In this document: positions 1 through 64,000 of the stretch, one piece after another | How positions within the stretch are numbered: position 1 is the first letter of the stretch | How the letters are laid out: the number at the start of each line of letters is the position of its first letter | NCBI GenBank assembly: GCA_003116975.1 | Contig: BGKB01000033.1 | Span: forward strand, 62,001-126,000 | Length of the DNA stretch: 64,000 nucleotides | Direction of reading: 5' to 3' | From: Aurantiochytrium sp. KH105 | Lineage: Eukaryota > Sar > Bigyra > Thraustochytrida > Thraustochytriidae | The notes under the pieces: generated by a model | Told to the model about the DNA's origin: nothing | Seen by the model: only the letters and a program-made list of their open reading frames with translations | Database searches by the model: none | Position numbers and translations under genes: made by a program

Positions 1-1560
1 GTGCTCTGCTTCTGCTGATAGTTGGCGTAAATGATCTGCGATACTTTGTGCACCTTGGAGCTCCTGCTGTGTGCGTTCCGTCGAAAGCGCGCTGCGACTC
101 GCGCGAAGACGGCCAAAGCCCTCGCGATTAATTTGCCTCGCACGCCTTTCGGCCTCGGCTGCTATAAGGCCAAATGAACCATTGCAATCACGGCGTGCCG
201 AAACTGTGCCCAGTGGCCTGGACAGGGAAGGCGGCGGGACAACTGCCGTCGATTCAAGGCATGAGGTAGCGTTCAAAAGATTTCGACCTTGTGCCGCGGC
301 GCTCTCCAGCGCACGCAGGTAGTTGACGAGCTCGTTATGTGCCAGCGCGCCAGCGTCTTGTGACGTGCCGTTTACAGTCTTGTGAGCCGTCTCGGCAGCC
401 TTTGCCAGCGCATTTGCCTGCGCCGGACTCGTCGACAGGAAATCAAGGGCATCATTGTACTGGGCTTGCGCAGTGTGCGTGTCGAAAAAGGCTCGCTGCA
501 GCTTTGCACGCTCGTCTTCGAGTATCAAGAGACGTGCGTGTGCCTCCGCGAGTGCCGCCGAAAGACCCACATGTCTCAAGTCTCCAGGGCTAGGCTGGCT
601 TGCGCTTGTTTTTCCAAGCGTAGCGACAAGGCGCCGTCGCTCCGCGCCAAGTTCCAGCACGGCCTCAAGCTGGTTCGCGAGGACAAGCTCAGACGCGGCG
701 AGTGTCGTAGATGGGCGAGACGAGAAAGAGCCCACATCATCGTCGCTCACCTCGGGTCCCGAACCCCCCGACGATTGTGGGCTACAGGCTGGATCAAGGT
801 CTGCGTTGTGCTCGCTCGATTCGTTAGCAGCGCGCTCGCTCTTGGACACTGCAACAGAGCCTGCGGGGACCTCGGAAAGTAGTCGAGCGTGCTGTGAACA
901 AAGGCTCTCGACAAATTCCAATGCAGATTGCTTCTCGCCAATTACCTCGACTGGCGCTGAGGGCGCTGCGAGAAGGCGCGAAAGCTCTGAAATCTCCTGA
1001 TGGCGATGCCAGCCCGCTTGCGTCATAGACTCGAGAGTCATGGCATCGTGGATGAGAGTCTCAGTTTCCTTTTCGGCAGACAACTGGCAATCCTCTTCCG
1101 TCTGAAGGGCTGCGAGGAGTTCCGCGATGTCGCTCTCGAGTTTGTGTGCTTCTGTGTCAATATCTTCCGTGTGTTCGTTGCTCGTGGATGACGACACCTG
1201 CAAAGTGCTCGATGCTCGAAGAGGGTCGGCGGCTGTTGCGAGCAGGACTTGGGCGTTTCGCTTCAAGCGAAGCACCTCGTCTTCATCGCGCAGATTACAC
1301 GACATCCATGTCAGAACGTCAGCAGCTTTTGCGCCGCGCTGCAAGAAGGACACCTCGCTCTTGCCCAAGCGCGCATCTGCCGCAAAGGCTCCACGCGGCA
1401 CATAGGTGATGCCATTCGTGTCGCCTCTTGCCTCGCCTGCGACCGCAGCTGCGGCGTTTGCCTCGTCAATACGTAGCCAACGCAAGATGTCTTCCGCTGT
1501 CGCGCGAGTCCGCCGCGTCTGCGCCGCGGGCTTGCGCGTCAATGTTCGCCGCTCCATCAT
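1..1560 (-). CDS. Coiled-coil protein, HAUS3/AUG3-like candidate (3' end outside window)
   Basis: Read on the minus strand from the paired ATG at 1560 and 1557, the frame stays open for 520 codons to the window edge, so the C-terminus is missing. The N-terminal ~120 residues contain a short globular part with the pattern DVLTWMSCNLRDEDEVLRL. Helical, heptad-rich segments follow (about residues 140-220 and 300-360, for example KLESDIAELLAALQTEED). The W-x3-N-L-x5-VL block followed by long coiled coil resembles the N-terminal layout of augmin subunit HAUS3/AUG3, which helps nucleate microtubules within the spindle. That identification rests on remembered family layout, not on an alignment. It could be another coiled-coil cytoskeletal protein. 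It lies in the same orientation as the DENN gene at 1923-6215. Confidence 0.55.
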   Translation of the reverse strand, partial: MMERRTLTRKPAAQTRRTRATAEDILRWLRIDEANAAAAVAGEARGDTNGITYVPRGAFAADARLGKSEVSFLQRGAKAADVLTWMSCNLRDEDEVLRLKRNAQVLLATAADPLRASSTLQVSSSTSNEHTEDIDTEAHKLESDIAELLAALQTEEDCQLSAEKETETLIHDAMTLESMTQAGWHRHQEISELSRLLAAPSAPVEVIGEKQSALEFVESLCSQHARLLSEVPAGSVAVSKSERAANESSEHNADLDPACSPQSSGGSGPEVSDDDVGSFSSRPSTTLAASELVLANQLEAVLELGAERRRLVATLGKTSASQPSPGDLRHVGLSAALAEAHARLLILEDERAKLQRAFFDTHTAQAQYNDALDFLSTSPAQANALAKAAETAHKTVNGTSQDAGALAHNELVNYLRALESAAAQGRNLLNATSCLESTAVVPPPSLSRPLGTVSARRDCNGSFGLIAAEAERRARQINREGFGRLRASRSALSTERTQQELQGAQSIADHLRQLSAEAEH

Positions 1561-1922
1561 CGCGAAAACGGTTTTACGATTGTGAAAATTTCCTCTTGAT
1601 TTCGCTTTTTTTCTTTGCTTTCTCGCCACCTCAGGAAAAGAACCAAGCAGGTCAGATACGAGTGCCTGCTTTCACAACTCGTCCTGCTGTTATAGCATGC
1701 ATTAAGGTTTGACATGCATTTAAAAATTAACTGCCTGCTTGCTTGGTGCCACAATGCTTGCCTACTGTTAGTGCTTGCTCGCTTCCTCATGTGTACGAAT
1801 TTCCACACAAAGAGAGATAGATCGTGATGGTACGATGAGACAAAGGTCATGAAAAGCTACAGCAACGCATACGTGCTTGTATTTGTTTTTTACTGTTCGT
1901 TACTCATGTGTGCTTGCTAGGC
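1561..1922. other. Intergenic, AT-richer spacer
   Basis: This 362-base spacer lies between two minus-strand genes. It holds the 3' flank of the DENN gene and the 5' flank of the coiled-coil gene. It is less GC-rich than the flanking coding sequence, with T-rich and TGCTTG-containing stretches. A small frame crossing it has no protein-like features. I see no RNA gene. Confidence 0.6.
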
Positions 1923-4900
1923 CTAGATATCGTGAAAGCTGATGGACTGAGAGACCTCGACAGCACGGGATACATTGGAAATGAGCGTGTACAAGGTGTC
2001 CTCGTGCTCCTCGTTCAAGCCATGTTGCGAAACCACTCGACTCACGAGGGCTTTTGCCTTGTCTTCAGGAGCACCAATGCGGATCATTTGATGGACCATG
2101 GTGGACGTCAGCTCAAAAAGGGTATCTTGGCTAACGCCAGTGTCAATTACATCCTGCAAACTTGAAGATCCACCTCGCACATGGCGCGAGGAAAAGGAGG
2201 ATTGTGGACTACTGCTTTCTGCAGCCGGAGCCGTCATCCTACGCACTCTGCCAAAAGAGGAGTCCGACGTAACTGGTTTGGCGGCAGAGGCCGGTGTCTG
2301 CAGCGAAGGCCCGCCCAGAGAAGCATGGCGTTCGGTGCGGTTCCGTGCCGAGCCTGGGAGATCCATGACAGGGCTGGAGTTCCCAGTCAAGGCGTCCGCA
2401 CGAAGTGAGCCAGAGGGCGCAATCTCGTGCAAGGCAGTGCTTGCACCCATGGTGAGCGAACGTTGGCGCTTGCGCATCTCCAAGGCCAGCGTCTCTGCAA
2501 AGGCGTCTTCCCAAAACAAAAGGCTCTTCCACAGCTCGAGACCACGCAGGTGCGAATCCAGGTAGTCCTCGGGTGGGACAGGCGCAGTAGGGTTTCCGAA
2601 AGCATCAATGGAGCCTCGCCGCGGCATACCAGTGACGGGAGAAAGGATCGTCTCGTTGGGCGAGAGAGGTGAGCGATTCAGCTCATTGGCCCCGAGCGGC
2701 AAGACCGGGGCCGAGCGGTCGAGATAGTAGGACTGGGAGACGTCGAGCATTTGGCGGGCATTCTGGTAATCCTCGCGGCGATAGCAGGCCTCCAAAAGCT
2801 CACAGCACAGCTTGACGAGCGCGAAAAAGGCGTCCTCGCGAAGGCCACGGCCCCTGGATCCGTAGGCATAGTTGTAGTTCGACACGGAGCGATGCTGCGG
2901 TTGATAGAGAATTAGCACGAAGAGATCGCGCGCGTGTTTGGACGTCATAAAGGCCGTGCCGCACTTGTCGAGCTGGTCCTTGTCGACAGCTTTGTTGAGG
3001 AAGATGCGAGTGATGCATTCCTGAAGTGCAAGCTCAATGCGTCGATCGCGTTTCGAGCGTTCCCGCGCGTAGTTGGGTTCGTATGCACTGAGACCTTTGC
3101 GCGCCGCGCTGTCACTCCGCGAGCGCGATCGAGAGCGTTGTCGCATACTTGCGTCTGAACCGAGGGTGGGCTCGCCGTCCGAGTCCATCGAGTCTCCGCC
3201 CACATCGCTGAACTGCTGTAAGGCATCAAAGCCATGTTCGTGAAAGTTCTGGGTTCCCGTGACTATTTTGAGGTCGCGAAGGGCGTCAGCGAGCGCATCT
3301 GCGTCCGCGCCGACCTCGGACGCGACGACTCCAACTTCGAGAGACGAAGCCTTGCCTTGCGGATCATCCTCAGACATGATGCAGTGAATCACTTGTGAAA
3401 TCGGGGGCGGGCTCCACAGTCTGCGTGCTGAGCCACCATGTTGTTGAGATAAGGCTCCGCCGCCACCGCCTGCCTCGGCGGGGTCATCGTCTTCAGCAAG
3501 CTCGAGTGGGAGTGGGTCAAGACCCGGAGCATGGTTGCCCGGTGCGCGACGACGTAATCCCGAGGCAATCGCGTTTTCATTGCGAGCGTCGCGGCGTTTA
3601 AGCGCAACCTCATTTGGCGGGATGGTATGCGAGCGAATCCGACCGTCGAAATCGCGGTTGTCCGGGTCCGCCGCGGCGGCGCGACGGCGCTCCTGCATAA
3701 CGCGCTTCTGATTTGCTAGCGAGAGGTACTGCTCCTTGTTGCGGTTGCGAATTCGTACTCTGAAGAAGTAGGCATGAAATGTTTCGAGCCATTTTGAGTG
3801 CTGGATTTCCTTGAAATTTTCGAACGCCTGGGTTTCCAAAAGATGGGAGAAAAAGGGGGCCTCGGCAGCGCGTCGTTCGAGAAATTTGGGCGTGTTGAAC
3901 ACCGGCATGCTTTCGTTGAGAAAGAACAGACATTCGCGATAGCCCTGGAGCATCTGGCAAATACACTCTAAAAAGCAGAGTTGCGCCTGCTGCGTGGTTT
4001 TGGGTGCGAGCCGCACGAGCGGCTTGCACTCCTCCTCCCAGTCTCCTAGCGGGTCTGCAGGATCATCGAGCGCGCAGGGATTGAGGTTCACAGCATGAGC
4101 GAGCATGCGCTCGAGGCGACGCGCCTCGGCGCGGGGCAAAGGCTCGATGTGAAGGGCCGCGCCTTTGCGCACAATGCCCCGATCGAGATCGAGAATGAGC
4201 GCGTGGTCAAGCTCGTGATCGAGAATCTTGTCCCGATTCTCGACGAGGTCAGAGTGCAGCCCGAGGACGAAGGGAAAAGGCGCCTCGAGACACTCGGTGA
4301 GCTGCGGGGGGAGGACGGAAATGTACGTGTGGTGCCAGCGAAAAGGATACAAAAGCGCCAAGAGGGTTTCGCCCGTGATGGAGAGCTCGCGCTGCTTCCG
4401 CGAATGCATGATCAGTTTGGTTTCAAGAAGCATGGCGCCCCAAAGCGAGACGAGGAGTTGGATACCGAGTTTCTGCACGAGAAACTCCAGGCCCTCGGAA
4501 AAGGTGAGACGCGGCGGGGTCCCGAGCGGCGGCAGCTCGCAATGAAAGATTTGAGACGATGCAACATCAAGGTTGAACTCGATACGCAGCTCGCCGGGCA
4601 AAGGCATGGGAATGTCGTGCACGAGGCGGTGCGCAAGTCGTTCGCGAGTCTTCTGTTCAAGCTCTGTTGAGTCTTGCGCGGCACGCAGGCATGCTTCGTG
4701 GAGCTCGAGGAGAACGTCGCGAAACATGTCGCCCGTGTTAAGTCGGCTCAGGATACATACGCAGGCTGCGGTGCCACTGTCCTTTTCATGATACATGAGA
4801 CAATAGCCAAACATGGCAACTCCCCGCGGCGCGTGTACGAATGCGAAAATGTCCACCGAGGCGCCCATGACCGTGTGTTCGCTCGAAGAGATGAAAGCCT

Positions 4901-6215
4901 CTGCCTTTTTACCAAAGGCAAAGATGAACCACTCGAGCTTGACAGGCAAACCGAGATCGTGGTGATCATGAGAAGGGTATCGCTCGGCAAGCTCCGGCTC
5001 GCGAGCTTGTTTGGGGAAACGCGCAAGCACTACATAGTCAGCAAGACGAACGGGAATATGGCGTGACCGCGACCCACGTTGCTGCGTCGGGGAGAGCGCC
5101 GAGGCAACCTGCCCGCTGCTGTCGGGGAGGCTTGCGCGCGTGGAGCTGTGGCGTCGTGGCGAGGACGCTCGTGACGAGACGCTGGAGCCGCTGATTGCTG
5201 CCGAGCCAACGCTTGCGGCGTCATCGAGATTCTCAGCATGATGTTTTCCGTGAGCCTTTTGCGTTGCGAGCTCGTCCACTTCGTTCTCAAAGTGAAGACT
5301 GAGGAAAAGCACGCCGCAGGACTCGAGGTCTCGGTCCGTCGCAGAGGTGGATGTGGATGCAGAGACGCTGGCCGCATCAGACGATTGCGGGGCGCGTCCT
5401 CCATCGCTCGAACTGGAATTTGTCGCGGGCTCATCGACATTTGGGCTTGTTGGAGCGGATGCGGCGCCAGCGAGGTCAGACTCCATGAGATACTGGTTGG
5501 CCATTGCGGAAGCAATGAGAACCGCGTCGGCCTCATCGTCTGCGGCACTACGCGGCGGTCGTTGCAGCTGATACCATTGTTCGACGAGGCCGGAGCCCGA
5601 AAGCCTCTCGAGGGGAATACGTATGAAGCCATAGCATTGGCACTTTACAGAGTCGCGAACCTCGATATCAAGAACTGGCTGGTTTTCGTCGGAAGGAGCC
5701 TCACCATCTTCCCAGAGACCGGAGACATCAAAGATAAACTCCTCGTTCCATTTCCAGCGACCGGCGTCCTCGCCAATCGTGGTGGTCTGTTCCTCTTCTT
5801 TGAGCTTGAGACGCACAAACGGCTTGCCGGTCTGAACCACCGTCGCGCTTGGGCGACGGTGGTGGCCGCTACGACCCAGTAGCGGGCCTCGCATTCGCGT
5901 CATGGCAAATCTGCGCATGGATGACATGGCCCCGGACTTGCCATTTGCATTTCCGCTGTTACTCACGACATTGCTGCTCGACACGCTGCGCTTTGCGAAG
6001 TTCGAGCCGCGCGTGGTGCCAGGCGAGTTTGGCGACAGCGGAGACGTGCTCTGTGCAGCACCTGCGTCTCTTCCAGGGCTCCCTCCCGGCGTCGAGGGTC
6101 CGGCCTCGGCGCCATCGCCGCCGCCGTTGCCCGTGGCCTCGCCATAAGGTCCGCAGCGGTCCAGCGGTGAACGCAGCAGGTCCAGGCCCTCTACGACCTT
6201 GACGTGCAGCCGCAT
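1923..6215 (-). CDS. C2-DENN-SBF2 domain protein, probable Rab GTPase regulator
   Basis: This is a 1,430-residue protein. The frame runs up to 6371 only from a TTG, so I take the first ATG at 6215, where the C2 domain begins directly (MRLHVKVVEGLDLL). The C2 fold (residues ~1-220) is split by a ~100-residue Ser/Gly-rich loop. The tripartite DENN module follows: uDENN ~388-508, cDENN ~548-708 (VSLWGAMLLETKLIMHS, LLYPFRWHHTYISVLP) and dDENN ~738-808 (FFSHLLETQAFENF). Residues ~1058-1290 match the SBF2/KIAA0513 type, ending in GLELWKSLLFWEDAFAETL. DENN modules are known exchange factors for Rab GTPases on membranes. DENN followed by SBF2 is the order in SBF1/SBF2 (MTMR5/13), but no myotubularin phosphatase domain is present. 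Low-complexity Ser- and Arg-Ser-rich linkers separate the domains. Confidence 0.85.
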   Translation of the reverse strand: MRLHVKVVEGLDLLRSPLDRCGPYGEATGNGGGDGAEAGPSTPGGSPGRDAGAAQSTSPLSPNSPGTTRGSNFAKRSVSSSNVVSNSGNANGKSGAMSSMRRFAMTRMRGPLLGRSGHHRRPSATVVQTGKPFVRLKLKEEEQTTTIGEDAGRWKWNEEFIFDVSGLWEDGEAPSDENQPVLDIEVRDSVKCQCYGFIRIPLERLSGSGLVEQWYQLQRPPRSAADDEADAVLIASAMANQYLMESDLAGAASAPTSPNVDEPATNSSSSDGGRAPQSSDAASVSASTSTSATDRDLESCGVLFLSLHFENEVDELATQKAHGKHHAENLDDAASVGSAAISGSSVSSRASSPRRHSSTRASLPDSSGQVASALSPTQQRGSRSRHIPVRLADYVVLARFPKQAREPELAERYPSHDHHDLGLPVKLEWFIFAFGKKAEAFISSSEHTVMGASVDIFAFVHAPRGVAMFGYCLMYHEKDSGTAACVCILSRLNTGDMFRDVLLELHEACLRAAQDSTELEQKTRERLAHRLVHDIPMPLPGELRIEFNLDVASSQIFHCELPPLGTPPRLTFSEGLEFLVQKLGIQLLVSLWGAMLLETKLIMHSRKQRELSITGETLLALLYPFRWHHTYISVLPPQLTECLEAPFPFVLGLHSDLVENRDKILDHELDHALILDLDRGIVRKGAALHIEPLPRAEARRLERMLAHAVNLNPCALDDPADPLGDWEEECKPLVRLAPKTTQQAQLCFLECICQMLQGYRECLFFLNESMPVFNTPKFLERRAAEAPFFSHLLETQAFENFKEIQHSKWLETFHAYFFRVRIRNRNKEQYLSLANQKRVMQERRRAAAADPDNRDFDGRIRSHTIPPNEVALKRRDARNENAIASGLRRRAPGNHAPGLDPLPLELAEDDDPAEAGGGGGALSQQHGGSARRLWSPPPISQVIHCIMSEDDPQGKASSLEVGVVASEVGADADALADALRDLKIVTGTQNFHEHGFDALQQFSDVGGDSMDSDGEPTLGSDASMRQRSRSRSRSDSAARKGLSAYEPNYARERSKRDRRIELALQECITRIFLNKAVDKDQLDKCGTAFMTSKHARDLFVLILYQPQHRSVSNYNYAYGSRGRGLREDAFFALVKLCCELLEACYRREDYQNARQMLDVSQSYYLDRSAPVLPLGANELNRSPLSPNETILSPVTGMPRRGSIDAFGNPTAPVPPEDYLDSHLRGLELWKSLLFWEDAFAETLALEMRKRQRSLTMGASTALHEIAPSGSLRADALTGNSSPVMDLPGSARNRTERHASLGGPSLQTPASAAKPVTSDSSFGRVRRMTAPAAESSSPQSSFSSRHVRGGSSSLQDVIDTGVSQDTLFELTSTMVHQMIRIGAPEDKAKALVSRVVSQHGLNEEHEDTLYTLISNVSRAVEVSQSISFHDI

Positions 6216-6583
6216 CTCGTCGGCCGCCAGCGCAGCGTCTCTGCGCAGTCCTTCACGGCCGCGCGAGCGCTTCGTCTCTGGCGTTATTCGATCTCTCAAG
6301 GCGTCAGTCACGGCTTGACTTACCGTCAGAGTCGCCTTGTTTCTTCTTTCATTGTCCTTATTTGAAAGCAAATGGAAAAAAAAAATATCTTTGTCTAGTC
6401 TAATGTTGCAGGGCGAGAAACAACGAAATGCTTCAAGGTTTTCGACAAGTTTTCGACCACATTACTTTGACCACGTTGCGGTAGGCGGGGGGGAAGCTCG
6501 GCTAACTGTAAGCATACACAACGTCAGTGATCAATCAAACAGAAAGAGAAGGAAAGAAAGAAAAACAACATTGGAGAACCTTT
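6216..6583. other. Intergenic and DENN leader; possible 5' UTR intron
   Basis: This 368-base stretch separates two minus-strand genes. On the minus strand a consensus donor GTAAGT lies at 6323-6318. A CAG acceptor about 45 bases downstream, preceded by GTGACTGAC, would define a short leader intron ending before the DENN ATG at 6215. The only upstream ATG hits a stop within nine codons, so this would be a noncoding leader. No separate gene is seen. Confidence 0.4.
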
Positions 6584-7669
6584 TCATTCGAGTGTAAATG
6601 AGGACTCAAAGGCGACAAAGTCGTTTTGACGCTTGAGAAAGTTTGCGAGGGCTTGCTCTCCAGAGAGCGTGCCGAGGCCGTCAAAGGCAGGGAGATTTTC
6701 GGGGGCAATGAGACGTTGAATCGCCTCAGCATCGTTGATAATCTCAATACGCTCTTGCATCTTGCGGGTTAAAAAGACCTTGCACATCTTGATGAACATG
6801 CGCGTAAGCTTGTTGGCGTTGAAGAAAATAATTTTGCGCAGGCGAATGGGATACCCATGTTGATACATCCAGCTGAATTTCTGCTCGAAGCTGAGAGAAA
6901 AATTCTTCATGGAGATGCCCTTGCAGTTCATGAGAAAAACGAAGCCCGAATCAACCTCCTCGAGATTCACGGCAGATGACTGAAGGGTTGCGATGAACGT
7001 CACAGTCCCTGCCTGGAGGAGCTTCTTGTCCTTGAGCATTTTAGACGGATAGTAGTTGGATACAGAATTGTAGATGACAAGCCTGCCCTCACGATCTTCT
7101 CCGAGAGGTACCATGACTCCACCTGGCATCTTTTCCTCTGAAATATCAACAGCCTCCTCAATCGTAATTTGGTCGACTTCGTACTCCTTTTCAAGTTCGC
7201 GAATCAGCTTGATGCGATGCAACATCTTGCGTTGGTCACCCTCGCACGCGATGACAAGACGCACGGCCTCAAAATCGTTCCGCAACGTGAGGTTTTCCTT
7301 GACACAGTTTGCCTTGAGGAGCCGCACAGACTCCTTGACTTCGTCAGTGATGAGCGCACTGTCCTTTGCGGCGGTGGCACCTGCAGCGGCATTTGCCTCG
7401 TTCGGTGAGGCCTGTAGTTCCGATGCCGTAGGCGGGGAATTTGTCGTGGCCATGGTGGTCTCCGCCGACGGTTCGTTCGTTGGCTTGGTTGCAGCTTTGG
7501 CGCCGGCGACGTCGTCGCTGTCTTCGTCGGCTACTCCTTTGATGTAGGCAGCGTCTTCAGTCCTGCCTGCTGGCTTTGACGCCGGCGACGTTGACGTTGC
7601 TGCTGGAGTCGACGCCGCGCTCCCCTCCGCGCTCTCCTCCGCGCTGCTGATGACGGCTGGCTCGCTCAT
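6584..7669 (-). CDS. CRAL-TRIO (Sec14-like) lipid-binding protein
   Basis: This is a 361-residue protein. The open frame extends four codons upstream from a GTG, and the ATG at 7669 (MSEPAVISS) is the sensible start. Residues ~1-100 are Ala/Ser/Thr/Glu-rich and probably disordered. A helical N-lobe (VRLLKANCVKENLTLRNDF) precedes the CRAL-TRIO lobe, where GFVFLMNCKGISMKNFSL matches the beta-strand and helix of the lipid cage and FFNANKLTRMFIKMCKVFL matches the gate region of Sec14 proteins. The family binds and transfers phosphoinositides or hydrophobic ligands such as tocopherol and retinal. The ligand here cannot be read from sequence. The gene is divergent from the TRIC-like gene at 9130, about 1.46 kb away. 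Confidence 0.85.
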   Translation of the reverse strand: MSEPAVISSAEESAEGSAASTPAATSTSPASKPAGRTEDAAYIKGVADEDSDDVAGAKAATKPTNEPSAETTMATTNSPPTASELQASPNEANAAAGATAAKDSALITDEVKESVRLLKANCVKENLTLRNDFEAVRLVIACEGDQRKMLHRIKLIRELEKEYEVDQITIEEAVDISEEKMPGGVMVPLGEDREGRLVIYNSVSNYYPSKMLKDKKLLQAGTVTFIATLQSSAVNLEEVDSGFVFLMNCKGISMKNFSLSFEQKFSWMYQHGYPIRLRKIIFFNANKLTRMFIKMCKVFLTRKMQERIEIINDAEAIQRLIAPENLPAFDGLGTLSGEQALANFLKRQNDFVAFESSFTLE

Positions 7670-8440
7670 GGCGCTCCCCACGTGGTCAATTGAGATCTGG
7701 CGACTTGTGAATTATACTTTAGCCCTGCAGCTGAGAAAGAAAAAGCGCAAAGACGATGAAGACTTTTGCGCAACCAAACAACCCTAACCCAAGCCTAGCT
7801 TGCAACTAGCACGTCGGATTAATGGAAGAACCACGCCATCATCAGGCTAGAGTTGGTTGATTATTCATGGGGAGAGAATAGAGAGTCTTTCGCTTACTAG
7901 GCGCGTGTTTCGTGGCGGCCTTCGACTGCGAGGACTGGATTGCCATCAGACCTGGCCAGTAGTAAGCGGAACTTGGTGTGTGAGATTGATGTGAGAGAGG
8001 TCATCAATGGCACGTTCTCAGGGCCTACTACATCTACACTAGAATTCTTAGAACTTTCAGAATGTTAAGAAGAATCGGCGCAATCGGCATGAACCCGTAC
8101 TAGCCCTAGCTGGTCGGCTTAAAGCATCACATCACTCACATCGATGTGGCAAAAACACCGTCAAACCTTCTTCTCCCGTTGGTCTCTCCTCCATTCCGCT
8201 AAATCCAAGCTAGGGCTTTCGCCGGCCCTCTCAATAATTTCACTCTCGTCAGGCCAGATGACTGACCGTCACCATCAATCGCATCACGTCCTCCAGGGAA
8301 GTATCGCCGCGCCCGCCTGACCGTGAAATGAGTTCGCCCTGCCCTCAGATCATAGTCAGCTGCAGACTGCGGTCTGGCTGCTGCTGGCCGTCTGGCTGGC
8401 TAGCTGTTTGTCGGCTGCTGCTGCTGCTTCAAGTGGTTGT

Positions 8441-8471
<31 letters not shown>
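8441..8471. repeat. (CTGC)n microsatellite
   Basis: About eight perfect tetranucleotide copies lie in the divergent spacer upstream of the TRIC-like gene. Confidence 0.95.
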
Positions 8472-8692
8472 AGACCTATGATGTCGAACGGTGCAGAGCA
8501 GAGCAGTGCTGGTGATGACGACGCCGCTCCTGTTCCTCTCCTCTCCAGCGCGGTGCTGGCGGCCTCGCCGTTGCTTTTGATTTACATTGTACATTATACC
8601 TCTCTACGCGCACACACACGCGTGCACCTTCGCACACTCTGCGCGCGCGACAGCGTCTCTTGCTTGACATGAAAAGCGAATGAATGAATGCT

Positions 8693-8749
8693 TACATGCA
8701 TGCATGCCACGAATGAATGAATGAGCGAATGCATGCATGCATGCATGCC
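8693..8749. repeat. (GCAT)n and (GAAT)n microsatellites
   Basis: Two GCAT blocks flank a GAAT block. GCAT is self-complementary, so the block could form a cruciform. It lies about 400 bases upstream of the TRIC-like start. Confidence 0.9.
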
Positions 8750-9013
8750 CCGAATGGAGTGGGCCAAGCAGCCGCAGCAATCGCCGTCCCCGCCTGGCAC
8801 GATTGTTGCAGGTTCTCACACCTGGGCTCTCCCGCGCGAGCCTTCGCGTGGGTCGGCCGGCCCAGGGTCAGGAAAGTCGTAGGCCGCGCTAGCCCGGGCC
8901 TAGCGCGGTTGGTTACAAAGGCGGGCTCACTTCGGGTCACCGCGGCACGCGCGAGGCCGAGCAGAAAGCAGGGAAGAAAGGGAAGAGGAAAGAAACCAGC
9001 GACCAGCAGAGCG

Positions 9014-9034
9014 AGCAGAGCAGAGCAGAGCAGC
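9014..9034. repeat. (CAGAG)n pentanucleotide repeat, promoter-proximal
   Basis: About four copies of the 5-bp unit CAGAG lie ~95 bases upstream of the ATG at 9130. The same unit occurs upstream of other genes in this window (49181-49208 and 32606-32632). Confidence 0.85.
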
Positions 9035-9129
9035 GGCCTGGCGGCAGACCAAGAAAGCGAACGCCGGCGCGTGCGGCGCGAGAGAGAGCGAGAGAGCGGG
9101 CGGAGCGGGCGGAGCGCGGAGAGCGCAGC

Positions 9130-10704
9130 ATGGGCGCGATGGAGAACGCCGCGGCGCTGGAGCCCTTCGAGGACGCCGACCTGGGCCCCGAGGAGGAAAG
9201 CGCGGGGCTCAAGATGAGACGCAGGAAGTCCGGTGCAGCAGCAGCAGCAGCCGAGGAGGCGCTGGACGACGACGCCTTCGCCGCCGCCGAGGACGAGGAA
9301 AATGACGCCGCCGACGACGGCGCCGACAGCGAGGAGGAGTGGTCCAAAGCGGCCTCCAGGAAATCGTCCTCTGCGTCGGAGGGTATGAGACGTCGCTCCT
9401 CTGCGCGCAAGAGCGCGAGCAAACGCCAGAGCAAGAGCAAGAGGAAGAGCAAGTCCGTGGAGGTCGCGACGACCGTGGCAGACCCAGAAGCGGTCGCGTC
9501 CGCGGCCGTTTATCTGCGCAGCGTGGCCGCCGTCGTGCTCACGGTCCTCTTGGTTCTCGACATCCTCGGGCTCGGGTTCCGCGGCAATAGTACAGCCTTT
9601 ATTGATTGGTGGGACATGATTGGAACCGTAAGCTATGTACGCGGCCGCAACCCGATCTACTCGATTCGCAAGCGCGAGAATCAAACGAGCATTGGATGGG
9701 CCCTCTACACTCTCTTCAATGCCTACTTTTTATACGTCGTTGCTGGAAAGACGGCGCGCACGATCATGCGCAAGACGCTCGTCCTTCCGTCTTTTTCGGG
9801 CTTCATCCAGTTCACTCTGATGGGCTTCCTGCCGCTCCACTTCTTTCCCGGTGACCACCTTTTCGAGATGGTCGAGCACAACGACATTCAGCAAGTCATT
9901 GTCGCAATGTACTGGGCCACGACCAAGACGCGTAGCGTCTTTAACCAGGTGGACGAGGCTCTCAACCAGCACCACTACAACTTTTTCCAGGCCTTCCTTC
10001 TTGGTGTTCTGTCATGCGAGATTGCCTCTTTTGTTAGCCGCATTGACCGCAATGTCAACGTCTACCCTCTCGAGGAGTGCATTCGTCGTGTGCCTGGTGG
10101 CCTCAAGGCATGGCTCACGAGCCGCACGTTCATGTCCTCGGTCTTTGTCTCCATCTTTTGCTTTACAACGGTGCGCACGCTTGCCATCCCAGGAGTTTGG
10201 ACCATTTTCATCGGCCTTACGTTTTGCGCTGCCTTTTATCGCTACGCAAACGGTCTCTTCGAGCGCACTCTCGGAACCTACGTCCTGGGCCCGGCTCGCG
10301 AGTCTGATGTCTTTGCCGCGATCATGGAGTCGAGGCAGAAAGACAGTGGTGACGAGGACGACGAAGACGAGGATGAGGAGGATGAACTCGACGATGATGC
10401 CCCTATTCTCGACAAGCTCGCGCACTTTCAAAAGGCCAAGGTAAAAAACGCTAAGCGCGCTTTGGAGAGTTTCGAGGCCCTCGTCCTGAGCGCAGCGCAA
10501 ATTGTGTCCGAAAACCTCGAGGAGAAGCTCCCGGAAGTGCCAGTCTGGCTCACAAGTCAGGCTGAGCGCGGCCTCGACGCCTCCCGACTCGTCCTTGGCC
10601 AGCTCAAGCTTGACACCTACGCCGACGCGCAGTCCCTTCAGGACCGTGTTGAGGAGATCCAGGACGAGCTTGAGCACAGCGCCAAGAAGCTCAAGCTGCT
10701 CTGA
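9130..10704 (+). CDS. Multi-pass membrane protein, TRIC-type cation channel candidate
   Basis: This is a 524-residue protein starting at the first ATG (9130; a second is at 9139). Residues 1-115 are an acidic and then Ser/Arg/Lys-rich cytosolic tail. Hydrophobic segments lie at ~128-150, 187-206, 220-238, 285-303, 333-350 and 353-371. Between them, FFPGDHLFEM is followed by VAMYWATTKTRSV, ALNQHHYNFFQAFLLG and SRTFMSSVFVSIFCF. That order recalls TRIC channels, the trimeric K+ counter-ion channels of the ER (FFxxDxxF, then a basic VAM helix, then HHxY before a TM helix). The identification is an inference from pattern order, because the KEV(P)G-type signature is only weakly present (RRVPGG). 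A run of Asp/Glu (residues 405-423) and a C-terminal helix follow. The gene converges with the RCC1 gene, whose end is 229 bases away. Confidence 0.75.
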   Translation: MGAMENAAALEPFEDADLGPEEESAGLKMRRRKSGAAAAAAEEALDDDAFAAAEDEENDAADDGADSEEEWSKAASRKSSSASEGMRRRSSARKSASKRQSKSKRKSKSVEVATTVADPEAVASAAVYLRSVAAVVLTVLLVLDILGLGFRGNSTAFIDWWDMIGTVSYVRGRNPIYSIRKRENQTSIGWALYTLFNAYFLYVVAGKTARTIMRKTLVLPSFSGFIQFTLMGFLPLHFFPGDHLFEMVEHNDIQQVIVAMYWATTKTRSVFNQVDEALNQHHYNFFQAFLLGVLSCEIASFVSRIDRNVNVYPLEECIRRVPGGLKAWLTSRTFMSSVFVSIFCFTTVRTLAIPGVWTIFIGLTFCAAFYRYANGLFERTLGTYVLGPARESDVFAAIMESRQKDSGDEDDEDEDEEDELDDDAPILDKLAHFQKAKVKNAKRALESFEALVLSAAQIVSENLEEKLPEVPVWLTSQAERGLDASRLVLGQLKLDTYADAQSLQDRVEEIQDELEHSAKKLKLL

Positions 10705-10933
10705 TTGAGCTCTTCACGGAAAGGTGAGCATATCGATTGAATAATACTTCCCCAATCTGGCCTGCCAAGCCACTTTTATTGAGCCTATACCGCTTATACG
10801 CCCCCCGTTGTGTGTTTGTGTGATGTTTCCGTCAAAGAAAAAAAATTCTAATCATGATCATGTTTTGTTTCTCTCGATGCCTCACCTTGGGCTATGGGCG
10901 ATAGCTAGCTGCAGCAGTTGGTCGACACGGGTG

Positions 10934-13678
10934 CTATTGAAGCGAACAAGTCGATTCCGAAGAATTATTGTCGCTATTGCCATTGGAGGCTGAGGATTGC
11001 CGCCAGCCCACACAGAAATTTCGATTGATCTTGTTGCTCGCAATTTTCAAGGTGTAATTGCTCGCGCTCCCACTCCACGGCTGAGAAAAGGCCGAAGTGC
11101 TCGCAAAATCCACAGACTCTGGATCGGCAAGCTGCAACGAGCTGCTTAGAAACAGCGTATGACCAGTGTCTTGCGCGAGTCCTCCGCCCGCCGCAATTCC
11201 CATGATGATGAGATTGTCGTCGTTTTGTGGATTCAATGAAGCAAAGTCAGGGACACCATCGTCGTTGCCGCCCGCTGCAGCCTTCTTTTGGAGTGACTTG
11301 GGCTTGGAGCCAAGGGAGGTGTCAATCAGGGTTGGAATGTCGATGAGCTCATTCGGTGAACTCATACCCAGTTGGCAGCACGGGTTGCGACCAAATCCAA
11401 TGCAATGCCCAAACGCAGTGCTTACGACCGTGTGCGCATCTCCAACAGCAATGTGACGTACAAGTCCAAGCGGTCCACCCTCAAAGCAAATCTCCTCGGG
11501 GCGATACGGGTCACCATCTGGGCGTCCAATGAGATCGCCATGGCCCCAGGTGTAAACATGCTGGTTTTTCCCCAAGGCCACAGAATGACTTGCACCAGCT
11601 GCGATATCCTTTGCTGCTGCCTTGAGAGGGACCTTGGTGGGGACAAAGATTGTTGCACTGCTCGTGCCCGTCACAAGTTCCGTCCCGAGGCCGAGCTGGC
11701 CGTGCTGATTATTTCCGCTGGCCAGGACAGTACCATCCGAGGTGAGGAAAAGGCTGTGACGCATTCCTGCAGCAACTCGAGTGATGTTGCGGCCGCGCAA
11801 GAGCATGACGCGTCGAGGTGCCCAGCACGCTTCTTGGTTGGCTCGTACAAACAGGATCTCTTGCGTGTCACGATCACTCGTCACTCTCTCTTCTTTTCCT
11901 CCTTCTTCGCCTTCTTCTATTTCGAGGCCCTCTGCACGAGAACGCTCGAGGCTTTCACCCGTCTGCGCGTCGATAATTCCCGTGACACAGTCGTCGAGAA
12001 GATAAGAGACGCCGTGCTCGGCAAACGGAAAGCGCTGGCCTTCATCAAGAACGCGCATCATCAGCTTGGACGCCTCCATTTGCGTGTCGCATAAACTCGA
12101 ATGATCAATGGCCTCTCGCGCAGCTTGTCGCGCCATACGAAGCCCCGCAAATGCAGTGCGTTGGTCCAGAAAGACATTATCACTGAGTTCCTGTAGCGTG
12201 ATAAAGTATGGTTCCCCGCTCGCAGATGCCATCACATGCCCAAGCTTTCCGTCCTCATTATCCGCGCCCCACGTCCAACAAGCCCCATTGCTCGAACAGC
12301 AGACCATGTGCTCTTTTCCGCAGGAAACTTGCACCAGACTCTCCTCTGACTCCAAGTCGAGCTCAATTTGTGTTGGCGAGCTCACATCCTCGAGGTCTTC
12401 CTTGCGGTTGGCACCAAGGCCAAGCCAAGGTCCCTGAGCTCCGAACGTAAAAACCAGCTTGTTTAGGCGCGCAGAATCCGTCCGGTGGCTTGCCAGCACG
12501 GCCGAAGATGACTCTCCACACGCAACAAAACCAGCGCGAGCAAATGTAGGCAGCTCAACGCGGCGAGGCGCGAGCTGTGAAGCAGATTCTGCCGTGGCGT
12601 CCAGCACGTAGCCCAGTCTTCCGTTCGAGCCCTTTCCAAACGAGAGAACCTGGCCTTCCCTTGTCAGAAGAAGCGTGTGAGAAGCTCCACATGCAACCTG
12701 AACGACCTGGAGTCCACAGAGAGGAGGAATGACCCTTGATTTCGCGGCGAATTGCTTTGCGCTTCCAAGACCGAGCTGTCCTCGGCGATTGTTGCCGCAA
12801 GCGAGAACCGCATAGGGGACAGGCTCGGCCCCATTTGGACAGAGAAGAATCTTGTCGCCGTGCTCGAGCTGTCGAATTGAAAGAACCTCATCGAGGCGAA
12901 GTCTGAACGAGAACATACGGGCCGCGAGGCTTTGAGGCCGATGAGGGCTTGCGCGCGGTGATTGTACATGTACGCTATTGTTGCTACTACTTGCTGCCAA
13001 GGTCGTCTTACCAACCTCTTTGTCACCGATGTCAAGACCCCAAATGACGCACGCATGTTCAGCGAGCTGCGAGAGGTTCCACGTTGACTGGACCATGACA
13101 ACGCGCCATTCAGGCGGACGTCCATTTCCGAGCGCAATCTCGAGTGCAAAGGCTTTATCCCGATCAGCTCCCAAAGGACTTCTTGTTGACTCTTTCGGCA
13201 ATGTGTGAGTCGCTAGAGATGGCAAGGTAGACGGTTGGGTGGGCGTAGCAGCTGGGTGAGCGGAAGATGCTGTCGACGGTGTCGAATCTGAAAAACTTGG
13301 TGAAGGAGGCGTACAAACGGGATGTGCTGGAGATGACACCGAATTCGAAGGGGCGGATGTTGACGGGCACGTTGTTCTTTGCCGAGACTCATGCTCTTCT
13401 TGGCGACCATTATTATTGGCTTCTGGGGCCATGGAGCCTTGTTGCGGAAGAGGAGCTTGGTACCTCGGTGCGAGTCCTTTGGTGTCTTTCACGTGCGATA
13501 GAGAACTAGCGCGTTGACCCGATTGCGTCGGGCCAGACGTTGTGTGCACGGGTGTCGTTGTCTGGGCACCTCTTACTTCGGGGCTGGGCGTCTCGGGTTG
13601 CGCGGCAGCCTCGTCGTCCATTTGTTGCGGCGGAACGAGCCCCGTCTCTCTTCGATTTTCAGGCGCGCCGGCGGTCAT
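10934..13678 (-). CDS. RCC1-repeat protein with disordered N-terminus
   Basis: This is a 914-residue protein. The frame extends upstream to a GTG at 13789; the first ATG is 13678 (MTAGAPENRRE). The first ~180 residues are Pro/Ser/Thr/Gln-rich. Residues ~180-290 hold a possible beta-grasp fold (WRVVMVQSTWNLSQLAEHAC ... LDEVLSIRQLEHGDKILL). RCC1 blades follow, recognisable as ACGNNRRGQLGLG, VACGASHTLLLTREGQVLSFG, GKEHMVCCSSNGACWTWG, AAGMRHSLFLTSDGTVLASG and AAGASHSVALGKNQHVYTWG. A ~150-residue insert sits in the middle of the blade series. RCC1 propellers act in GTPase exchange, ubiquitin ligation or chromatin binding. Nothing here shows which, so a Ran exchange role should not be assumed. Confidence 0.85.
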   Translation of the reverse strand: MTAGAPENRRETGLVPPQQMDDEAAAQPETPSPEVRGAQTTTPVHTTSGPTQSGQRASSLSHVKDTKGLAPRYQAPLPQQGSMAPEANNNGRQEEHESRQRTTCPSTSAPSNSVSSPAHPVCTPPSPSFSDSTPSTASSAHPAATPTQPSTLPSLATHTLPKESTRSPLGADRDKAFALEIALGNGRPPEWRVVMVQSTWNLSQLAEHACVIWGLDIGDKEVGKTTLAASSSNNSVHVQSPRASPHRPQSLAARMFSFRLRLDEVLSIRQLEHGDKILLCPNGAEPVPYAVLACGNNRRGQLGLGSAKQFAAKSRVIPPLCGLQVVQVACGASHTLLLTREGQVLSFGKGSNGRLGYVLDATAESASQLAPRRVELPTFARAGFVACGESSSAVLASHRTDSARLNKLVFTFGAQGPWLGLGANRKEDLEDVSSPTQIELDLESEESLVQVSCGKEHMVCCSSNGACWTWGADNEDGKLGHVMASASGEPYFITLQELSDNVFLDQRTAFAGLRMARQAAREAIDHSSLCDTQMEASKLMMRVLDEGQRFPFAEHGVSYLLDDCVTGIIDAQTGESLERSRAEGLEIEEGEEGGKEERVTSDRDTQEILFVRANQEACWAPRRVMLLRGRNITRVAAGMRHSLFLTSDGTVLASGNNQHGQLGLGTELVTGTSSATIFVPTKVPLKAAAKDIAAGASHSVALGKNQHVYTWGHGDLIGRPDGDPYRPEEICFEGGPLGLVRHIAVGDAHTVVSTAFGHCIGFGRNPCCQLGMSSPNELIDIPTLIDTSLGSKPKSLQKKAAAGGNDDGVPDFASLNPQNDDNLIIMGIAAGGGLAQDTGHTLFLSSSLQLADPESVDFASTSAFSQPWSGSASNYTLKIASNKINRNFCVGWRQSSASNGNSDNNSSESTCSLQ

Positions 13679-14122
13679 CGATGCGCTGTCGCCATGCAAA
13701 GGTCTCTCTTGTTTTACCTCCTGTTCTGCTGTGCTGCGCAAGAGCAGTCCGCCAGACGTAGCGTCGCGTCTGTGGGCTTGTCTGCTCACCCTTGTTTGCC
13801 GATTGTCTGCCTCGTCTGCGCGCTTGCTCGACCACCTCCAGAGCCTCTCAGCTCTCTGCCTGAGTGAGCTGGATCTACAAAAGAAAAAGGGTCTTTACAA
13901 ACTTGTCTTCGCCGACGCCTCAGAGTCTTACGCTTGCCGTGCGAATGCACAAGACGATTCGTTGCTTTGAGTTTTGGGGGTTCTTGCAGTGCCGCGGAAG
14001 GGTGATTTGCTACTACAACACGTAGTATAGCCAGGTCGGAAAACAAGGCATGGAGTCATAGTATTGCACCATCCATGAGGAAACTCTCAACTCGTGCTTT
14101 TGTATTGTTTTTAGTTTGGTTT
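13679..14122. other. Spacer between RCC1 and AspRS genes
   Basis: These 444 bases hold the leader of the RCC1 gene and the 3' flank of the AspRS gene. The upstream open frame of the RCC1 gene begins with GTGAGC just after an AAGG, which could be a splice donor of a leader intron, but no exon is identified. I see nothing else. Confidence 0.4.
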
Positions 14123-15991
14123 TTAGGGGGTAAGACGCGAAGGGTCGCGGACAAAGAAGCAGCTGTTACGAATGTTGGGGCAGCCCGTGAAGAGCATGAC
14201 GAGACGCTCGAGGCCAATACCACCACCACCATGGGGCTGAGCACCATGCTTAAAGGCATCAATGTAAAACTTGAGAGACTCGACCGGGATCTCCTTGCGG
14301 GCAATGGCCTCGCTCAGCATGTCGGGGTCGTGCACACGCTGCGCGCCAGACATGATCTCCTGGTTGCGCAACATGAAATCGTACGAGTTGGAGTAGTCCG
14401 AGTTTTCAGGGTCCACCATGGTGTAAAAGGGACGCACCTGCATGGGGAACTTGTCGAGAAAGTACCAGTCCACTCCGTACTTTTGCTTGACAAGGGCACC
14501 GAGGCGCTTCTCGATCGGGGTCGACATGTCCTCGAGGTCCGGGGCCTCGTCGGCGCCGATGCCGTCCTCGCGGAGAAGCGCGATGCCCTCCTTGTAGGTG
14601 AGAAGGAGCGTGTTGCTCTTGGTACCGACCGTGTTGATCTTGCCCTCGAGCTCCTTCGCTGGCCGGTAGACGACCGGGTCGTTGGGAAAGTAGTTGCGGA
14701 TGGTCTCGAGCTCAACGCTGTTCTTCTCGTTGAGGGAGTCAAAGATGTGAAAGAACATGTCAGAAAAGAGGTCGAGCACCTCATGGTAGTGCTCCTTGAA
14801 GCACATTTCGACATCGAGGCCGTGGAACTCGCAAAGGTGGCGCGCCGTGTTGCTGTTCTCGGCACGGAAGACGGGGCCGATCTCGAAGACACGCTCAAAG
14901 CCGCTGCAAGCGGCGAGAATCTGCTTGTGCAGCTGCGGCGACTGGGCCAAGCAGCAGTCCTGGCCAAAGTATTGAGTCTTGAAGACCTCGCTGCCGCCCT
15001 CCGAGGTACCACCGAGGAGCTTGGGGGTCTGGACCTCGACAAAGCCCTCCTGGTGCAAGAACTCGCGAAAGTACTGGCAGACAGCCGAGGAGACGCGCAT
15101 GATGGCCTGCTGCAGAGGGGTGCGCAGCGAAAGGTGGCGGTGGTCAAGCTTGAGCTCCTGACCCACGGAGACTAGCTTGGCGTCGCGCTCCTCGCGCCCC
15201 TCGGCCTTGGCTTCGGCTGCCTTGGCTTCGGCTGCCTTGAGCTCCTCCACCGTGCGGTCAGCATCGACCACCTGGAAGGGGAGCACCAGGGCAGCGCGGT
15301 TGACGACAAAGAGGCTCTTGACCTGGAGCTCTACGGCGCTCTGCGTGCACTTGGTGGGCTGGGGGGCCTTGACCAGTTCGCCGCGGATGTCGACGATGGA
15401 CTCGCTCGTGAGGGTCGCGCACCACTTGGCCATCTTGGTGTCGGTGACGACGCACTGCACGGTGGCCACGTGCTGGCGGAGCACGACAAAGGCCATCTTG
15501 GACTGGACGCGCACGTGGTGCACGTATCCGCGGCAGAGGACCTCGGTGCCCGCGTTCTCCTCGGTGAGCCCGTTGACGGCGGTCCAGGTCTGGCCCTTGC
15601 GATCCTCGGCGCGCGACTGCACGAGGGGGATGTCACCGTAGGTCTCGGTGAGGACGCCGGCGCTGGTCTCGGCATTGTCCTTTTCCTTCTTGGCGAGGAC
15701 GGCGGCCTCGCGCTCGAGCCGGCGCTGCTCCTTCTTCTTGGCGCGCTCGTCCTGGGCGTTGCCGCTGTCCTTCTTCTTCTTCTTGCCGCTGTCCTTCTTC
15801 TTGTCCTGCGACCACTCGGAGGGCACGCGGCCCTTGAGCTCCAGCAGCTTGCCCACGGCCTCCTTCACGTCCTCCTCGCTGGCCTGGCCCTCCTTCGCCT
15901 GCGCCTTGAGGTCGCGCACGCGCGCGCCCTGCGCCGACACCTCGGCCAGCAGCGCCGCCACCTCGGCGGGCGGCTGCTTCTCCTCCGCCAT
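14123..15991 (-). CDS. DARS1: Aspartyl-tRNA synthetase, cytosolic type, with N-terminal WHEP domain
   Basis: This is a 622-residue class IIb synthetase that charges tRNA-Asp with aspartate. The frame stays open to 16900, but upstream it is GC-biased leader; the ATG at 15991 (MAEEKQPPAEV) immediately precedes the first domain. Residues 9-56 (SAQGARVRDLKAQAKEG ... VKEAVGKLLELKGRV) match a WHEP-TRS helical hairpin. A Lys/Asp-rich linker follows (~62-105), then the OB-fold anticodon domain (~150-232). The catalytic core has motif 2 (GPVFRAENSNTARHLCEFHG, ~372) and motif 3 (GGGGIGLERLVML, near the end). The C-terminus VRDPSRLTP matches the eukaryotic cytosolic AspRS ending. Human AspRS lacks a WHEP domain, so the fusion is unusual. 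Confidence 0.93.
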   Translation of the reverse strand: MAEEKQPPAEVAALLAEVSAQGARVRDLKAQAKEGQASEEDVKEAVGKLLELKGRVPSEWSQDKKKDSGKKKKKDSGNAQDERAKKKEQRRLEREAAVLAKKEKDNAETSAGVLTETYGDIPLVQSRAEDRKGQTWTAVNGLTEENAGTEVLCRGYVHHVRVQSKMAFVVLRQHVATVQCVVTDTKMAKWCATLTSESIVDIRGELVKAPQPTKCTQSAVELQVKSLFVVNRAALVLPFQVVDADRTVEELKAAEAKAAEAKAEGREERDAKLVSVGQELKLDHRHLSLRTPLQQAIMRVSSAVCQYFREFLHQEGFVEVQTPKLLGGTSEGGSEVFKTQYFGQDCCLAQSPQLHKQILAACSGFERVFEIGPVFRAENSNTARHLCEFHGLDVEMCFKEHYHEVLDLFSDMFFHIFDSLNEKNSVELETIRNYFPNDPVVYRPAKELEGKINTVGTKSNTLLLTYKEGIALLREDGIGADEAPDLEDMSTPIEKRLGALVKQKYGVDWYFLDKFPMQVRPFYTMVDPENSDYSNSYDFMLRNQEIMSGAQRVHDPDMLSEAIARKEIPVESLKFYIDAFKHGAQPHGGGGIGLERLVMLFTGCPNIRNSCFFVRDPSRLTP

Positions 15992-17226
15992 CCTCTCCTC
16001 CTCTCGCTCGCCCCTCCCCGCGCGCCCGCTCTCCCTCCCGCTCGCGCTCGCGCTCCCGCTCCCGCTCGCGCCCGCGCTCTCCTCCTCGCCGTGCTCCGGG
16101 CCCGCGAGATCCTTCTTTGCCGCCGCGCCGCGCAGGCTCGCCGCGCGAAGTGGCACAGGCACGGAGAGAGAGAGAGAGCGCCGGGGGATGGATACAGACG
16201 CGCCCGCGCAGCCACCCAGCCCAGCCCAGCCCAGCCCGGCCCGCCCAGCCCGGCCCGGAGGCAGCGGCGGCCGGGGGCGCGGCGCGGCGTTCCGCGCCCG
16301 CGGGCTGCGGCGGGCTGCGGCCCCGAGGGAGGGAGGGAGCGAGGGAGCGAGCGAGGGCCCCGCGCGCGGGAGCGGAGAAGCGAAGGGGAGCGAGCGCTGC
16401 GACGCGCGATAAGCAAGTAAGCAGGAAAGAAAGAAAGAAAGAAAGAACGCGCACAAGCAAGGAACGCCGCGCGCACAAGAAGACTGAAGAACCTCGAGAG
16501 AACAGTCGAGAAAACTGAACAAAAGGAAGGAAAAAGAAGGGGAAAAGAGGGGGACGCGCGCCGGCGGTCCCGGGCGATGCCAGGCAAGGGTGGCTGGCGG
16601 GCTGACTTGGCGCCGCACCGCACCGCACCGCGCAGCTCTTCGATTCGCAGTCGCTGCGGCTGATGAGGAAGGGACCTTTCCTTTCCGGGCTCTCCTGCCG
16701 GGAGCGGGAACGCTGCAGAGACGGCGCGCAGAACCTCTTGCAGATGAGAAGAAGACTTGGGCGACTGTTCCAAGCAGGATGCCGCGAGGGGGGGGGGCAT
16801 GCTGCGCGCTGGCGTGGAAAGAAACCCGGGGGGATGCAGACGCAAAGGTGTCAGAGGTTCTTAAAAGGTCTGTTATGCTCCTCCCAGGGGTATGTTGCAC
16901 GTTACGTTGTACCGACTCGAGTATGGCATCTTATCAACGGGAATAGAAAAGACGCATAAACACCCATGTTGCCCCGCAATAGGTATCTCCGAGATTCCCC
17001 GGAGCTCAACCACCGCGAGCGAGCGTTGATTGATCATGAAGAAGACGAGACCACGGCCGAGACCTAGACCCCGTTCGGGGACGCGAGCTGAGAGAGAGGT
17101 CGCTGGCCGCTGCCGCGCGGAACCTGGCAGGAAACCAGCAGAGACGCTGCGCGTCGGGATTCTCTTCCTTGTGCGATCGTGCCTGCCTGCGCCTCGGTCG
17201 TCGCGCCTGGACCAGAACCCGCGAGC
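15992..17226. other. Divergent GC-rich promoter region, AspRS and importin alpha
   Basis: This 1.2-kb region separates a minus-strand and a plus-strand gene. It contains CCCAG/GCCCG-like repeats (about 16210-16260), a GAGGGAGC stretch (~16325), an AAAGAAAG repeat (~16425-16445) and a run of G at ~16789. Long frames on both strands come from GC bias and overlap one another. None has protein-like character. Confidence 0.6.
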
Positions 17227-19230
17227 ATGAATCTCCTGGACGGCGTCCACTTCGACAACCTCGAGAGCGCGGGCGGCGAGGACACGTTGGGCTCGAGCAA
17301 GAGCCTCGGCCGCGCCTCAAGCGGCGGCTCGTTCCGAAAGAGCCTCGATGTCGCAGAGGCGCGCGAGGGCCGCATCCAAAGGTCCGTCGAAATTCGCAAG
17401 CGGCAGCGCGGGGCCACCGCGCAGGCGAAACGGAGACGCGCGCTCGAAAAGCAAGAGCGTGCCGAGGGCGCAGCGCAAGATAGCTACACCGCAGACCAAG
17501 TGAGCCAGGCCCTGCATGACCTCGATGTCCCGGAAAACACCGCTCGAGCAGTGGCGGACCTCCGCGCGTGGCTCTCGCTCGCGCCTCTCCGGGCGTCGTG
17601 CGAACCTGAGCTTGCCCAGCAAGAGCACGACAGGTACACGCATAGCGACGTTGCCACACAGCTTTGCATTGACCGAGGCATGGTCGAGAAGATGCTGCCA
17701 CTCCTCCGCGTCGACCCCAGGGCAGATGACGCCGAGGCCCGTTTCGACCTTGCCTTCAACGCCACTTGGTGCATTACAAACATTGCCACGGGCACGGCCG
17801 AGCAAACGCAGGCAACACTCTGCGCCGTTCCCGCGCTGACAACACTCCTCAATCGGGGCCCGCGCAAGGTCCGGGACCAGGCAGCGTGGGCCCTGGGGAA
17901 CATGGCTGCCGAAAATCAGAGCGTGCGTGAGGAGCTCATTCGAGTCGGCGTCATTCCTCCATTGGTGATCCTTCTTCGCGAGCCTCACAGTCCCGAGGCC
18001 ATTCGCGTAAAGCGCACGGCTGCATGGGCGCTCTGCAACCTTGCGCGCGGCGACCAGACCTCGGGCAAACCCTTTTTCTCTGCCGCGGCGCATCTCGCCC
18101 TTGTCGAAATCCTCGAGTCATACACTGACCAAGCTCTTCACGAAGGCTTCCAGTCTGACGCCGGCGCTCTCATTAGTGAAGTGCTTTGGACCCTGACATT
18201 TCTGAGCGCCAAGGAGCCGACTCTTTGCATCATTCTCGTGCACCAAAAGATCCTCACACACCTTGTTCGTCTCTTCACAGCCTGTAAAGGCGAGCTTTCG
18301 ATCTGCATTCCTTCGCTGCGGGCTCTTGCAAACCTGATTCCGCTGCGCCTCGAGAGTCCGCCCGGCCGCGAGGCATCGCTCGTGACAGCCGTGTGTCAGC
18401 AGCCTGGGTTTCTTGACACGCTGCAGTCGATGATGGTCGAGGGAGAATCTGCTGCAAGAGTCAGAGAAGCGATCTGGACCGTCGCAAACCTCTTTACGCT
18501 TGGGCTTCAAACGAAATCAGGCGGCCCGCTCTCACAGGACGAGACCGCGGTCGTGCATGATCTTATGTGTCGTTTCGTAGCGCCTCTCTGCGTCTTTTTC
18601 ACAAAGTACACGTCAGAGTTTATGTTACCGGCGTCAACAGCGCTTCTCAACCTCGTCAATCGAGAAGACGTCTCTGTGCTCATTAATTTAATTAACGAGC
18701 CCACCTCACCGCGCGTGCTCGACGTCTTCATTTCTCTCTTGCAAGAGCGAGATATCGATATTGTGTACCGTGCGCTTGATTTTGTTGAAATGGTCCTTGC
18801 TCGTTTGAGCAATCCTTTTGCTGCGGCACGTTTGGGCGGGCGCTCGGGGGTGCGTCTGGTCATGGACTATGAGGGCATTGAAGCACTCGAGCATTTGGAG
18901 ATGCGACAGCTTCCAGCAGCTCATTCAAACCTTTGTGCACGCGCACACCGTCTCGTTGACCGTTTCTTTGGAGTGGACTTTGAAGAAGCCGAAGAAGCCG
19001 AAGCGATGCATCTTCCGGAGCAAGGCGCCAACATGTTCAAATTTCCCGCATCCTCAACACCATCAACGCAACCGAACTCTTCACCTGCATCAGCGGGGCG
19101 GGGCGCTCACCTTTTACGACCCGCGTGGCTTGCACAGCAGCAAGGCCAGCAGCAAATGCAGCAAATGCACACAGACAGCAAACAACGGACTCTGCCTGAA
19201 TGCGGCTTCAACGCCAAAATGGAAACCTGA
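17227..19230 (+). CDS. Importin alpha (karyopherin alpha) family protein
   Basis: This is a 667-residue nuclear import adaptor. The frame opens upstream from a GTG, but the ATG at 17227 (MNLLDGVHFDN) is the first. Residues ~36-80 form a basic importin-beta-binding segment (GRIQRSVEIRKRQRG, AQAKRRR). ARM repeats follow, with the W-x3-N ladder that holds nuclear localisation signals: FNATWCITNIATG, AAWALGNMAAENQSVR, AAWALCNLARG, EVLWTLTFLSA and EAIWTVANLFTLG. Canonical importin alpha is about 520-550 residues; this one has a longer N-terminus and a C-terminal Ser/Pro/Gln-rich tail (QQQGQQQMQQ). Given the missing Asn in some repeats it is a divergent member. It is not certain that it is the main housekeeping paralogue. 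Confidence 0.88.
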   Translation: MNLLDGVHFDNLESAGGEDTLGSSKSLGRASSGGSFRKSLDVAEAREGRIQRSVEIRKRQRGATAQAKRRRALEKQERAEGAAQDSYTADQVSQALHDLDVPENTARAVADLRAWLSLAPLRASCEPELAQQEHDRYTHSDVATQLCIDRGMVEKMLPLLRVDPRADDAEARFDLAFNATWCITNIATGTAEQTQATLCAVPALTTLLNRGPRKVRDQAAWALGNMAAENQSVREELIRVGVIPPLVILLREPHSPEAIRVKRTAAWALCNLARGDQTSGKPFFSAAAHLALVEILESYTDQALHEGFQSDAGALISEVLWTLTFLSAKEPTLCIILVHQKILTHLVRLFTACKGELSICIPSLRALANLIPLRLESPPGREASLVTAVCQQPGFLDTLQSMMVEGESAARVREAIWTVANLFTLGLQTKSGGPLSQDETAVVHDLMCRFVAPLCVFFTKYTSEFMLPASTALLNLVNREDVSVLINLINEPTSPRVLDVFISLLQERDIDIVYRALDFVEMVLARLSNPFAAARLGGRSGVRLVMDYEGIEALEHLEMRQLPAAHSNLCARAHRLVDRFFGVDFEEAEEAEAMHLPEQGANMFKFPASSTPSTQPNSSPASAGRGAHLLRPAWLAQQQGQQQMQQMHTDSKQRTLPECGFNAKMET

Positions 19231-19596
19231 TGCACGAAGTTATTTCGGTCTGCTCGGGGCGGGGCGGGGCGGCCAAGGCACAATAGTAAAATTCTAGATT
19301 GTAATGGACCGCTGATGGAAAAGACACCTTCAGGCTGGTCCTCCGCTGGAAGTGACTTTCTTTCCGTTTTCTATTTGTAAGGCTCTGGAATACCGTTGAT
19401 GGGACTATTTACCATGGCGTTCAAGTTTTCCGATCTTTCTCCTTGTTTGTTTTCGTTTCTTTCCCCCGAGGCATTGGCGGCAAGCAGTCAGTCATTCTGT
19501 GGTGTTGCAGTGTGTGAGTGCGTGCGTGCATGCGCGTGTGCGTGTGCTCGTAGTAGGCGTATACAAAATGACAAAGTAGTAGTATACTATCAACTA
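19231..19596. other. Spacer with GGGGC repeats, carboxylesterase promoter side
   Basis: These 366 bases follow the importin alpha stop. A GGGGC repeat (about 19256-19271) is a candidate GC-box or G-quadruplex. The frame of the esterase stays open upstream to an ATG at 19399, but that section encodes Cys/Ala dipeptides from a GTGCGTGC repeat and is unlikely to be translated. Confidence 0.5.
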
Positions 19597-21432
19597 ATGG
19601 GTTTACACGGAGCACTCGTCGCGACAGCCTTCGCAGCAAGCTTGCTTCTTGTCCATGGCGACCCTGGCCGAGCGGGCCTTGCAGCCCTTGAGCAGCAGAA
19701 CTGGCGAGATGAGCAGGTCGCAACGGGCTTCTGGGTGGGCAGCGACCATGACCTCGTTTCTGATCGTTTACAAAAGGACGACGCCAGCGTGAATGACGCC
19801 GATCACAACCCCTGCCGCGCGCGTCTTGCCACCCAAGGCGAAGTCGTTGGCACCTGGTTCGAGACCTTTCCTTCGTGCACGTACAAGGGTATCCCGTACG
19901 CGCGCGCCCCTGTCGGTCAGCGAAGGTTTGCTCCTCCCGAACCTGCCAAAGCCTTTTCTTCAGAACCCTTTTACGCTGCTCAATTTGGGCCTGGGTGCGT
20001 TCAAGCGTGTAAATTCGGGCAACCAGATTTTACGTGTCCCTCGACAACGTCCGAGGACTGCCTCTCCGTGAACGTTTTCACGCCGCAGAGCGTAAAGACA
20101 CTTCGTTCGCAGCAAGCTTTACCCGTTCTTATTTTCTTTCATGGCGGAAACTATGTTGCTGGCTCGGGTGGCGTGAACCTGTATCACGGATCACGATGGT
20201 CTCACGAGCAGAGCGCAGTCGTCGTGACGCTCAACTACCGGCTCGGCGTCCTCGGAGGACTCTACACGAAGCGTGGCGGAATTCAAGGAAACTTTCAGCT
20301 GCAAGACCAGAGGCTTGCCATGCAATGGGTCCAGACCAACATTGCTGCCTTTGGCGGCGATCCCCAGCTTGTCACGATTTTTGGCCAGAGCGCAGGCGCA
20401 TTTTCCGTGGCTGCACACCTGGCAAGCCCTCGGAGTTGGCCCTTTTTCCTGCGCGCTGCTGCGATTTCTGATCCAATTGCCCTGCCCACAGAAACAACAG
20501 CAAAGTCAGAGCAACTCAGCAAACGCTTTGTCAACGCCGTGGGATGCGGCCACATCGATGAGGTTCGCGAGGAAGCATGCCTCCGGAATCTCACCACGGA
20601 GACAATTCTCACTGTCCAAGAGAAAACCGCTTTCCCCACATTTCCCGGAATGATGTTGCACAAGTTCATGCCCTGGACCCCTGTTGTCGATGGCACCGAG
20701 CTTCCCTTCTCGCCCATGGAGGCGGCTGCTCGCGGCAAGCTTGCCTCCGTTCCCATGTTAATTGGTTCCGTCGCAAACGAGTCCGTCGCTTATATTTGGG
20801 ACGTGTCGCCCGACCCCATGCCCAAGCTCAAATACGAGCTCTTCATCGAGGCTATTTTCGGCCCGCTTGATGCACATCGCGTCTTTCATCAATACGGGCC
20901 ACCTGACCAGGCAATGACTCGCGAGGGCGACGTGCGCAAATTCCTTACGCAAATCGCCACAGACTACATATTTACGTGCTCGATTCGCGCCTTTGCCAAG
21001 CACGCTGCCCAGACGAATCCAGTCTTTGTCTACTATTACAACCATCTCCCGTCATTCAACCACTTTATGCAGGATGGTCTTTCGCCCGGGTGTGAGCACG
21101 AGATCTGTCATGGGTGTGACCTTGCCATGCTCTTTAATACCATGTACCTTGCGCGGAATGAAAGTCACCAACCAGCCCCGGGGCCGACTCCTGCAGAGCT
21201 GATTCTGAGTTCGCAAATGCAGACTGTTTGGACCAACTTTGCGCGCACAGGAAACCCAAATTCGCCACGAAAGTTGCCGCGTCAATCGGACTCCCCGGAG
21301 GCTCTCTTTTTCCCAAAGTTCAACGTCTCACGTCAGGGAATGCTCACGATGCAAGTGTCCTCGCACCCTCAATACGACTTTCGTGAGGTTGTTTGCGATA
21401 TGTTTGACAAAATTGGCTATGAGGTCAACTGA
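19597..21432 (+). CDS. Secreted type-B carboxylesterase/lipase
   Basis: This is a 611-residue alpha/beta hydrolase that cleaves carboxylic esters. I choose the ATG at 19597 because it begins a clear signal peptide (MGLHGALVATAFAASLLLVHG); an in-frame ATG at 19399 would bury it. The family landmarks are present. EDCLSVNVFTP lies at ~153-163. The oxyanion-hole segment FFHGGNYVAGSG is at ~180. The nucleophile elbow is GQSAGAFS, with Ser265. Glu395 lies in GSVANESVAY, and His505 lies in CHGCDLAMLF. The catalytic triad therefore appears intact. Many Cys suggest an oxidising compartment. No C-terminal anchor or ER-retention signal is visible. Acetylcholinesterase-like specificity cannot be assumed. 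The gene converges with the giant channel gene, 153 bases away. Confidence 0.92.
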   Translation: MGLHGALVATAFAASLLLVHGDPGRAGLAALEQQNWRDEQVATGFWVGSDHDLVSDRLQKDDASVNDADHNPCRARLATQGEVVGTWFETFPSCTYKGIPYARAPVGQRRFAPPEPAKAFSSEPFYAAQFGPGCVQACKFGQPDFTCPSTTSEDCLSVNVFTPQSVKTLRSQQALPVLIFFHGGNYVAGSGGVNLYHGSRWSHEQSAVVVTLNYRLGVLGGLYTKRGGIQGNFQLQDQRLAMQWVQTNIAAFGGDPQLVTIFGQSAGAFSVAAHLASPRSWPFFLRAAAISDPIALPTETTAKSEQLSKRFVNAVGCGHIDEVREEACLRNLTTETILTVQEKTAFPTFPGMMLHKFMPWTPVVDGTELPFSPMEAAARGKLASVPMLIGSVANESVAYIWDVSPDPMPKLKYELFIEAIFGPLDAHRVFHQYGPPDQAMTREGDVRKFLTQIATDYIFTCSIRAFAKHAAQTNPVFVYYYNHLPSFNHFMQDGLSPGCEHEICHGCDLAMLFNTMYLARNESHQPAPGPTPAELILSSQMQTVWTNFARTGNPNSPRKLPRQSDSPEALFFPKFNVSRQGMLTMQVSSHPQYDFREVVCDMFDKIGYEVN

Positions 21433-21513
21433 TCGACTCCTTGTCCGTCAATCAACAATACAAAGGTCTGAGAGCTCGTGATCCATTGCAAATTTTCACA
21501 AATTAGATAGCAA

Positions 21514-21544
21514 AAGAAGAAGAAGAAGAAGAAGAAGAAGAAGA
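21514..21544. repeat. (AAG)n microsatellite
   Basis: About ten AAG copies lie in the 153-base space between the convergent esterase and channel genes, within the shared 3' flank. An AATAAA on the minus strand overlaps the channel stop codon (TAA) near 21583-21588 and could serve as its polyadenylation signal. Confidence 0.9.
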
Positions 21545-21585
21545 TATTGGGATGGTGCATTGTGACTTTACAGTGTGAGAGTTTT

Positions 21586-24500
21586 TTATTCAGTAACAAA
21601 GTCGAGAACGGAGCGACGATGAATGCTTGAGAGTAGCTTTTCGTATTCAGGCGAAGTCTGGAATTGCGGAAGTATCTCCCTCTCAAGTGTCGCGGTGGCA
21701 GCTTCGTAGGCCTCGTCAAAAGCTTCTGGAGCAGGATCCATCTCTACTCGTTGTACTGTGCCATTTGCGACCTCTGGCCTGATGTTGATGGCCTCGTCGG
21801 CGTCAGGCACGATGAATCGACTCACAATGGTTGCAGCGCGTTTGGCCCGCATCACCTCGTTATTCGGGGATCGGCGAAAGTCATCCACAAGCTGGATAAA
21901 GTTCACCGTCTCTGCCATGAAGCGCCTTTCGAGAAATGCGCGCAAATGCTTTGCATCTTCCTTGTTTTCCAAAAGTGCCTTTGCAGAGCTATAAAGACCC
22001 CCGACCGGCGGACGCAGAGCGATAAATTCTTCGTACACCATCTGATCGCAGATCAACGCGTCGCAAAAGCTGCCCGTGACTAAAGTCACTGGCGAAGCTT
22101 CACCCCACCCAACACTGGGGAGGAGCAAGCCTGGGTTCCAAAGCTCAGCGCTCGCCTCGTCTATCTTCAGTTTACGCTGCGTGAATGACGATTGAAGGGA
22201 CATCCGTTTGCGGAGGATATTGCGCGAGGACCCGAGCTTCCGCAACTGCTCTTTCGAGAGATCTCGAGCTGCGAACGCGAGCACACGTCCGCGAGCAACA
22301 AAAACGAGTCGGAGGACACGGGATCCGGAGTTGTAGAGCTTCTCCATGGGAATGATTACCTCGTTGCGTAGCGAGCGGGAAAGCGAGACAAGCAGGCCAT
22401 CCCTCAAATCGCGCAAGTTCTTGCACTTTACTGCGTTTGTGCGCAAGGTGCGCAAACCAAGAAACTCCTTGACAGCATTGTTCAGAGAAAAGGGCAGCTC
22501 GCGAAAACAGTCGCTGTCCTTCACAGCCATCTCTTCGACCCGGTACGCATAATAGGTGCGCACCAAGCCCGTAATGCGGCTTGATAGTTGCATATGGTCC
22601 ATGAGCTGGAGTGCTGCGTCTCGGTATCGGTTTCCAGCAGCCGCGGTGGAATCCTCGATATCAATGATTGACACCAGTGTCGATGTGATGCCTGCATCGC
22701 AAAGAAAGGAGCCCACGACCATGACAAAGATTGCAAAGATGCGCTCCGCGATCCCGATGACCGGAACATTCCCGAAGCCAATTGTTGTCACCGTGTAAAA
22801 AGTAAAGTAGATAGAATCAATGTAGGCACGGCCAATATTCGCTTGGCAATCCTCGCTCATGGTTCGGCAAGGCCAGTTGCTACGAGTGCTTATGAGAACT
22901 CGTGCGTACCCGCACGCCAGCCAATGTGACACAAGGAGCACCGTGGCAACAATCTTGATCAGGTGCCTGTAGCCACTTGTGATCTGGATTCGAGCGGAAG
23001 CATCGATGGCATTGTCAAAAATTGTCCAGCATCGTGGAATATGTCGAAGCCAGAGGAGGCGCAGCAAACGCAGCAGAAGATAGACGTGCAAAGGGCTGCT
23101 CGACCCGGCAGATTCTGCCACGGCGAGACCAATAAGATCAAATGGCAAGGTGGCAATCAGGTCGATGGCAAAACCAAATGACCGGAAGGAGGCTCGTCGA
23201 ATGTCCCTCCATTCGGAAAGCACACGGCCGTTCTTGACCCGAGATACAAGCATGGCGTTGAGCCCTACAAAGCACCAGAGAAAGAGATCCATCTGCAAGC
23301 TTATACCAATGTAGGCTCCAGATGTGTCCTGCATGGCAAAGGCGTCCGTTGCCGACATCATGGCCCAAAGAGGTACCAAAATGCCAATCTCAATGATGAC
23401 ATAAAAGAGAATGGCGTGAAAGAGAACGTAGTTGAAGTGGCCAGGCATGAGGACGTAGTGATCGAGATTAAATCCCCTTTTCCGACCTGTACTCTCGTCC
23501 TGCTCCGTATCTTGAAACATCTTGGTAAGCTTGCGCTTGTCGAGATTCTTCTTGGTGTGCTCAAGTTGGCTCGGCTTGGCCACGAACTGCCTGAGCTCCT
23601 CTTCAAAGAAACTGACAAGATGAGGATTGTCAACGAGGGCGTTTGCCACGGCGCTGCGGTCGAGAATAGCAACTTCGCACGATTCCTTGCACCTCGCTGA
23701 AGCAGGGTAACCGCCGTCGCGAGCACGCAAGAAGCCATCGATACCAACGACGCCTCCCGGGCTCTCGACCTGGTAAAAGACGCGTTGTAAGTCTGGCGAG
23801 ACGACCTCCACAGAACCCTTGAGAAGAAAGAAAAGTTGATCTCCAGTTTGTCCAGCATGATAGAGAATCGATTGTCTCCTGAAGCGGTCAAAACGAATGG
23901 AATGAGTTACAAAGCGCCACACACGCGAGGGCCCAAGCACGGGAGTCCTTCGGAGCGTCTGCTCGCCGATGAGCTCGAGAGCGACCTGTTGTCGCAGCGG
24001 TCGGCTGAGGTAGCTGAGAATATGGTCATCGTTGACGCCCTTTTGGCGCATCCAAGAGCGAAAGACATAGGAGCGAATACTTGACCGTAATTGAGGTGAA
24101 AACTCGCGCATCGAAGCGTAGGCAGAAATGAGGTCGGACTTCTTTTGGTACAAAATGGACGTGAGATCTGACTGCGCCACGATATCCTCGAGAAAGGCAA
24201 TAATCACCGAGTAGAGCAAGCCGCCAATGATGAGAATGCCAATCGTGTAGAGAATCTCCTCCTGAGATACGGGCACTACGTCTCCAAAGCCGACGGCTGT
24301 AGTTGTTGCCACTGCAAAGTATAGAGCATTAACATAGTCATCGAGCATGTCATTGTCTGCCTCAACGTTTTGCTCGCAGACCCATGAGATTCTTCCTGTA
24401 CTGTTGCTGCATTCAATTTCGTAATTTGCCGCAATTCTGTAAAATAGACAGCCCGCCCAGTGTGCGACGAGCATAAAGACAAAAATGAGCTTGGCAATGG

Positions 24501-27500
24501 TCAGCAGGCTCTTTCTCGCCTGATTTTTAACGTGACTGCCAATTGAAGCCAAGTGGTCAAGGGTTCGTGACCCGCGAAACAGCTTGTTCAGGCGAAAGAG
24601 CGGATTGTGCGAGGCCCCGGCCATGAGCGCCACGAGACCGATCGGGAGTGCGCTGAGTATGTCCGTCACGCCAAAGAGGGAACGCAAATAGGCGGGGCGA
24701 AACTCGGCAGGATTACTTAGCCGCTCCCCTTGCACCGTCTCGAGTTCGAAGAACCGTACACGTAAAACAACGTCGAGAATTAAAAGAATGTCAACGCAGC
24801 TATCAATGATGAGAGCTGTCGGACCGGGCTCATATTCATTGACAAACGCGAAGCGCACTGGAAAAGAGACGTAGATCCACAACAAGGAGAACAACATGCA
24901 TCTCTTCCATGTTGCCTGGAAATGCGAGTCGAGGCGGATGACTCGAGGCGCTTTGCGCTTATCTTCAAGCATCGTGTCGTTCCCGGCCATTTTCGCGAGC
25001 TTTCCTCCCCGACGAAGGTTTGAGGCGACCGACTCGCTCTTGCCTGCGCTCAAGAGCTTTGCCTCGGCCGCTTTGATCGATTCGCCATCTTGCGGGAAAA
25101 CTAGCGATAGGTGCCGCACAGCGCGGCCCGACAAGACCCAAACCTCTGCGACGGTGGTTGCGATGAAACGTGTCTTTTCCTTGTCAGCCTTTGTTACAGA
25201 AGCTGTTAGTGCGGCAGACGGTGAACCTGCAGCAGACGAAAAGATGTCACCATTCCTTGCGTTTGCAACGTCAAGCTCACGTACGCTCTGACTAATCTCC
25301 GCAAAGTTTTGCTCGCCAAAACTTTGACCTTCACCAATGTTGCTTAGCTTGATGTCGCTTCGATCGCGCACCTCGATGCTGCCGGTCGCAAGAAAAAACA
25401 GCTCCCATCCGGCGTTAACATCGTCGATGACTACATCACCAGCACTGATGATCCGGAAGTCGAGCAGGGCACATGCTTCCCGGACAAAAGCTTCAGAGAC
25501 GTGTTCAAAGAGCTTGGATGATCGCACGGCAGCTCCTGCAAGATCGAAGACGAGCTGCAGACGCACATCGGCTCTCAGAAAATCTGATTCGTGGGACCGC
25601 GGACAAGAGGTCACGTCGCGGCCGGCAATTTGCTCCCGAATTCGATCCCAGAAACCTTTGTACACCGCTCGAATGCTGCTTGCAGAGCGAAGCAAATCTG
25701 CCGATGCGAGTGCCTCTTCGCTGTCAAGCGCTTGGCGCTGCCCGCGGTGTCCGAACTTCTCAGTCTGCTTGCTTTCCGAAACGCCGAGCACGCGCTTGAG
25801 CACGAGGAGGTCTTTGGCCTCCACATGATGCAAGTACAGCATGATTTTCTCTTGCAGTTGGGGTGAGATTTTGCGGTCGAGCAAAAAGGCCATAACACAG
25901 GTCCGCTGGTGGGAAATGTTGTTGTCAGAGAACTCAACGTCTTTGAGCAAAGTTCCGATGAAAGATACAAGGCACGAGTAGATGGTGACACCGATAATCG
26001 CGAGCGCCGAGGTGATGAGAGAGTCACGCGCTGAGGTGGGTTCATAGTCTCCAAAACCAGTCGTTGTCATTGTTGCCAACGACCAGTACATGCCCTTTAC
26101 ATAGCGCTCGGATGTGCTGTCATCCTCGGCGTCGTTAAGAATGGTCATTCCATAGCACGCAATGAGATGCGCCCAGAGGAGAAAGTAGACGCCAAGGCGA
26201 GCAGAGAGGAAGGGACCTTTGCCATTTTGATTGTCCGTCTCCTCAGCGATTCTTGAGGTGGTTGCAGACCTTCCCGCCAACGTCCCTGTAGCAGCGGCCT
26301 CATCAGCGCGGACGGCCCGCATCTGTCTTTGGCGTTGACGCCAAGCTGCGAAGTGTGAGCCGAGGCTGTCAGTGATTGAACCAATGCGAGAAAGTCGAAT
26401 GAGAAAGGGAACCCTCATGAAGACAGCAAGACGCTTGTGCTGCGCGTCGCCCGAAATCATGAGTCCAAGACTCACGAGAGAAAGAAACATGAGCACGACT
26501 TCAGAAAAGATTTCCATCATCCCAATAAATTGTGCGCGGCGCCTTGCCATCTTTGCGTGGTAGTTGGTGAGCGCTTCTTGCTGTGAGGACCACGCGATTG
26601 CAGAAAGGGATACCTGGGAAGAGGTGATCGACGAGCGCTTGCCGCTCGTAAAAGCAGACGATAAGGCGCTATTGCGGCGTCTCGTTTGATCCCGCGAATA
26701 CGAATCTGATCCGCGCGAGTTGCTTGACGTTTGCTGCTCGACTTCGGCGATGAAAAGCTGCGGGCGCAACGTCCAATACGCAAGAAAGATCGTATCTCCA
26801 CAGAAGGCTCCAAGCGCGGTGAGACGTGTAAGGTTCGAAAAACCTGAGGTTCCGTCGATAATCATTGTGGCGAGATGTATTGGCACAAAGATACCATACG
26901 AGGCAAGAATCACTGCAAGCGCACAATCCCAGAGAAAGTCCGCTCGAGAGCCGTGCGCAAATCGAAATCTAACGAGCCATCGAGCCACAAATCCGTTGGT
27001 GTCTCCTCTTTTCTCATTCAAATCCTGTTGCATGATGGCTGCAATTTTAGATCTTTTCTTGACGGTTGTCGTCTCTTTTTTCTTGTTCAGCGAGAGTCTT
27101 AGTTTGGCGGCCATGTCGGCACTTGCCATTGCCTCTGATATTTTTTTCCGACGTGACTCTTCGTCCGAAAAGCTTTGTTTCTTCTGGGTGACTGACTCGG
27201 AAGCGACGACTTCGCTTTGACCCTTTTCTCGAGCGTTTTCAGCGGCGTCATGATTGTTAGCCATGTCATCGCCATCGCCATCGCCATCGCCATCGCCGTC
27301 CTTGTTGTTGTCATCTTCGACTTTTCCTTTTCGTTCTTCACCTCCGTCATCATCGTCGTCGTCGTCGTCGTCGAAGGCGAGAAGAGAGGTATAGTTGCAT
27401 TCTGCATCGATCTGGTCGACAACGCGATCGTCGAGCTCAAGGGGGCCACCTTCTGTAGCTGCTGAAGAAAACGAACTTGCTGTTGCTGTCTCGGGTATTT

Positions 27501-29274
27501 CGGACGGATCATCTTTTGGAGCAAGTTTAGCGATACGACGCGCCTCCATGGCACGCATAACTCGCAGAGAGGTCGACTCCATTCCCCATTCGGGAAAGAG
27601 GAGGGCCATGCGGCGAAAGTCGACATAGGTGATGAAGACAAGCTCGCAGCGAGTGACTGCAACATAACGTGGCGCTGGACTTTGCAAGATGTCAAATAGT
27701 CGCAGTGCGCCGATGGTCGCTCCGGGCATGAGCAGGTCCGGGTAGTTCTCGGCAATTTCCTGCGCAAGATCATTTGGCACGTCGGTGGCATGAGGATCCA
27801 TGCCGGGTTCTCCCCATAGCATTGCGGAGGAGGCAGTGAAACTGCGCTCAACAAATGGGTTGGGCCCGCCGCGGAACGAGCTACGCCGCCTTGACATTGT
27901 CGCCATCGCAGTGCCTGGTGCACTTTCTTCCGTTGCAGTGTTTTGCCGGAACTGAGATGTCGCCCGAGCACGAAGAGATCTTGATTTTGATGGGGCGCTG
28001 GGAGGCATTTGAGCGAGTGGTTGACGCGAGGTGCTTCGTTTGGCGGCTGTCCCGTCGACCATGAACCACATGACGCCTGGACGATAGGAGATAACGTTCC
28101 AAGGCTCGCGAAGTGTACGTCCAACTTCGAAAATAGAAGGCTCCATTTTGTCGACGAGATAGTAGATGGCGCGCCTGCAAGGGTCGGCAGATCTCGGGAG
28201 GCGAAATATTGGCGTCTTGAGCAATGCACGGGCCTTGAGCTTGATGATGTTGCGCGTCAAGATTGGGGGAAGGTCATCAAGAACTTTTTCCCGAGTAAGG
28301 CCTTTGCTGCGCGCCCACTGGCGGGCAAGATCCCGGCGTGCGATGCGCATCGAGGCATTGGGAAAGGATTTCTGCGCAAAGAGGGCCTCGACGCTATCCA
28401 GTGTAAAGCGGTGGGCGGCCGGGGTCGAGTCAAGGTTCACGAGAAATGAGGTCATGTTAGCAATCATGTACGCCATGAGAAAGACACCGGCGAGACAGAC
28501 GACGAGGGCAAGCGCGCGCTCCTGAAGAGCCTCTGGAGCAATTCCTCCGTAGCCGACGGTCAAAAGTGTCTGCCACACAAAGTAGATTGACCGGGAGATG
28601 CGCAGCATGGCCGGAGAGCTTGGGTCCTCGATCTGACGCTGCGAGTTATCGTCTCGGATGCCATCGCCGTCAATCCATGATGTGCCGTTGGGAGCAGCTT
28701 CCCCGAGAGCATAGTAGCTGCAGGATGCGAGAGATTGCATGACCGCCACGAGAATGGCAAGCCATCCGAGTCGGATGAGTTGCAGCGGCGGCGTGGGAAA
28801 GGTATTTTTCACAATGACGAGAAAATTTGCCCAGTAGTCTCCGAACACGCGATGGAAACGCGCCAGAAAGGCGAGCATGGCAAGTGTCGTAAGAGTGCGG
28901 TTGCCCTGGGCTGCATAGAAGATGATTCCGAAGGGCAAGCTTGAAATGAGGATGGATGGGTTTCTCACTTTCTTCGCAAAGGTTCGAATGCTGAATTGTG
29001 CGCTTGAGAGGGTTTCGAGAGCAAAAGTGCCCGCAGTGAAGCTACTTACAAATGCTGCGAGTAGCATGGCCGTGTGATTGTCGGCGCCAAATACGACAAC
29101 ATTCGGCACCACGGCGCTCGCGATGACGTACGCTACAAGGCAGACGGCGCCGAGGTTTGCCAGTCGCGGAACACTTGCATCATCTTCTTGGGGAATGAGT
29201 GTTTCAGCATCGCTGGCTTCGCTGGATGGTGCCACGGCCCGCGATGAGCGGGCTGTGTACTTGCGCCATGACAT
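21586..29274 (-). CDS. Four-repeat CNGK-like ion channel with C-terminal RGS domain
   Basis: This is a 2,562-residue protein from ATG 29274 (MSWRKYTARSSR) without introns. Four consecutive 6-TM pore modules are visible. Their filters are TVGYGG (239-244), TTGFGD (1071-1076), AVGFGD (1660-1665) and TIGFGN (2164-2169). Each is followed by a C-linker and a cyclic-nucleotide-binding-like beta roll. The rolls of modules 2 (GWELFFLATGSIEV, GEGQSFGEQN) and 3 (GDQLFFLLKGSVEVV) are the clearest. Module 1 carries a ~100-residue insert in its roll. Charged low-complexity linkers (Asp runs at 635-643, Asp-Gly at 660-670) separate modules 1 and 2. Residues ~2441-2550 form an RGS-like domain (HLRAFLERRFMAETVNFIQL, EAFDEAYEAA, FQTSPEYEKLL). 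One chain therefore supplies a whole pseudotetrameric pore, as in CNGK/tetraKCNG channels of sperm. The RGS addition is unusual. GYG/GFG filters suggest K+ selectivity. Confidence 0.9.
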   Translation of the reverse strand: MSWRKYTARSSRAVAPSSEASDAETLIPQEDDASVPRLANLGAVCLVAYVIASAVVPNVVVFGADNHTAMLLAAFVSSFTAGTFALETLSSAQFSIRTFAKKVRNPSILISSLPFGIIFYAAQGNRTLTTLAMLAFLARFHRVFGDYWANFLVIVKNTFPTPPLQLIRLGWLAILVAVMQSLASCSYYALGEAAPNGTSWIDGDGIRDDNSQRQIEDPSSPAMLRISRSIYFVWQTLLTVGYGGIAPEALQERALALVVCLAGVFLMAYMIANMTSFLVNLDSTPAAHRFTLDSVEALFAQKSFPNASMRIARRDLARQWARSKGLTREKVLDDLPPILTRNIIKLKARALLKTPIFRLPRSADPCRRAIYYLVDKMEPSIFEVGRTLREPWNVISYRPGVMWFMVDGTAAKRSTSRQPLAQMPPSAPSKSRSLRARATSQFRQNTATEESAPGTAMATMSRRRSSFRGGPNPFVERSFTASSAMLWGEPGMDPHATDVPNDLAQEIAENYPDLLMPGATIGALRLFDILQSPAPRYVAVTRCELVFITYVDFRRMALLFPEWGMESTSLRVMRAMEARRIAKLAPKDDPSEIPETATASSFSSAATEGGPLELDDRVVDQIDAECNYTSLLAFDDDDDDDDDGGEERKGKVEDDNNKDGDGDGDGDGDDMANNHDAAENAREKGQSEVVASESVTQKKQSFSDEESRRKKISEAMASADMAAKLRLSLNKKKETTTVKKRSKIAAIMQQDLNEKRGDTNGFVARWLVRFRFAHGSRADFLWDCALAVILASYGIFVPIHLATMIIDGTSGFSNLTRLTALGAFCGDTIFLAYWTLRPQLFIAEVEQQTSSNSRGSDSYSRDQTRRRNSALSSAFTSGKRSSITSSQVSLSAIAWSSQQEALTNYHAKMARRRAQFIGMMEIFSEVVLMFLSLVSLGLMISGDAQHKRLAVFMRVPFLIRLSRIGSITDSLGSHFAAWRQRQRQMRAVRADEAAATGTLAGRSATTSRIAEETDNQNGKGPFLSARLGVYFLLWAHLIACYGMTILNDAEDDSTSERYVKGMYWSLATMTTTGFGDYEPTSARDSLITSALAIIGVTIYSCLVSFIGTLLKDVEFSDNNISHQRTCVMAFLLDRKISPQLQEKIMLYLHHVEAKDLLVLKRVLGVSESKQTEKFGHRGQRQALDSEEALASADLLRSASSIRAVYKGFWDRIREQIAGRDVTSCPRSHESDFLRADVRLQLVFDLAGAAVRSSKLFEHVSEAFVREACALLDFRIISAGDVVIDDVNAGWELFFLATGSIEVRDRSDIKLSNIGEGQSFGEQNFAEISQSVRELDVANARNGDIFSSAAGSPSAALTASVTKADKEKTRFIATTVAEVWVLSGRAVRHLSLVFPQDGESIKAAEAKLLSAGKSESVASNLRRGGKLAKMAGNDTMLEDKRKAPRVIRLDSHFQATWKRCMLFSLLWIYVSFPVRFAFVNEYEPGPTALIIDSCVDILLILDVVLRVRFFELETVQGERLSNPAEFRPAYLRSLFGVTDILSALPIGLVALMAGASHNPLFRLNKLFRGSRTLDHLASIGSHVKNQARKSLLTIAKLIFVFMLVAHWAGCLFYRIAANYEIECSNSTGRISWVCEQNVEADNDMLDDYVNALYFAVATTTAVGFGDVVPVSQEEILYTIGILIIGGLLYSVIIAFLEDIVAQSDLTSILYQKKSDLISAYASMREFSPQLRSSIRSYVFRSWMRQKGVNDDHILSYLSRPLRQQVALELIGEQTLRRTPVLGPSRVWRFVTHSIRFDRFRRQSILYHAGQTGDQLFFLLKGSVEVVSPDLQRVFYQVESPGGVVGIDGFLRARDGGYPASARCKESCEVAILDRSAVANALVDNPHLVSFFEEELRQFVAKPSQLEHTKKNLDKRKLTKMFQDTEQDESTGRKRGFNLDHYVLMPGHFNYVLFHAILFYVIIEIGILVPLWAMMSATDAFAMQDTSGAYIGISLQMDLFLWCFVGLNAMLVSRVKNGRVLSEWRDIRRASFRSFGFAIDLIATLPFDLIGLAVAESAGSSSPLHVYLLLRLLRLLWLRHIPRCWTIFDNAIDASARIQITSGYRHLIKIVATVLLVSHWLACGYARVLISTRSNWPCRTMSEDCQANIGRAYIDSIYFTFYTVTTIGFGNVPVIGIAERIFAIFVMVVGSFLCDAGITSTLVSIIDIEDSTAAAGNRYRDAALQLMDHMQLSSRITGLVRTYYAYRVEEMAVKDSDCFRELPFSLNNAVKEFLGLRTLRTNAVKCKNLRDLRDGLLVSLSRSLRNEVIIPMEKLYNSGSRVLRLVFVARGRVLAFAARDLSKEQLRKLGSSRNILRKRMSLQSSFTQRKLKIDEASAELWNPGLLLPSVGWGEASPVTLVTGSFCDALICDQMVYEEFIALRPPVGGLYSSAKALLENKEDAKHLRAFLERRFMAETVNFIQLVDDFRRSPNNEVMRAKRAATIVSRFIVPDADEAINIRPEVANGTVQRVEMDPAPEAFDEAYEAATATLEREILPQFQTSPEYEKLLSSIHRRSVLDFVTE

Positions 29275-29830
29275 TGTGCAATGTAGAGCAAGAGGTTCGA
29301 CTTGGGCGTCCAGGCTGTTTGAACAGGAGATTATGTGCGCAAATTGGCGCTTGCGTGTTGAACTTGCTCGTGACCTTGGCTACGACGCGCCGCGCGCTCA
29401 AAGAGCGCGCGGCGCGCGTTGCCAGACCAAGAGAGGCCACGAAAGGCTGAGAACTAGCAAGCGAGCAAGCAAGAGCTCTAGCTAGAGCAGCACGAGTTCT
29501 TTCCTTGCGTGAAAACTTTGCCAACTCGCCTTGCGTTGCTCACGTTGCAAACTTGCGCAGAGCTTGCGCAGTCGACGACGGCCTGAACGCGCGCGCGCTT
29601 TCACAGCACGCCGCCCTCCACGCCTGCGCTCGTTTGAGGTGTCTTTGCCCGCGCCCGCGGCTCCTCCCCTTCATAACCAAGTGGCCAGCTTGGACCTTGT
29701 CTTGGCCGTCTCCCTGCCTGTTCAGAATTCACTTGCGCCTGTATAGAACATGAGTTACATACTACGTCAAGCTCAATTGTGTGTTCATGGTTTCCTAGCC
29801 GTTGAGTACGTTGGCGAGAGTGACGCAACC
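29275..29830. other. Leader region of the channel gene
   Basis: This region lies upstream of the channel start on the minus strand. It contains a strong hairpin at 29386-29416 and GCAAGC-type short repeats near 29460. Small frames on both strands show no domain. Confidence 0.5.
29386..29416 (-). promoter_or_regulatory. 14-bp perfect inverted repeat in channel leader
   Basis: CGCGCCGCGCGCTC at 29386-29399 is exactly repeated in inverted form at 29403-29416 with a three-base AAA loop. It lies 112-142 bases upstream of the channel ATG, so in RNA it would make an all-GC-rich stem in the 5' leader. A role in translation control is a guess. Confidence 0.6.
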
Positions 29831-30261
29831 CAAGGTTGACATTGATTGCTGTCGCGCGCTTGGCTGCGGTCTAAATGCACGTTGGGGTAGGCAATGGGTC
29901 TGTCCAGTCTGGCGCCGGCATGGGGCAAGCGGAGATGGGATCAAGCCGTGTTTTCAGAAACTGAAGGGTCTATTGGTAGAACTCTAGGAGAAGCAGACCG
30001 TTGCAAGTGGATCGGCCACCGGAGCGTTGATAGGCCTACGGTGGATGGGAGAATATTTTTATCAAAATGGATAGGATGGGTGGGAGGAGGGTAAAAGCGG
30101 TGAAAAAGCGGCAGGCAGTTTGACAAAGTCTTGATTATGGAGGGGTGCTTGGCACAGGCCGTGGCCTCGTGAACAAATAAAATGCGAGGCAGACACTTGG
30201 GTTGCGATTCTCATTGTACAACGAGGTACAGCCTTGAGGCCGTATCCGAGCAGGCGCAGAG

Positions 30262-30490
30262 CTACAGAGCGCTGTGGAAAGCTGCAGAGAGCTTCAGAGA
30301 GCTGCAAAGAACTGCAACGAGCTGCTGGGTGCTTCGATGATCAGCAGAGAGCCGCTGAGAACTGATGACAGAGAGCTGGAGAGCAGCAGCATCAGAGAGC
30401 TGCAAAGAGCGGCAGTACAGAGAGCTGTAGAGAGCTTCATAGAGCTGTAGAGAGCTGCAGAGAGCTTCATAGAGCTGTAGAGAGCTGAAG
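30262..30490. repeat. 10-bp-period AGCT-containing minisatellite
   Basis: Imperfect 10-bp units of the type AGAGCTGTAG / AGAGCTTCAT are stacked head to tail. They are clearest at 30421-30490 (seven units) and 30280-30330, with degenerate material between. AGCT recurs every 10 bases. Confidence 0.85.
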
Positions 30491-31347
30491 AGTCGCGCGC
30501 AATTTACATATTCGGGTGACTTTTGCGCGATACGAAGAGTGACTCTCTGCTCAAGCTCGTGTGCTTCACGCAAGCTACGGGTATAGAAATGATGTGATTG
30601 AGCGTTGTCTCACGACGATGGCCTGAAGAAGCTGAAGCGAATCTCGTCGTCGTCGTTCATTTTGCCACCAGCAAAGGAAGGGCTCACACACCAATGGATC
30701 TCTGGTGTTAAGTAGGGTCTGCTCTTGCTTGCTTTGTTTCTTTGTTTCTTTTCTTCGGGGGACGAGATGACGCACACAGGATATGAGCACCCCAGAGCGC
30801 GCACTCGACATGGTCATGGGACGATGCGGAACGGAAAAGGAGCAGCTTCGAAGCGCAAGGTTGCCAACTCTTTTATCTGAAGGTGACTTGTCTTGCAAGT
30901 GACTCGCTGTCCATTAACATCGAGCGCTTTCTAGCCCTTGCCCTGATCATCAGGGCTCTCCTAGTAGATGAATGTGTTTTCTTTCCTCCTCTCGCTTGGT
31001 CTCACCTTCGTCTGCACTGCTACCGCGTGCGCTTCAAGGTGGGTGATCCGTCATCGAAGAAAAAAAATTGAAAAAAGAAAATAAATTGCATCGATGACCC
31101 AGCACAAGTATACAAGGCTTATCAAAGGTGAAGCTCGCCTCCGCGCCGCGGCCGATTGGCATTTCTCCCCCTTCCCTTCGTTTCCCCTCATGCACGCCCC
31201 ATCTGCTCGCCGGTCGAGCGCGGGAACGCACGCCTCGAGGCGCCTGAGCCCCGCGCCCTTTTTGACGCTGAGACGGCTGCTACTTCCCACTTGCTAGGGG
31301 GCCCAATAAATATCCCTCTTTCCAAGCTCTGCACCTGCACGCACTCC

Positions 31348-31387
31348 TAGCACAGCATAGCATAGCAGAGCAGAACGGAACAGAGCA
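31348..31387. repeat. AGCAT/AGCAG/AACAG pentamer array
   Basis: Eight 5-bp units of related sequence (AGCAC, AGCAT, AGCAG, AACGG, AACAG, AGCAT) are in phase. This is a degenerate member of the pentamer repeats seen throughout the intergenic DNA. Confidence 0.7.
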
Positions 31388-32605
31388 TGGCAACCTCGCA
31401 TCTCCTGCGCTTTCCCTGCTCTGCTCTGCTGTTTCCCTTCTTTGCCGCGCTCCAGCACGCGCGCGCGTTGCGGCAAGCGCCCGCCCGCGGCGCACAGGCG
31501 CGCCGGCTGCGGGGCGTATCAAGCCTTTGCGGGGCCCAGAGCCTCTTTTTGGCCCGCAGGTGTGGAGCGGGCGGGGGCTTCGCGCGGCTGCGGCTGCGGC
31601 TGCAGCTGCTTTCTTGCGGCGGCGACGGCCTCGACTTGGACTCGACGATGATTATGCAAGGGCGAAGATGGGTCAGTTTTGTTGCAGCGCTGCAGCTTGC
31701 TGATTGTTTGGCTGGATGGATGGTGGGTGGGTTAGGGGTTAACTTATCGCCATTGGCGAAAGATTTGGCAAGGGACGGGAAAAAACTGACCACTTTGGCG
31801 TTTCCGCACTGTTTTCCCCCCTCGTTCCGAGGTAGTGTCGCTCTGAGCGGTGCGAAGGATTGCTGGAGCTCGCGTGTATACCATCTTCGTGCCAGCACGG
31901 AGATGGCGAGGATGATCGATCATTGAAAATTGAAATTTCCTTTGCATTTGCAGTCTCCGACGCCGACAACTCCAAATCAATTCAAACCAATCCAAGCCAA
32001 ATCAAGCCACATCTACTTTCTGCTCTTGATGCGCTGCCGCTGCCGCTCGGCTACGCCCAGCATAGTTCCATTCGTTCGTTGTCTATTCCCTGTCTTCCAT
32101 CGAGGGCCAGTTGCCGAGGGCGGTAGCGAGATTGATTCGCTCTCTTTATGATGAACAGGAAGCCCAGGAGCGTGCACGGCGTTGATGACGACGAGGCTGA
32201 GGCTTTTCGCGCTGCAGCTGCAGCTGCTGCAACCGCTGATGCTTATCGCTGCGCAGCGCTCTATTTCTGTCCCAAAGCCGCCGTCCCTGCCTTCCCGGGG
32301 CCGCCTTGCCCGGGCAGCCGGCGCGTCGCACCGCCGCGAGGAGCTCGTTGCTTTTTTCGAGCAAGCCTCGGAAGCTGACCCAACGCCGAGCCCACCAGGG
32401 TATGCGTCTGTGGTAGGAACCAAGACTGCTGCATCCCTTTTTAGTACGCTGTGGGTGTACACGTCCTCACACAAGTTCACCGCAAAGGTCCCGCACTCCT
32501 CCCGTGCGCCACTGCGCAGCAGAGACTCACGCCTCGCTAACGAGCGCGCTCTGGCTGTCTGCAAAACCGGAACCGAGAGCGCTGCCGCGATCGTTGCCCC
32601 GCGCG

Positions 32606-32632
32606 CAGAGCAGAGCAGAGCAGAGCAGAGCG
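32606..32632. repeat. (CAGAG)n pentanucleotide repeat
   Basis: Five near-perfect copies of the same 5-bp unit found upstream of the TRIC-like and bZIP genes. Confidence 0.85.
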
Positions 32633-32913
32633 GAGACTGTCTCGACGGCCGGCTGCAGCTCCGGACGCGAGCGAGCGCGGCGCGCCTTGGCTCCGACCCT
32701 GCCTGCCGCGCCCCTGGACGCTCGAGGCGTCTGTCCGGGCTCGCAGCAAGGGCGCGAGTCAGGTGCGCGCCATCTGATCTGACTGACCCGCCTGACCCGC
32801 CTGCCTGCCCAGAACTCGACCAAGGTCCGCTTGCCGCCGCTGCTGCTGCTCCTGCTGCCGCTCGACCTCGACCTCGCGAGCGCCCCCGGCTTGGCGTGCG
32901 TTGGCTTGCGTCG

Positions 32914-32949
32914 GCTTGGCTTGGCTTGGCTTGGCTTGGCTTGGCTTGC
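32914..32949. repeat. (CTTGG)n pentanucleotide repeat
   Basis: About seven copies of CTTGG/CTTGC. Related arrays occur at 33871-33905, 44716-44780 and 54932-54958. Confidence 0.9.
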
Positions 32950-33705
32950 TCGTTGTTTCTCTTGCCTTGGCGTGCCCTGCCTAGGCGCGGCTGCCAGTGA
33001 AGTGAGTGAGTGAGTGACAAGCCAGGTCCCGAAACCGAGGTAGCCAAGGCGGGAAAAAACGGGCGAGACGCTGCAGCCAGCCAGCCAGCCCGCCAGTCAG
33101 CCAGGCAGGTCGATTCTGGCAAGCGTGGCAAGACGCGAGAGGCAGTATCAAGCTTCTTTTCGGCGTCGGCGGATTGGCGGACTTCGACACAACGGGCGAG
33201 CGATCGGTGTTGCTGCTTGCTGTACTTATCGCTTGCTGCTCGCGGGCCATTTTTTGTTTTCTTTATTCCTCCATCCCAAGCGCAAAGCCTTCTTGCGTCC
33301 GCGGCACCTTTCGGTGAAGCACAGACACCCGTTCACCGGACGTCACGAGATTTATCGATCCCTCCTCCGGCAAAGGCAAAAGGAAGAAGAAGAAAAGAGA
33401 AAAGCAAAGCGCGGGACGCGCTCTTATACCTTTCCTTTCCTTTCCTTCGCAGCGTTGCTGTCCATTTCCTCGCGAGCGTGCCCGCCCGCGGCTGCTTTCC
33501 TTACCTCTCTTTGCACACGGCGCCCGGGTCGTCCGCGAAAGCGGCCAAGGGAGCGAGTGAGCAGGTGGGTGACGTCAGAAGGGCGCCGACCCTCGTCCCT
33601 GTGCATTCATTTCCGCATCGCTCCGCTTCGCCTCGCCTCGCACCAAGATTGACTGCGCTGCACGCACCAAATTGCACCGCATCAAACTGCATCGCCTCGG
33701 CTTGT

Positions 33706-33740
33706 ACTGCACTGCACTGCACTGCACTGCACTGCATTGC
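33706..33740. repeat. (ACTGC)n pentanucleotide repeat
   Basis: Seven copies (the last ends in ATTGC), followed by AACGCGTCGCGTCG. The complementary array, followed by GCAAT and GCAAC, occurs at 55836-55880, so the same element seems to be present in opposite orientation. Confidence 0.9.
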
Positions 33741-33870
33741 AACGCGTCGCGTCGAATTGCGCCGCGTCGACCGATCGATCGACCGATCGCCGCACCTTCA
33801 ACACCTTTCCTCCGCTCGCTCGTTCGTTCGCGCGAGCTAAAGCCCGCTCGCTTGCCTGCATTGCGCTCGC

Positions 33871-33905
33871 TGCCTTGCCTTGCCTTGCCTTGCCTTGCCT
33901 TGCTT
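33871..33905. repeat. (CCTTG)n pentanucleotide repeat
   Basis: Seven copies of CCTTG, the complement of the GGCAA array at 44716-44780 apart from phase. Confidence 0.9.
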
Positions 33906-34171
33906 TGCTCTACTCTGCTCGCCCGTTGCGCCTCAGCGTCGCACGCTCGCCCGAACAGCGTAGACAAAGTAACGCAAGGAAGGCAAGCAAAGCATAGATC
34001 GTCCTCGAGAGAACAGACAGCAGCGGGGGAAGCGGGACTCCACTGTGTGCCCTACACAGCGGGTTGTCGGGCCCACTGCGGGGCCAGAACGCCTGCTCCG
34101 CCTCGCCTCAGGCGAGGCTGAGCGCGCCTCTCTCTTTTTCCCGCCCGCTTCGCCTCCACTTCCTTCCCTTC

Positions 34172-34205
34172 CGCCTCGCCTCGCCTCGCCTCGCCTCGCC
34201 TCGCC
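34172..34205. repeat. (CCTCG)n pentanucleotide repeat
   Basis: About seven copies of CCTCG, roughly 550 bases upstream of the chosen start of the C2HC-basic factor and before the assembly gap. Confidence 0.9.
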
Positions 34206-34461
34206 CTCTCTCCCCACCCCGGCCGGCCCCGCGCGCGCGCAGTAGACGCAGCCAGGCACCACGTCGCCCGGCGTCTCCCTCGGCGGCGCGGAGCCGCGCG
34301 GCCTGCTGCTGGCGCCGCTGGTCCCGCCCAGCGTTCTGCCTCCCGCCCTCCCCTCGCCCTCGTCCGCGCCGCTTCCCGGGCTCGCGAGGCTCCCGCCGGC
34401 GCCGCTGCTCAGTCCCGCCGCCTCGCCCGCCGCCGCGCCCGCCGCGCCCGCCTCGCCGCCC

Positions 34462-34486
34462 NNNNNNNNNNNNNNNNNNNNNNNNN
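34462..34486. other. Assembly gap (25 N)
   Basis: Twenty-five unknown bases lie inside very GC-rich sequence. A fixed-length gap of this size is usually a placeholder, so any reading frame carried across it is unreliable. Confidence 0.97.
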
Positions 34487-34735
34487 GCGGCGGGCGCGCT
34501 GGGACGCGCAGGGCCTCATCTTCATCTTGATCTTCACGCGGGGCTCGCGCGCGGCGGCTGCGCGGCGGCGCTCGCGGGCGGCGCGCGGGCGGGCCCCGCG
34601 CAGCCAGTGCCTCAGCGGAAGCCCGGGCCGCAGCGCGCGCAGCGGGCGCAGCGGGCGGAGCAGACGCCCGCGACGCCGGGAGCGAGGCCGCGCGCGGGGC
34701 CCGGCGCCGGCGCGCTGCCGCACGCGAGCCCGCAG

Positions 34736-36292
34736 ATGATGCCGCTCGCGTCGGCGGCGCTGGCGGCGGCCGAGGACAAGGACGACGACGGCAGCAGCGC
34801 GGGCTCGCTCGCGGCGACCAAGGCCGCGGCGGCCGCCATGTACAACCTGCCGCGCGCCATGCTGCAACGCCACCAGGAAGAGCAGCAGCGGCAGCAGCAG
34901 CAGCAGCAGCGGGAGCAGCAGGAGTTCCAGCAGTACGGCCAGGGCGGCCAGAACGGCGCGCTCGCCGTCCTCAATGGTAATAACAGTGGGCAGGACTCCA
35001 AGCAGCAGCTCGAGCAGCTGCATATGATGCTGCAGCACAAGAGCCAACAGCAGGAACTCCACCGCGCGCAGGCAGAGCAGCGCAAGCGACTTCTCGAGAC
35101 GCAGCGAAGAGAGCAAGAAGACGCCGAGGCAGGCATCTCGGCCGGGTCTTCGTCGCCGCACTCATCGAATCCGGCGGCGTCGAGCGACGCTGGGAGCTGT
35201 CAGTCCCGGAAACGGCGCAAACATGATGTAGATAGTGAGACGGACATTGCGCCTTCCGAGCATGTCGAGCAAAACCCTCCGTCGCAGGTGTCGACGCCAG
35301 ACTCGCTTCGCGCGGCGCAGGCGCTCGTCTCGAGCTTTTCGCGGCACCATGACTCTGCGGGAACGTCCTTGTGGAGCTACAATCCGCAGAGTGGCGAGCA
35401 GGAAGAGCGCGCGTCCGCGCTTAGCGCCAGCATGTACCCTGGAGGTTATGCGCATCCTGCAATGGGTACCAGCATCGCCAGTAGCAGCAGCAGCAGCAGC
35501 AGCAGCAGCAATAGCAGCAGCAACAACGGCGATGGCAGTGGCGGAGACGGCAGCGCCGTCTCCACTTTTGGCGAAAAACGAGGAGGACGAAGTACCCGAA
35601 ATGGGGGGACCCGTACCAACACCAATGCCAACGCAAACGCAAACGCAAACGCAAACGCAATTGCCAGCAAAAACAACACCAACAATCACCGCAACGGCAA
35701 GGGCGCGCGCAGAGGCACGCGCGGGAACAAGAAGACCAAGACAGACGCTGGCGCGATTTTCGGCGCAACAGGACCGACTGAGCAGGAAGCGGAAATCGGA
35801 CTTCATCTTGCACAGGCAAGCGCAATTGCCAAAGCACAGGCCGAGGAGCAGGCACGAAGCTCGCAGCTTGGACAGACGCAGCCGCAGCAGACATCAAAGA
35901 CGCAAAAGGCGCTGCATTCGAAGGGCAGCACGAGCAGCAGCGCAAGTAGCCCACAGCTCGGCCCGCAACAAAGCGTGGCTTCGCCCGAGGCAGGGGACGC
36001 GACGGATCCGGCCATGGCGTCGGTGCTAGCAGGTTCGTCTCCAGATGTGATCTTAATGGCGGCATGCAGCATGCGGGGTAGCAACAGAGCCACTCAGTTT
36101 TGCTCGTCATGTCTTGGCATTCGACGTGTGAGTGGCGAGCTTTTTGGAGGCCATCGCCCCGATGGGTGGTGTCCTGTCACGCAGCGCAGAGCCACGGCAG
36201 AAGAGAAGAAGGAATTGCGAAGACGTCGACAGAAACTACGACGTGCCATTCATCGTCGGAAGGGCCCTGACGATGGTGCGCAGCAGGCGTGA
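34736..36292 (+). CDS. Gln/Ser-rich factor with C-terminal C2HC-basic module (paralogue 1)
   Basis: This is a 518-residue protein from the first in-frame ATG after the gap (34736, MMPLASAALAAAEDK). The true start could lie upstream, because the gap hides the frame. A poly-Gln/Arg helix (residues ~42-60), a Ser run and an Asn-Ala repeat, all from microsatellites, make up a disordered body. The conserved part is the last ~60 residues, at 36092-36262: FCSSCLGIRRVSG, GHRPDGWCPV and a basic helix ELRRRRQKLRRAI. The spacing C-x2-C-x13-H-x5-C suggests a zinc knuckle followed by a DNA- or RNA-binding basic helix. The same module ends the protein at 39908-41413. I do not recognise it as a named domain. 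A transcriptional role is inferred from the low-complexity plus zinc-basic layout. Confidence 0.8.
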   Translation: MMPLASAALAAAEDKDDDGSSAGSLAATKAAAAAMYNLPRAMLQRHQEEQQRQQQQQQREQQEFQQYGQGGQNGALAVLNGNNSGQDSKQQLEQLHMMLQHKSQQQELHRAQAEQRKRLLETQRREQEDAEAGISAGSSSPHSSNPAASSDAGSCQSRKRRKHDVDSETDIAPSEHVEQNPPSQVSTPDSLRAAQALVSSFSRHHDSAGTSLWSYNPQSGEQEERASALSASMYPGGYAHPAMGTSIASSSSSSSSSSNSSSNNGDGSGGDGSAVSTFGEKRGGRSTRNGGTRTNTNANANANANANAIASKNNTNNHRNGKGARRGTRGNKKTKTDAGAIFGATGPTEQEAEIGLHLAQASAIAKAQAEEQARSSQLGQTQPQQTSKTQKALHSKGSTSSSASSPQLGPQQSVASPEAGDATDPAMASVLAGSSPDVILMAACSMRGSNRATQFCSSCLGIRRVSGELFGGHRPDGWCPVTQRRATAEEKKELRRRRQKLRRAIHRRKGPDDGAQQA

Positions 36293-36737
36293 GCGCGCGC
36301 ACAATGCACCCCCTTTTCTCTTATTTGCCATATCTTCTTCGTGTGGCCCGCCTGCGGCGAAAAACCACCTCCAAAGTGTCTCTTTTCTTTACCGGGCTTT
36401 TGCTTTCGATCAGACATATTGATCGAAATGAGAAAATCCCGGAACACGAAAGGGCACATCATCATCATCAAGCGCACAACACAAGAACAACATCAAGTAC
36501 AAGTACGAGAGAGAGAGAGAGAGAAAGAAAGAGACTGAGAGAGAAAGAAGACGAAGGGAGAAGAAGCAGAAAGAGAAGAATCAAGAGAGAAAGTGAAAGA
36601 GATACGTACGAGTAGCAGCGTCAGTTCTTGACAAGGCGATGCTTCCCGAATGACGCTGTACATTGCTGAAACAGAATAAGAAGGCATAATTTCACAATGG
36701 CACTCACAGTACATGTGCAGTGCCAGAACCGGTATAA
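36293..36737. other. Convergent 3' spacer with GA repeat
   Basis: These 445 bases separate the factor (plus) and the ankyrin gene (minus). A purine tract of GAGA/GAAA units occupies ~36508-36600. No gene is seen. Confidence 0.7.
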
Positions 36738-37661
36738 TCAATCATCTCTGACAGCATTTTGCACACATTCGTGACACCACTGAAGCAAGGGTTTTAGACT
36801 TGACTGAAGCTCTTGCGCAGCATCCGCATCTCGTGGCATCTTTGTGCACTGAAGATCTGCAACAATGTGTTGCGGGAGGTGACGCGCAGCGGCGACAACG
36901 ACGGGAAGGTCTCCCGTCTCTGAGGAGGCGCTTATGAGGACGATGGCAATTAGAACGAGATTCTTGTCGAGTGCGATGGCGCGGTCGAGACAAGCCTTGT
37001 GTTGATGTGTTCTTGCGTTGGCGAGCTCGAAGAGGACCGCAGCCGTGTCTGCATGGCCGCCCCAAATAGCCCATTCCAAGGCCGTCCTTCCAAAGCGTGC
37101 GTCGCGCGCGTGCGGGTCGGCGCTGTGGTCCCCGACCAAAGTCTGGACGATGGGCGTGTGACCGGCGGCGCTTGCAAGAAGCAGCGGAGTCATGGCCTTG
37201 AGGTCGCGAGCCTCCGTTCGTGCACCGGCAGCAAGGAGAAGACACGCAATATCGTGCGTCCCTTGATCGCATGCCCATAGAAGCGGCGTGCGGCGTAGTC
37301 TCCTGTCCTCGACGTGCACCGAGGCCCCGGCGTCAAGAAGGACCCGTACAGCTTGCGACTTGCGTACGGCAACAGCCTCGTGAAGCGGCGTACGGAGAGA
37401 CTCTGCGTCATGCGAATCCGGCTCTGCGCCGCGTTTCAGTAGGTCCAGCATGGCCTCGAGCTGTCCCTTGCCCGCTGCGCGGATGAGGGCCGCGCGACCA
37501 ATCTTGGTCTTGGCAGACCCGAGTTGGCCTGTGCTCGCCTTGGCGTCGAGGATGCGCGCCATGAGGTCGATCCGGCCCGTCGCCGCAGCACGAACGAGGT
37601 CATGATCGAAGCCTGCGGCGAGTGGCCGTCCCTCGTCTCGCCGCGCCTCGGCCGCGGCCAT
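36738..37661 (-). CDS. Ankyrin-repeat protein
   Basis: This is a 307-residue protein from ATG 37661 (MAAAEARRDEGRPL). Five to six ankyrin repeats cover about residues 18-215, with the usual TPLHEAV / G-x-TPLLWA / GHxxIVQxL pattern: ALIRAAGKGQLEAMLDLLKR, TPLHEAVAVRKSQAVRVLLD, TPLLWACDQGTHDIACLLLA, TPLLLASAAGHTPIVQTLV and TALEWAIWGGHADTAAVLF. The C-terminal ~90 residues are helical and carry no known domain. Ankyrin stacks bind proteins; the partner is unknown. It sits between the two C2HC-basic paralogues and converges with the first. There is no signal peptide or membrane segment. Confidence 0.9.
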   Translation of the reverse strand: MAAAEARRDEGRPLAAGFDHDLVRAAATGRIDLMARILDAKASTGQLGSAKTKIGRAALIRAAGKGQLEAMLDLLKRGAEPDSHDAESLRTPLHEAVAVRKSQAVRVLLDAGASVHVEDRRLRRTPLLWACDQGTHDIACLLLAAGARTEARDLKAMTPLLLASAAGHTPIVQTLVGDHSADPHARDARFGRTALEWAIWGGHADTAAVLFELANARTHQHKACLDRAIALDKNLVLIAIVLISASSETGDLPVVVAAARHLPQHIVADLQCTKMPRDADAAQELQSSLKPLLQWCHECVQNAVRDD

Positions 37662-38049
37662 GGGTCTCGCTTGTACTTTTCAGTATGCGGAAGCACTCGT
37701 TGGTGTCGCTCTCAGAGACGGAACAGATCCGTTGCTTCGAGGACGGTCGGTCCAAGTCACGGCGAAGAAAAATCGCTGCCCCACCCAGTGGAGGTGGCCT
37801 GACTGTGAGCTGCGCAGACAAATGTTAAGTGGCCCGAACGCGAACAGGCTTCAAGTTTTGATGTATGGCAGAAACGGGCTTGATTCATGTAAGTATATGC
37901 AATCATGGCATCAGGAATAGAGATTTGGTGGTGCAGAGGCAAAGAGGCCCCGTAGCGAGCAGGGACCTTATAGATGGCAGAAACGAGCACGATTCATCCA
38001 AGCATGAGGTGCATCTATATATGTCTGTAACTTGACTAGGGTTCGGGTA

Positions 38050-38065
38050 GGGGGGGGGGGGGGGG
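38050..38065. repeat. Homopolymer run of 16 G
   Basis: An uninterrupted G run. Its length in the assembly may be wrong, as homopolymers are error-prone. Confidence 0.95.
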
Positions 38066-38354
38066 CAGGACGAGTCGAGACGTATTTGATTGATGAAATG
38101 ACAAGTTGGTCTGATGGCGGAGCTCGATGTTCTCGCCACCTTGTATGTTGTCTGGAGCACGTCGTGGAGAGCTTGTTGATCATGAACCCCTTGGCCGTGC
38201 TCATTTATGTTGCGAGCACAGTTGAACCTACTTTAATGTCGAATGAGATATAGGGTTGCAGTTGCCATGGCAAGTCTATTTGGGATTTGCCATGGCAACA
38301 AGATTGCTGGTGTCTACTCAAGCCATTCCATTTCCCACACTTGATGAAGATTCA

Positions 38355-38475
38355 ACAGAATGACGATCTTGCGAAAGCTGCCTTGATAAAAGCAAAGAAG
38401 CATGACGATTTGGCAAAAGCTGCCTTGATGATAGTTTTAAAAAGAAGAATGACGATTTGGCAAAAGCTGCCTTGG
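38355..38475. repeat. Larger imperfect repeat next to the 19-bp array
   Basis: Three copies of a unit containing GCAAAAGCTGCCTTG (or GCGAAAGCTGCCTTG) and ATGACGAT, spaced about 40-53 bases apart. A further copy follows the minisatellite near 38695-38715, so the 19-bp array appears to have expanded inside this older repeat. Confidence 0.75.
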
Positions 38476-38477
38476 CG

Positions 38478-38697
38478 GAAGATGACGGTCTTGACGAAAG
38501 ATGACGGCCTCGACGAGAGATGACGGTCTTGATGAAAGATGACGGTCTTGACGAGAGATGACGGTCTTGACGAGAGATGACGGTCTTGACGAAAGATGAC
38601 GGTCTTGACGAAAGATGACGGTCTTGACGAAAGATGACGGTCTTGACGAAAGATGACGGTCTTGACGAAAGATGATGGTCTTGACGAAAGATGACAA
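38478..38697. repeat. 19-bp minisatellite
   Basis: About eleven head-to-tail copies of GATGACGGTCTTGACGAAA with variants GAGA and GATG at the end. The 19-bp period is not a multiple of three, so the frame it opens on the minus strand is incidental. Confidence 0.92.
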
Positions 38698-39907
38698 TCC
38701 TGCAAAAGCTGCCTTCATAGAATCAAAGAGCAATGGGGATTTGGCAAGAGCTGCTTGGAAACCGTGCATCCACTTGCAGACGTAAGGAGACACTTGGTTT
38801 TTCTTTCGTCCCTGGAATGTAGTTCTCTCTTCCTGTCTTCTATTTTCGGAGCTTTTTCTTTTCCAAAAAAAGGATAAGATCCACCTGTGCCATTTTCAAG
38901 GTCATTTATGAGATCGATTGCTTGTAAGGCTACGTATACTACGCTAGGACCGCGAAGATAGTTTCGGGTGTGGTGAGACGAGAAGACCTGCTGATAGAGT
39001 TCATCGTTCTGGCCACCTCCACGTCTTGCTCATTCGAGCCAAAAGAAGTAGTATCCTTGCCGTGTGAAGCAGCCTCAGCCGACCCGACACACTTGAGAAA
39101 AAGTATTGTTCTGGATTTACACAGAACTTCACAGTGTACCCACTGTTGCTGTTGTTGTATTGTTGCTGCTGCTGTGGTGCAGCTTATTGGCGTTCCCTTT
39201 CTTACGTCGATCGACTTTGACTGTGAATGCAAGTGTGCAGAGTTGTGGAGGGAGAGCAGCTGTAGGTCGACGGAAGCTTAGGACTTTGAGACCGGCAGCT
39301 AGTCTCATGTCCAACCCGAGACAGAACAGAATACCCACCAAGGCTACCTGAGATTCTGGAACCCCCACAGCTCAAGGAATGGAGTTCATGCGGAGTTTTC
39401 GACCCTCAGAGGTGGGCGCCACCAACGCAGGCAGAAGGCACGAAAGGAAGCCAAGTTTCAAGCTATCGTGGAACAGTTCGAGAAACGGAAAGAAACAATC
39501 AGAGTCAGAAAATCGTAGCATAGCAAAATGTAGAAGAAGTAGAGAGATAGAAGAAGAAGACCCAAGCAAGAGTTATACCCATGATTTGATGAAAGAATGT
39601 CACAGGGCAAAAAGACTGGGCTGCGGGCAGGCAGCGGATCGGGTTGTTGCCGAGGACGACAATACACATGGGTTTGCGAGAGAAAAAGACTCGGGGAAGA
39701 GATTATGCCCGAGGATTGGTCGAGAATCTGGCGTGAAGCTCGACGAGACAGTAAAGTTGTGTGTGATGAAAAGAAAGAAAGACCAGAGAGTGGGTCCCAC
39801 CCACTCGTGAGTTGGTTGGTTCCCGGCGCAAAGAAGAAAAAAGAGAGACCAAAAATCCGCCAGGTGGACGTGATTGTGTGTGATTGAGTGCCATGGAATG
39901 CATGAGC

Positions 39908-41413
39908 TTATGCGGCAACCATGGGGGTCTTGCGCTTCTTGATGGCACGGCGCATCTTCTGGCGGCGGCGGCGGAGCTCGCGCTTCTCCTGTGTGGTAGC
40001 CTTGCGCTTCTTGACGGGGCAAAAGCCGTCGGGGCGGTGGCCGGCGACGAGCTGGCCGCTCTGGCGGCGGACGCCGAAGCAGACGCTGCAAAACTGAATA
40101 GAGCGGCGCGTGGCCGTCATGCTGGCGTGGGCCATCGAGGCGTCAGGCGATGCCGCGGAGAGGAGGTCCTCGCCGCTGCTGTTCATGTCCGGGACCTGGG
40201 ACTCGGGGGAGAAGGGAGGGGTGTGCTCGCTGTGCATGGAGATGGGCGAGCTGTTGTCGGCCGGCTTGGTGGCGACGGCGAGGCCCGGCGCAGCGTAGGG
40301 CTGGCGGTCAGGCTGGAAGCCCATGTGCTGCGGGTGCTGCTGACGGTAGTTGTTCTGTGAAAAGGCCGGCTGGTGGTGGTGGTGGTGCTGCGGGTGCGCT
40401 GATGGCAGAAATGAAGAGGTGTAGCCGGGCGCCGCGGCGGACGATGATGCCGCGTCGGTGCCGTTGAGGAGGTCGGCGAGGCCGATCGAGGTGGAGCGAC
40501 CGCCCGTGAAAAAGGACGAGTTGCGGTTAAGCGGGAGGGGCTCGAGGCCGTCGAGCATCTCTTCACCGTTGGCAGCGCCATCCTGGTTCGGCCAAACATC
40601 GTACTCGCCCTCAACAAGCTTGTCAATGTCGATGTTAGGCAGGCTCTGGCATGAGAGGGAGAATTCGCTCGTGGAGCGGAAGAGCATCTCGGGGTCCGCG
40701 ACGGTCTGGTCGCCAAAGGAAGGCTGGGGGTGCATGGCGTTGTGGAGAGGCATGGTGCGGGAGAGAAAGGCAAACTTCTCGCTGGCGAGATCCTCGCGCA
40801 CGGGGAACTGGCTGGCGATCTCGCGCGGGAGGGCCTGGAGGGTCTTGGGGTGCCATCCGCGGAAGACGATTTGGCAGCTCTGGCAAGAGTACTGCTTGGC
40901 CGCGATGTAGGCGTCCTCGTCGTGAACAAAAAAGAAATCGGAGGGCCACTCGCCGCTGTCAACGTTGCGGGTGGACGCGCAGTGCGGGCAGGGCATGCTC
41001 TTCTGGAGAGTGGTGGTGTTGACGAAGAGGGTCTCGGGGAGCCACACGGTGAGCATTTGCTTGGAGACGCCGTTGCCCATGCCCTGGAGCGGGACGGTGG
41101 CCTTCATCTGTCCGGGGCGCTGCAGCCTCTCGACGGCGGCCTGGATGGCGGCCATTGCGGGGAAAACATCTCCCTTTGGCTGCTGGTGCTGGGTCTGTGC
41201 CGGCTGCTGGTGCTGCTTGACGGCGTAGTTGTTCATGCTGGGGGCCTCGAGTCCGAAGCCGCCGTGGGCGGTGGTGAGAGCGGCGTCGTTGGCCATGATG
41301 TCGGTCGTCGAGTCGCTTCCGTTGCTGCTCGCCGTCTCGAAGGAGTCGTCCTCCCAGTCCGTGTTCAGGATCGTTGAGCCGATCGAGAGTCCAGGGACTT
41401 GGCGCATGGGCAT
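39908..41413 (-). CDS. Zinc-ribbon factor with C-terminal C2HC-basic module (paralogue 2)
   Basis: This is a 501-residue protein from ATG 41413 (MPMRQVPGLSIGS). Residues ~122-215 contain a zinc-ribbon-like unit: CPHC at 142-145, CQSC at 177-180, then GWHPKTLQALPREIASQFP. That ribbon followed by a (D/H)P-x2-L-x2-LP-x2-I-x3-FP pattern recalls domains seen in transposon-derived eukaryotic proteins. This is from memory and not verified. The middle is Ser/His/Pro-rich and probably disordered. The C-terminus (39929-40099) is the shared module: FCSVCFGVRRQSG, GHRPDGFCPV and ELRRRRQKMRRAIKKRK. C-x2-C-x13-H-x5-C spacing is identical to the gene at 34736-36292, which lacks the zinc ribbon. A nuclear DNA-binding role is inferred. 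Confidence 0.85.
   Translation of the reverse strand: MPMRQVPGLSIGSTILNTDWEDDSFETASSNGSDSTTDIMANDAALTTAHGGFGLEAPSMNNYAVKQHQQPAQTQHQQPKGDVFPAMAAIQAAVERLQRPGQMKATVPLQGMGNGVSKQMLTVWLPETLFVNTTTLQKSMPCPHCASTRNVDSGEWPSDFFFVHDEDAYIAAKQYSCQSCQIVFRGWHPKTLQALPREIASQFPVREDLASEKFAFLSRTMPLHNAMHPQPSFGDQTVADPEMLFRSTSEFSLSCQSLPNIDIDKLVEGEYDVWPNQDGAANGEEMLDGLEPLPLNRNSSFFTGGRSTSIGLADLLNGTDAASSSAAAPGYTSSFLPSAHPQHHHHHQPAFSQNNYRQQHPQHMGFQPDRQPYAAPGLAVATKPADNSSPISMHSEHTPPFSPESQVPDMNSSGEDLLSAASPDASMAHASMTATRRSIQFCSVCFGVRRQSGQLVAGHRPDGFCPVKKRKATTQEKRELRRRRQKMRRAIKKRKTPMVAA
40769..41050 (-). other. Zinc-ribbon-like domain region within paralogue 2
   Basis: This segment encodes residues ~122-215, with two CxxC knuckles 31 residues apart and the following LP/FP-containing helix. 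The aromatic-rich loop between the knuckles (SDFFFVHDEDAYI) and the ordered residues around it contrast with the low-complexity flanks. Confidence 0.55.
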
Positions 41414-41635
41414 TCTTCTCTGCCTAGCTCTGTTGCGTTGCGTCTCTCTCCCTCAGCCGCGCGGGTCGGTGCCGCGGGCGCGCGCGCGCGTCCGTCGCCG
41501 TCTCCGTCTGCGTATCTGCTTGGCTGTCTGCTTGCTGTCTGCAAGGCTGGCTCGCGTGCGGCGATCTCGAGCGAGTAGGCGCGGGTGTTTCGGGTTTGCT
41601 TGTCTCGCCTCGCCGGCCTCGCTCCTCGCTGCTTT

Positions 41636-41690
41636 CCTCCTTTCCTTTCCTTTGTTCTTTCTCCTTTCCTTTCCTTTCCTTTCCTTTCTT
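41636..41690. repeat. (CCTTT)n pentanucleotide repeat
   Basis: About ten CCTTT units, with one interruption, in the upstream region of paralogue 2, about 225 bases before its ATG. On the coding strand it is an A/G-rich tract. Confidence 0.9.
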
Positions 41691-42205
41691 CTGACCTTCG
41701 CTGCTCCTGACCTTCGCCCTCCCTCCCGCCCTCCCTCCCTCTCTCCCCTCACTGCTGCTCCCTCCGCCGCCGCTTCTTCCCGCTCCCGCGCCCGCCTGCT
41801 TTCCACGGTGACCGGCCGCCCCCCACAGCAGCTTTGGGTGCGGTCCAATCCATCACGCGCCGGCGTTCCTGCCTTCCCGGAAGCCCGGCGCTCAGGCGGG
41901 GGAACTCGCGCGCAAGCGGCGCAAGCGGCGCAAGCGACGCCGCCGCCGGCGAATCCCGGGCGCCCCTCTCGCGCGCCGACTCGCGCGCTGCCCCCCTCGC
42001 ACCCCCTCTCGCTGCTCTGTTCTTTCTGCCTTGCCCTGCCTTGCTCTGCTCGGCTCGACTCTACACGAGGAACTGTGCTGCAATGCGATGCGAAGCGCGC
42101 TGCGGCTTGTCGTGATGGCCTCGGCGGCACGGACGCGGAGGGGAGGAGGAGTAGAGAAAAGAGGTCGGGGCCGGGACGGATTTTCCGAATCATGTGCAGC
42201 GAGAG

Positions 42206-42232
42206 GTCGATCGATCGATCGATCGATGGATG
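42206..42232. repeat. (GATC)n microsatellite
   Basis: Five to six copies of the self-complementary unit GATC, ending in GATG. Shorter GATC runs recur at ~33774, ~46384, ~47604, 55320-55344 and ~55742. Confidence 0.9.
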
Positions 42233-44715
42233 GAAATGAATCGTGGATTGAGGCGAATTCCGAGGGCGAAATGACCAAGAAAGAATAGACAATGTCGAAG
42301 GATAGAATAAAAAAATCGACCAAGAAGAAGCGGCTGCAGCGAACGTCCCTCGCAGGTTCGGACGGACGGCCCCAAGCAAGGCAAAGCAAGGCAAGCAAGC
42401 AAGCAAGCAAGCACTGCAGCTGCTAGCGAACGGCCGGGACGCGTGCTGCGGCTTGCGTGCTGCGTCCGGCAGGCGGCGTGCTGCACTGGGCCCATCTCGC
42501 GTCACGCCTCGCCGACCTCGACCTGGCCGCAAGCAGGTATAAGCAACAAACAACCACTGCAACTACAAGCGATGCGAGCTCGCTCTTCTGCAAGATGCGA
42601 GATCTTCGCTTTTCCTCGACCTTGTTTTCTCCCCCCCCCTTTTCTACTACCTTCTCACGGCATCCAGCGGCCGGCATCCCGGCCTCGGATTCATCGCTTG
42701 CTCCTGCCCTCGCCAAATGCACCATTGCCTGCTCTGCCCGCGCACTGCTGCAAGAGTGCCAGAAAAAGATACAAGAGCAGCTGCAGCGTGACGGCCGGGG
42801 GGGGCAGGCGGCCGCGTCGCGTCCGGAGCGCGGCGGTTTCGCCGACGCTGCCTTCTTCCCCCCTTTTCTCTTGTTCCGTGATGCCGGAGGGAGCTGACTT
42901 CCTCGCTGCATTCGGGCGACAAGCAGACCGAAGCCCGCAGCCTCCCGCAGCCACCTACATCGTCCTCCACAGTCCCGCAATGCAGCGCCATGCTGGAGCG
43001 GCCCGGGCAGCCTTGTGGGGGCCGCCGGATCGCGCGTGCATTATCATCTCCCCATTTTCTATCTCTAGTAAATCTCGTGGTTGTGGCTGCATCGTCTGCC
43101 CTGCGCGCCGGGCAACAAACAAACAGCCAGGCCCCGCGCGCGCCTCGCTTTCTTCTCCGCCTCCCTCCCCCTCTCCGGCGCCCGCTTCCGCGCCTGGGCC
43201 CCGCGCCAGCCATGCCAGGCGAAGCATCCACGCCGACGGGGTCGCCATCCATTCCCGCGCCGCGTGCTTTTGCGCGCCTTTGCGCCGCCGCCAGCCCCCG
43301 CGGCCAGCCCCCGCCGCGCAGGTACCCGCGCACTGCAGTGCCACACAGTGTGGCGCCGCGCCCGCCTCGCTGGACCCGCGGCGCCCAGCGAGTGCAGCCC
43401 CGCTCGCGCGCCCGCGCACAAGGAGAGCTCGCTCGACATTCGCCATGGTCGCGTCGACGCATCCACTCGGGCTGGCGAGGCAGGGCGGCGCGGGTCGAGG
43501 CGGCCGATGGAGGGATGGATGTACGGACCAGGGGGGAAAGGCGAGGGTACATTAGTGAAGTGCATTGCAGGGCATTACGTAGAGAATGTGTCGCATCGCA
43601 CAGCGCCGCACAGCACAGCACAGGGAGGGGGGGAAAGGCTTGGACTCGCGGGGCGGCAAGGTTCCTCTTGGGTCGGCTAGGCTCGCCTTGCAGCCTGCCT
43701 GCCTGCGTGCTTGGACGAATGGCTGGTTGGCTGGCAGGATGGCTTGCTGGATGCTGGCTGGATAGCAGCTTTTTGGAGAATCGACGCAGGCAAGGCCTGG
43801 CTGGCTGGCTCGACCCAAGACGGCCGGACGGCCGGCCTCTGCGTGGCCGTTGACTTTGCTTGGCTTTGCTTGAGCCCAGCAGCCGGCAACCTACAACGCA
43901 GACAGGGGGGAACTCGATCAAGAAAATGACGCCAGCAGTGCTGTGCTGTGCGCGCCTATTGCGGTCGCTGTGGCGCGTAGGTGCACTGGACAGGCCCCTC
44001 AGTGGCCATGGTGGAGGGCCGCGCCGTGCCGTGGCCGCCACAGTGGCGCTAGGTAACCAGTACTAAACCAACACAGTGGACCGCAGACATCTGCTGCACA
44101 AAGCTAACTGCTGTGGTCCAGCATGGCTCCGCCTCACGCACGAGAAATTCCGGTTTCAGCACAGCTCCTTGGTGTGAGGGGCTTCTCCAGACGCAACTCA
44201 CAGTGGACGGAGGGGTTTTGCTGTGAGCTGCTCTCTGGCCGCTCCATGCGGGCTCCTCCCTCCCCCGACTCTCCGCGCCGCTTGCACGCACGGGCTGCGA
44301 GGGCTGTCGCGCCGCCATCGCCGCCCGTCGCACAGCACGGCTGGCGGCGGCGCCGTGCCACCAGCACGGCTGGCGTCGTCGTCTTGTTAACCAAAAACGC
44401 AGCCCTCCGCCAACAAAAGCGCCCACCGCAGCCCCAAACCAGCCCTTCGGTCTCCCGAGCGCAGGCAAGGCCTGTCTGCAGCTGCCTACTCGCAGAGAAC
44501 GCGGCACCGCGGGCGCGCTTGATTGCGCGGTTCTGATCCTCGCATCGCATCGCACTGGCATCGCCGCCCCGCCTCCGTTCCGCTCTGTGGCTGGCTCCAG
44601 GTAAGCTCCGGCGCCGTGGCAGAATTTCTCGCTCGCTTTCTCCACTTTCTGCCTCGCTCCTTTCCAGCTTCGACCAGCGAGTGGCACGCACGCAGTGCAG
44701 GACGTGCGAGCACCG

Positions 44716-44780
44716 CAAGCAAGGCAAGGCAAGGCAAGGCAAGGCAAGGCAAGGCAAGGCAAGGCAAGGCAAGGCAAGGC
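44716..44780. repeat. (GGCAA)n pentanucleotide repeat
   Basis: Thirteen nearly perfect copies, the longest 5-bp array in the window. Reverse-complement arrays (CCTTG) lie at 33871-33905. Confidence 0.95.
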
Positions 44781-45927
44781 AGGCGGGCAGTTAGTTTCGG
44801 CTGGCCAGCCTGCTTACTCACTTACTTACAACCTCAGTCTTGTCTTCCATCCCTCGCTCCACTGTGATGCGCCCTGGCGCAACAAGACGCCTCGCAAGCA
44901 CGTCGCCGCCGCTACACAGTGGTCGGTCGCCGACGCACCTCTCCTTTCCCGCCCTCCCTCCCTCGCCGACCGTCGTCTGTCGTGCCGCGCAAGTTCGCGG
45001 CGCGGCGTCTGCAGCCGCTCCGTGCTTCGAGGGTAGCCACCAGCCAGCCACAGCAGGCACATGCAGGCCGCGGCCAAACCGACGGGCGCTTGCTCGCGCA
45101 TCCTGCATCGCGAGGCGGGTCGAGCCGAGTCGAGCCGACTCGGGGCGCCTGCTTTTTCCGGCCTCCTCTTCTTTTTCTCCTCCCCTGCGCAACGCGCCTG
45201 AATCCCGCCGCGCGTCACGTCTGTTGGCCAGCAAACTAACGCTCGCTGGCCGCCCGGCCGACCGCTCGCTCGACGGCCGCGCGTCCTGGAGAGCGCTCGC
45301 TCGGCTGCTGCCGTGCCGGGCTCGTCCGGCGCAGGGGCAGGCGGAAGGAAGGGGCCTCGCGGCGCGCCGTCGTGGACCGCGGGAGGCGTTGAAAATCTCG
45401 CAATCCGCAGCTGCGGTGTCGCCCCCACAACTGCCCCTCACAGCCAGCGCGGATTTGAAGTAAGCTAGCTAGCTTTCGAATTGTCCTTCGCCGGCCAAGC
45501 AAACACACTGCCACAGAACCTCCGGGCACCCTTTTTCGCGACGCACCTTCCTTCTCCAGAACTTCGCGGCAAACGCACGCGCGCGTCGGTCTTGCGCCCG
45601 CCCGCGACACGGTTCCTGGACACGCACCACGCAGGGGGGGGGGTGGATTGATCGATTTTGATCGGCCGCGGTTGATCTGGCTGGCTCGACCGGACGATCA
45701 CCGCTGATACGCCCCGGTAGCCTGACCCCATGTGGTGATATAGGGGCAGGCCAAGAAGATGGCCACTGCGCCAGCCAGCACGGTTCATTCATTCATTCAT
45801 TCTTTCTTTCATTGTTTATTTTTTTTATTCAGGGCTGGACGAGGTGAAGGAGCGACGCCGCAGGCTGAATGGTCCATGGTTGGCCGGCTGCTGGGAGACA
45901 GGGTCGTGCAGGACGGAGATAAGGCCT

Positions 45928-45953
45928 GAGCTGCAGCTGCAGCTGCAGCTGCT
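45928..45953. repeat. (CAGCTG)n / CTGCAG microsatellite
   Basis: About four copies of CAGCTG, a palindromic hexamer that is also an E-box core. It may fold back on itself. Confidence 0.9.
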
Positions 45954-47238
45954 TGCAAGCTAGCAGGACGTTTCCAGCACTCTTCCATAGGCGCCGTTTC
46001 GGCCCAGCTAGCTATAGCCACGCTAGGCCAAGCCGGCCAGGACGAGTCGCGAATGAGCGAGCGGCGCCCCAACTGGTCCGGCTCGTCTGGCTCCCTCCCC
46101 TTTGTGCAGTTCCGGCTGTCTTGCCGCGCCGCGCCGCGCCGAGCCTGCTTCTCCCAGAGCGTTCTCGCGCGGCTCGCGGTGGTCGGGCCGAAAAAAAGTA
46201 AACAAAATGCGAGACCGCACACCATCGTTTCTTGGCAGGCTGCTCGCTCGGCCTACACAGTGGATGGACTGCCAATGGCCATGGCGGATGGACGACGCAC
46301 TCGCTCACTGCAGCGATCACTCCAGGCTCCTTTTCACGGGTCGCTGTCGCCGCCGCGAGTCCTGGCTCGTTTCGATTCACTCCGATCGATCGAGGCGTCC
46401 TCCGCCCGCGGCGCGTCGGCAGCGCAGCCTGCCTGCAGCCAGGCGGCCGCTGCACGCACGACAGCGCCTGTCCTCCGCGCCCACCACCGCCACCTGACAA
46501 GACTTCGAGAAGCCCTCGCGGCTTCTCAGGCCCCTTGCCCTCGGCTCCAGCACGCGCTTCGGGCGCCCGTGGGGGGGCGCTGGCCCACGCCGTTCGCGAA
46601 GATCAGGGCCGCCGAGGAGGGAGGTATGGTGTGCGTGCTGATCATTGCGTGCGAGCGCCCCGGCCACGCGCAAGGTGTCGGCGCTCGACCGTAAAGGCAC
46701 ACGCGCTCCCTGACGGGTGCCCGCGCTTTCCTAAGAGCGTCTCGAATCAGTCTCACCTCCACAACAACGGTGTACTGCCCGCGCGATCACCTCTTCCCAC
46801 AGTCGCTGTCTTCTTGCTGATGCCAGTTAGTTCCCCTGACCTTCGCCGTGCTGTGCTGCGCCGTGCTGTGCAACGCCGCCCGTGCTGAGCCTGGCCGGTG
46901 ACCGGCGGCGCCCGCACAGACGCCCGCGAGCGAGGGCCGGCCAGCCCGCGCGTCTGACTGACCGCGCGTTGTCCGTCGCATCGTATTGGGGGGTCTCATC
47001 GATCGCGCAGCGCGCAGATCGCCTCCTTGCAGCTTGTTGGTTGTTGAGAAAACCTTTCTCGAACATCGATCGGCCTGCCTGCCTGTGTACTATACTAACT
47101 TTAAATAAGGAGGGCAGTCTGAGGTTGGTATGGCCGCACCGCCGTGCTGGCGTCAGCGCCTCGCGCGTGCTGGCGCCAGTCCCCGCGCGTCTGCGCCAAT
47201 GGACGGTCGATCCGCGCGGCAGCGGCACGGCCAGCCAG

Positions 47239-47279
47239 CGACCGACCGACCTACCGACCGACCGACCGACCGACCGACG
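47239..47279. repeat. (CGAC)n microsatellite
   Basis: About ten copies of CGAC with one CTAC interruption. A looser ACGA-type array follows at 47638-47700. Confidence 0.9.
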
Positions 47280-48731
47280 AGTGGCCGCACGACAGCGACA
47301 GCGACGCGGGGCGCCTTTCTCCTCCGTGCCTCCCATTCGGCTTCCCGCTTCCACAGCGCCCCGCCACTGTGGAAAGCGGAAAGCGGAAAGCCTGCTGCCA
47401 TGGCTGGTGGCCGCGGGTTTTACCTTTCCTGTCTCTTTTCGGCCCTACCCTGGCAGTCGCCAGGTCCTGGGAGCGCCTGCCCGTGCCAGGCCGCGATTTG
47501 ACTGTCGGGTGTGGTCTGCTTTGCTGGCTGCTGGCCGCAGACTCCGCCGCCAGCGCAGCACAGCTCGTTTCGATGGATAGGTCTGTTGGGCGAGCGACGT
47601 CGATCGATCGATCGCCGACCCTCCCTCGATCGATGGTCGAACGAACGAACAGACGAACGAAGTAACGAACGAACTAACGAACCAACGAGCGGACGACCAG
47701 CAATAAGCAGGCATAGTAAGTGGGTACTGGTTGTGATGAGAGCTAGCTCGCAAGAACGCGAGCTAGCAAGCAAGAACGCAAGCGAATACTCAAGCCGCGG
47801 GCTCCAGGCAAGCAAGGACCCAAGCGGGGAAGTCCTGTGTAGGATGCGCGGGCGAGTGCTGAAGAAGGACCCCATAGACCATGAGAAACCGCAGCGCGAA
47901 CAGGCCTCCCTCGCGGCCCCGCCTGCGCGCGCGCGCGAGCCGGATGATCGGTGTCCACGACGGCTCGCACGGGCCTCGCGTGCTCGCGCTGGGGCCTCCA
48001 TCCGCCGACCAGGTCCCACGTGAGGTGACAGGATTCTCAACGCGTAGAACTGCAAGATCCCAGCTACAAAAACCCCGCTTCCGGTCCGAAGAGAGGCGTC
48101 GAGGGCTTTACGAACCGCCACATTGCTGCCGGTAGTGATGTATGGCGTGGAGAACATGTCGGGACGGAGGCGACAAATGGCACCGGAAAGCACTGGTAGC
48201 GTCGAGAATTCAACCTCGCGCAAAGAACGCACCGGGTCCTGGCCGCCCGGACCAAAGGCTCGAGCACTGGGCCTGCAGAAGCAGGATTTGCCGATGGTGT
48301 AATGGGCCTGCAGGCTGCACATTCAAGCCGCACGTCACAGTCACGTTCATCGACTTTGCTCCGTGCATCCGTTCCGTCCGCGTGCATAACGCAAGCCAGC
48401 GAGGAAGCGAGCGAGAAAACCAAGCCGAGAATGACATGCGGGGAAGTTGACAAGAAATGCATGCACGCATGCATGCGACGCGAGGAAAGCAAGTGAAAAT
48501 GTCGAGCCCAAATATCCTTCGCGTTCTCAACGCACAGGTGTGCACTTCTCTTCCTCCGCCAACTCGCCGTTCTCGCAATTGAAAAGCCACCTTACCCAAT
48601 TCTTCTTATTTATAATCTATACCGATGTTCAAGCTCGGTTTTCCCGTGAGGAGATCATGTCAAATAGCACCTTAAAGCACATCAAGTACATATTATTGCA
48701 CTGACTTTCTTTCAATGTGACGGTGAAAATG

Positions 48732-49052
48732 CTACTTTCCCCGAAACCGGCTAGTCATGCCACGCTGGAACCGGAATAATTCATTTGTCCCGGTACGTTC
48801 CTGTTTGTTCGTAAAGTCCCTTTTTTGTATGTGCTTCGGCAAAATCGGCTTTTCTGCTTCGGCTTCCAGAACAACGCCCTCCATCTTCAACGTGTCTACA
48901 AGTTCTCGAATCTCGCTCTCTATCGCCGACTGTCTTGTAGCTCCGGACCGCTCGTCTCTGCGCAAGGTTGTCCGCCCGGTCAACGGAATATAAAACCCTT
49001 TACGCGCGGCCTCCGCAAGGGGAGAATTGCTCGGAGTTCGACTTGCGCGCAC
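48732..49052 (-). CDS. Hypothetical small frame, possible terminal exon
   Basis: This frame of up to 106 codons on the minus strand has no upstream ATG (it opens from a GTG). It reads more like protein than its neighbours: IESEIRELVDTLKMEGVVLE then KPILPKHIQKRDF and RFQRGMTSRFRGK before the stop. The section has clearly lower GC than the flanks. A GCGCAG at 48963-48958 on the minus strand could be a splice acceptor, making 48732-48957 a last exon. No family recognised. It may also be a remnant or chance frame. Confidence 0.2.
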   Translation of the reverse strand: MRASRTPSNSPLAEAARKGFYIPLTGRTTLRRDERSGATRQSAIESEIRELVDTLKMEGVVLEAEAEKPILPKHIQKRDFTNKQERTGTNELFRFQRGMTSRFRGK

Positions 49053-49405
49053 GGATAGCGCACTTGCGGGGAGCCGGGCCTGGTGACCGGTGTCTTCGTC
49101 TCCCTCTCCCGCGGTCAGTCAGAGCCGTAACGGGGAGAGTGCCGTACACGTGGTCGCTGTGCCACGTCAGCGCTTCCGCGCGGAGCGGAGCGGAGCAGAG
49201 CAGAGCAGCTGGCAGCTTCCGGCTCTCGTCCGGTAGAAAGAACCTGGCCTCGACGCGCCTTTTTCGGCAGCTCGGCCAGAACCGGAAAGGAGCAAGCTCA
49301 CCGGGCCTTTCCTGCTCGGTGTACGCTCTCGCTCCCTGCTCATACGCGCCTCGTTCGCTCGCAATCTTGCCCAAGCACGCGCATAAGCACGAGCAGCTCG
49401 CAAAG
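49053..49405. other. bZIP gene 1 upstream region
   Basis: These 353 bases precede the bZIP ATG and include a CGGAG/CAGAG pentamer array (49181-49208). The bZIP frame stays open upstream to 48968 but encodes Arg/Ser-rich text. A poor ATG context and the absence of conservation-like features argue against it. Confidence 0.5.
49181..49208. repeat. (CGGAG/CAGAG)n pentamer array
   Basis: Five to six copies of 5-bp units about 200 bases upstream of the bZIP ATG at 49406, resembling the array 95 bases upstream of the TRIC-like gene. Confidence 0.85.
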
Positions 49406-50349
49406 ATGACGGCCGTCGACCTTGAGTGCGAGTCCGTCTCGACCAGCGCCATGCGGTCGGATGCGTCCGAGTGCTCGACGCCGCCCGCAAGCCCCGAGGC
49501 GTCCATTCAACAGCAGTCGAACAGAAAGCGCCGTCGCGGCGCCGACGACGACGAGGCTCGCAAGCAAAGGCTCGCGGAGCGCAAAAAGAGGAATCGCGAG
49601 TCTGCCGAGCGCTCGCGCCAGCGCAAGCTTCAATACTACAAGGATCTTGAGATCTCGGTCGTGGACCTTCGCAAAGAAAATGAAGAGCTTCGCGCCAAAC
49701 TCGCCTCCCATCAAGACCTTCAGCGAGAGGTTGAGCAACTCCGCGCGCAGCTTGTGGCGGCAAAGTCCGAAACATCTTCGTCGTTTTCTTCCTCGCCAGC
49801 GACGCCTGCCTCCTCGAGCACGTCACTCGCATCACCTCCTGCTTCACCAAAAGCGCAGTGCAGCGAGACAGAACACGCAGAGCTTGCTAAGAGCATCGAG
49901 TCGACGCTCGATGAGGTGATCAGCGATCTCTCTTCAAGCGTGACGCCCACATGCGTGTCTGTTGAACCCAGTGCTGACGAGTCTTTCGTCGACGCTGACA
50001 TCCTCGGCGCAATTCTCAATGATGACATTGACATGGACATGAACACAGACAACACAGAGCACGCGAGCTCGACGGCTCGTGCTCGGACCTCGAGCAGCCC
50101 GACTGTTGCCCCATTGACGACGGAACTGGAGTCCGACGAGATCCCCTTGCTCAAGGATCTGTTTGCAACCCCTGAATCAGCAGTATTCATTTGCGGCGCC
50201 TCGATTGATTCGTATATGAACTCAACGTTGGTACCCGCTTTCTCCCTGCAGTTGGACCGCAAACAGATGACCTTGTTCCTTCGGATCTTTTCGACACAGA
50301 CGTTGACTTTGGCGCAGTCGTCGGAGCTGACGACGACTTCCTCCTGTAA
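49406..50349 (+). CDS. bZIP transcription factor 1 (probably with one intron or frame change)
   Basis: The start is ATG 49406 (MTAVDLECESVSTS). A TPPASP motif (25-30) precedes the basic region, residues 55-75, which carries the bZIP signature N-x7-R (NRESAERSR). The leucine zipper runs from Leu81 (L81, L88, L95). An acidic and Ser-rich activation-like region follows. The frame used by the bZIP continues to 50611, but from about 50209 another frame reads VGPQTDDLVPSDLFDTDVDF and ADDDFLL, then stops at 50349. That acidic text is far more protein-like. A good 3' splice site (CTTTCTCCCTGCAG, ending 50251) suggests an intron, but the only phase-compatible GT donor nearby is weak (50079). A single-base assembly error is the alternative. 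The C-terminus is therefore uncertain. Confidence 0.8.
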
Positions 50350-52107
50350 ATGTACTTATCTTTCATCAGTTTCACATCGCGCACTCACGATTCTTGAATT
50401 CCTTGGCTCTTTTCTCCCTTCTTGTATGCGTCTTGCGAGACGAGCCCCCAAAATGATCCGGCATGCCAACAATTTGGGCATCCAAAGAAAAGAAAAAGTC
50501 TTCTGCTCCTGGAAATTTAAGCACTCACAGTTACTCATGAAGGAACTTGTTGCTATCACCAGGCACTTGGACACCGGTCGAGCTTTCGCAACTTGTGAGA
50601 GACAATCTTAGACTTCTTGGCTTCCTCGTCACAGCTAGGCATCGCGAGAAAGATGTTGATTGCTATCCAAAGCACCTTGCAAACCTTTGAATTCCTCTGG
50701 AAGAACGGCGTTGCCGCAAACAGAGTTTTATGACATAAATTTTTCGTGGATCGATGTGCTCTTCAAGCAACTACCCTTTCCTTTTCTTGCTCCTTGTTTG
50801 GCCTTCCTTTTTCTTTTTTCTGAGCTGGGATTAACGCAATTGGAGACATCTGTTTGGTTGGTATCTCCGAACGACAGAACAAGCGTCTCTTTGCGATTTA
50901 AAGAGGAGAAGTGCTGGTAAGAAGAACGAGCGCACGCTTAAGCTTTTCTCGATTTTGGTTTCTTGCTTGGCACAATACGCAAGAGTAAGCAAACGGAGCA
51001 GCAATGGCAGCAGAGCTGGCAGGGTATGATCCAGGTGCTAGATCACGTCCTCGTGATATATGATCCATGTGCTGGGACACGTTTTGAGAAGCAGGATCCG
51101 CAGGAAAAGGTCTTCCTGGCATTCAAGCCAGCTTTGAAATGCGACTTTTTACACGCGTAAACTCGGACAAAAGGTCATTACAGAATAAAATACTTTCTCG
51201 ACTCGACACAAAGGACTTGGGCCTGCAAGTTCCTGAACGGGAGCAGATCAAAGAGAAAATCGCAAACGTGATCTTAGACCACAATGTAAAAGTGGACTGC
51301 AAGTCAAGAAGGAAGCTGCTCTGGAAAGTCAGAGATCCGATGGGTACATCAAGGGGATACGAAGCAGGAGCAACGGATTTTACATTGGATCCGCGTCGTG
51401 AGAACGCGCGGAGTCTGGTCCTAGCATATGGCTGCGGCATAGGTCCGTGCCAAAGCCTGGGCCCGTGCTGGAATTAAATGAGCATTTGCATTGACATAGC
51501 CACTGAATCTGGACCAGGCTATCGACCTGAGATCGTTGAGCCGAGCAGGCCAGTCAGTAGCGGAGATCGGCAGACTCAAATTGCATAAATCATCAAGCAA
51601 ACCCCGAGTAGCATCTGGAGAAGCTTGCAACCTACTTTCCCGTTTTTTGCTAGCCACAAAGCGTCATAAACCCGTATATGTTTCGTTGCAAATCAACTTC
51701 TTCTTTCCCTTCGTTTTCAAGATGCCGTCATCTTTGCGAGGGCAAAACATTCTAACGCGCAGGAAGAGCAGAACCACCTGTGATGGATAAAAGTGAAATC
51801 ATCGTGACCACAACTGTCCGTGCGCACATCCGCCTTATCGCCCCTGCCTTTGCCCTCTCCATGTCTTCAGGCTCGAACAAAGTCATCAGACCCGCGCACA
51901 GGGTCGCCTTCTGTACTGTCAGGTCTCTCTCGCTGGCTGAGACTCTTTCGAAAGTTATGCCTGGCACAAGCTGCTGCACTGTTGTCAATTTGGGGCTGAA
52001 CAAGAATCTTTGTCCTTTGTGAACGAATAATAAAAATAGCTGAGACATGCTAGGTTTTTGTATATGCGTTGTCAAAGACCATCTCGTCTAATGGAAGATT
52101 GATGGTG
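50350..52107. other. Lower-GC intergenic block, unassigned small frames
   Basis: This block lies between the convergent bZIP genes and is markedly lower in GC than the rest of the window. Frames of 60-110 codons (for example 51139-51477 plus, 51421-51657 minus) show no recognisable domain. It may hold decayed sequence of foreign or mobile origin, but no terminal repeats or transposase motifs are visible. Confidence 0.45.
51752..52048 (-). CDS. Hypothetical small protein, unassigned
   Basis: This 98-codon frame begins at ATG 52048 (MSQLFLLFVHKGQRF). Its sequence is not low-complexity and contains LFEPEDMERAKAGAIRRMC, then a hydrophobic stretch VVVTMISLLSITGGSAL near the end. A C-terminal membrane segment is possible. 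No family recognised. It is short and in a lower-GC block, so it may be chance or decayed sequence. Confidence 0.2.
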   Translation of the reverse strand: MSQLFLLFVHKGQRFLFSPKLTTVQQLVPGITFERVSASERDLTVQKATLCAGLMTLFEPEDMERAKAGAIRRMCARTVVVTMISLLSITGGSALPAR

Positions 52108-52108
52108 C

Positions 52109-52740
52109 CAGAGATAAAAAGATAAGACCCAATGCCCGCAAGGACATCCCGCCGCTCGTCGGCGCGTGACGAGAAGAGTCAAGGCGCACTGTACGACCAT
52201 TTGAGTGCTATGCTGCTTACAGCACAAGCACAAGCACATGTCAGAGATAAAAATCTGAGACTTGATGCCCGCAAGAGCATCTTGTCGCTCGCCGGTGCGT
52301 GACGACAAGAGTCAAGGCGCGTAGAGTGCTCAGCAAAATCACAAGCACACCCTTCATCACGCGATGTGAGAAAACCGCATGAGAATAGATTGGTCACCCA
52401 ATATTATCTGTGCACCAGAGCGGAGCCAGAGATAAAAATACAAGACTTAATGCCCGCAAGAACGTCCTGCCGCTCGTCGGCCCGAGACGAGAAGAGTCAA
52501 GGCGCGCTGTACGACCATTCGAGTGCTATGCTGCTTAAAGCACAAGCACAACATTCCAGAGATAAAAATCTGAGATTTAATGCCCGCAAGAACATCTTAG
52601 CGCTCGCCGGCGCGTGACGACAAGAGTCAAGGCGCGTAGAGGGCTCAGCAAAAGCACAAGCACACCCTTCATCGCGCGATATGAGAAAACCGCATGAGAA
52701 TAGATTGGTCACTCAATATCATCTGTGCACCGGAGCGGAG
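52109..52740. repeat. Tandem dimeric repeat (two units of ~318 bp)
   Basis: Each unit has two related halves of ~130 and ~190 bases. Every half begins AGAGATAAAAA and continues with ATGCCCGCAAGA, CGCTCG and AAGAGTCAAGGCGC. Halves start near 52110, 52241, 52430 and 52557. Second halves share ACAAGCACACCCTTCATC and GAGAATAGATTGGTCAC. Units differ by a few per cent, so the duplication is fairly recent, while the two halves within a unit are older. There is no coding potential beyond chance frames. Confidence 0.88.
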
Positions 52741-52874
52741 ATGATGGAAAAGATGAAAAAGTGTCGAGGGCTGGCTGCGTATTACACCTTTGCAGAAGCG
52801 AGAGTTGTTCACCATCAAGAAGTGATGGATAAGGCGAATGGGGGCGACAAGGTAAAAATCCAAATGGTTGCAGA

Positions 52875-54248
52875 TCAAATCAGAAGCAAGTTTGCAGGTC
52901 CTTCATAATTTGGTTGTAAAAGAGGGGAATGGTGTGTGGAGGTCGAGGGTAAGACGGCCGTCTGAGGAGACTCGAGGCTGAGCGCCAAAGTCTTCGCAGG
53001 CGAGCCACGCATCAAGGGAATAACTGGGGTATGTGGATCAAAGCGCTCCAACTGCGGGGAGTTTGCGGACTGGTCCAACGTCTTGATCATTGGCGTCAAG
53101 ATCGAGGACTCGTGCTGCGTACGGGCTTTTTCGCCTCGTTTTTGCAATTTGCACGATGCCGCTTTGAATGCTGCCGATTCGAACTTTGAGTCCAGGTCCA
53201 CCGCCTCGTCATTTTCCAACGAGGACAGTTCCAGTTCCTTGAAGGTGGGATCGCTTGGGAAGAGATTGGCGCCGCCCATCTCCATAGTGAGCACGTCTTC
53301 GAGAAGACACTCGAGGTCATCATTGCCGGACCCCGCGTGAGCATTGTTCTCGTCTCCTTGTGGTTCTTGTTCCTTAAGGCCGTGCTGCTTCGTGTGCACG
53401 CCGAGAGGCGACCCTGCCATATCGAGCGCGTACAAAGGATCATTCATGCGATGCATTGCGTCGTCAGCGACGCTATGGCTGATGCGCACGGATTGCGCGT
53501 TGCTTCGCGCAGCGCGCCCCCCCCGACGCCGGTTGCTTAAGGTTGCGCTGGCGGGGGTCGCAATGGATGCAGCCGTTGCATGACCCATAGGGTGCAATGG
53601 GGCGGGCATGCCGTGAATCTGGGCCCCAGCGGCATGTGCGGGCTGGTGCGTCTGTGCCATGTGCGTGCCGGCATTTGCTTTTACGCGCTTGCGAGGCTGC
53701 AATTGTGCGGCAAGTTCCGCTTGTAGTCGCTCGACTTGGGCTTGGAGTGCTGCGTTCTGGGCGCGCATTTCAACCATGCCAATGGTGTCGGCGGCGGTGG
53801 GATTTTTGGAGGTTTTGCCGGCGGTGTTACCGGCGGCATGAGGGCCCACGTTGCCTTTGCGCAGCTGCTCGACCTCGGTGCGGAGGGCTGCGTTTTCGGC
53901 GCGAAGGCCCGTCACATCAGTTTCGAGCTGCTTGTAGTACTGAATGCGGCGCTGACGAGAGCGCTCTGCGGACTCGCGGTTGCGGCGCTTGCGCTCTAGC
54001 ATGCGCTGCTGCTTGTGGTCGACGTGTTGTGGCTGTTGTTGTTGTTGCTGCTGCTGGGGCTGTTGTTCCCTTGCGCGCTTCGTTCCCTTGGGTCCAGCGC
54101 CCTGCGCTGGGTGCTGCTGGCCCTGGTGGGCGCGTTTATGGCACGGCGGCTGCGGCGACGAGGGCGGCGTGCGCGAACCCTCCGAGGACGTCGAGCTCAG
54201 GCTCCCGTCGCGAGGCGACCCGTGGCAGACCGTTGTTGGCGCCACCAT
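52875..54248 (-). CDS. bZIP transcription factor 2
   Basis: This is a 457-residue protein. The frame opens upstream from a GTG at 54275; the first ATG is 54248 (MVAPTTVCHGS). A TPPSSP motif (27-32) and a Gln run (63-73) precede the basic region ~80-100 with N-x7-R (NRESAERSR, Asn90). The zipper is perfectly spaced (L108, L115, L122, L129). A second heptad stretch follows (EMRAQNAALQAQVERLQAEL). The remainder has acidic segments (LSSLENDEAVDLDSKF) typical of activation regions. The basic region and TPP-x-SP element closely match those of bZIP 1, which lies opposite in convergent orientation, so the two are paralogues. DNA target and partner are unknown; homo- or heterodimers with bZIP 1 are plausible. 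Confidence 0.92.
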   Translation of the reverse strand: MVAPTTVCHGSPRDGSLSSTSSEGSRTPPSSPQPPCHKRAHQGQQHPAQGAGPKGTKRAREQQPQQQQQQQQPQHVDHKQQRMLERKRRNRESAERSRQRRIQYYKQLETDVTGLRAENAALRTEVEQLRKGNVGPHAAGNTAGKTSKNPTAADTIGMVEMRAQNAALQAQVERLQAELAAQLQPRKRVKANAGTHMAQTHQPAHAAGAQIHGMPAPLHPMGHATAASIATPASATLSNRRRGGRAARSNAQSVRISHSVADDAMHRMNDPLYALDMAGSPLGVHTKQHGLKEQEPQGDENNAHAGSGNDDLECLLEDVLTMEMGGANLFPSDPTFKELELSSLENDEAVDLDSKFESAAFKAASCKLQKRGEKARTQHESSILTPMIKTLDQSANSPQLERFDPHTPVIPLMRGSPAKTLALSLESPQTAVLPSTSTHHSPLLQPNYEGPANLLLI

Positions 54249-54810
54249 CTTCTTTCTTCTTTTGCTTGCTTGCACCTCGCTCCTTCACTCACCGAGATCG
54301 TATCTTGGCAACGGCGTCCCCTTCCTCTGCTTGCGGAGAAACGGCGGCGGCGGCCACGGCGCGTCGCGCGGGAGGCGCTGTCCGTCTGCGCGCGGCTTGC
54401 CGTTCCTGGCTTGCCTCGCGCCGTGCGCTGCTTTGGTCTGCGCTGGTCGGCTCTGGTCTGGTCTGGTCTGCTCTGCTTCGGGTTTGCACCTCGGTGCGTC
54501 AACGGCGCGATCTCGATCTGCACAAACGCGACGCGAGAAGGAAAAAAGGTTTCGCGCACTTGTGCACGCTCGCGCACGCGGCCGGCCTCCTCCCGCTCGA
54601 CGTGGGCAGCAGCGACGGCGACGGTGAGGGTCGGCGAGCGAGCGCAGGAAGCTCGGCGCGGGGTGCGCGACGCTGATCCGCGCGCGCGTGCGAGCGGCAG
54701 CGGGCGGGCGGGCGGGCGAGCGAGCACGCGTCAAGAGTGCGTGGGTGTGCGGCAATTGACAGTGGAGTTGAGGCGAACTTGCGCGTGTGTAGGCAGGGGA
54801 GGCAGAGGAC

Positions 54811-54842
54811 GAATGAATGAACGAATGAATGAATGAATGAAT
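54811..54842. repeat. (GAAT)n microsatellite
   Basis: About eight copies of GAAT with one GAAC interruption, upstream of bZIP 2. Confidence 0.9.
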
Positions 54843-54931
54843 GCAAAAAGCTGGTGTCCACGTCGTCGACACAGCTCTGACGAGAAGCAATGCACCCCCT
54901 TTTCCAACCGAGCGAGCGCGCTGGAATCGAT

Positions 54932-54958
54932 CCTTGGCTTGGCTTGGCTTGGCTTGGC
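54932..54958. repeat. (CTTGG)n pentanucleotide repeat
   Basis: Five copies of CTTGG, the same unit as at 32914-32949. Confidence 0.9.
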
Positions 54959-55319
54959 GTCCGGCGGGAGGTAAGAAGAGGAAAGAGAAAATCTCAAGCA
55001 GCAAATTAATGCCAGCGAGATTTGTAGATCCTACTTCTGAGGACTCCAGACAGACAGACAGACAGCGAGATGCGAAAGGCTTTGATTTGATTTATCGCCC
55101 TGCACCTGCACGTAAAAACTCAAGTTGGCCTACCCGCTGCCGCTGTCTTGCCTTGTTTCCTTCTTCCTTACTTCTCTCCTTCCTCCTCAGCGGGTCTGGG
55201 GCAAGTACACGCGCGCGCGCGCGCTTGCTCAAGCTGGAAGGGAATCGGAGGAAGGAAGCGCCGCTGCCGGTAGCGGCAGAGCGGTTGTTGCTGCTCTCGC
55301 TGGCTGCTCTTTGCACCTT

Positions 55320-55344
55320 TCGATCGATCGATCGATCGATCGAT
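55320..55344. repeat. (GATC)n microsatellite
   Basis: Six copies of the self-complementary unit GATC. Confidence 0.92.
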
Positions 55345-55835
55345 GCCTCCTCCCCGCCGCGCCGCGGTTGCCCGACCTCGCCGGACGGCCGGCCGAGCCG
55401 ACGGTGTACGCTCTCTACGCCTCCGACGCGAGCAACGCGGCCCGAGACCGCACGTTTCTCGCCCTGCTTTTTCCTTTCTTTTCTCCCTCTTTCCTGCTGT
55501 ACTTGCTGACCGTACGACCGGTCGGTCGCCGTGGGCAGGAGGAGGGCGGCCGGGCGGCACCCGGTGCTCGGCGCGCGCTCCGCCGCGGCGCGTCCTCGCT
55601 CAGGATCCGCGCGCGCGCAGCAGCACGGACGCAAGCGGCGGCGTCGACGTCGCTGCGCGCGGCGATGCGCTGCGATGCGGGCAGTGTGGATGGAATGGAT
55701 GGACGGATCCTTCCTCGGCTTTGCGGATTTGAATGCACGATTGATCGATCGATCGAACGCGATGCGTTTTGAATTTTCAAAACAGAGAAACAAACAGGCA
55801 AGCGGTTTGAACTTTGGCTTGGATTTGAACGCGAT

Positions 55836-55880
55836 GCAGTGCAGTGCAGTGCAGTGCAGTGCAGTGCAATGCAATGCAAC
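55836..55880. repeat. (GCAGT)n pentanucleotide repeat
   Basis: Six or seven GCAGT copies grading into GCAAT and GCAAC. It is the reverse complement of the array at 33706-33740, including the graded end. Confidence 0.92.
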
Positions 55881-55921
55881 GCAAATGGCAAAGCAACGCG
55901 GTATCTCAGAACGCGCAAAAA

Positions 55922-55955
55922 CTCGTCTCGTCTCGTCTCGTCGCGTCTCGTCTCG
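55922..55955. repeat. (TCTCG)n pentanucleotide repeat
   Basis: About seven copies of TCTCG/TCGCG, close to the GCAGT array. A short TCTCG/TCGTC run also occurs near 56528-56572. Confidence 0.85.
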
Positions 55956-58900
55956 GCCTCGCCGCCGCCGCTGCTGCACCCGGAGGACGAGGAGGAGTTT
56001 CACCCAAGCGGTCACGGTGTGACCACGTTGGACTTGGCGCGCTGCGCAGATTCCAGAAGCGCGCGACGGCCTCGGGCGACCGAGCGACCGAGCGACCGCT
56101 GGCGATCTCTCGCTCGCTCGCTCGCTCGAGTGCACTGATCGATCGGCAGCAGCTCGCGATGCCTCGTCCAGAGCCTGCTCGTGCTGCCCCTCCCCCCCCC
56201 CAGGGACGCAGCAGCAGCAGCAGCGTGCGGCGGCCTCGGAATCGCTTGGCTTCAAGAGGTAGGCCAATCTGCGCTGCGCTTTGACTCGATGCGCGATCGA
56301 ATGACTACTAGTCTTCCTGCCGGTAACCCGCACCAGGCCGCGGCCAGCTGAGCGCAGCACACCTTGCTTGCCCTACCCTACTTTGGCGAGGTGAACAACA
56401 AGCAGAATCTTGCCCTTGTGCGGGCCGCCGCCGCCTGGATTCTTTTCCTCTCTTTCGCTGCCGTCGGCGCCAGGCAAGGCCAGGCCCAACAGAAAAAGAC
56501 GGCCCTGTTTGGTGTAGGCGGACGATCTTGTCTTGTCGTGTCGTCGTCCTCGTCTCGTCTCGTCGCGTTGGCAGCACAGCGTAGATGGCCCCGCCCGGCG
56601 AGGCGGCCGAAGCGCGGGGCCCGGGTCCTGTCCCCGATGCTTGCTTGTGCTTGCTTACTCGCTCGCTTCTGCTTAGTAAAACCAACAGAAGTAACGAGCT
56701 CTGGTCAGTCGCGCGCAACTGCTACCGGTCCTGCTGCTACTTTGGCGCACGAAATGCAGCAGCAGCTCCCGCGGTTGATCGTTTCGTTTCGCGAGAGGCC
56801 CGCCTGATTGAGTTGTTGGTTGGTTACTCGATAGATGGATCGATTGGCATTGGCCGGAGTTTTGGTGCGAGTAGCCAGTGCAGCGTCACGCTCAAGCGGC
56901 GGTCGTAGCCTCGGAGGAAGATCTTACAGTAAATGCTTGCAGGTTTTCCGGCGTCTGTCGTAGAGACAGACAGGCCCTGGCCTTGGTGGATTTTATTTAT
57001 CTACAAACTCGCGGTGCATGCATCAGCCAGCTGCAGCTAGGCCAAGCTACAGCAGCCTTCAAGTCGATGATGATCGTCGGCATGAGCTCCAGCTCAACTT
57101 GAAGCCTGAAGACGAGCGAGAGGGCTCTTCGCTTGATAGATAGCTAGCTAGCTCTTGGGCGCATAGACAAACGAACGAAACGAGCACGCTACTACCGATC
57201 GGCCTGCACTCCTCCTCCGCGTCGCCCCAGCCAGAGCAATCGTCTTCCGCGAGGAGTTGTATTGGAGTAGCAGCAGCAACTGGAGAAAGATGACAAGCAA
57301 GACAAAAACGGGAGAGAGAAAGGACCGCGGGGAAGAAGAGATGTGCCCGCTAGCGCGCGCCTAGGCAGCCCTACCGCCTCGCAACGGCCGCTTGGGAACC
57401 CCATCGCCCCAGCACGCGGATCGTTGTCCTTGCCCTTGTCCTCCTCCGCCGCCACGCGAGACGAGCCGGCCAACGCCTGCAACACACAGCAAGCCAGCAC
57501 TGCCTCGCCGAAGAAGAAGAAGATCAATCGTCGGCGCTCGTTGTCGGCAGCGAAGCGGCTGCGGCACGCTCTTCGGGGCGGGCTCGAGACCGCGCGACTG
57601 CGAAAGCAACATGCAACCGTAATGGGAGAGAGGCGCATTGCAATCCTCCGAAAAACAAGACAAGCGACAAGAAACCTGGGGATGGCTGCCTCCTCAGCGG
57701 GCGGACGAGATGAAAAGGCTGAACGGAAAATGCAGGCAGCTGCAGAACAAACTTTTTTTCCGCCTTGAGCTGGCCCAGGCCTGTCCACACGAACATGGGG
57801 CTAAGAAATGAACACACGTCGAATGGAAGAATCGTGCGGCTGCCAGCCTCTGCTCCTCTCATGAGTCGGGCCCGGCCTTTAGCTAAATTACGTCTGTCGC
57901 TCTCCCCTCAATAACACTTCAACTTAAGAGAGTCAGTGGACTTAGGTCGGGTTTAAAGTATTTGCGTGATAAAAAGGTATAATAACTGTGAGGAAGGAGG
58001 AGCTGTTTCGCGATGCGAGACAACAGGAAAGGTCAAATTATATGTCAGTCGAGTGAGGCGCGAGATTTCGATACACACCTAAGCTTTCTCCACCAGTTCC
58101 ACAGTGAATATTAGTTGCAGAGCGATTGCTTCTTGGTCGTGTTTTATACATACTATTGCTTTTATATGAACTCAACCATACCAGATGAAACCCTAACGGA
58201 AGAAGGATCCATGGTTATAGGTTATAGATAGGAGACTCTTAGCGTGCATGTTGTCGCCTTTCGCGCCGGTCCTCGTGGATCCGCCATTAGGATCTACTAG
58301 ACCTCATCTACGCCCCTATGTATGTAAGCGGTTTTCTCGCCCCATGCAATGCCGCATTGCCACACCTCGATTTTCCTCTTCCCCTGTTCTCCACTACGTC
58401 TTCTTCGTCCGAGTGACGTATCGTATATCTTCAGGAGATTTGCGATCTTCACTACCGGCTTCTCCACTGTCCCTTTATTGTATGATAAATCCACCAAGAT
58501 CCACCGCACTACATATTTTTAAGACTACATCCCCAAACTATATTCTCCACATCTCCAACTTTTCTCCCGCATCTCCATTCGCCTTACATATTTCCTCCCG
58601 CAGCCCGCGGCGCGCGCTGCAGTACGCCCGAGAGGGCGGCCGCGGCCGTCCAGGACGGGCCGTCCGTCTGTCTCTCCCCCTCTCCTCCTCCCTCCCCCCC
58701 TCCCTCCCTCCCTGCGTCCTTTTCCAGCGCGCGGCGCGAAGGGCGCGAAGCAGCGGCGCGCAGCAAGGGCGCGAAAGGGGGCGAGGCAGACAGGCAAGCA
58801 AGCAGGCGGCGAGAAAGCAGCAGGCAAGCAAGCAAGCAGCGCAGCAGCAGCAGCGCGCGGAGCCCTTCTCCGACGAGGAGGCGAGCAGGCAAGCAGCAGG

Positions 58901-59261
58901 CGGTAAGCACAGCAGCAGCAGCAGCAGCAGGAGGCACAGGCACGCAGGGCGGCCGAGAGAGAGCGCGGGAACGGAGAGCGGGAGAGAGAACGAGCTCGAG
59001 CTCGGGCGCGAGCGCGAGCACGAGCGAGCGCGAGGCAGGCGAGGCCGCCATGCCGCGCCGCGCCAGCCCGCCGCCGCTGCGCGCGCGGGGGCGGGCGGGC
59101 GGGCGGGCGCGCGCGCGCGCGCGGCGTCCACGCCGCGCGCGCAGGCGCCGCGGGCGGCGCGCGCGATGCGCAGTGCCGCGGAACGGGATGAGGCGCGCTC
59201 GGGCGCATGCGCGGGGGCGCATCTTCGCGGGGCGCGCCGTGCGCACGGGCGAGGCGAGGTA

Positions 59262-59290
59262 GGGCAAGGCAAGGCAAGGCAGGGCAGGGC
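59262..59290. repeat. (AAGGC/AGGGC)n pentanucleotide repeat
   Basis: Five to six copies of the GGCAA-type unit, about 930 bases upstream of the HMGB start. Confidence 0.85.
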
Positions 59291-60219
59291 GGATGGATGT
59301 ACGGGCGGACGCGCGCGAGAGGAGCACATGGTGCGCAGGACAAGACGAGCGCGACGCTCGCGCGCTCGGACTCGCGTATCTTCGCGAGCCGGGTTTGAAA
59401 AATCGTCTTGAAAATCTTCGATTCCCACGCATATCGTATCGCGATTAATCACGATCCATCCATTACCCGACCTCCCTTCGCAAGCCTTTTCTCCGCCACG
59501 GCCCATACCCGCCCAGGATGTCCTCCATCTTCTTCCCCCGCCGCCACGTGCGCGCGTGCGAGCGAGCGAGAGAGCGAGAGCCCCTCGCGACGTCTTCAAG
59601 ACGTTCCTCTTGCTGCCCCTCGCCTCCCTCCCTTCTTTCCCCGCCTCCGGCCGGCCGCGGCGTACCTCCCACAAATGTGCCGCGGGTACGAGGTGCTAGG
59701 GGCCGGCTAGGGCGGTGCGCGCGCCGGTTTTGTTCGCCGTGTTTTTTCCCTCGGCGGGCGCGGGAAAAACGGGAGGCGCGGAAGGCGGGCAAGCAGGGCG
59801 GAGGCGGCTAACGACCGCGGCAAGGGGCGCGAATAGGGGAGGGGAAAATCCGCGGCAGGCCCAGGCAAGCAAGCAAGGCAGGCAAGCAGGCAGGGGCGGC
59901 AAAAATAGGGGAGGCCCACGAGCAGATCAGAAACACATACTCTGCTGCTGTGCGTGGAGCGAACCGAGGCGGGGAGGCGGGCGAGGCGGCGTGCGCGAAG
60001 GCGAGCGAGCGAGCGAGCGGCGCTTGCGCGGAGCTACACAGCTCTGCTCTGCTCAGCCGGCAGCCTGGGCGCGGCGAACGTGCAGGCGGCGGGAAAGGAG
60101 AAGAGCAGAGTCGGGTCGAGTGAAAGAAAAGCGGACGAGCAAGGTGAACTGACGAAGACGACGACGACGACAACAACAGAGAAGAACCAGACGCGCAGGT
60201 TAACCAAAAAGCAGGCAAG

Positions 60220-60801
60220 ATGCCCAAGACCAAGGCTCTCAAGAAGGACCCCAACAAGCCCAAGCGGGCGTTGACGGGCTTCCTCTTCTACAGCAAGGAG
60301 CGCCGCCCCCAGCTCAAGGAAATGTTCCCCGACATGGGCTTTGGTGAGATGGGCAAGCGCCTGGGAGAGGAGTGGAAGAACATGTCCGACGACCAAAAGG
60401 ACCCCTACAACAAGCTAGCCGCCGACGACAAGGCTCGCTACGATAACGCCATGTCAACCTACCAGCCTGACCCCATGTACTCGCGCAAGGGAAAGCGCAA
60501 GGACCCCAACCGCCCCAAGCGCGCCATGTCCGCATATCTGTACTTTTGCAAAGCCCTCCGTGAGACCGTCAAGGCCGAGTTCCCGGAAAAGTCCATGGTC
60601 GAGATTCAAAAGGTCCTCGGCGCCAGGTGGAAGGACACCAGCGAGGCCGAGCGCCAGCCTTACCTCAAGCAGGCCGAGGCTGACCGCCAGCGCTACGACC
60701 GCGAGATGCTCAACCTCTCCCAGCAGGGCGGCCAGATGACCTCGGTCCTCGACGATGGTGGCTACGATGATGAGGACGATGACGATGAGGACGACGAGTA
60801 A
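60220..60801 (+). CDS. HMGB-type protein with two HMG boxes and acidic tail
   Basis: This is a 193-residue chromatin architectural protein from ATG 60220 (MPKTKALKKDPNKP). Box A covers ~10-80 (PKRALTGFLFYSKERRPQLK, EEWKNMSDDQKDPY) and box B ~95-165 (PKRAMSAYLYFCKALRETVK, RWKDTSEAERQPYLK). Each has the Pro-Lys-Arg entry and the conserved W. The C-terminal tail is a run of Asp/Glu (182-193). Length and layout match animal HMGB1/2 and yeast-type HMGB proteins, which bend DNA without strong sequence preference and loosen nucleosomes. The upstream in-frame region is stopped close to the ATG, and a purine-rich leader precedes it. Codon choice is strongly biased towards C-ending codons, as expected for a highly expressed gene. 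Confidence 0.96.
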   Translation: MPKTKALKKDPNKPKRALTGFLFYSKERRPQLKEMFPDMGFGEMGKRLGEEWKNMSDDQKDPYNKLAADDKARYDNAMSTYQPDPMYSRKGKRKDPNRPKRAMSAYLYFCKALRETVKAEFPEKSMVEIQKVLGARWKDTSEAERQPYLKQAEADRQRYDREMLNLSQQGGQMTSVLDDGGYDDEDDDDEDDE

Positions 60802-61666
60802 ATTCAACACGCTCTCTCCTTCTCCCACTTTGTCTTCCTCACCCGCTGCGCACTGCACCGAGCGGGCTGATTGACTGGCGAAGTGCTTGAACAATGATGC
60901 GACGCTTCGTTCTCATTCTCATCGTATATCTCATTTACTCACCTCTTCCCACTTCCTCTTCTTCTTCTTCCTCCTCGACGTACATCTATCCCTTCAATCT
61001 CAGAAAAAAAACTCTTTTCCGCAACTGCAATACTGCACACGATTATACACTCTTTTCTTTACCTTTTCCCCTCCCTCTCTGACATTCGTGCTAACTCAAT
61101 CAACTCCTACAAGGTTTGCATCCGCAAACGTTAGCGAGTGATCAAGATTTCCCTTTGATTCTCGCTCTCGCCTACTACATCAACGATTTTTTTTACAATT
61201 TACCATTTCATCTCACCCATGACTCTGGTTTTCGTCACACCTGTTGCTTTCTTTTGCGTGCTCCCAATCCATTCCCTTCGCTACGCCAGCAGCAGCAGCA
61301 GCAGCAATTTCTGCTTAGCAAGACAGACGAAAAAGAAAATAAAGCAAGGGCCCGGGTGCTCGCTCACTATCAGCGCGCACCCTCCAGCCATGCCATGCCG
61401 TGTCTTGTCCTTTTACTACTTGTTTGCTTCTTTCTGGGCACATTGCTTTTCCACCCAAAACGCATTTCAGCAAGAGTCAGACGTGCAGACCAGCAGCGCG
61501 AGTCTCTCGGACCTAGCCTCTGGCTGGCGCATCAAACCAGCAAACCAGCTCTGCAAGCCCCGTGCGTCTGCCCACGCTCGCGCCTTCTACGCCCCTTCCA
61601 CGCCGCTCGCTCGCGCCCGGCGGCCCTCTGCTCGCGCTCGAGGGTCGTGGCGCCGCGACAAAGAGA
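60802..61666. other. Intergenic region, HMGB 3' flank and LACTB2-like promoter
   Basis: This 865-base stretch is pyrimidine-rich (TTCTTC, CCCTCCC) with a short AGC repeat at ~61287-61305. The LACTB2-like frame is open upstream from a GTG at 61562, and other frames overlap, but none is protein-like. Confidence 0.55.
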
Positions 61667-62815
61667 ATGTCCAACACATCCTTCGGAGCCTCAGCGCGCC
61701 AAGCGCTGCAAAGCCTCGGCCTTCTCGGGTTCGTGGCGCTTCTTGTACAGCTCGCGCGCCTCTTCATCGTCCCCGGAGCTCGCCAACGCCGCAAACGTCT
61801 TGCATACCGCCTTGCAAACTTTGGCGGACCACCCAAAGGGCTCCCCGAGGTCCAAAGTGTCGCTGTACTCTCGCCGCGTATCGTCCGTGTTCTTGGCCAA
61901 AACCCTGGCGCATTCACCCTCCAAGGCACAAACACCTACATCGTTGGCACCGGTGAACGTCGTGTTCTCATCGACGCCGGCGACGGAAATGCACAGTACC
62001 ACAAACTCCTTATCGAGACCCTTCGCGACCTCGGCGCCACCATTTCTGACGTCATCCTGACGCACGAGCACGAGGATCACGTCGGCGGCGTCCCAAAGCT
62101 TCGCCAGGCTTTTCCCGACGCATGCTTTTGGAAAAGACCCAAACGACCAAACGAAAAAGACCCTTCAGGTCGACGCTATGATCGCATCCTCGAAAACGCA
62201 TCAGTCATCGCCGTTCGTGGGGCCACCCTTCGCGCGGTGCTCACTCCGGGTCACACTGCCGATCACGTTTCGCTTGTCCTCCAAGAAGAAGCTGCCATCT
62301 TTTCGGGCGATTGCGTCCTCGGATCCGGCACGGCTGTCTTTGAAAACCTTCACGAGTACGTTGGCAGCTTGCGCATTCTTTTGCGCGAGCTCGAAATCGC
62401 AAAAACGGAGGTCATACTTTCCAGCGACGACGCCGAGCTCGATATCGACGCGGTCAGCCCCGATGAGCGCGACACAGCGCCGAGTTCCCAGACTCTCGTC
62501 CAGGACCACAGCGACGGCAAGGTCCAGCCGGGGCGTCTTTATCCGGGTCACGGTCCTGTCGTCCCAGACGGTACAAAACGGATCAAAGAATACATTGAAC
62601 ACCGTCAGCGCCGCGAGGACCAAATTCTTGCTGCGCTCGGCGACGAAAAGGGACCCAAGACGATTCAAGCGCTTGTCGACCTCATCTACGCAAACCAGAA
62701 TCTCTCTTGGATTCTCAAACGTGGCGCCTCGCGCTCCACAGCCCAGCATCTCGACAAACTTCAGCGCGAGACTCGTGTCAAGCGTACGAGCGACGGCTGG
62801 ACACTGGTAAAATGA
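61667..62815 (+). CDS. Membrane-anchored LACTB2-like metallo-beta-lactamase-fold hydrolase
   Basis: This is a 382-residue protein from the first ATG, 61667 (MSNTSFGASARQ). A hydrophobic segment at ~13-36 (LQSLGLLGFVALLVQLARLF) is followed by a basic stretch (RQRRKR), which suggests an N-terminal membrane anchor or mitochondrial targeting. The metal-binding set is complete: HEHEDH (133-138), His196 in TPGHTADH, Asp215 in FSGDCVLG and His295 in LYPGHGP. QGTNTYIVG (86-94) and the C-terminal winged-helix-like part (TIQALVDLIYA, LDKLQRETRVKR) place it with LACTB2, a mitochondrial single-strand RNA endonuclease in animals. Substrate here is inferred only. An acidic insert of ~30 residues (~255-285) lies before the last His. 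It follows HMGB in the same direction. Confidence 0.9.
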   Translation: MSNTSFGASARQALQSLGLLGFVALLVQLARLFIVPGARQRRKRLAYRLANFGGPPKGLPEVQSVAVLSPRIVRVLGQNPGAFTLQGTNTYIVGTGERRVLIDAGDGNAQYHKLLIETLRDLGATISDVILTHEHEDHVGGVPKLRQAFPDACFWKRPKRPNEKDPSGRRYDRILENASVIAVRGATLRAVLTPGHTADHVSLVLQEEAAIFSGDCVLGSGTAVFENLHEYVGSLRILLRELEIAKTEVILSSDDAELDIDAVSPDERDTAPSSQTLVQDHSDGKVQPGRLYPGHGPVVPDGTKRIKEYIEHRQRREDQILAALGDEKGPKTIQALVDLIYANQNLSWILKRGASRSTAQHLDKLQRETRVKRTSDGWTLVK

Positions 62816-64000
62816 AGTAGACAGCCCCGATAGGATTTTTTTATCATCGTTCCATGTGCAGTGGTTGCATGCAACGTACGTCGAGGCAATATAATGTAAG
62901 AAACGACATAGCATGTCAAGAAACTACAAGACACGGCATGCCAGGACGGCAAGAAAAGCAACAAGAATAATTCAAGATGCGATACACATCATGAAACGAA
63001 AAGATATGGCATGACAGGAAACTGCGAAACATGGCACGTCAACACAGCAGAAACAGCAACAAGAACAATTTGAGGTACAACACAGAAGAACAAGTGATGG
63101 CCAGTCGAGATGCGATAAAGTTGAACGCCGATAAGACCTCTCCAAGTATGGAAGCTCAGGCATCCATTGGATCGCGTCGCAGTCTGCATTAAAGTGCTGC
63201 GCAAGAGATGACGCAGGCAAGCCCAACACATCTGAGTCCCATGCCTCTTGCATCTGGCCCGGGTGTTCTTTGTCTTTACGCAAGGTCACTAAGCATCATC
63301 ATCTCATTTTTGACAACTTTCGCCCTCCCAAAGCGAAAATGTCTAATTTTTGAAGTTCAAGCCCAGCATTTGCTGTGAAAGTGCTTCGATATTTGTCCAA
63401 AAAGAAAACACAGTCAATCTTTTACCCTATTTGAAGACCAATTGCCTTTCTGTCTGCCTGTTGGCCTGCCCCTGCCTGCCTGCGTATACCAATCTATAGC
63501 TTCGCGTTACGTTGTTTCACCATTCTTTCGGGAAAATGAGGATTGAATGCAATGAGAGCAACCCACCTGTCACCGAGGAAGTCCTGCTGGTGCTGACGAG
63601 GATAACGTATCAATCAGACGCCGCCGCCGCTCTCCGACTCTGATACTTTCTCCTCCGCCATGCACACCGTGATTGTGTGACTCTTGACGCGCTCCTATAA
63701 ACTATATTTCCCCGACATTCTTTCCTACCCCCGCTCCTCCGCGCCTCTTCCCTGCTTCTCCATTGCATCTATAGGGAGCACTCTGGACCTCTGAACCCCC
63801 CCTAAAAGCCGCGGCACGTGCAGCCGCAGTCCATGCTCCTTTTCTTCCTCTGAGTGCACTGCTAGGATTGAGGTATAGTGGCGCGCCATACTATTCCTAC
63901 ATCGCACAAGGCGTACTTTCCCGAGTTCCTCTCGCAGCGCTTTCAGTGACGGCAGAATCCCGCGCCGGCTTTCCCCGAGGCCTCCGGAGCCCAGACGACC
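62816..64000. other. Terminal intergenic region
   Basis: This is 1.2 kb of mixed composition. At 62890-63070 several related blocks of the type CATGACAGGAAACTGCGAAACATGGCA are loosely repeated. Near 63700 is an A/T-rich TATAAACTATATTTCC, which could be a core promoter for a gene outside the window. Small frames show no domain. Confidence 0.5.

Follow-up and report, generated by a model that had tools for sequence, protein, structure and literature searches.

We identified in the window (the whole stretch of 64,000 nucleotides that was analyzed) a single gene encoding a four-module channel of the CNBD-channel superfamily that ends in an RGS domain. Our confidence in this anatomy is very high: each module comprises a six-transmembrane (6TM) unit with a pore, a C-linker, and a CNBD-like roll, the roll being weak in module 4 and, when its paralog is left out, in module 1, and the RGS domain follows the fourth roll (Table 1). 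The presence of a C-terminal RGS domain, which the original prediction had missed, makes this an unexpected fusion of an RGS domain onto a four-module channel. We found no such combination in one protein in the open-access literature, with searches that were partly unspecific.

Table 1. Features of the window and of related channel genes of the genome. Positions are those of the window unless a locus is named.
Feature	Position	Strand	Residues or length	Remarks
DENN gene	1923-6368			
CRAL-TRIO gene	6584-7678			
RCC1 gene	10934-13786			
Importin-alpha-like gene	17182-19230			
Whole coding frame	21586..29274	(-)	2562 aa	ATG start, stop included; no internal stop
RGS domain	21634..21981	(-)	2432-2547	Pfam RGS E 1.3e-14 in the whole protein, 1.2e-16 alone
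Module 4	22000..23499	(-)	1926-2425	S1-S6, pore, C-linker, highly divergent CNBD-like roll
Filter 4, TIGFG	22771..22785	(-)	2164-2168	
Module 3	23500..25014	(-)	1421-1925	best conserved 6TM-CNBD module; cassette without Glu and Arg
Filter 3, AVGFG	24283..24297	(-)	1660-1664	
Module 2	25015..26994	(-)	761-1420	S1-S6, pore, C-linker, CNBD-like roll; ~40-residue insert within the cassette
Filter 2, TTGFG	26050..26064	(-)	1071-1075	
Linker 1-2	26995..27549	(-)	576-760 (~185 residues)	acidic low-complexity stretches; read from sequence
Module 1	27550..29274	(-)	1-575	S1-S6, pore, C-linker, CNBD-like roll; insert ~412-505 interrupts the roll
Filter 1, TVGYG	28546..28560	(-)	239-243	
bZIP gene	48971-50611			
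C49/C90			2859 aa	four-module; aligns collinearly with the whole window protein, 24% identity; RGS-terminated
C104/C113	C113 = L011:842-7744		2563 aa (C113)	four-module; C104 slice ends at its edge
C59/C214			2360 aa	four-module CNBD frame
C64/C40	C64 = L018		1696 aa	two-module CNBD-channel

The channel frame is a single real gene, because the other haplotype has the same frame under purifying selection. The genome comprises 76 Mb in 367 contigs, with most matches in near-identical pairs, which we read as two separately assembled haplotypes. The copy at C110:48825-56573 encodes a protein of 2560 amino acids, of which 2474 (96.6%) are identical to those of the window protein. The two copies have an overall dN/dS of 0.164, indicative of purifying selection, and the third codon position holds 176 of their 256 differences; once loops and inserts are left out, dN/dS is 0.118 (p 8e-48). 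By part, the values are 0.066-0.30 for the eight module parts (0.125-0.30 for the four 6TM parts), 0.048 for the RGS domain, and 0.46-0.48 for linker 1-2. Two loops of module 2 are near neutral, residues 845-905 (0.88) and 985-1022 (1.18). With a narrow donor rule, in-frame GT-AG candidate introns occur in two of the six inserts tested, the cassette insert and linker 1-2, and in neither neutral loop. The uninterrupted frame of the original prediction is thus borne out, and a division into two separate genes is ruled out by the open frame and the selection in both haplotypes and by the collinear paralog C49. The G+C content of the window is 0.49-0.68.

Four pore signatures had been predicted at residues 239, 1071, 1660, and 2164, and the filters lie exactly there, all four with a potassium-type signature (GYG/GFG). 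The proposed domain search of the whole protein with Pfam gave four stretches of Ion_trans, four of Ion_trans_2, three of cNMP_binding, and the single RGS. Searched module by module, Ion_trans_2 was over the cut-off in all four and Ion_trans in three (module 2 scoring 23.1 against 25 bits). In this per-module search, cNMP_binding was over the cut-off in module 3 only; modules 2 and 1 had sub-threshold matches (E 0.0083 and 0.2, respectively), and none was listed for module 4. A profile of the other modules scored window modules 1-4 at 136, 126, 314, and 207 bits, whereas shuffles (200 each) never exceeded 4.6 bits; the module scores are slightly favourable, as the window rows were taken out after the alignment was made. 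For the roll part of the profile they reached 9.3, 39.4, 52.8, and 13.9 bits, with shuffles at 3.2 or less; without C49 in the profile, the module 1 roll drops to 7.8 bits versus 4.7 for shuffled sequences. In profile-profile comparisons, the roll had probabilities of 97.9, 96.4, 98.9, and 57.9% when paralogs were included and 46.7, 96.7, 97.7, and 59.8% with the window sequence alone, while seven controls gave at most 0.6%. The C-linker and nucleotide-binding-like roll said to follow each pore are therefore confirmed to different degrees: modules 2 and 3 have a clear roll, module 1 a supported one, and module 4 a weak one. With a mean pLDDT of 58.7, the structure model of module 1 is weak, and the roll in it leans on bacterial CNBD-channels because the alignment included them. 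The best-matching channels are KCNH5 for module 3 (E 1e-34), SthK for modules 1 and 2, and LliK for module 4, and the repeats are only 14.1-22.2% identical to each other.

To classify the nucleotide-binding cassettes, we called intact those with Glu or Asp, plus Arg, at the columns of the HCN1 cassette Glu and Arg. Module 1 lacks the Glu and has an Arg candidate, and modules 3 and 4 have neither residue. Module 2 keeps the Glu, has an Arg candidate, and is intact by this rule, a call that we discounted, as a matter of judgement, because the Arg comes from the ~40-residue insert that interrupts the cassette; the rule also scores module 1 of C49 as intact. An uninterrupted canonical nucleotide cassette is found in none of the four window modules. 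By the column rule, 4 of the 16 four-repeat modules are intact; the counts are 6 of 8 for the genome's single-module channels and 6 of 7 for bacterial channels. Absent cassettes do not prove that the ligand is lost. Of the cyclic-nucleotide-type channel originally proposed, membership in the superfamily stands, whereas nucleotide gating is not supported, given the lack of an uninterrupted canonical cassette. The S4 segments of modules 1-4 have 2, 5, 4, and 4 Arg or Lys residues, compared with 4-8 in single-module channels and 1-5 in other four-repeat modules, and these counts suggest weak voltage sensing, clearest for module 1. The sequence points to a channel that probably selects for potassium and does not sense nucleotides in the standard manner.

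The RGS domain covers positions 3-117 of the 117 of the Pfam profile (61.6 bits against a cut-off of 23.9) and matches the solved RGS1 and RGS5 chains (E ~2e-8). The residues that we take to be the counterparts of Glu87 and Asn128 in RGS4 numbering are kept, and that of Asn88 is presumably replaced by Thr. Of 46 G-alpha matches in the genome, 27 are over the cut-off, i.e., around 14 genes as haplotype pairs, so that possible partners of the RGS domain exist; RGS itself occurs at 84 places. The G-alpha matches C314:13060-14091 and C245:49750-50781 have one internal TGA in both haplotypes. Besides the domain's own haplotype copy, the nearest RGS in the genome is that of C47 (24% identity, E 8e-5), in a protein of 663 amino acids that carries two cNMP domains. 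Such kinship would fit a link to nucleotides instead of one to G-alpha. By match coordinates, the genome has at least four proteins where one to three cNMP-binding domains are directly followed by an RGS domain (C7/C119, C70/C181, C33:268k/C47, C10/C81). One conceivable origin of the window gene is that a roll-RGS unit was joined to a channel.

Frames were built at 26 loci among the Ion_trans matches listed (at least 151), leaving out long four-domain frames that resemble other cation channels. This revealed at least three further four-module CNBD genes, each as a haplotype pair (Table 1). The C-terminal RGS of C49 is weak (E 1.6e-7); C113 and C59 have four Ion_trans stretches each and no RGS by Pfam. 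C113, which keeps both Glu and Arg in modules 2 and 3, combines these canonical cassettes with an asymmetric pore: its third filter is VVVIG, which is non-potassium and was found by eye, and its first is GLG. The two-module C64/C40 falls among the HCN-like channels with support 95 and represents a separate tandem duplication. By best solved match, C54 is EAG-like and C39 HCN-like, and thus ordinary single-module channels coexist with the four-module ones. The 3331-aa frame of C140/C30 (C140 = L043), once a candidate channel, was rejected since it reads as IP3-receptor-like.

To place the modules, we built a tree from 36 modules and channels, with no CNGK sequence and with 7 of 80 bacterial and archaeal loci (L056 was left out, as its filter motif was not found). 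Its branches are long, which makes deep groupings uncertain. Modules 1-4 of the window protein and of C49 pair by position (support 81, 91, 100, and 98), and the four-module plan is thus older than the split between the two genes. All 16 four-repeat modules separate from the other sequences with support 76. A single clade of the window modules was rejected at an AU p of 0.005, and with it a tandem duplication confined to this gene. A grouping of the four-repeat modules with KCNH1/2, C215, C276, C54, and C49b (AU p 0.725) was not rejected, with low support for alternatives, nor was one with HCN1, C39, C106, C238, C185, and C64 (AU p 0.247). No close relatives were confirmed in viral contigs.

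According to the accessible text of a 2020 survey (PMC7576140), four-repeat CNBD-channels occur in metazoa and choanoflagellates, and two-repeat ones in oomycetes and dinoflagellates. Like the CNGK/tetraKCNG channels of sea urchin, fish, other metazoa, and choanoflagellates, the window protein has four 6TM-CNBD repeats in one chain and GYG or GFG in every repeat (4/4). These two parts of the CNGK plan originally proposed hold, but membership in CNGK is unproven: the repeats of CNGK are nearly identical, with short and equal linkers, in the accessible text of PMC6259924, whereas those of the window protein are 14-22% identical, with long inserts, a long linker 1-2, decayed cassettes, and the RGS domain, in a host that is probably of a different eukaryotic supergroup. 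The accessible text of PMC4749565 describes sea urchin CNGK as gated by cGMP through its third CNBD alone, whereas the third cassette of the window protein lacks both Glu and Arg. It also describes a zebrafish four-module channel, DrCNGK, that has four CNBDs but is no longer gated by cyclic nucleotides and responds to intracellular pH; there, the Arg is missing from repeat 2 and the C-linker of repeat 3 contains an insert, and the other repeats look canonical. This pH gating sets it apart from the window protein, and that text makes no mention of an RGS domain. Two-repeat protist channels share tandem CNBD-channel modules and dissimilar repeats with the window protein, but have two repeats rather than four, and RGS is not mentioned in the accessible text. 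The KCNH family (EAG/ERG) is closest to module 3 by sequence, has the GFGN filter of module 4, and has a roll without canonical cassette, but its members are single-module and without RGS, and modules 1, 2, and 4 score best elsewhere. The 7TM-RGS proteins (AtRGS1, Naegleria 7TM RGS) are membrane proteins with RGS at the C-terminus, although their membrane part is receptor-like and not a channel. In the accessible texts, 7TM-RGS are established RGS-bearing membrane proteins (PMC9283941), and channels directly controlled by G proteins are also established (PMC12799613).

We give about an even chance to a reading where the RGS tail links a potassium channel to G-alpha, and where cyclic nucleotides no longer set the gating, or do not mainly set it. 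The four 6TM units of one chain would fold round a single pore as a pseudotetramer, with potassium selectivity predicted from the four filter motifs, and the CNBD-like rolls would form an intracellular gating ring. With decayed phosphate-binding cassettes, this ring would probably lack the usual response to cAMP or cGMP, as in EAG/hERG and zebrafish CNGK. Present once in each channel and placed right after the fourth roll, the RGS domain may bind activated G-alpha. The channel would then act as a local effector of G proteins, accelerate their GTPase activity, or do both, and a G-protein signal would open it and hyperpolarize the cell. The coupling to G-alpha is supported because RGS occurs at more than one locus (also in C49/C90), and weakened by the poor RGS match of C49, by the absence of RGS from C113 and C59, and by the presumed change of Asn88 to Thr.

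Fairly unlikely, in our view, is that the protein is still a cyclic-nucleotide-gated potassium channel where one module, most likely module 2, binds cAMP or cGMP, and the RGS tail only ends nearby G-protein signals. The Glu, the Arg candidates, and the intact call of module 2 point in this direction, as do the 37 matches to cyclase domains in the genome, the recurrent cNMP-RGS pairs (by coordinates), and the sufficiency of one CNBD in sea urchin CNGK (accessible text of PMC4749565); against this stand the absence of an uninterrupted canonical cassette from all four modules and the fact that modules 1 and 4 alone barely match the CNBD profile. It seems improbable that the gene and the CNGK genes of animals and choanoflagellates are true orthologues, whether the gene was kept from an early eukaryote or acquired by transfer. 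Near-identical repeats and short, equal linkers (accessible text of PMC6259924) are not what we found, even if the four-module plan, the filters, and one roll per module (accessible text of PMC4749565) are common to both. In CNGK, repeat 1 is closest to 3 and 2 to 4 (accessible text of PMC7576140); neither pairing is a split of our best tree, which lacks CNGK sequences, but neither is rejected (AU p 0.245 for 1-3 and 0.308 for 2-4).

Improbable to much the same degree is a membrane scaffold that presents the RGS domain and does not work as a channel, some of its modules being non-conducting. The potassium signature of all four filters and the purifying selection on all four 6TM parts argue against such loss of function, while the charge-poor S4 of module 1 (2 Arg or Lys), the strong divergence of the modules, and the non-potassium third filter of the paralog C113 would agree with it. 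That the frame is an artefact, joining two or more genes or reading through an intron, is highly improbable: the neutral look of the two module-2 loops and the candidate introns in the cassette insert and linker 1-2 would favour it, but those loops contain no candidate intron under the narrow donor rule, every module is under purifying selection, the frame is open in both haplotypes, and the 2859-aa paralog is collinear.

Four different four-module genes in one microbial genome, two of them RGS-ended, would imply that single-chain potassium channels have arisen or persisted outside metazoa and choanoflagellates as well. An RGS domain fixed covalently to a channel would tie heterotrimeric G proteins directly to membrane potential in a protist, and the gene set would be natural material for studying how unequal modules, four to a pore, work together. 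Tentatively, and with more doubt than conviction, we suggest a class of asymmetric single-chain potassium channels where the ancestral nucleotide sensor was retired in favour of a built-in G-alpha receiver; the RGS domain would couple G-alpha to the gate and switch the G protein off, making receiver, channel, and timer one unit. A flagellate stage of the host is plausible from the IFT46 gene in the genome, and the channel may have a role in motility or chemotaxis. Together with the PfaD-type genes, which serve as a lineage marker, the G+C content of the window, and the long uninterrupted frames, IFT46 suggests that the host is probably a labyrinthulomycete. Were it a holozoan, the wider range of four-repeat channels would no longer hold, whereas the fusion with RGS would.

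The DENN, CRAL-TRIO, RCC1, importin-alpha-like, and bZIP genes of the window are ordinary neighbours. A carboxylesterase gene (19399-21432, plus strand) converges tail to tail on the channel gene. Elsewhere in the genome, long frames contain two PfaD-type PUFA-synthase genes, with four places scoring over the cut-off.
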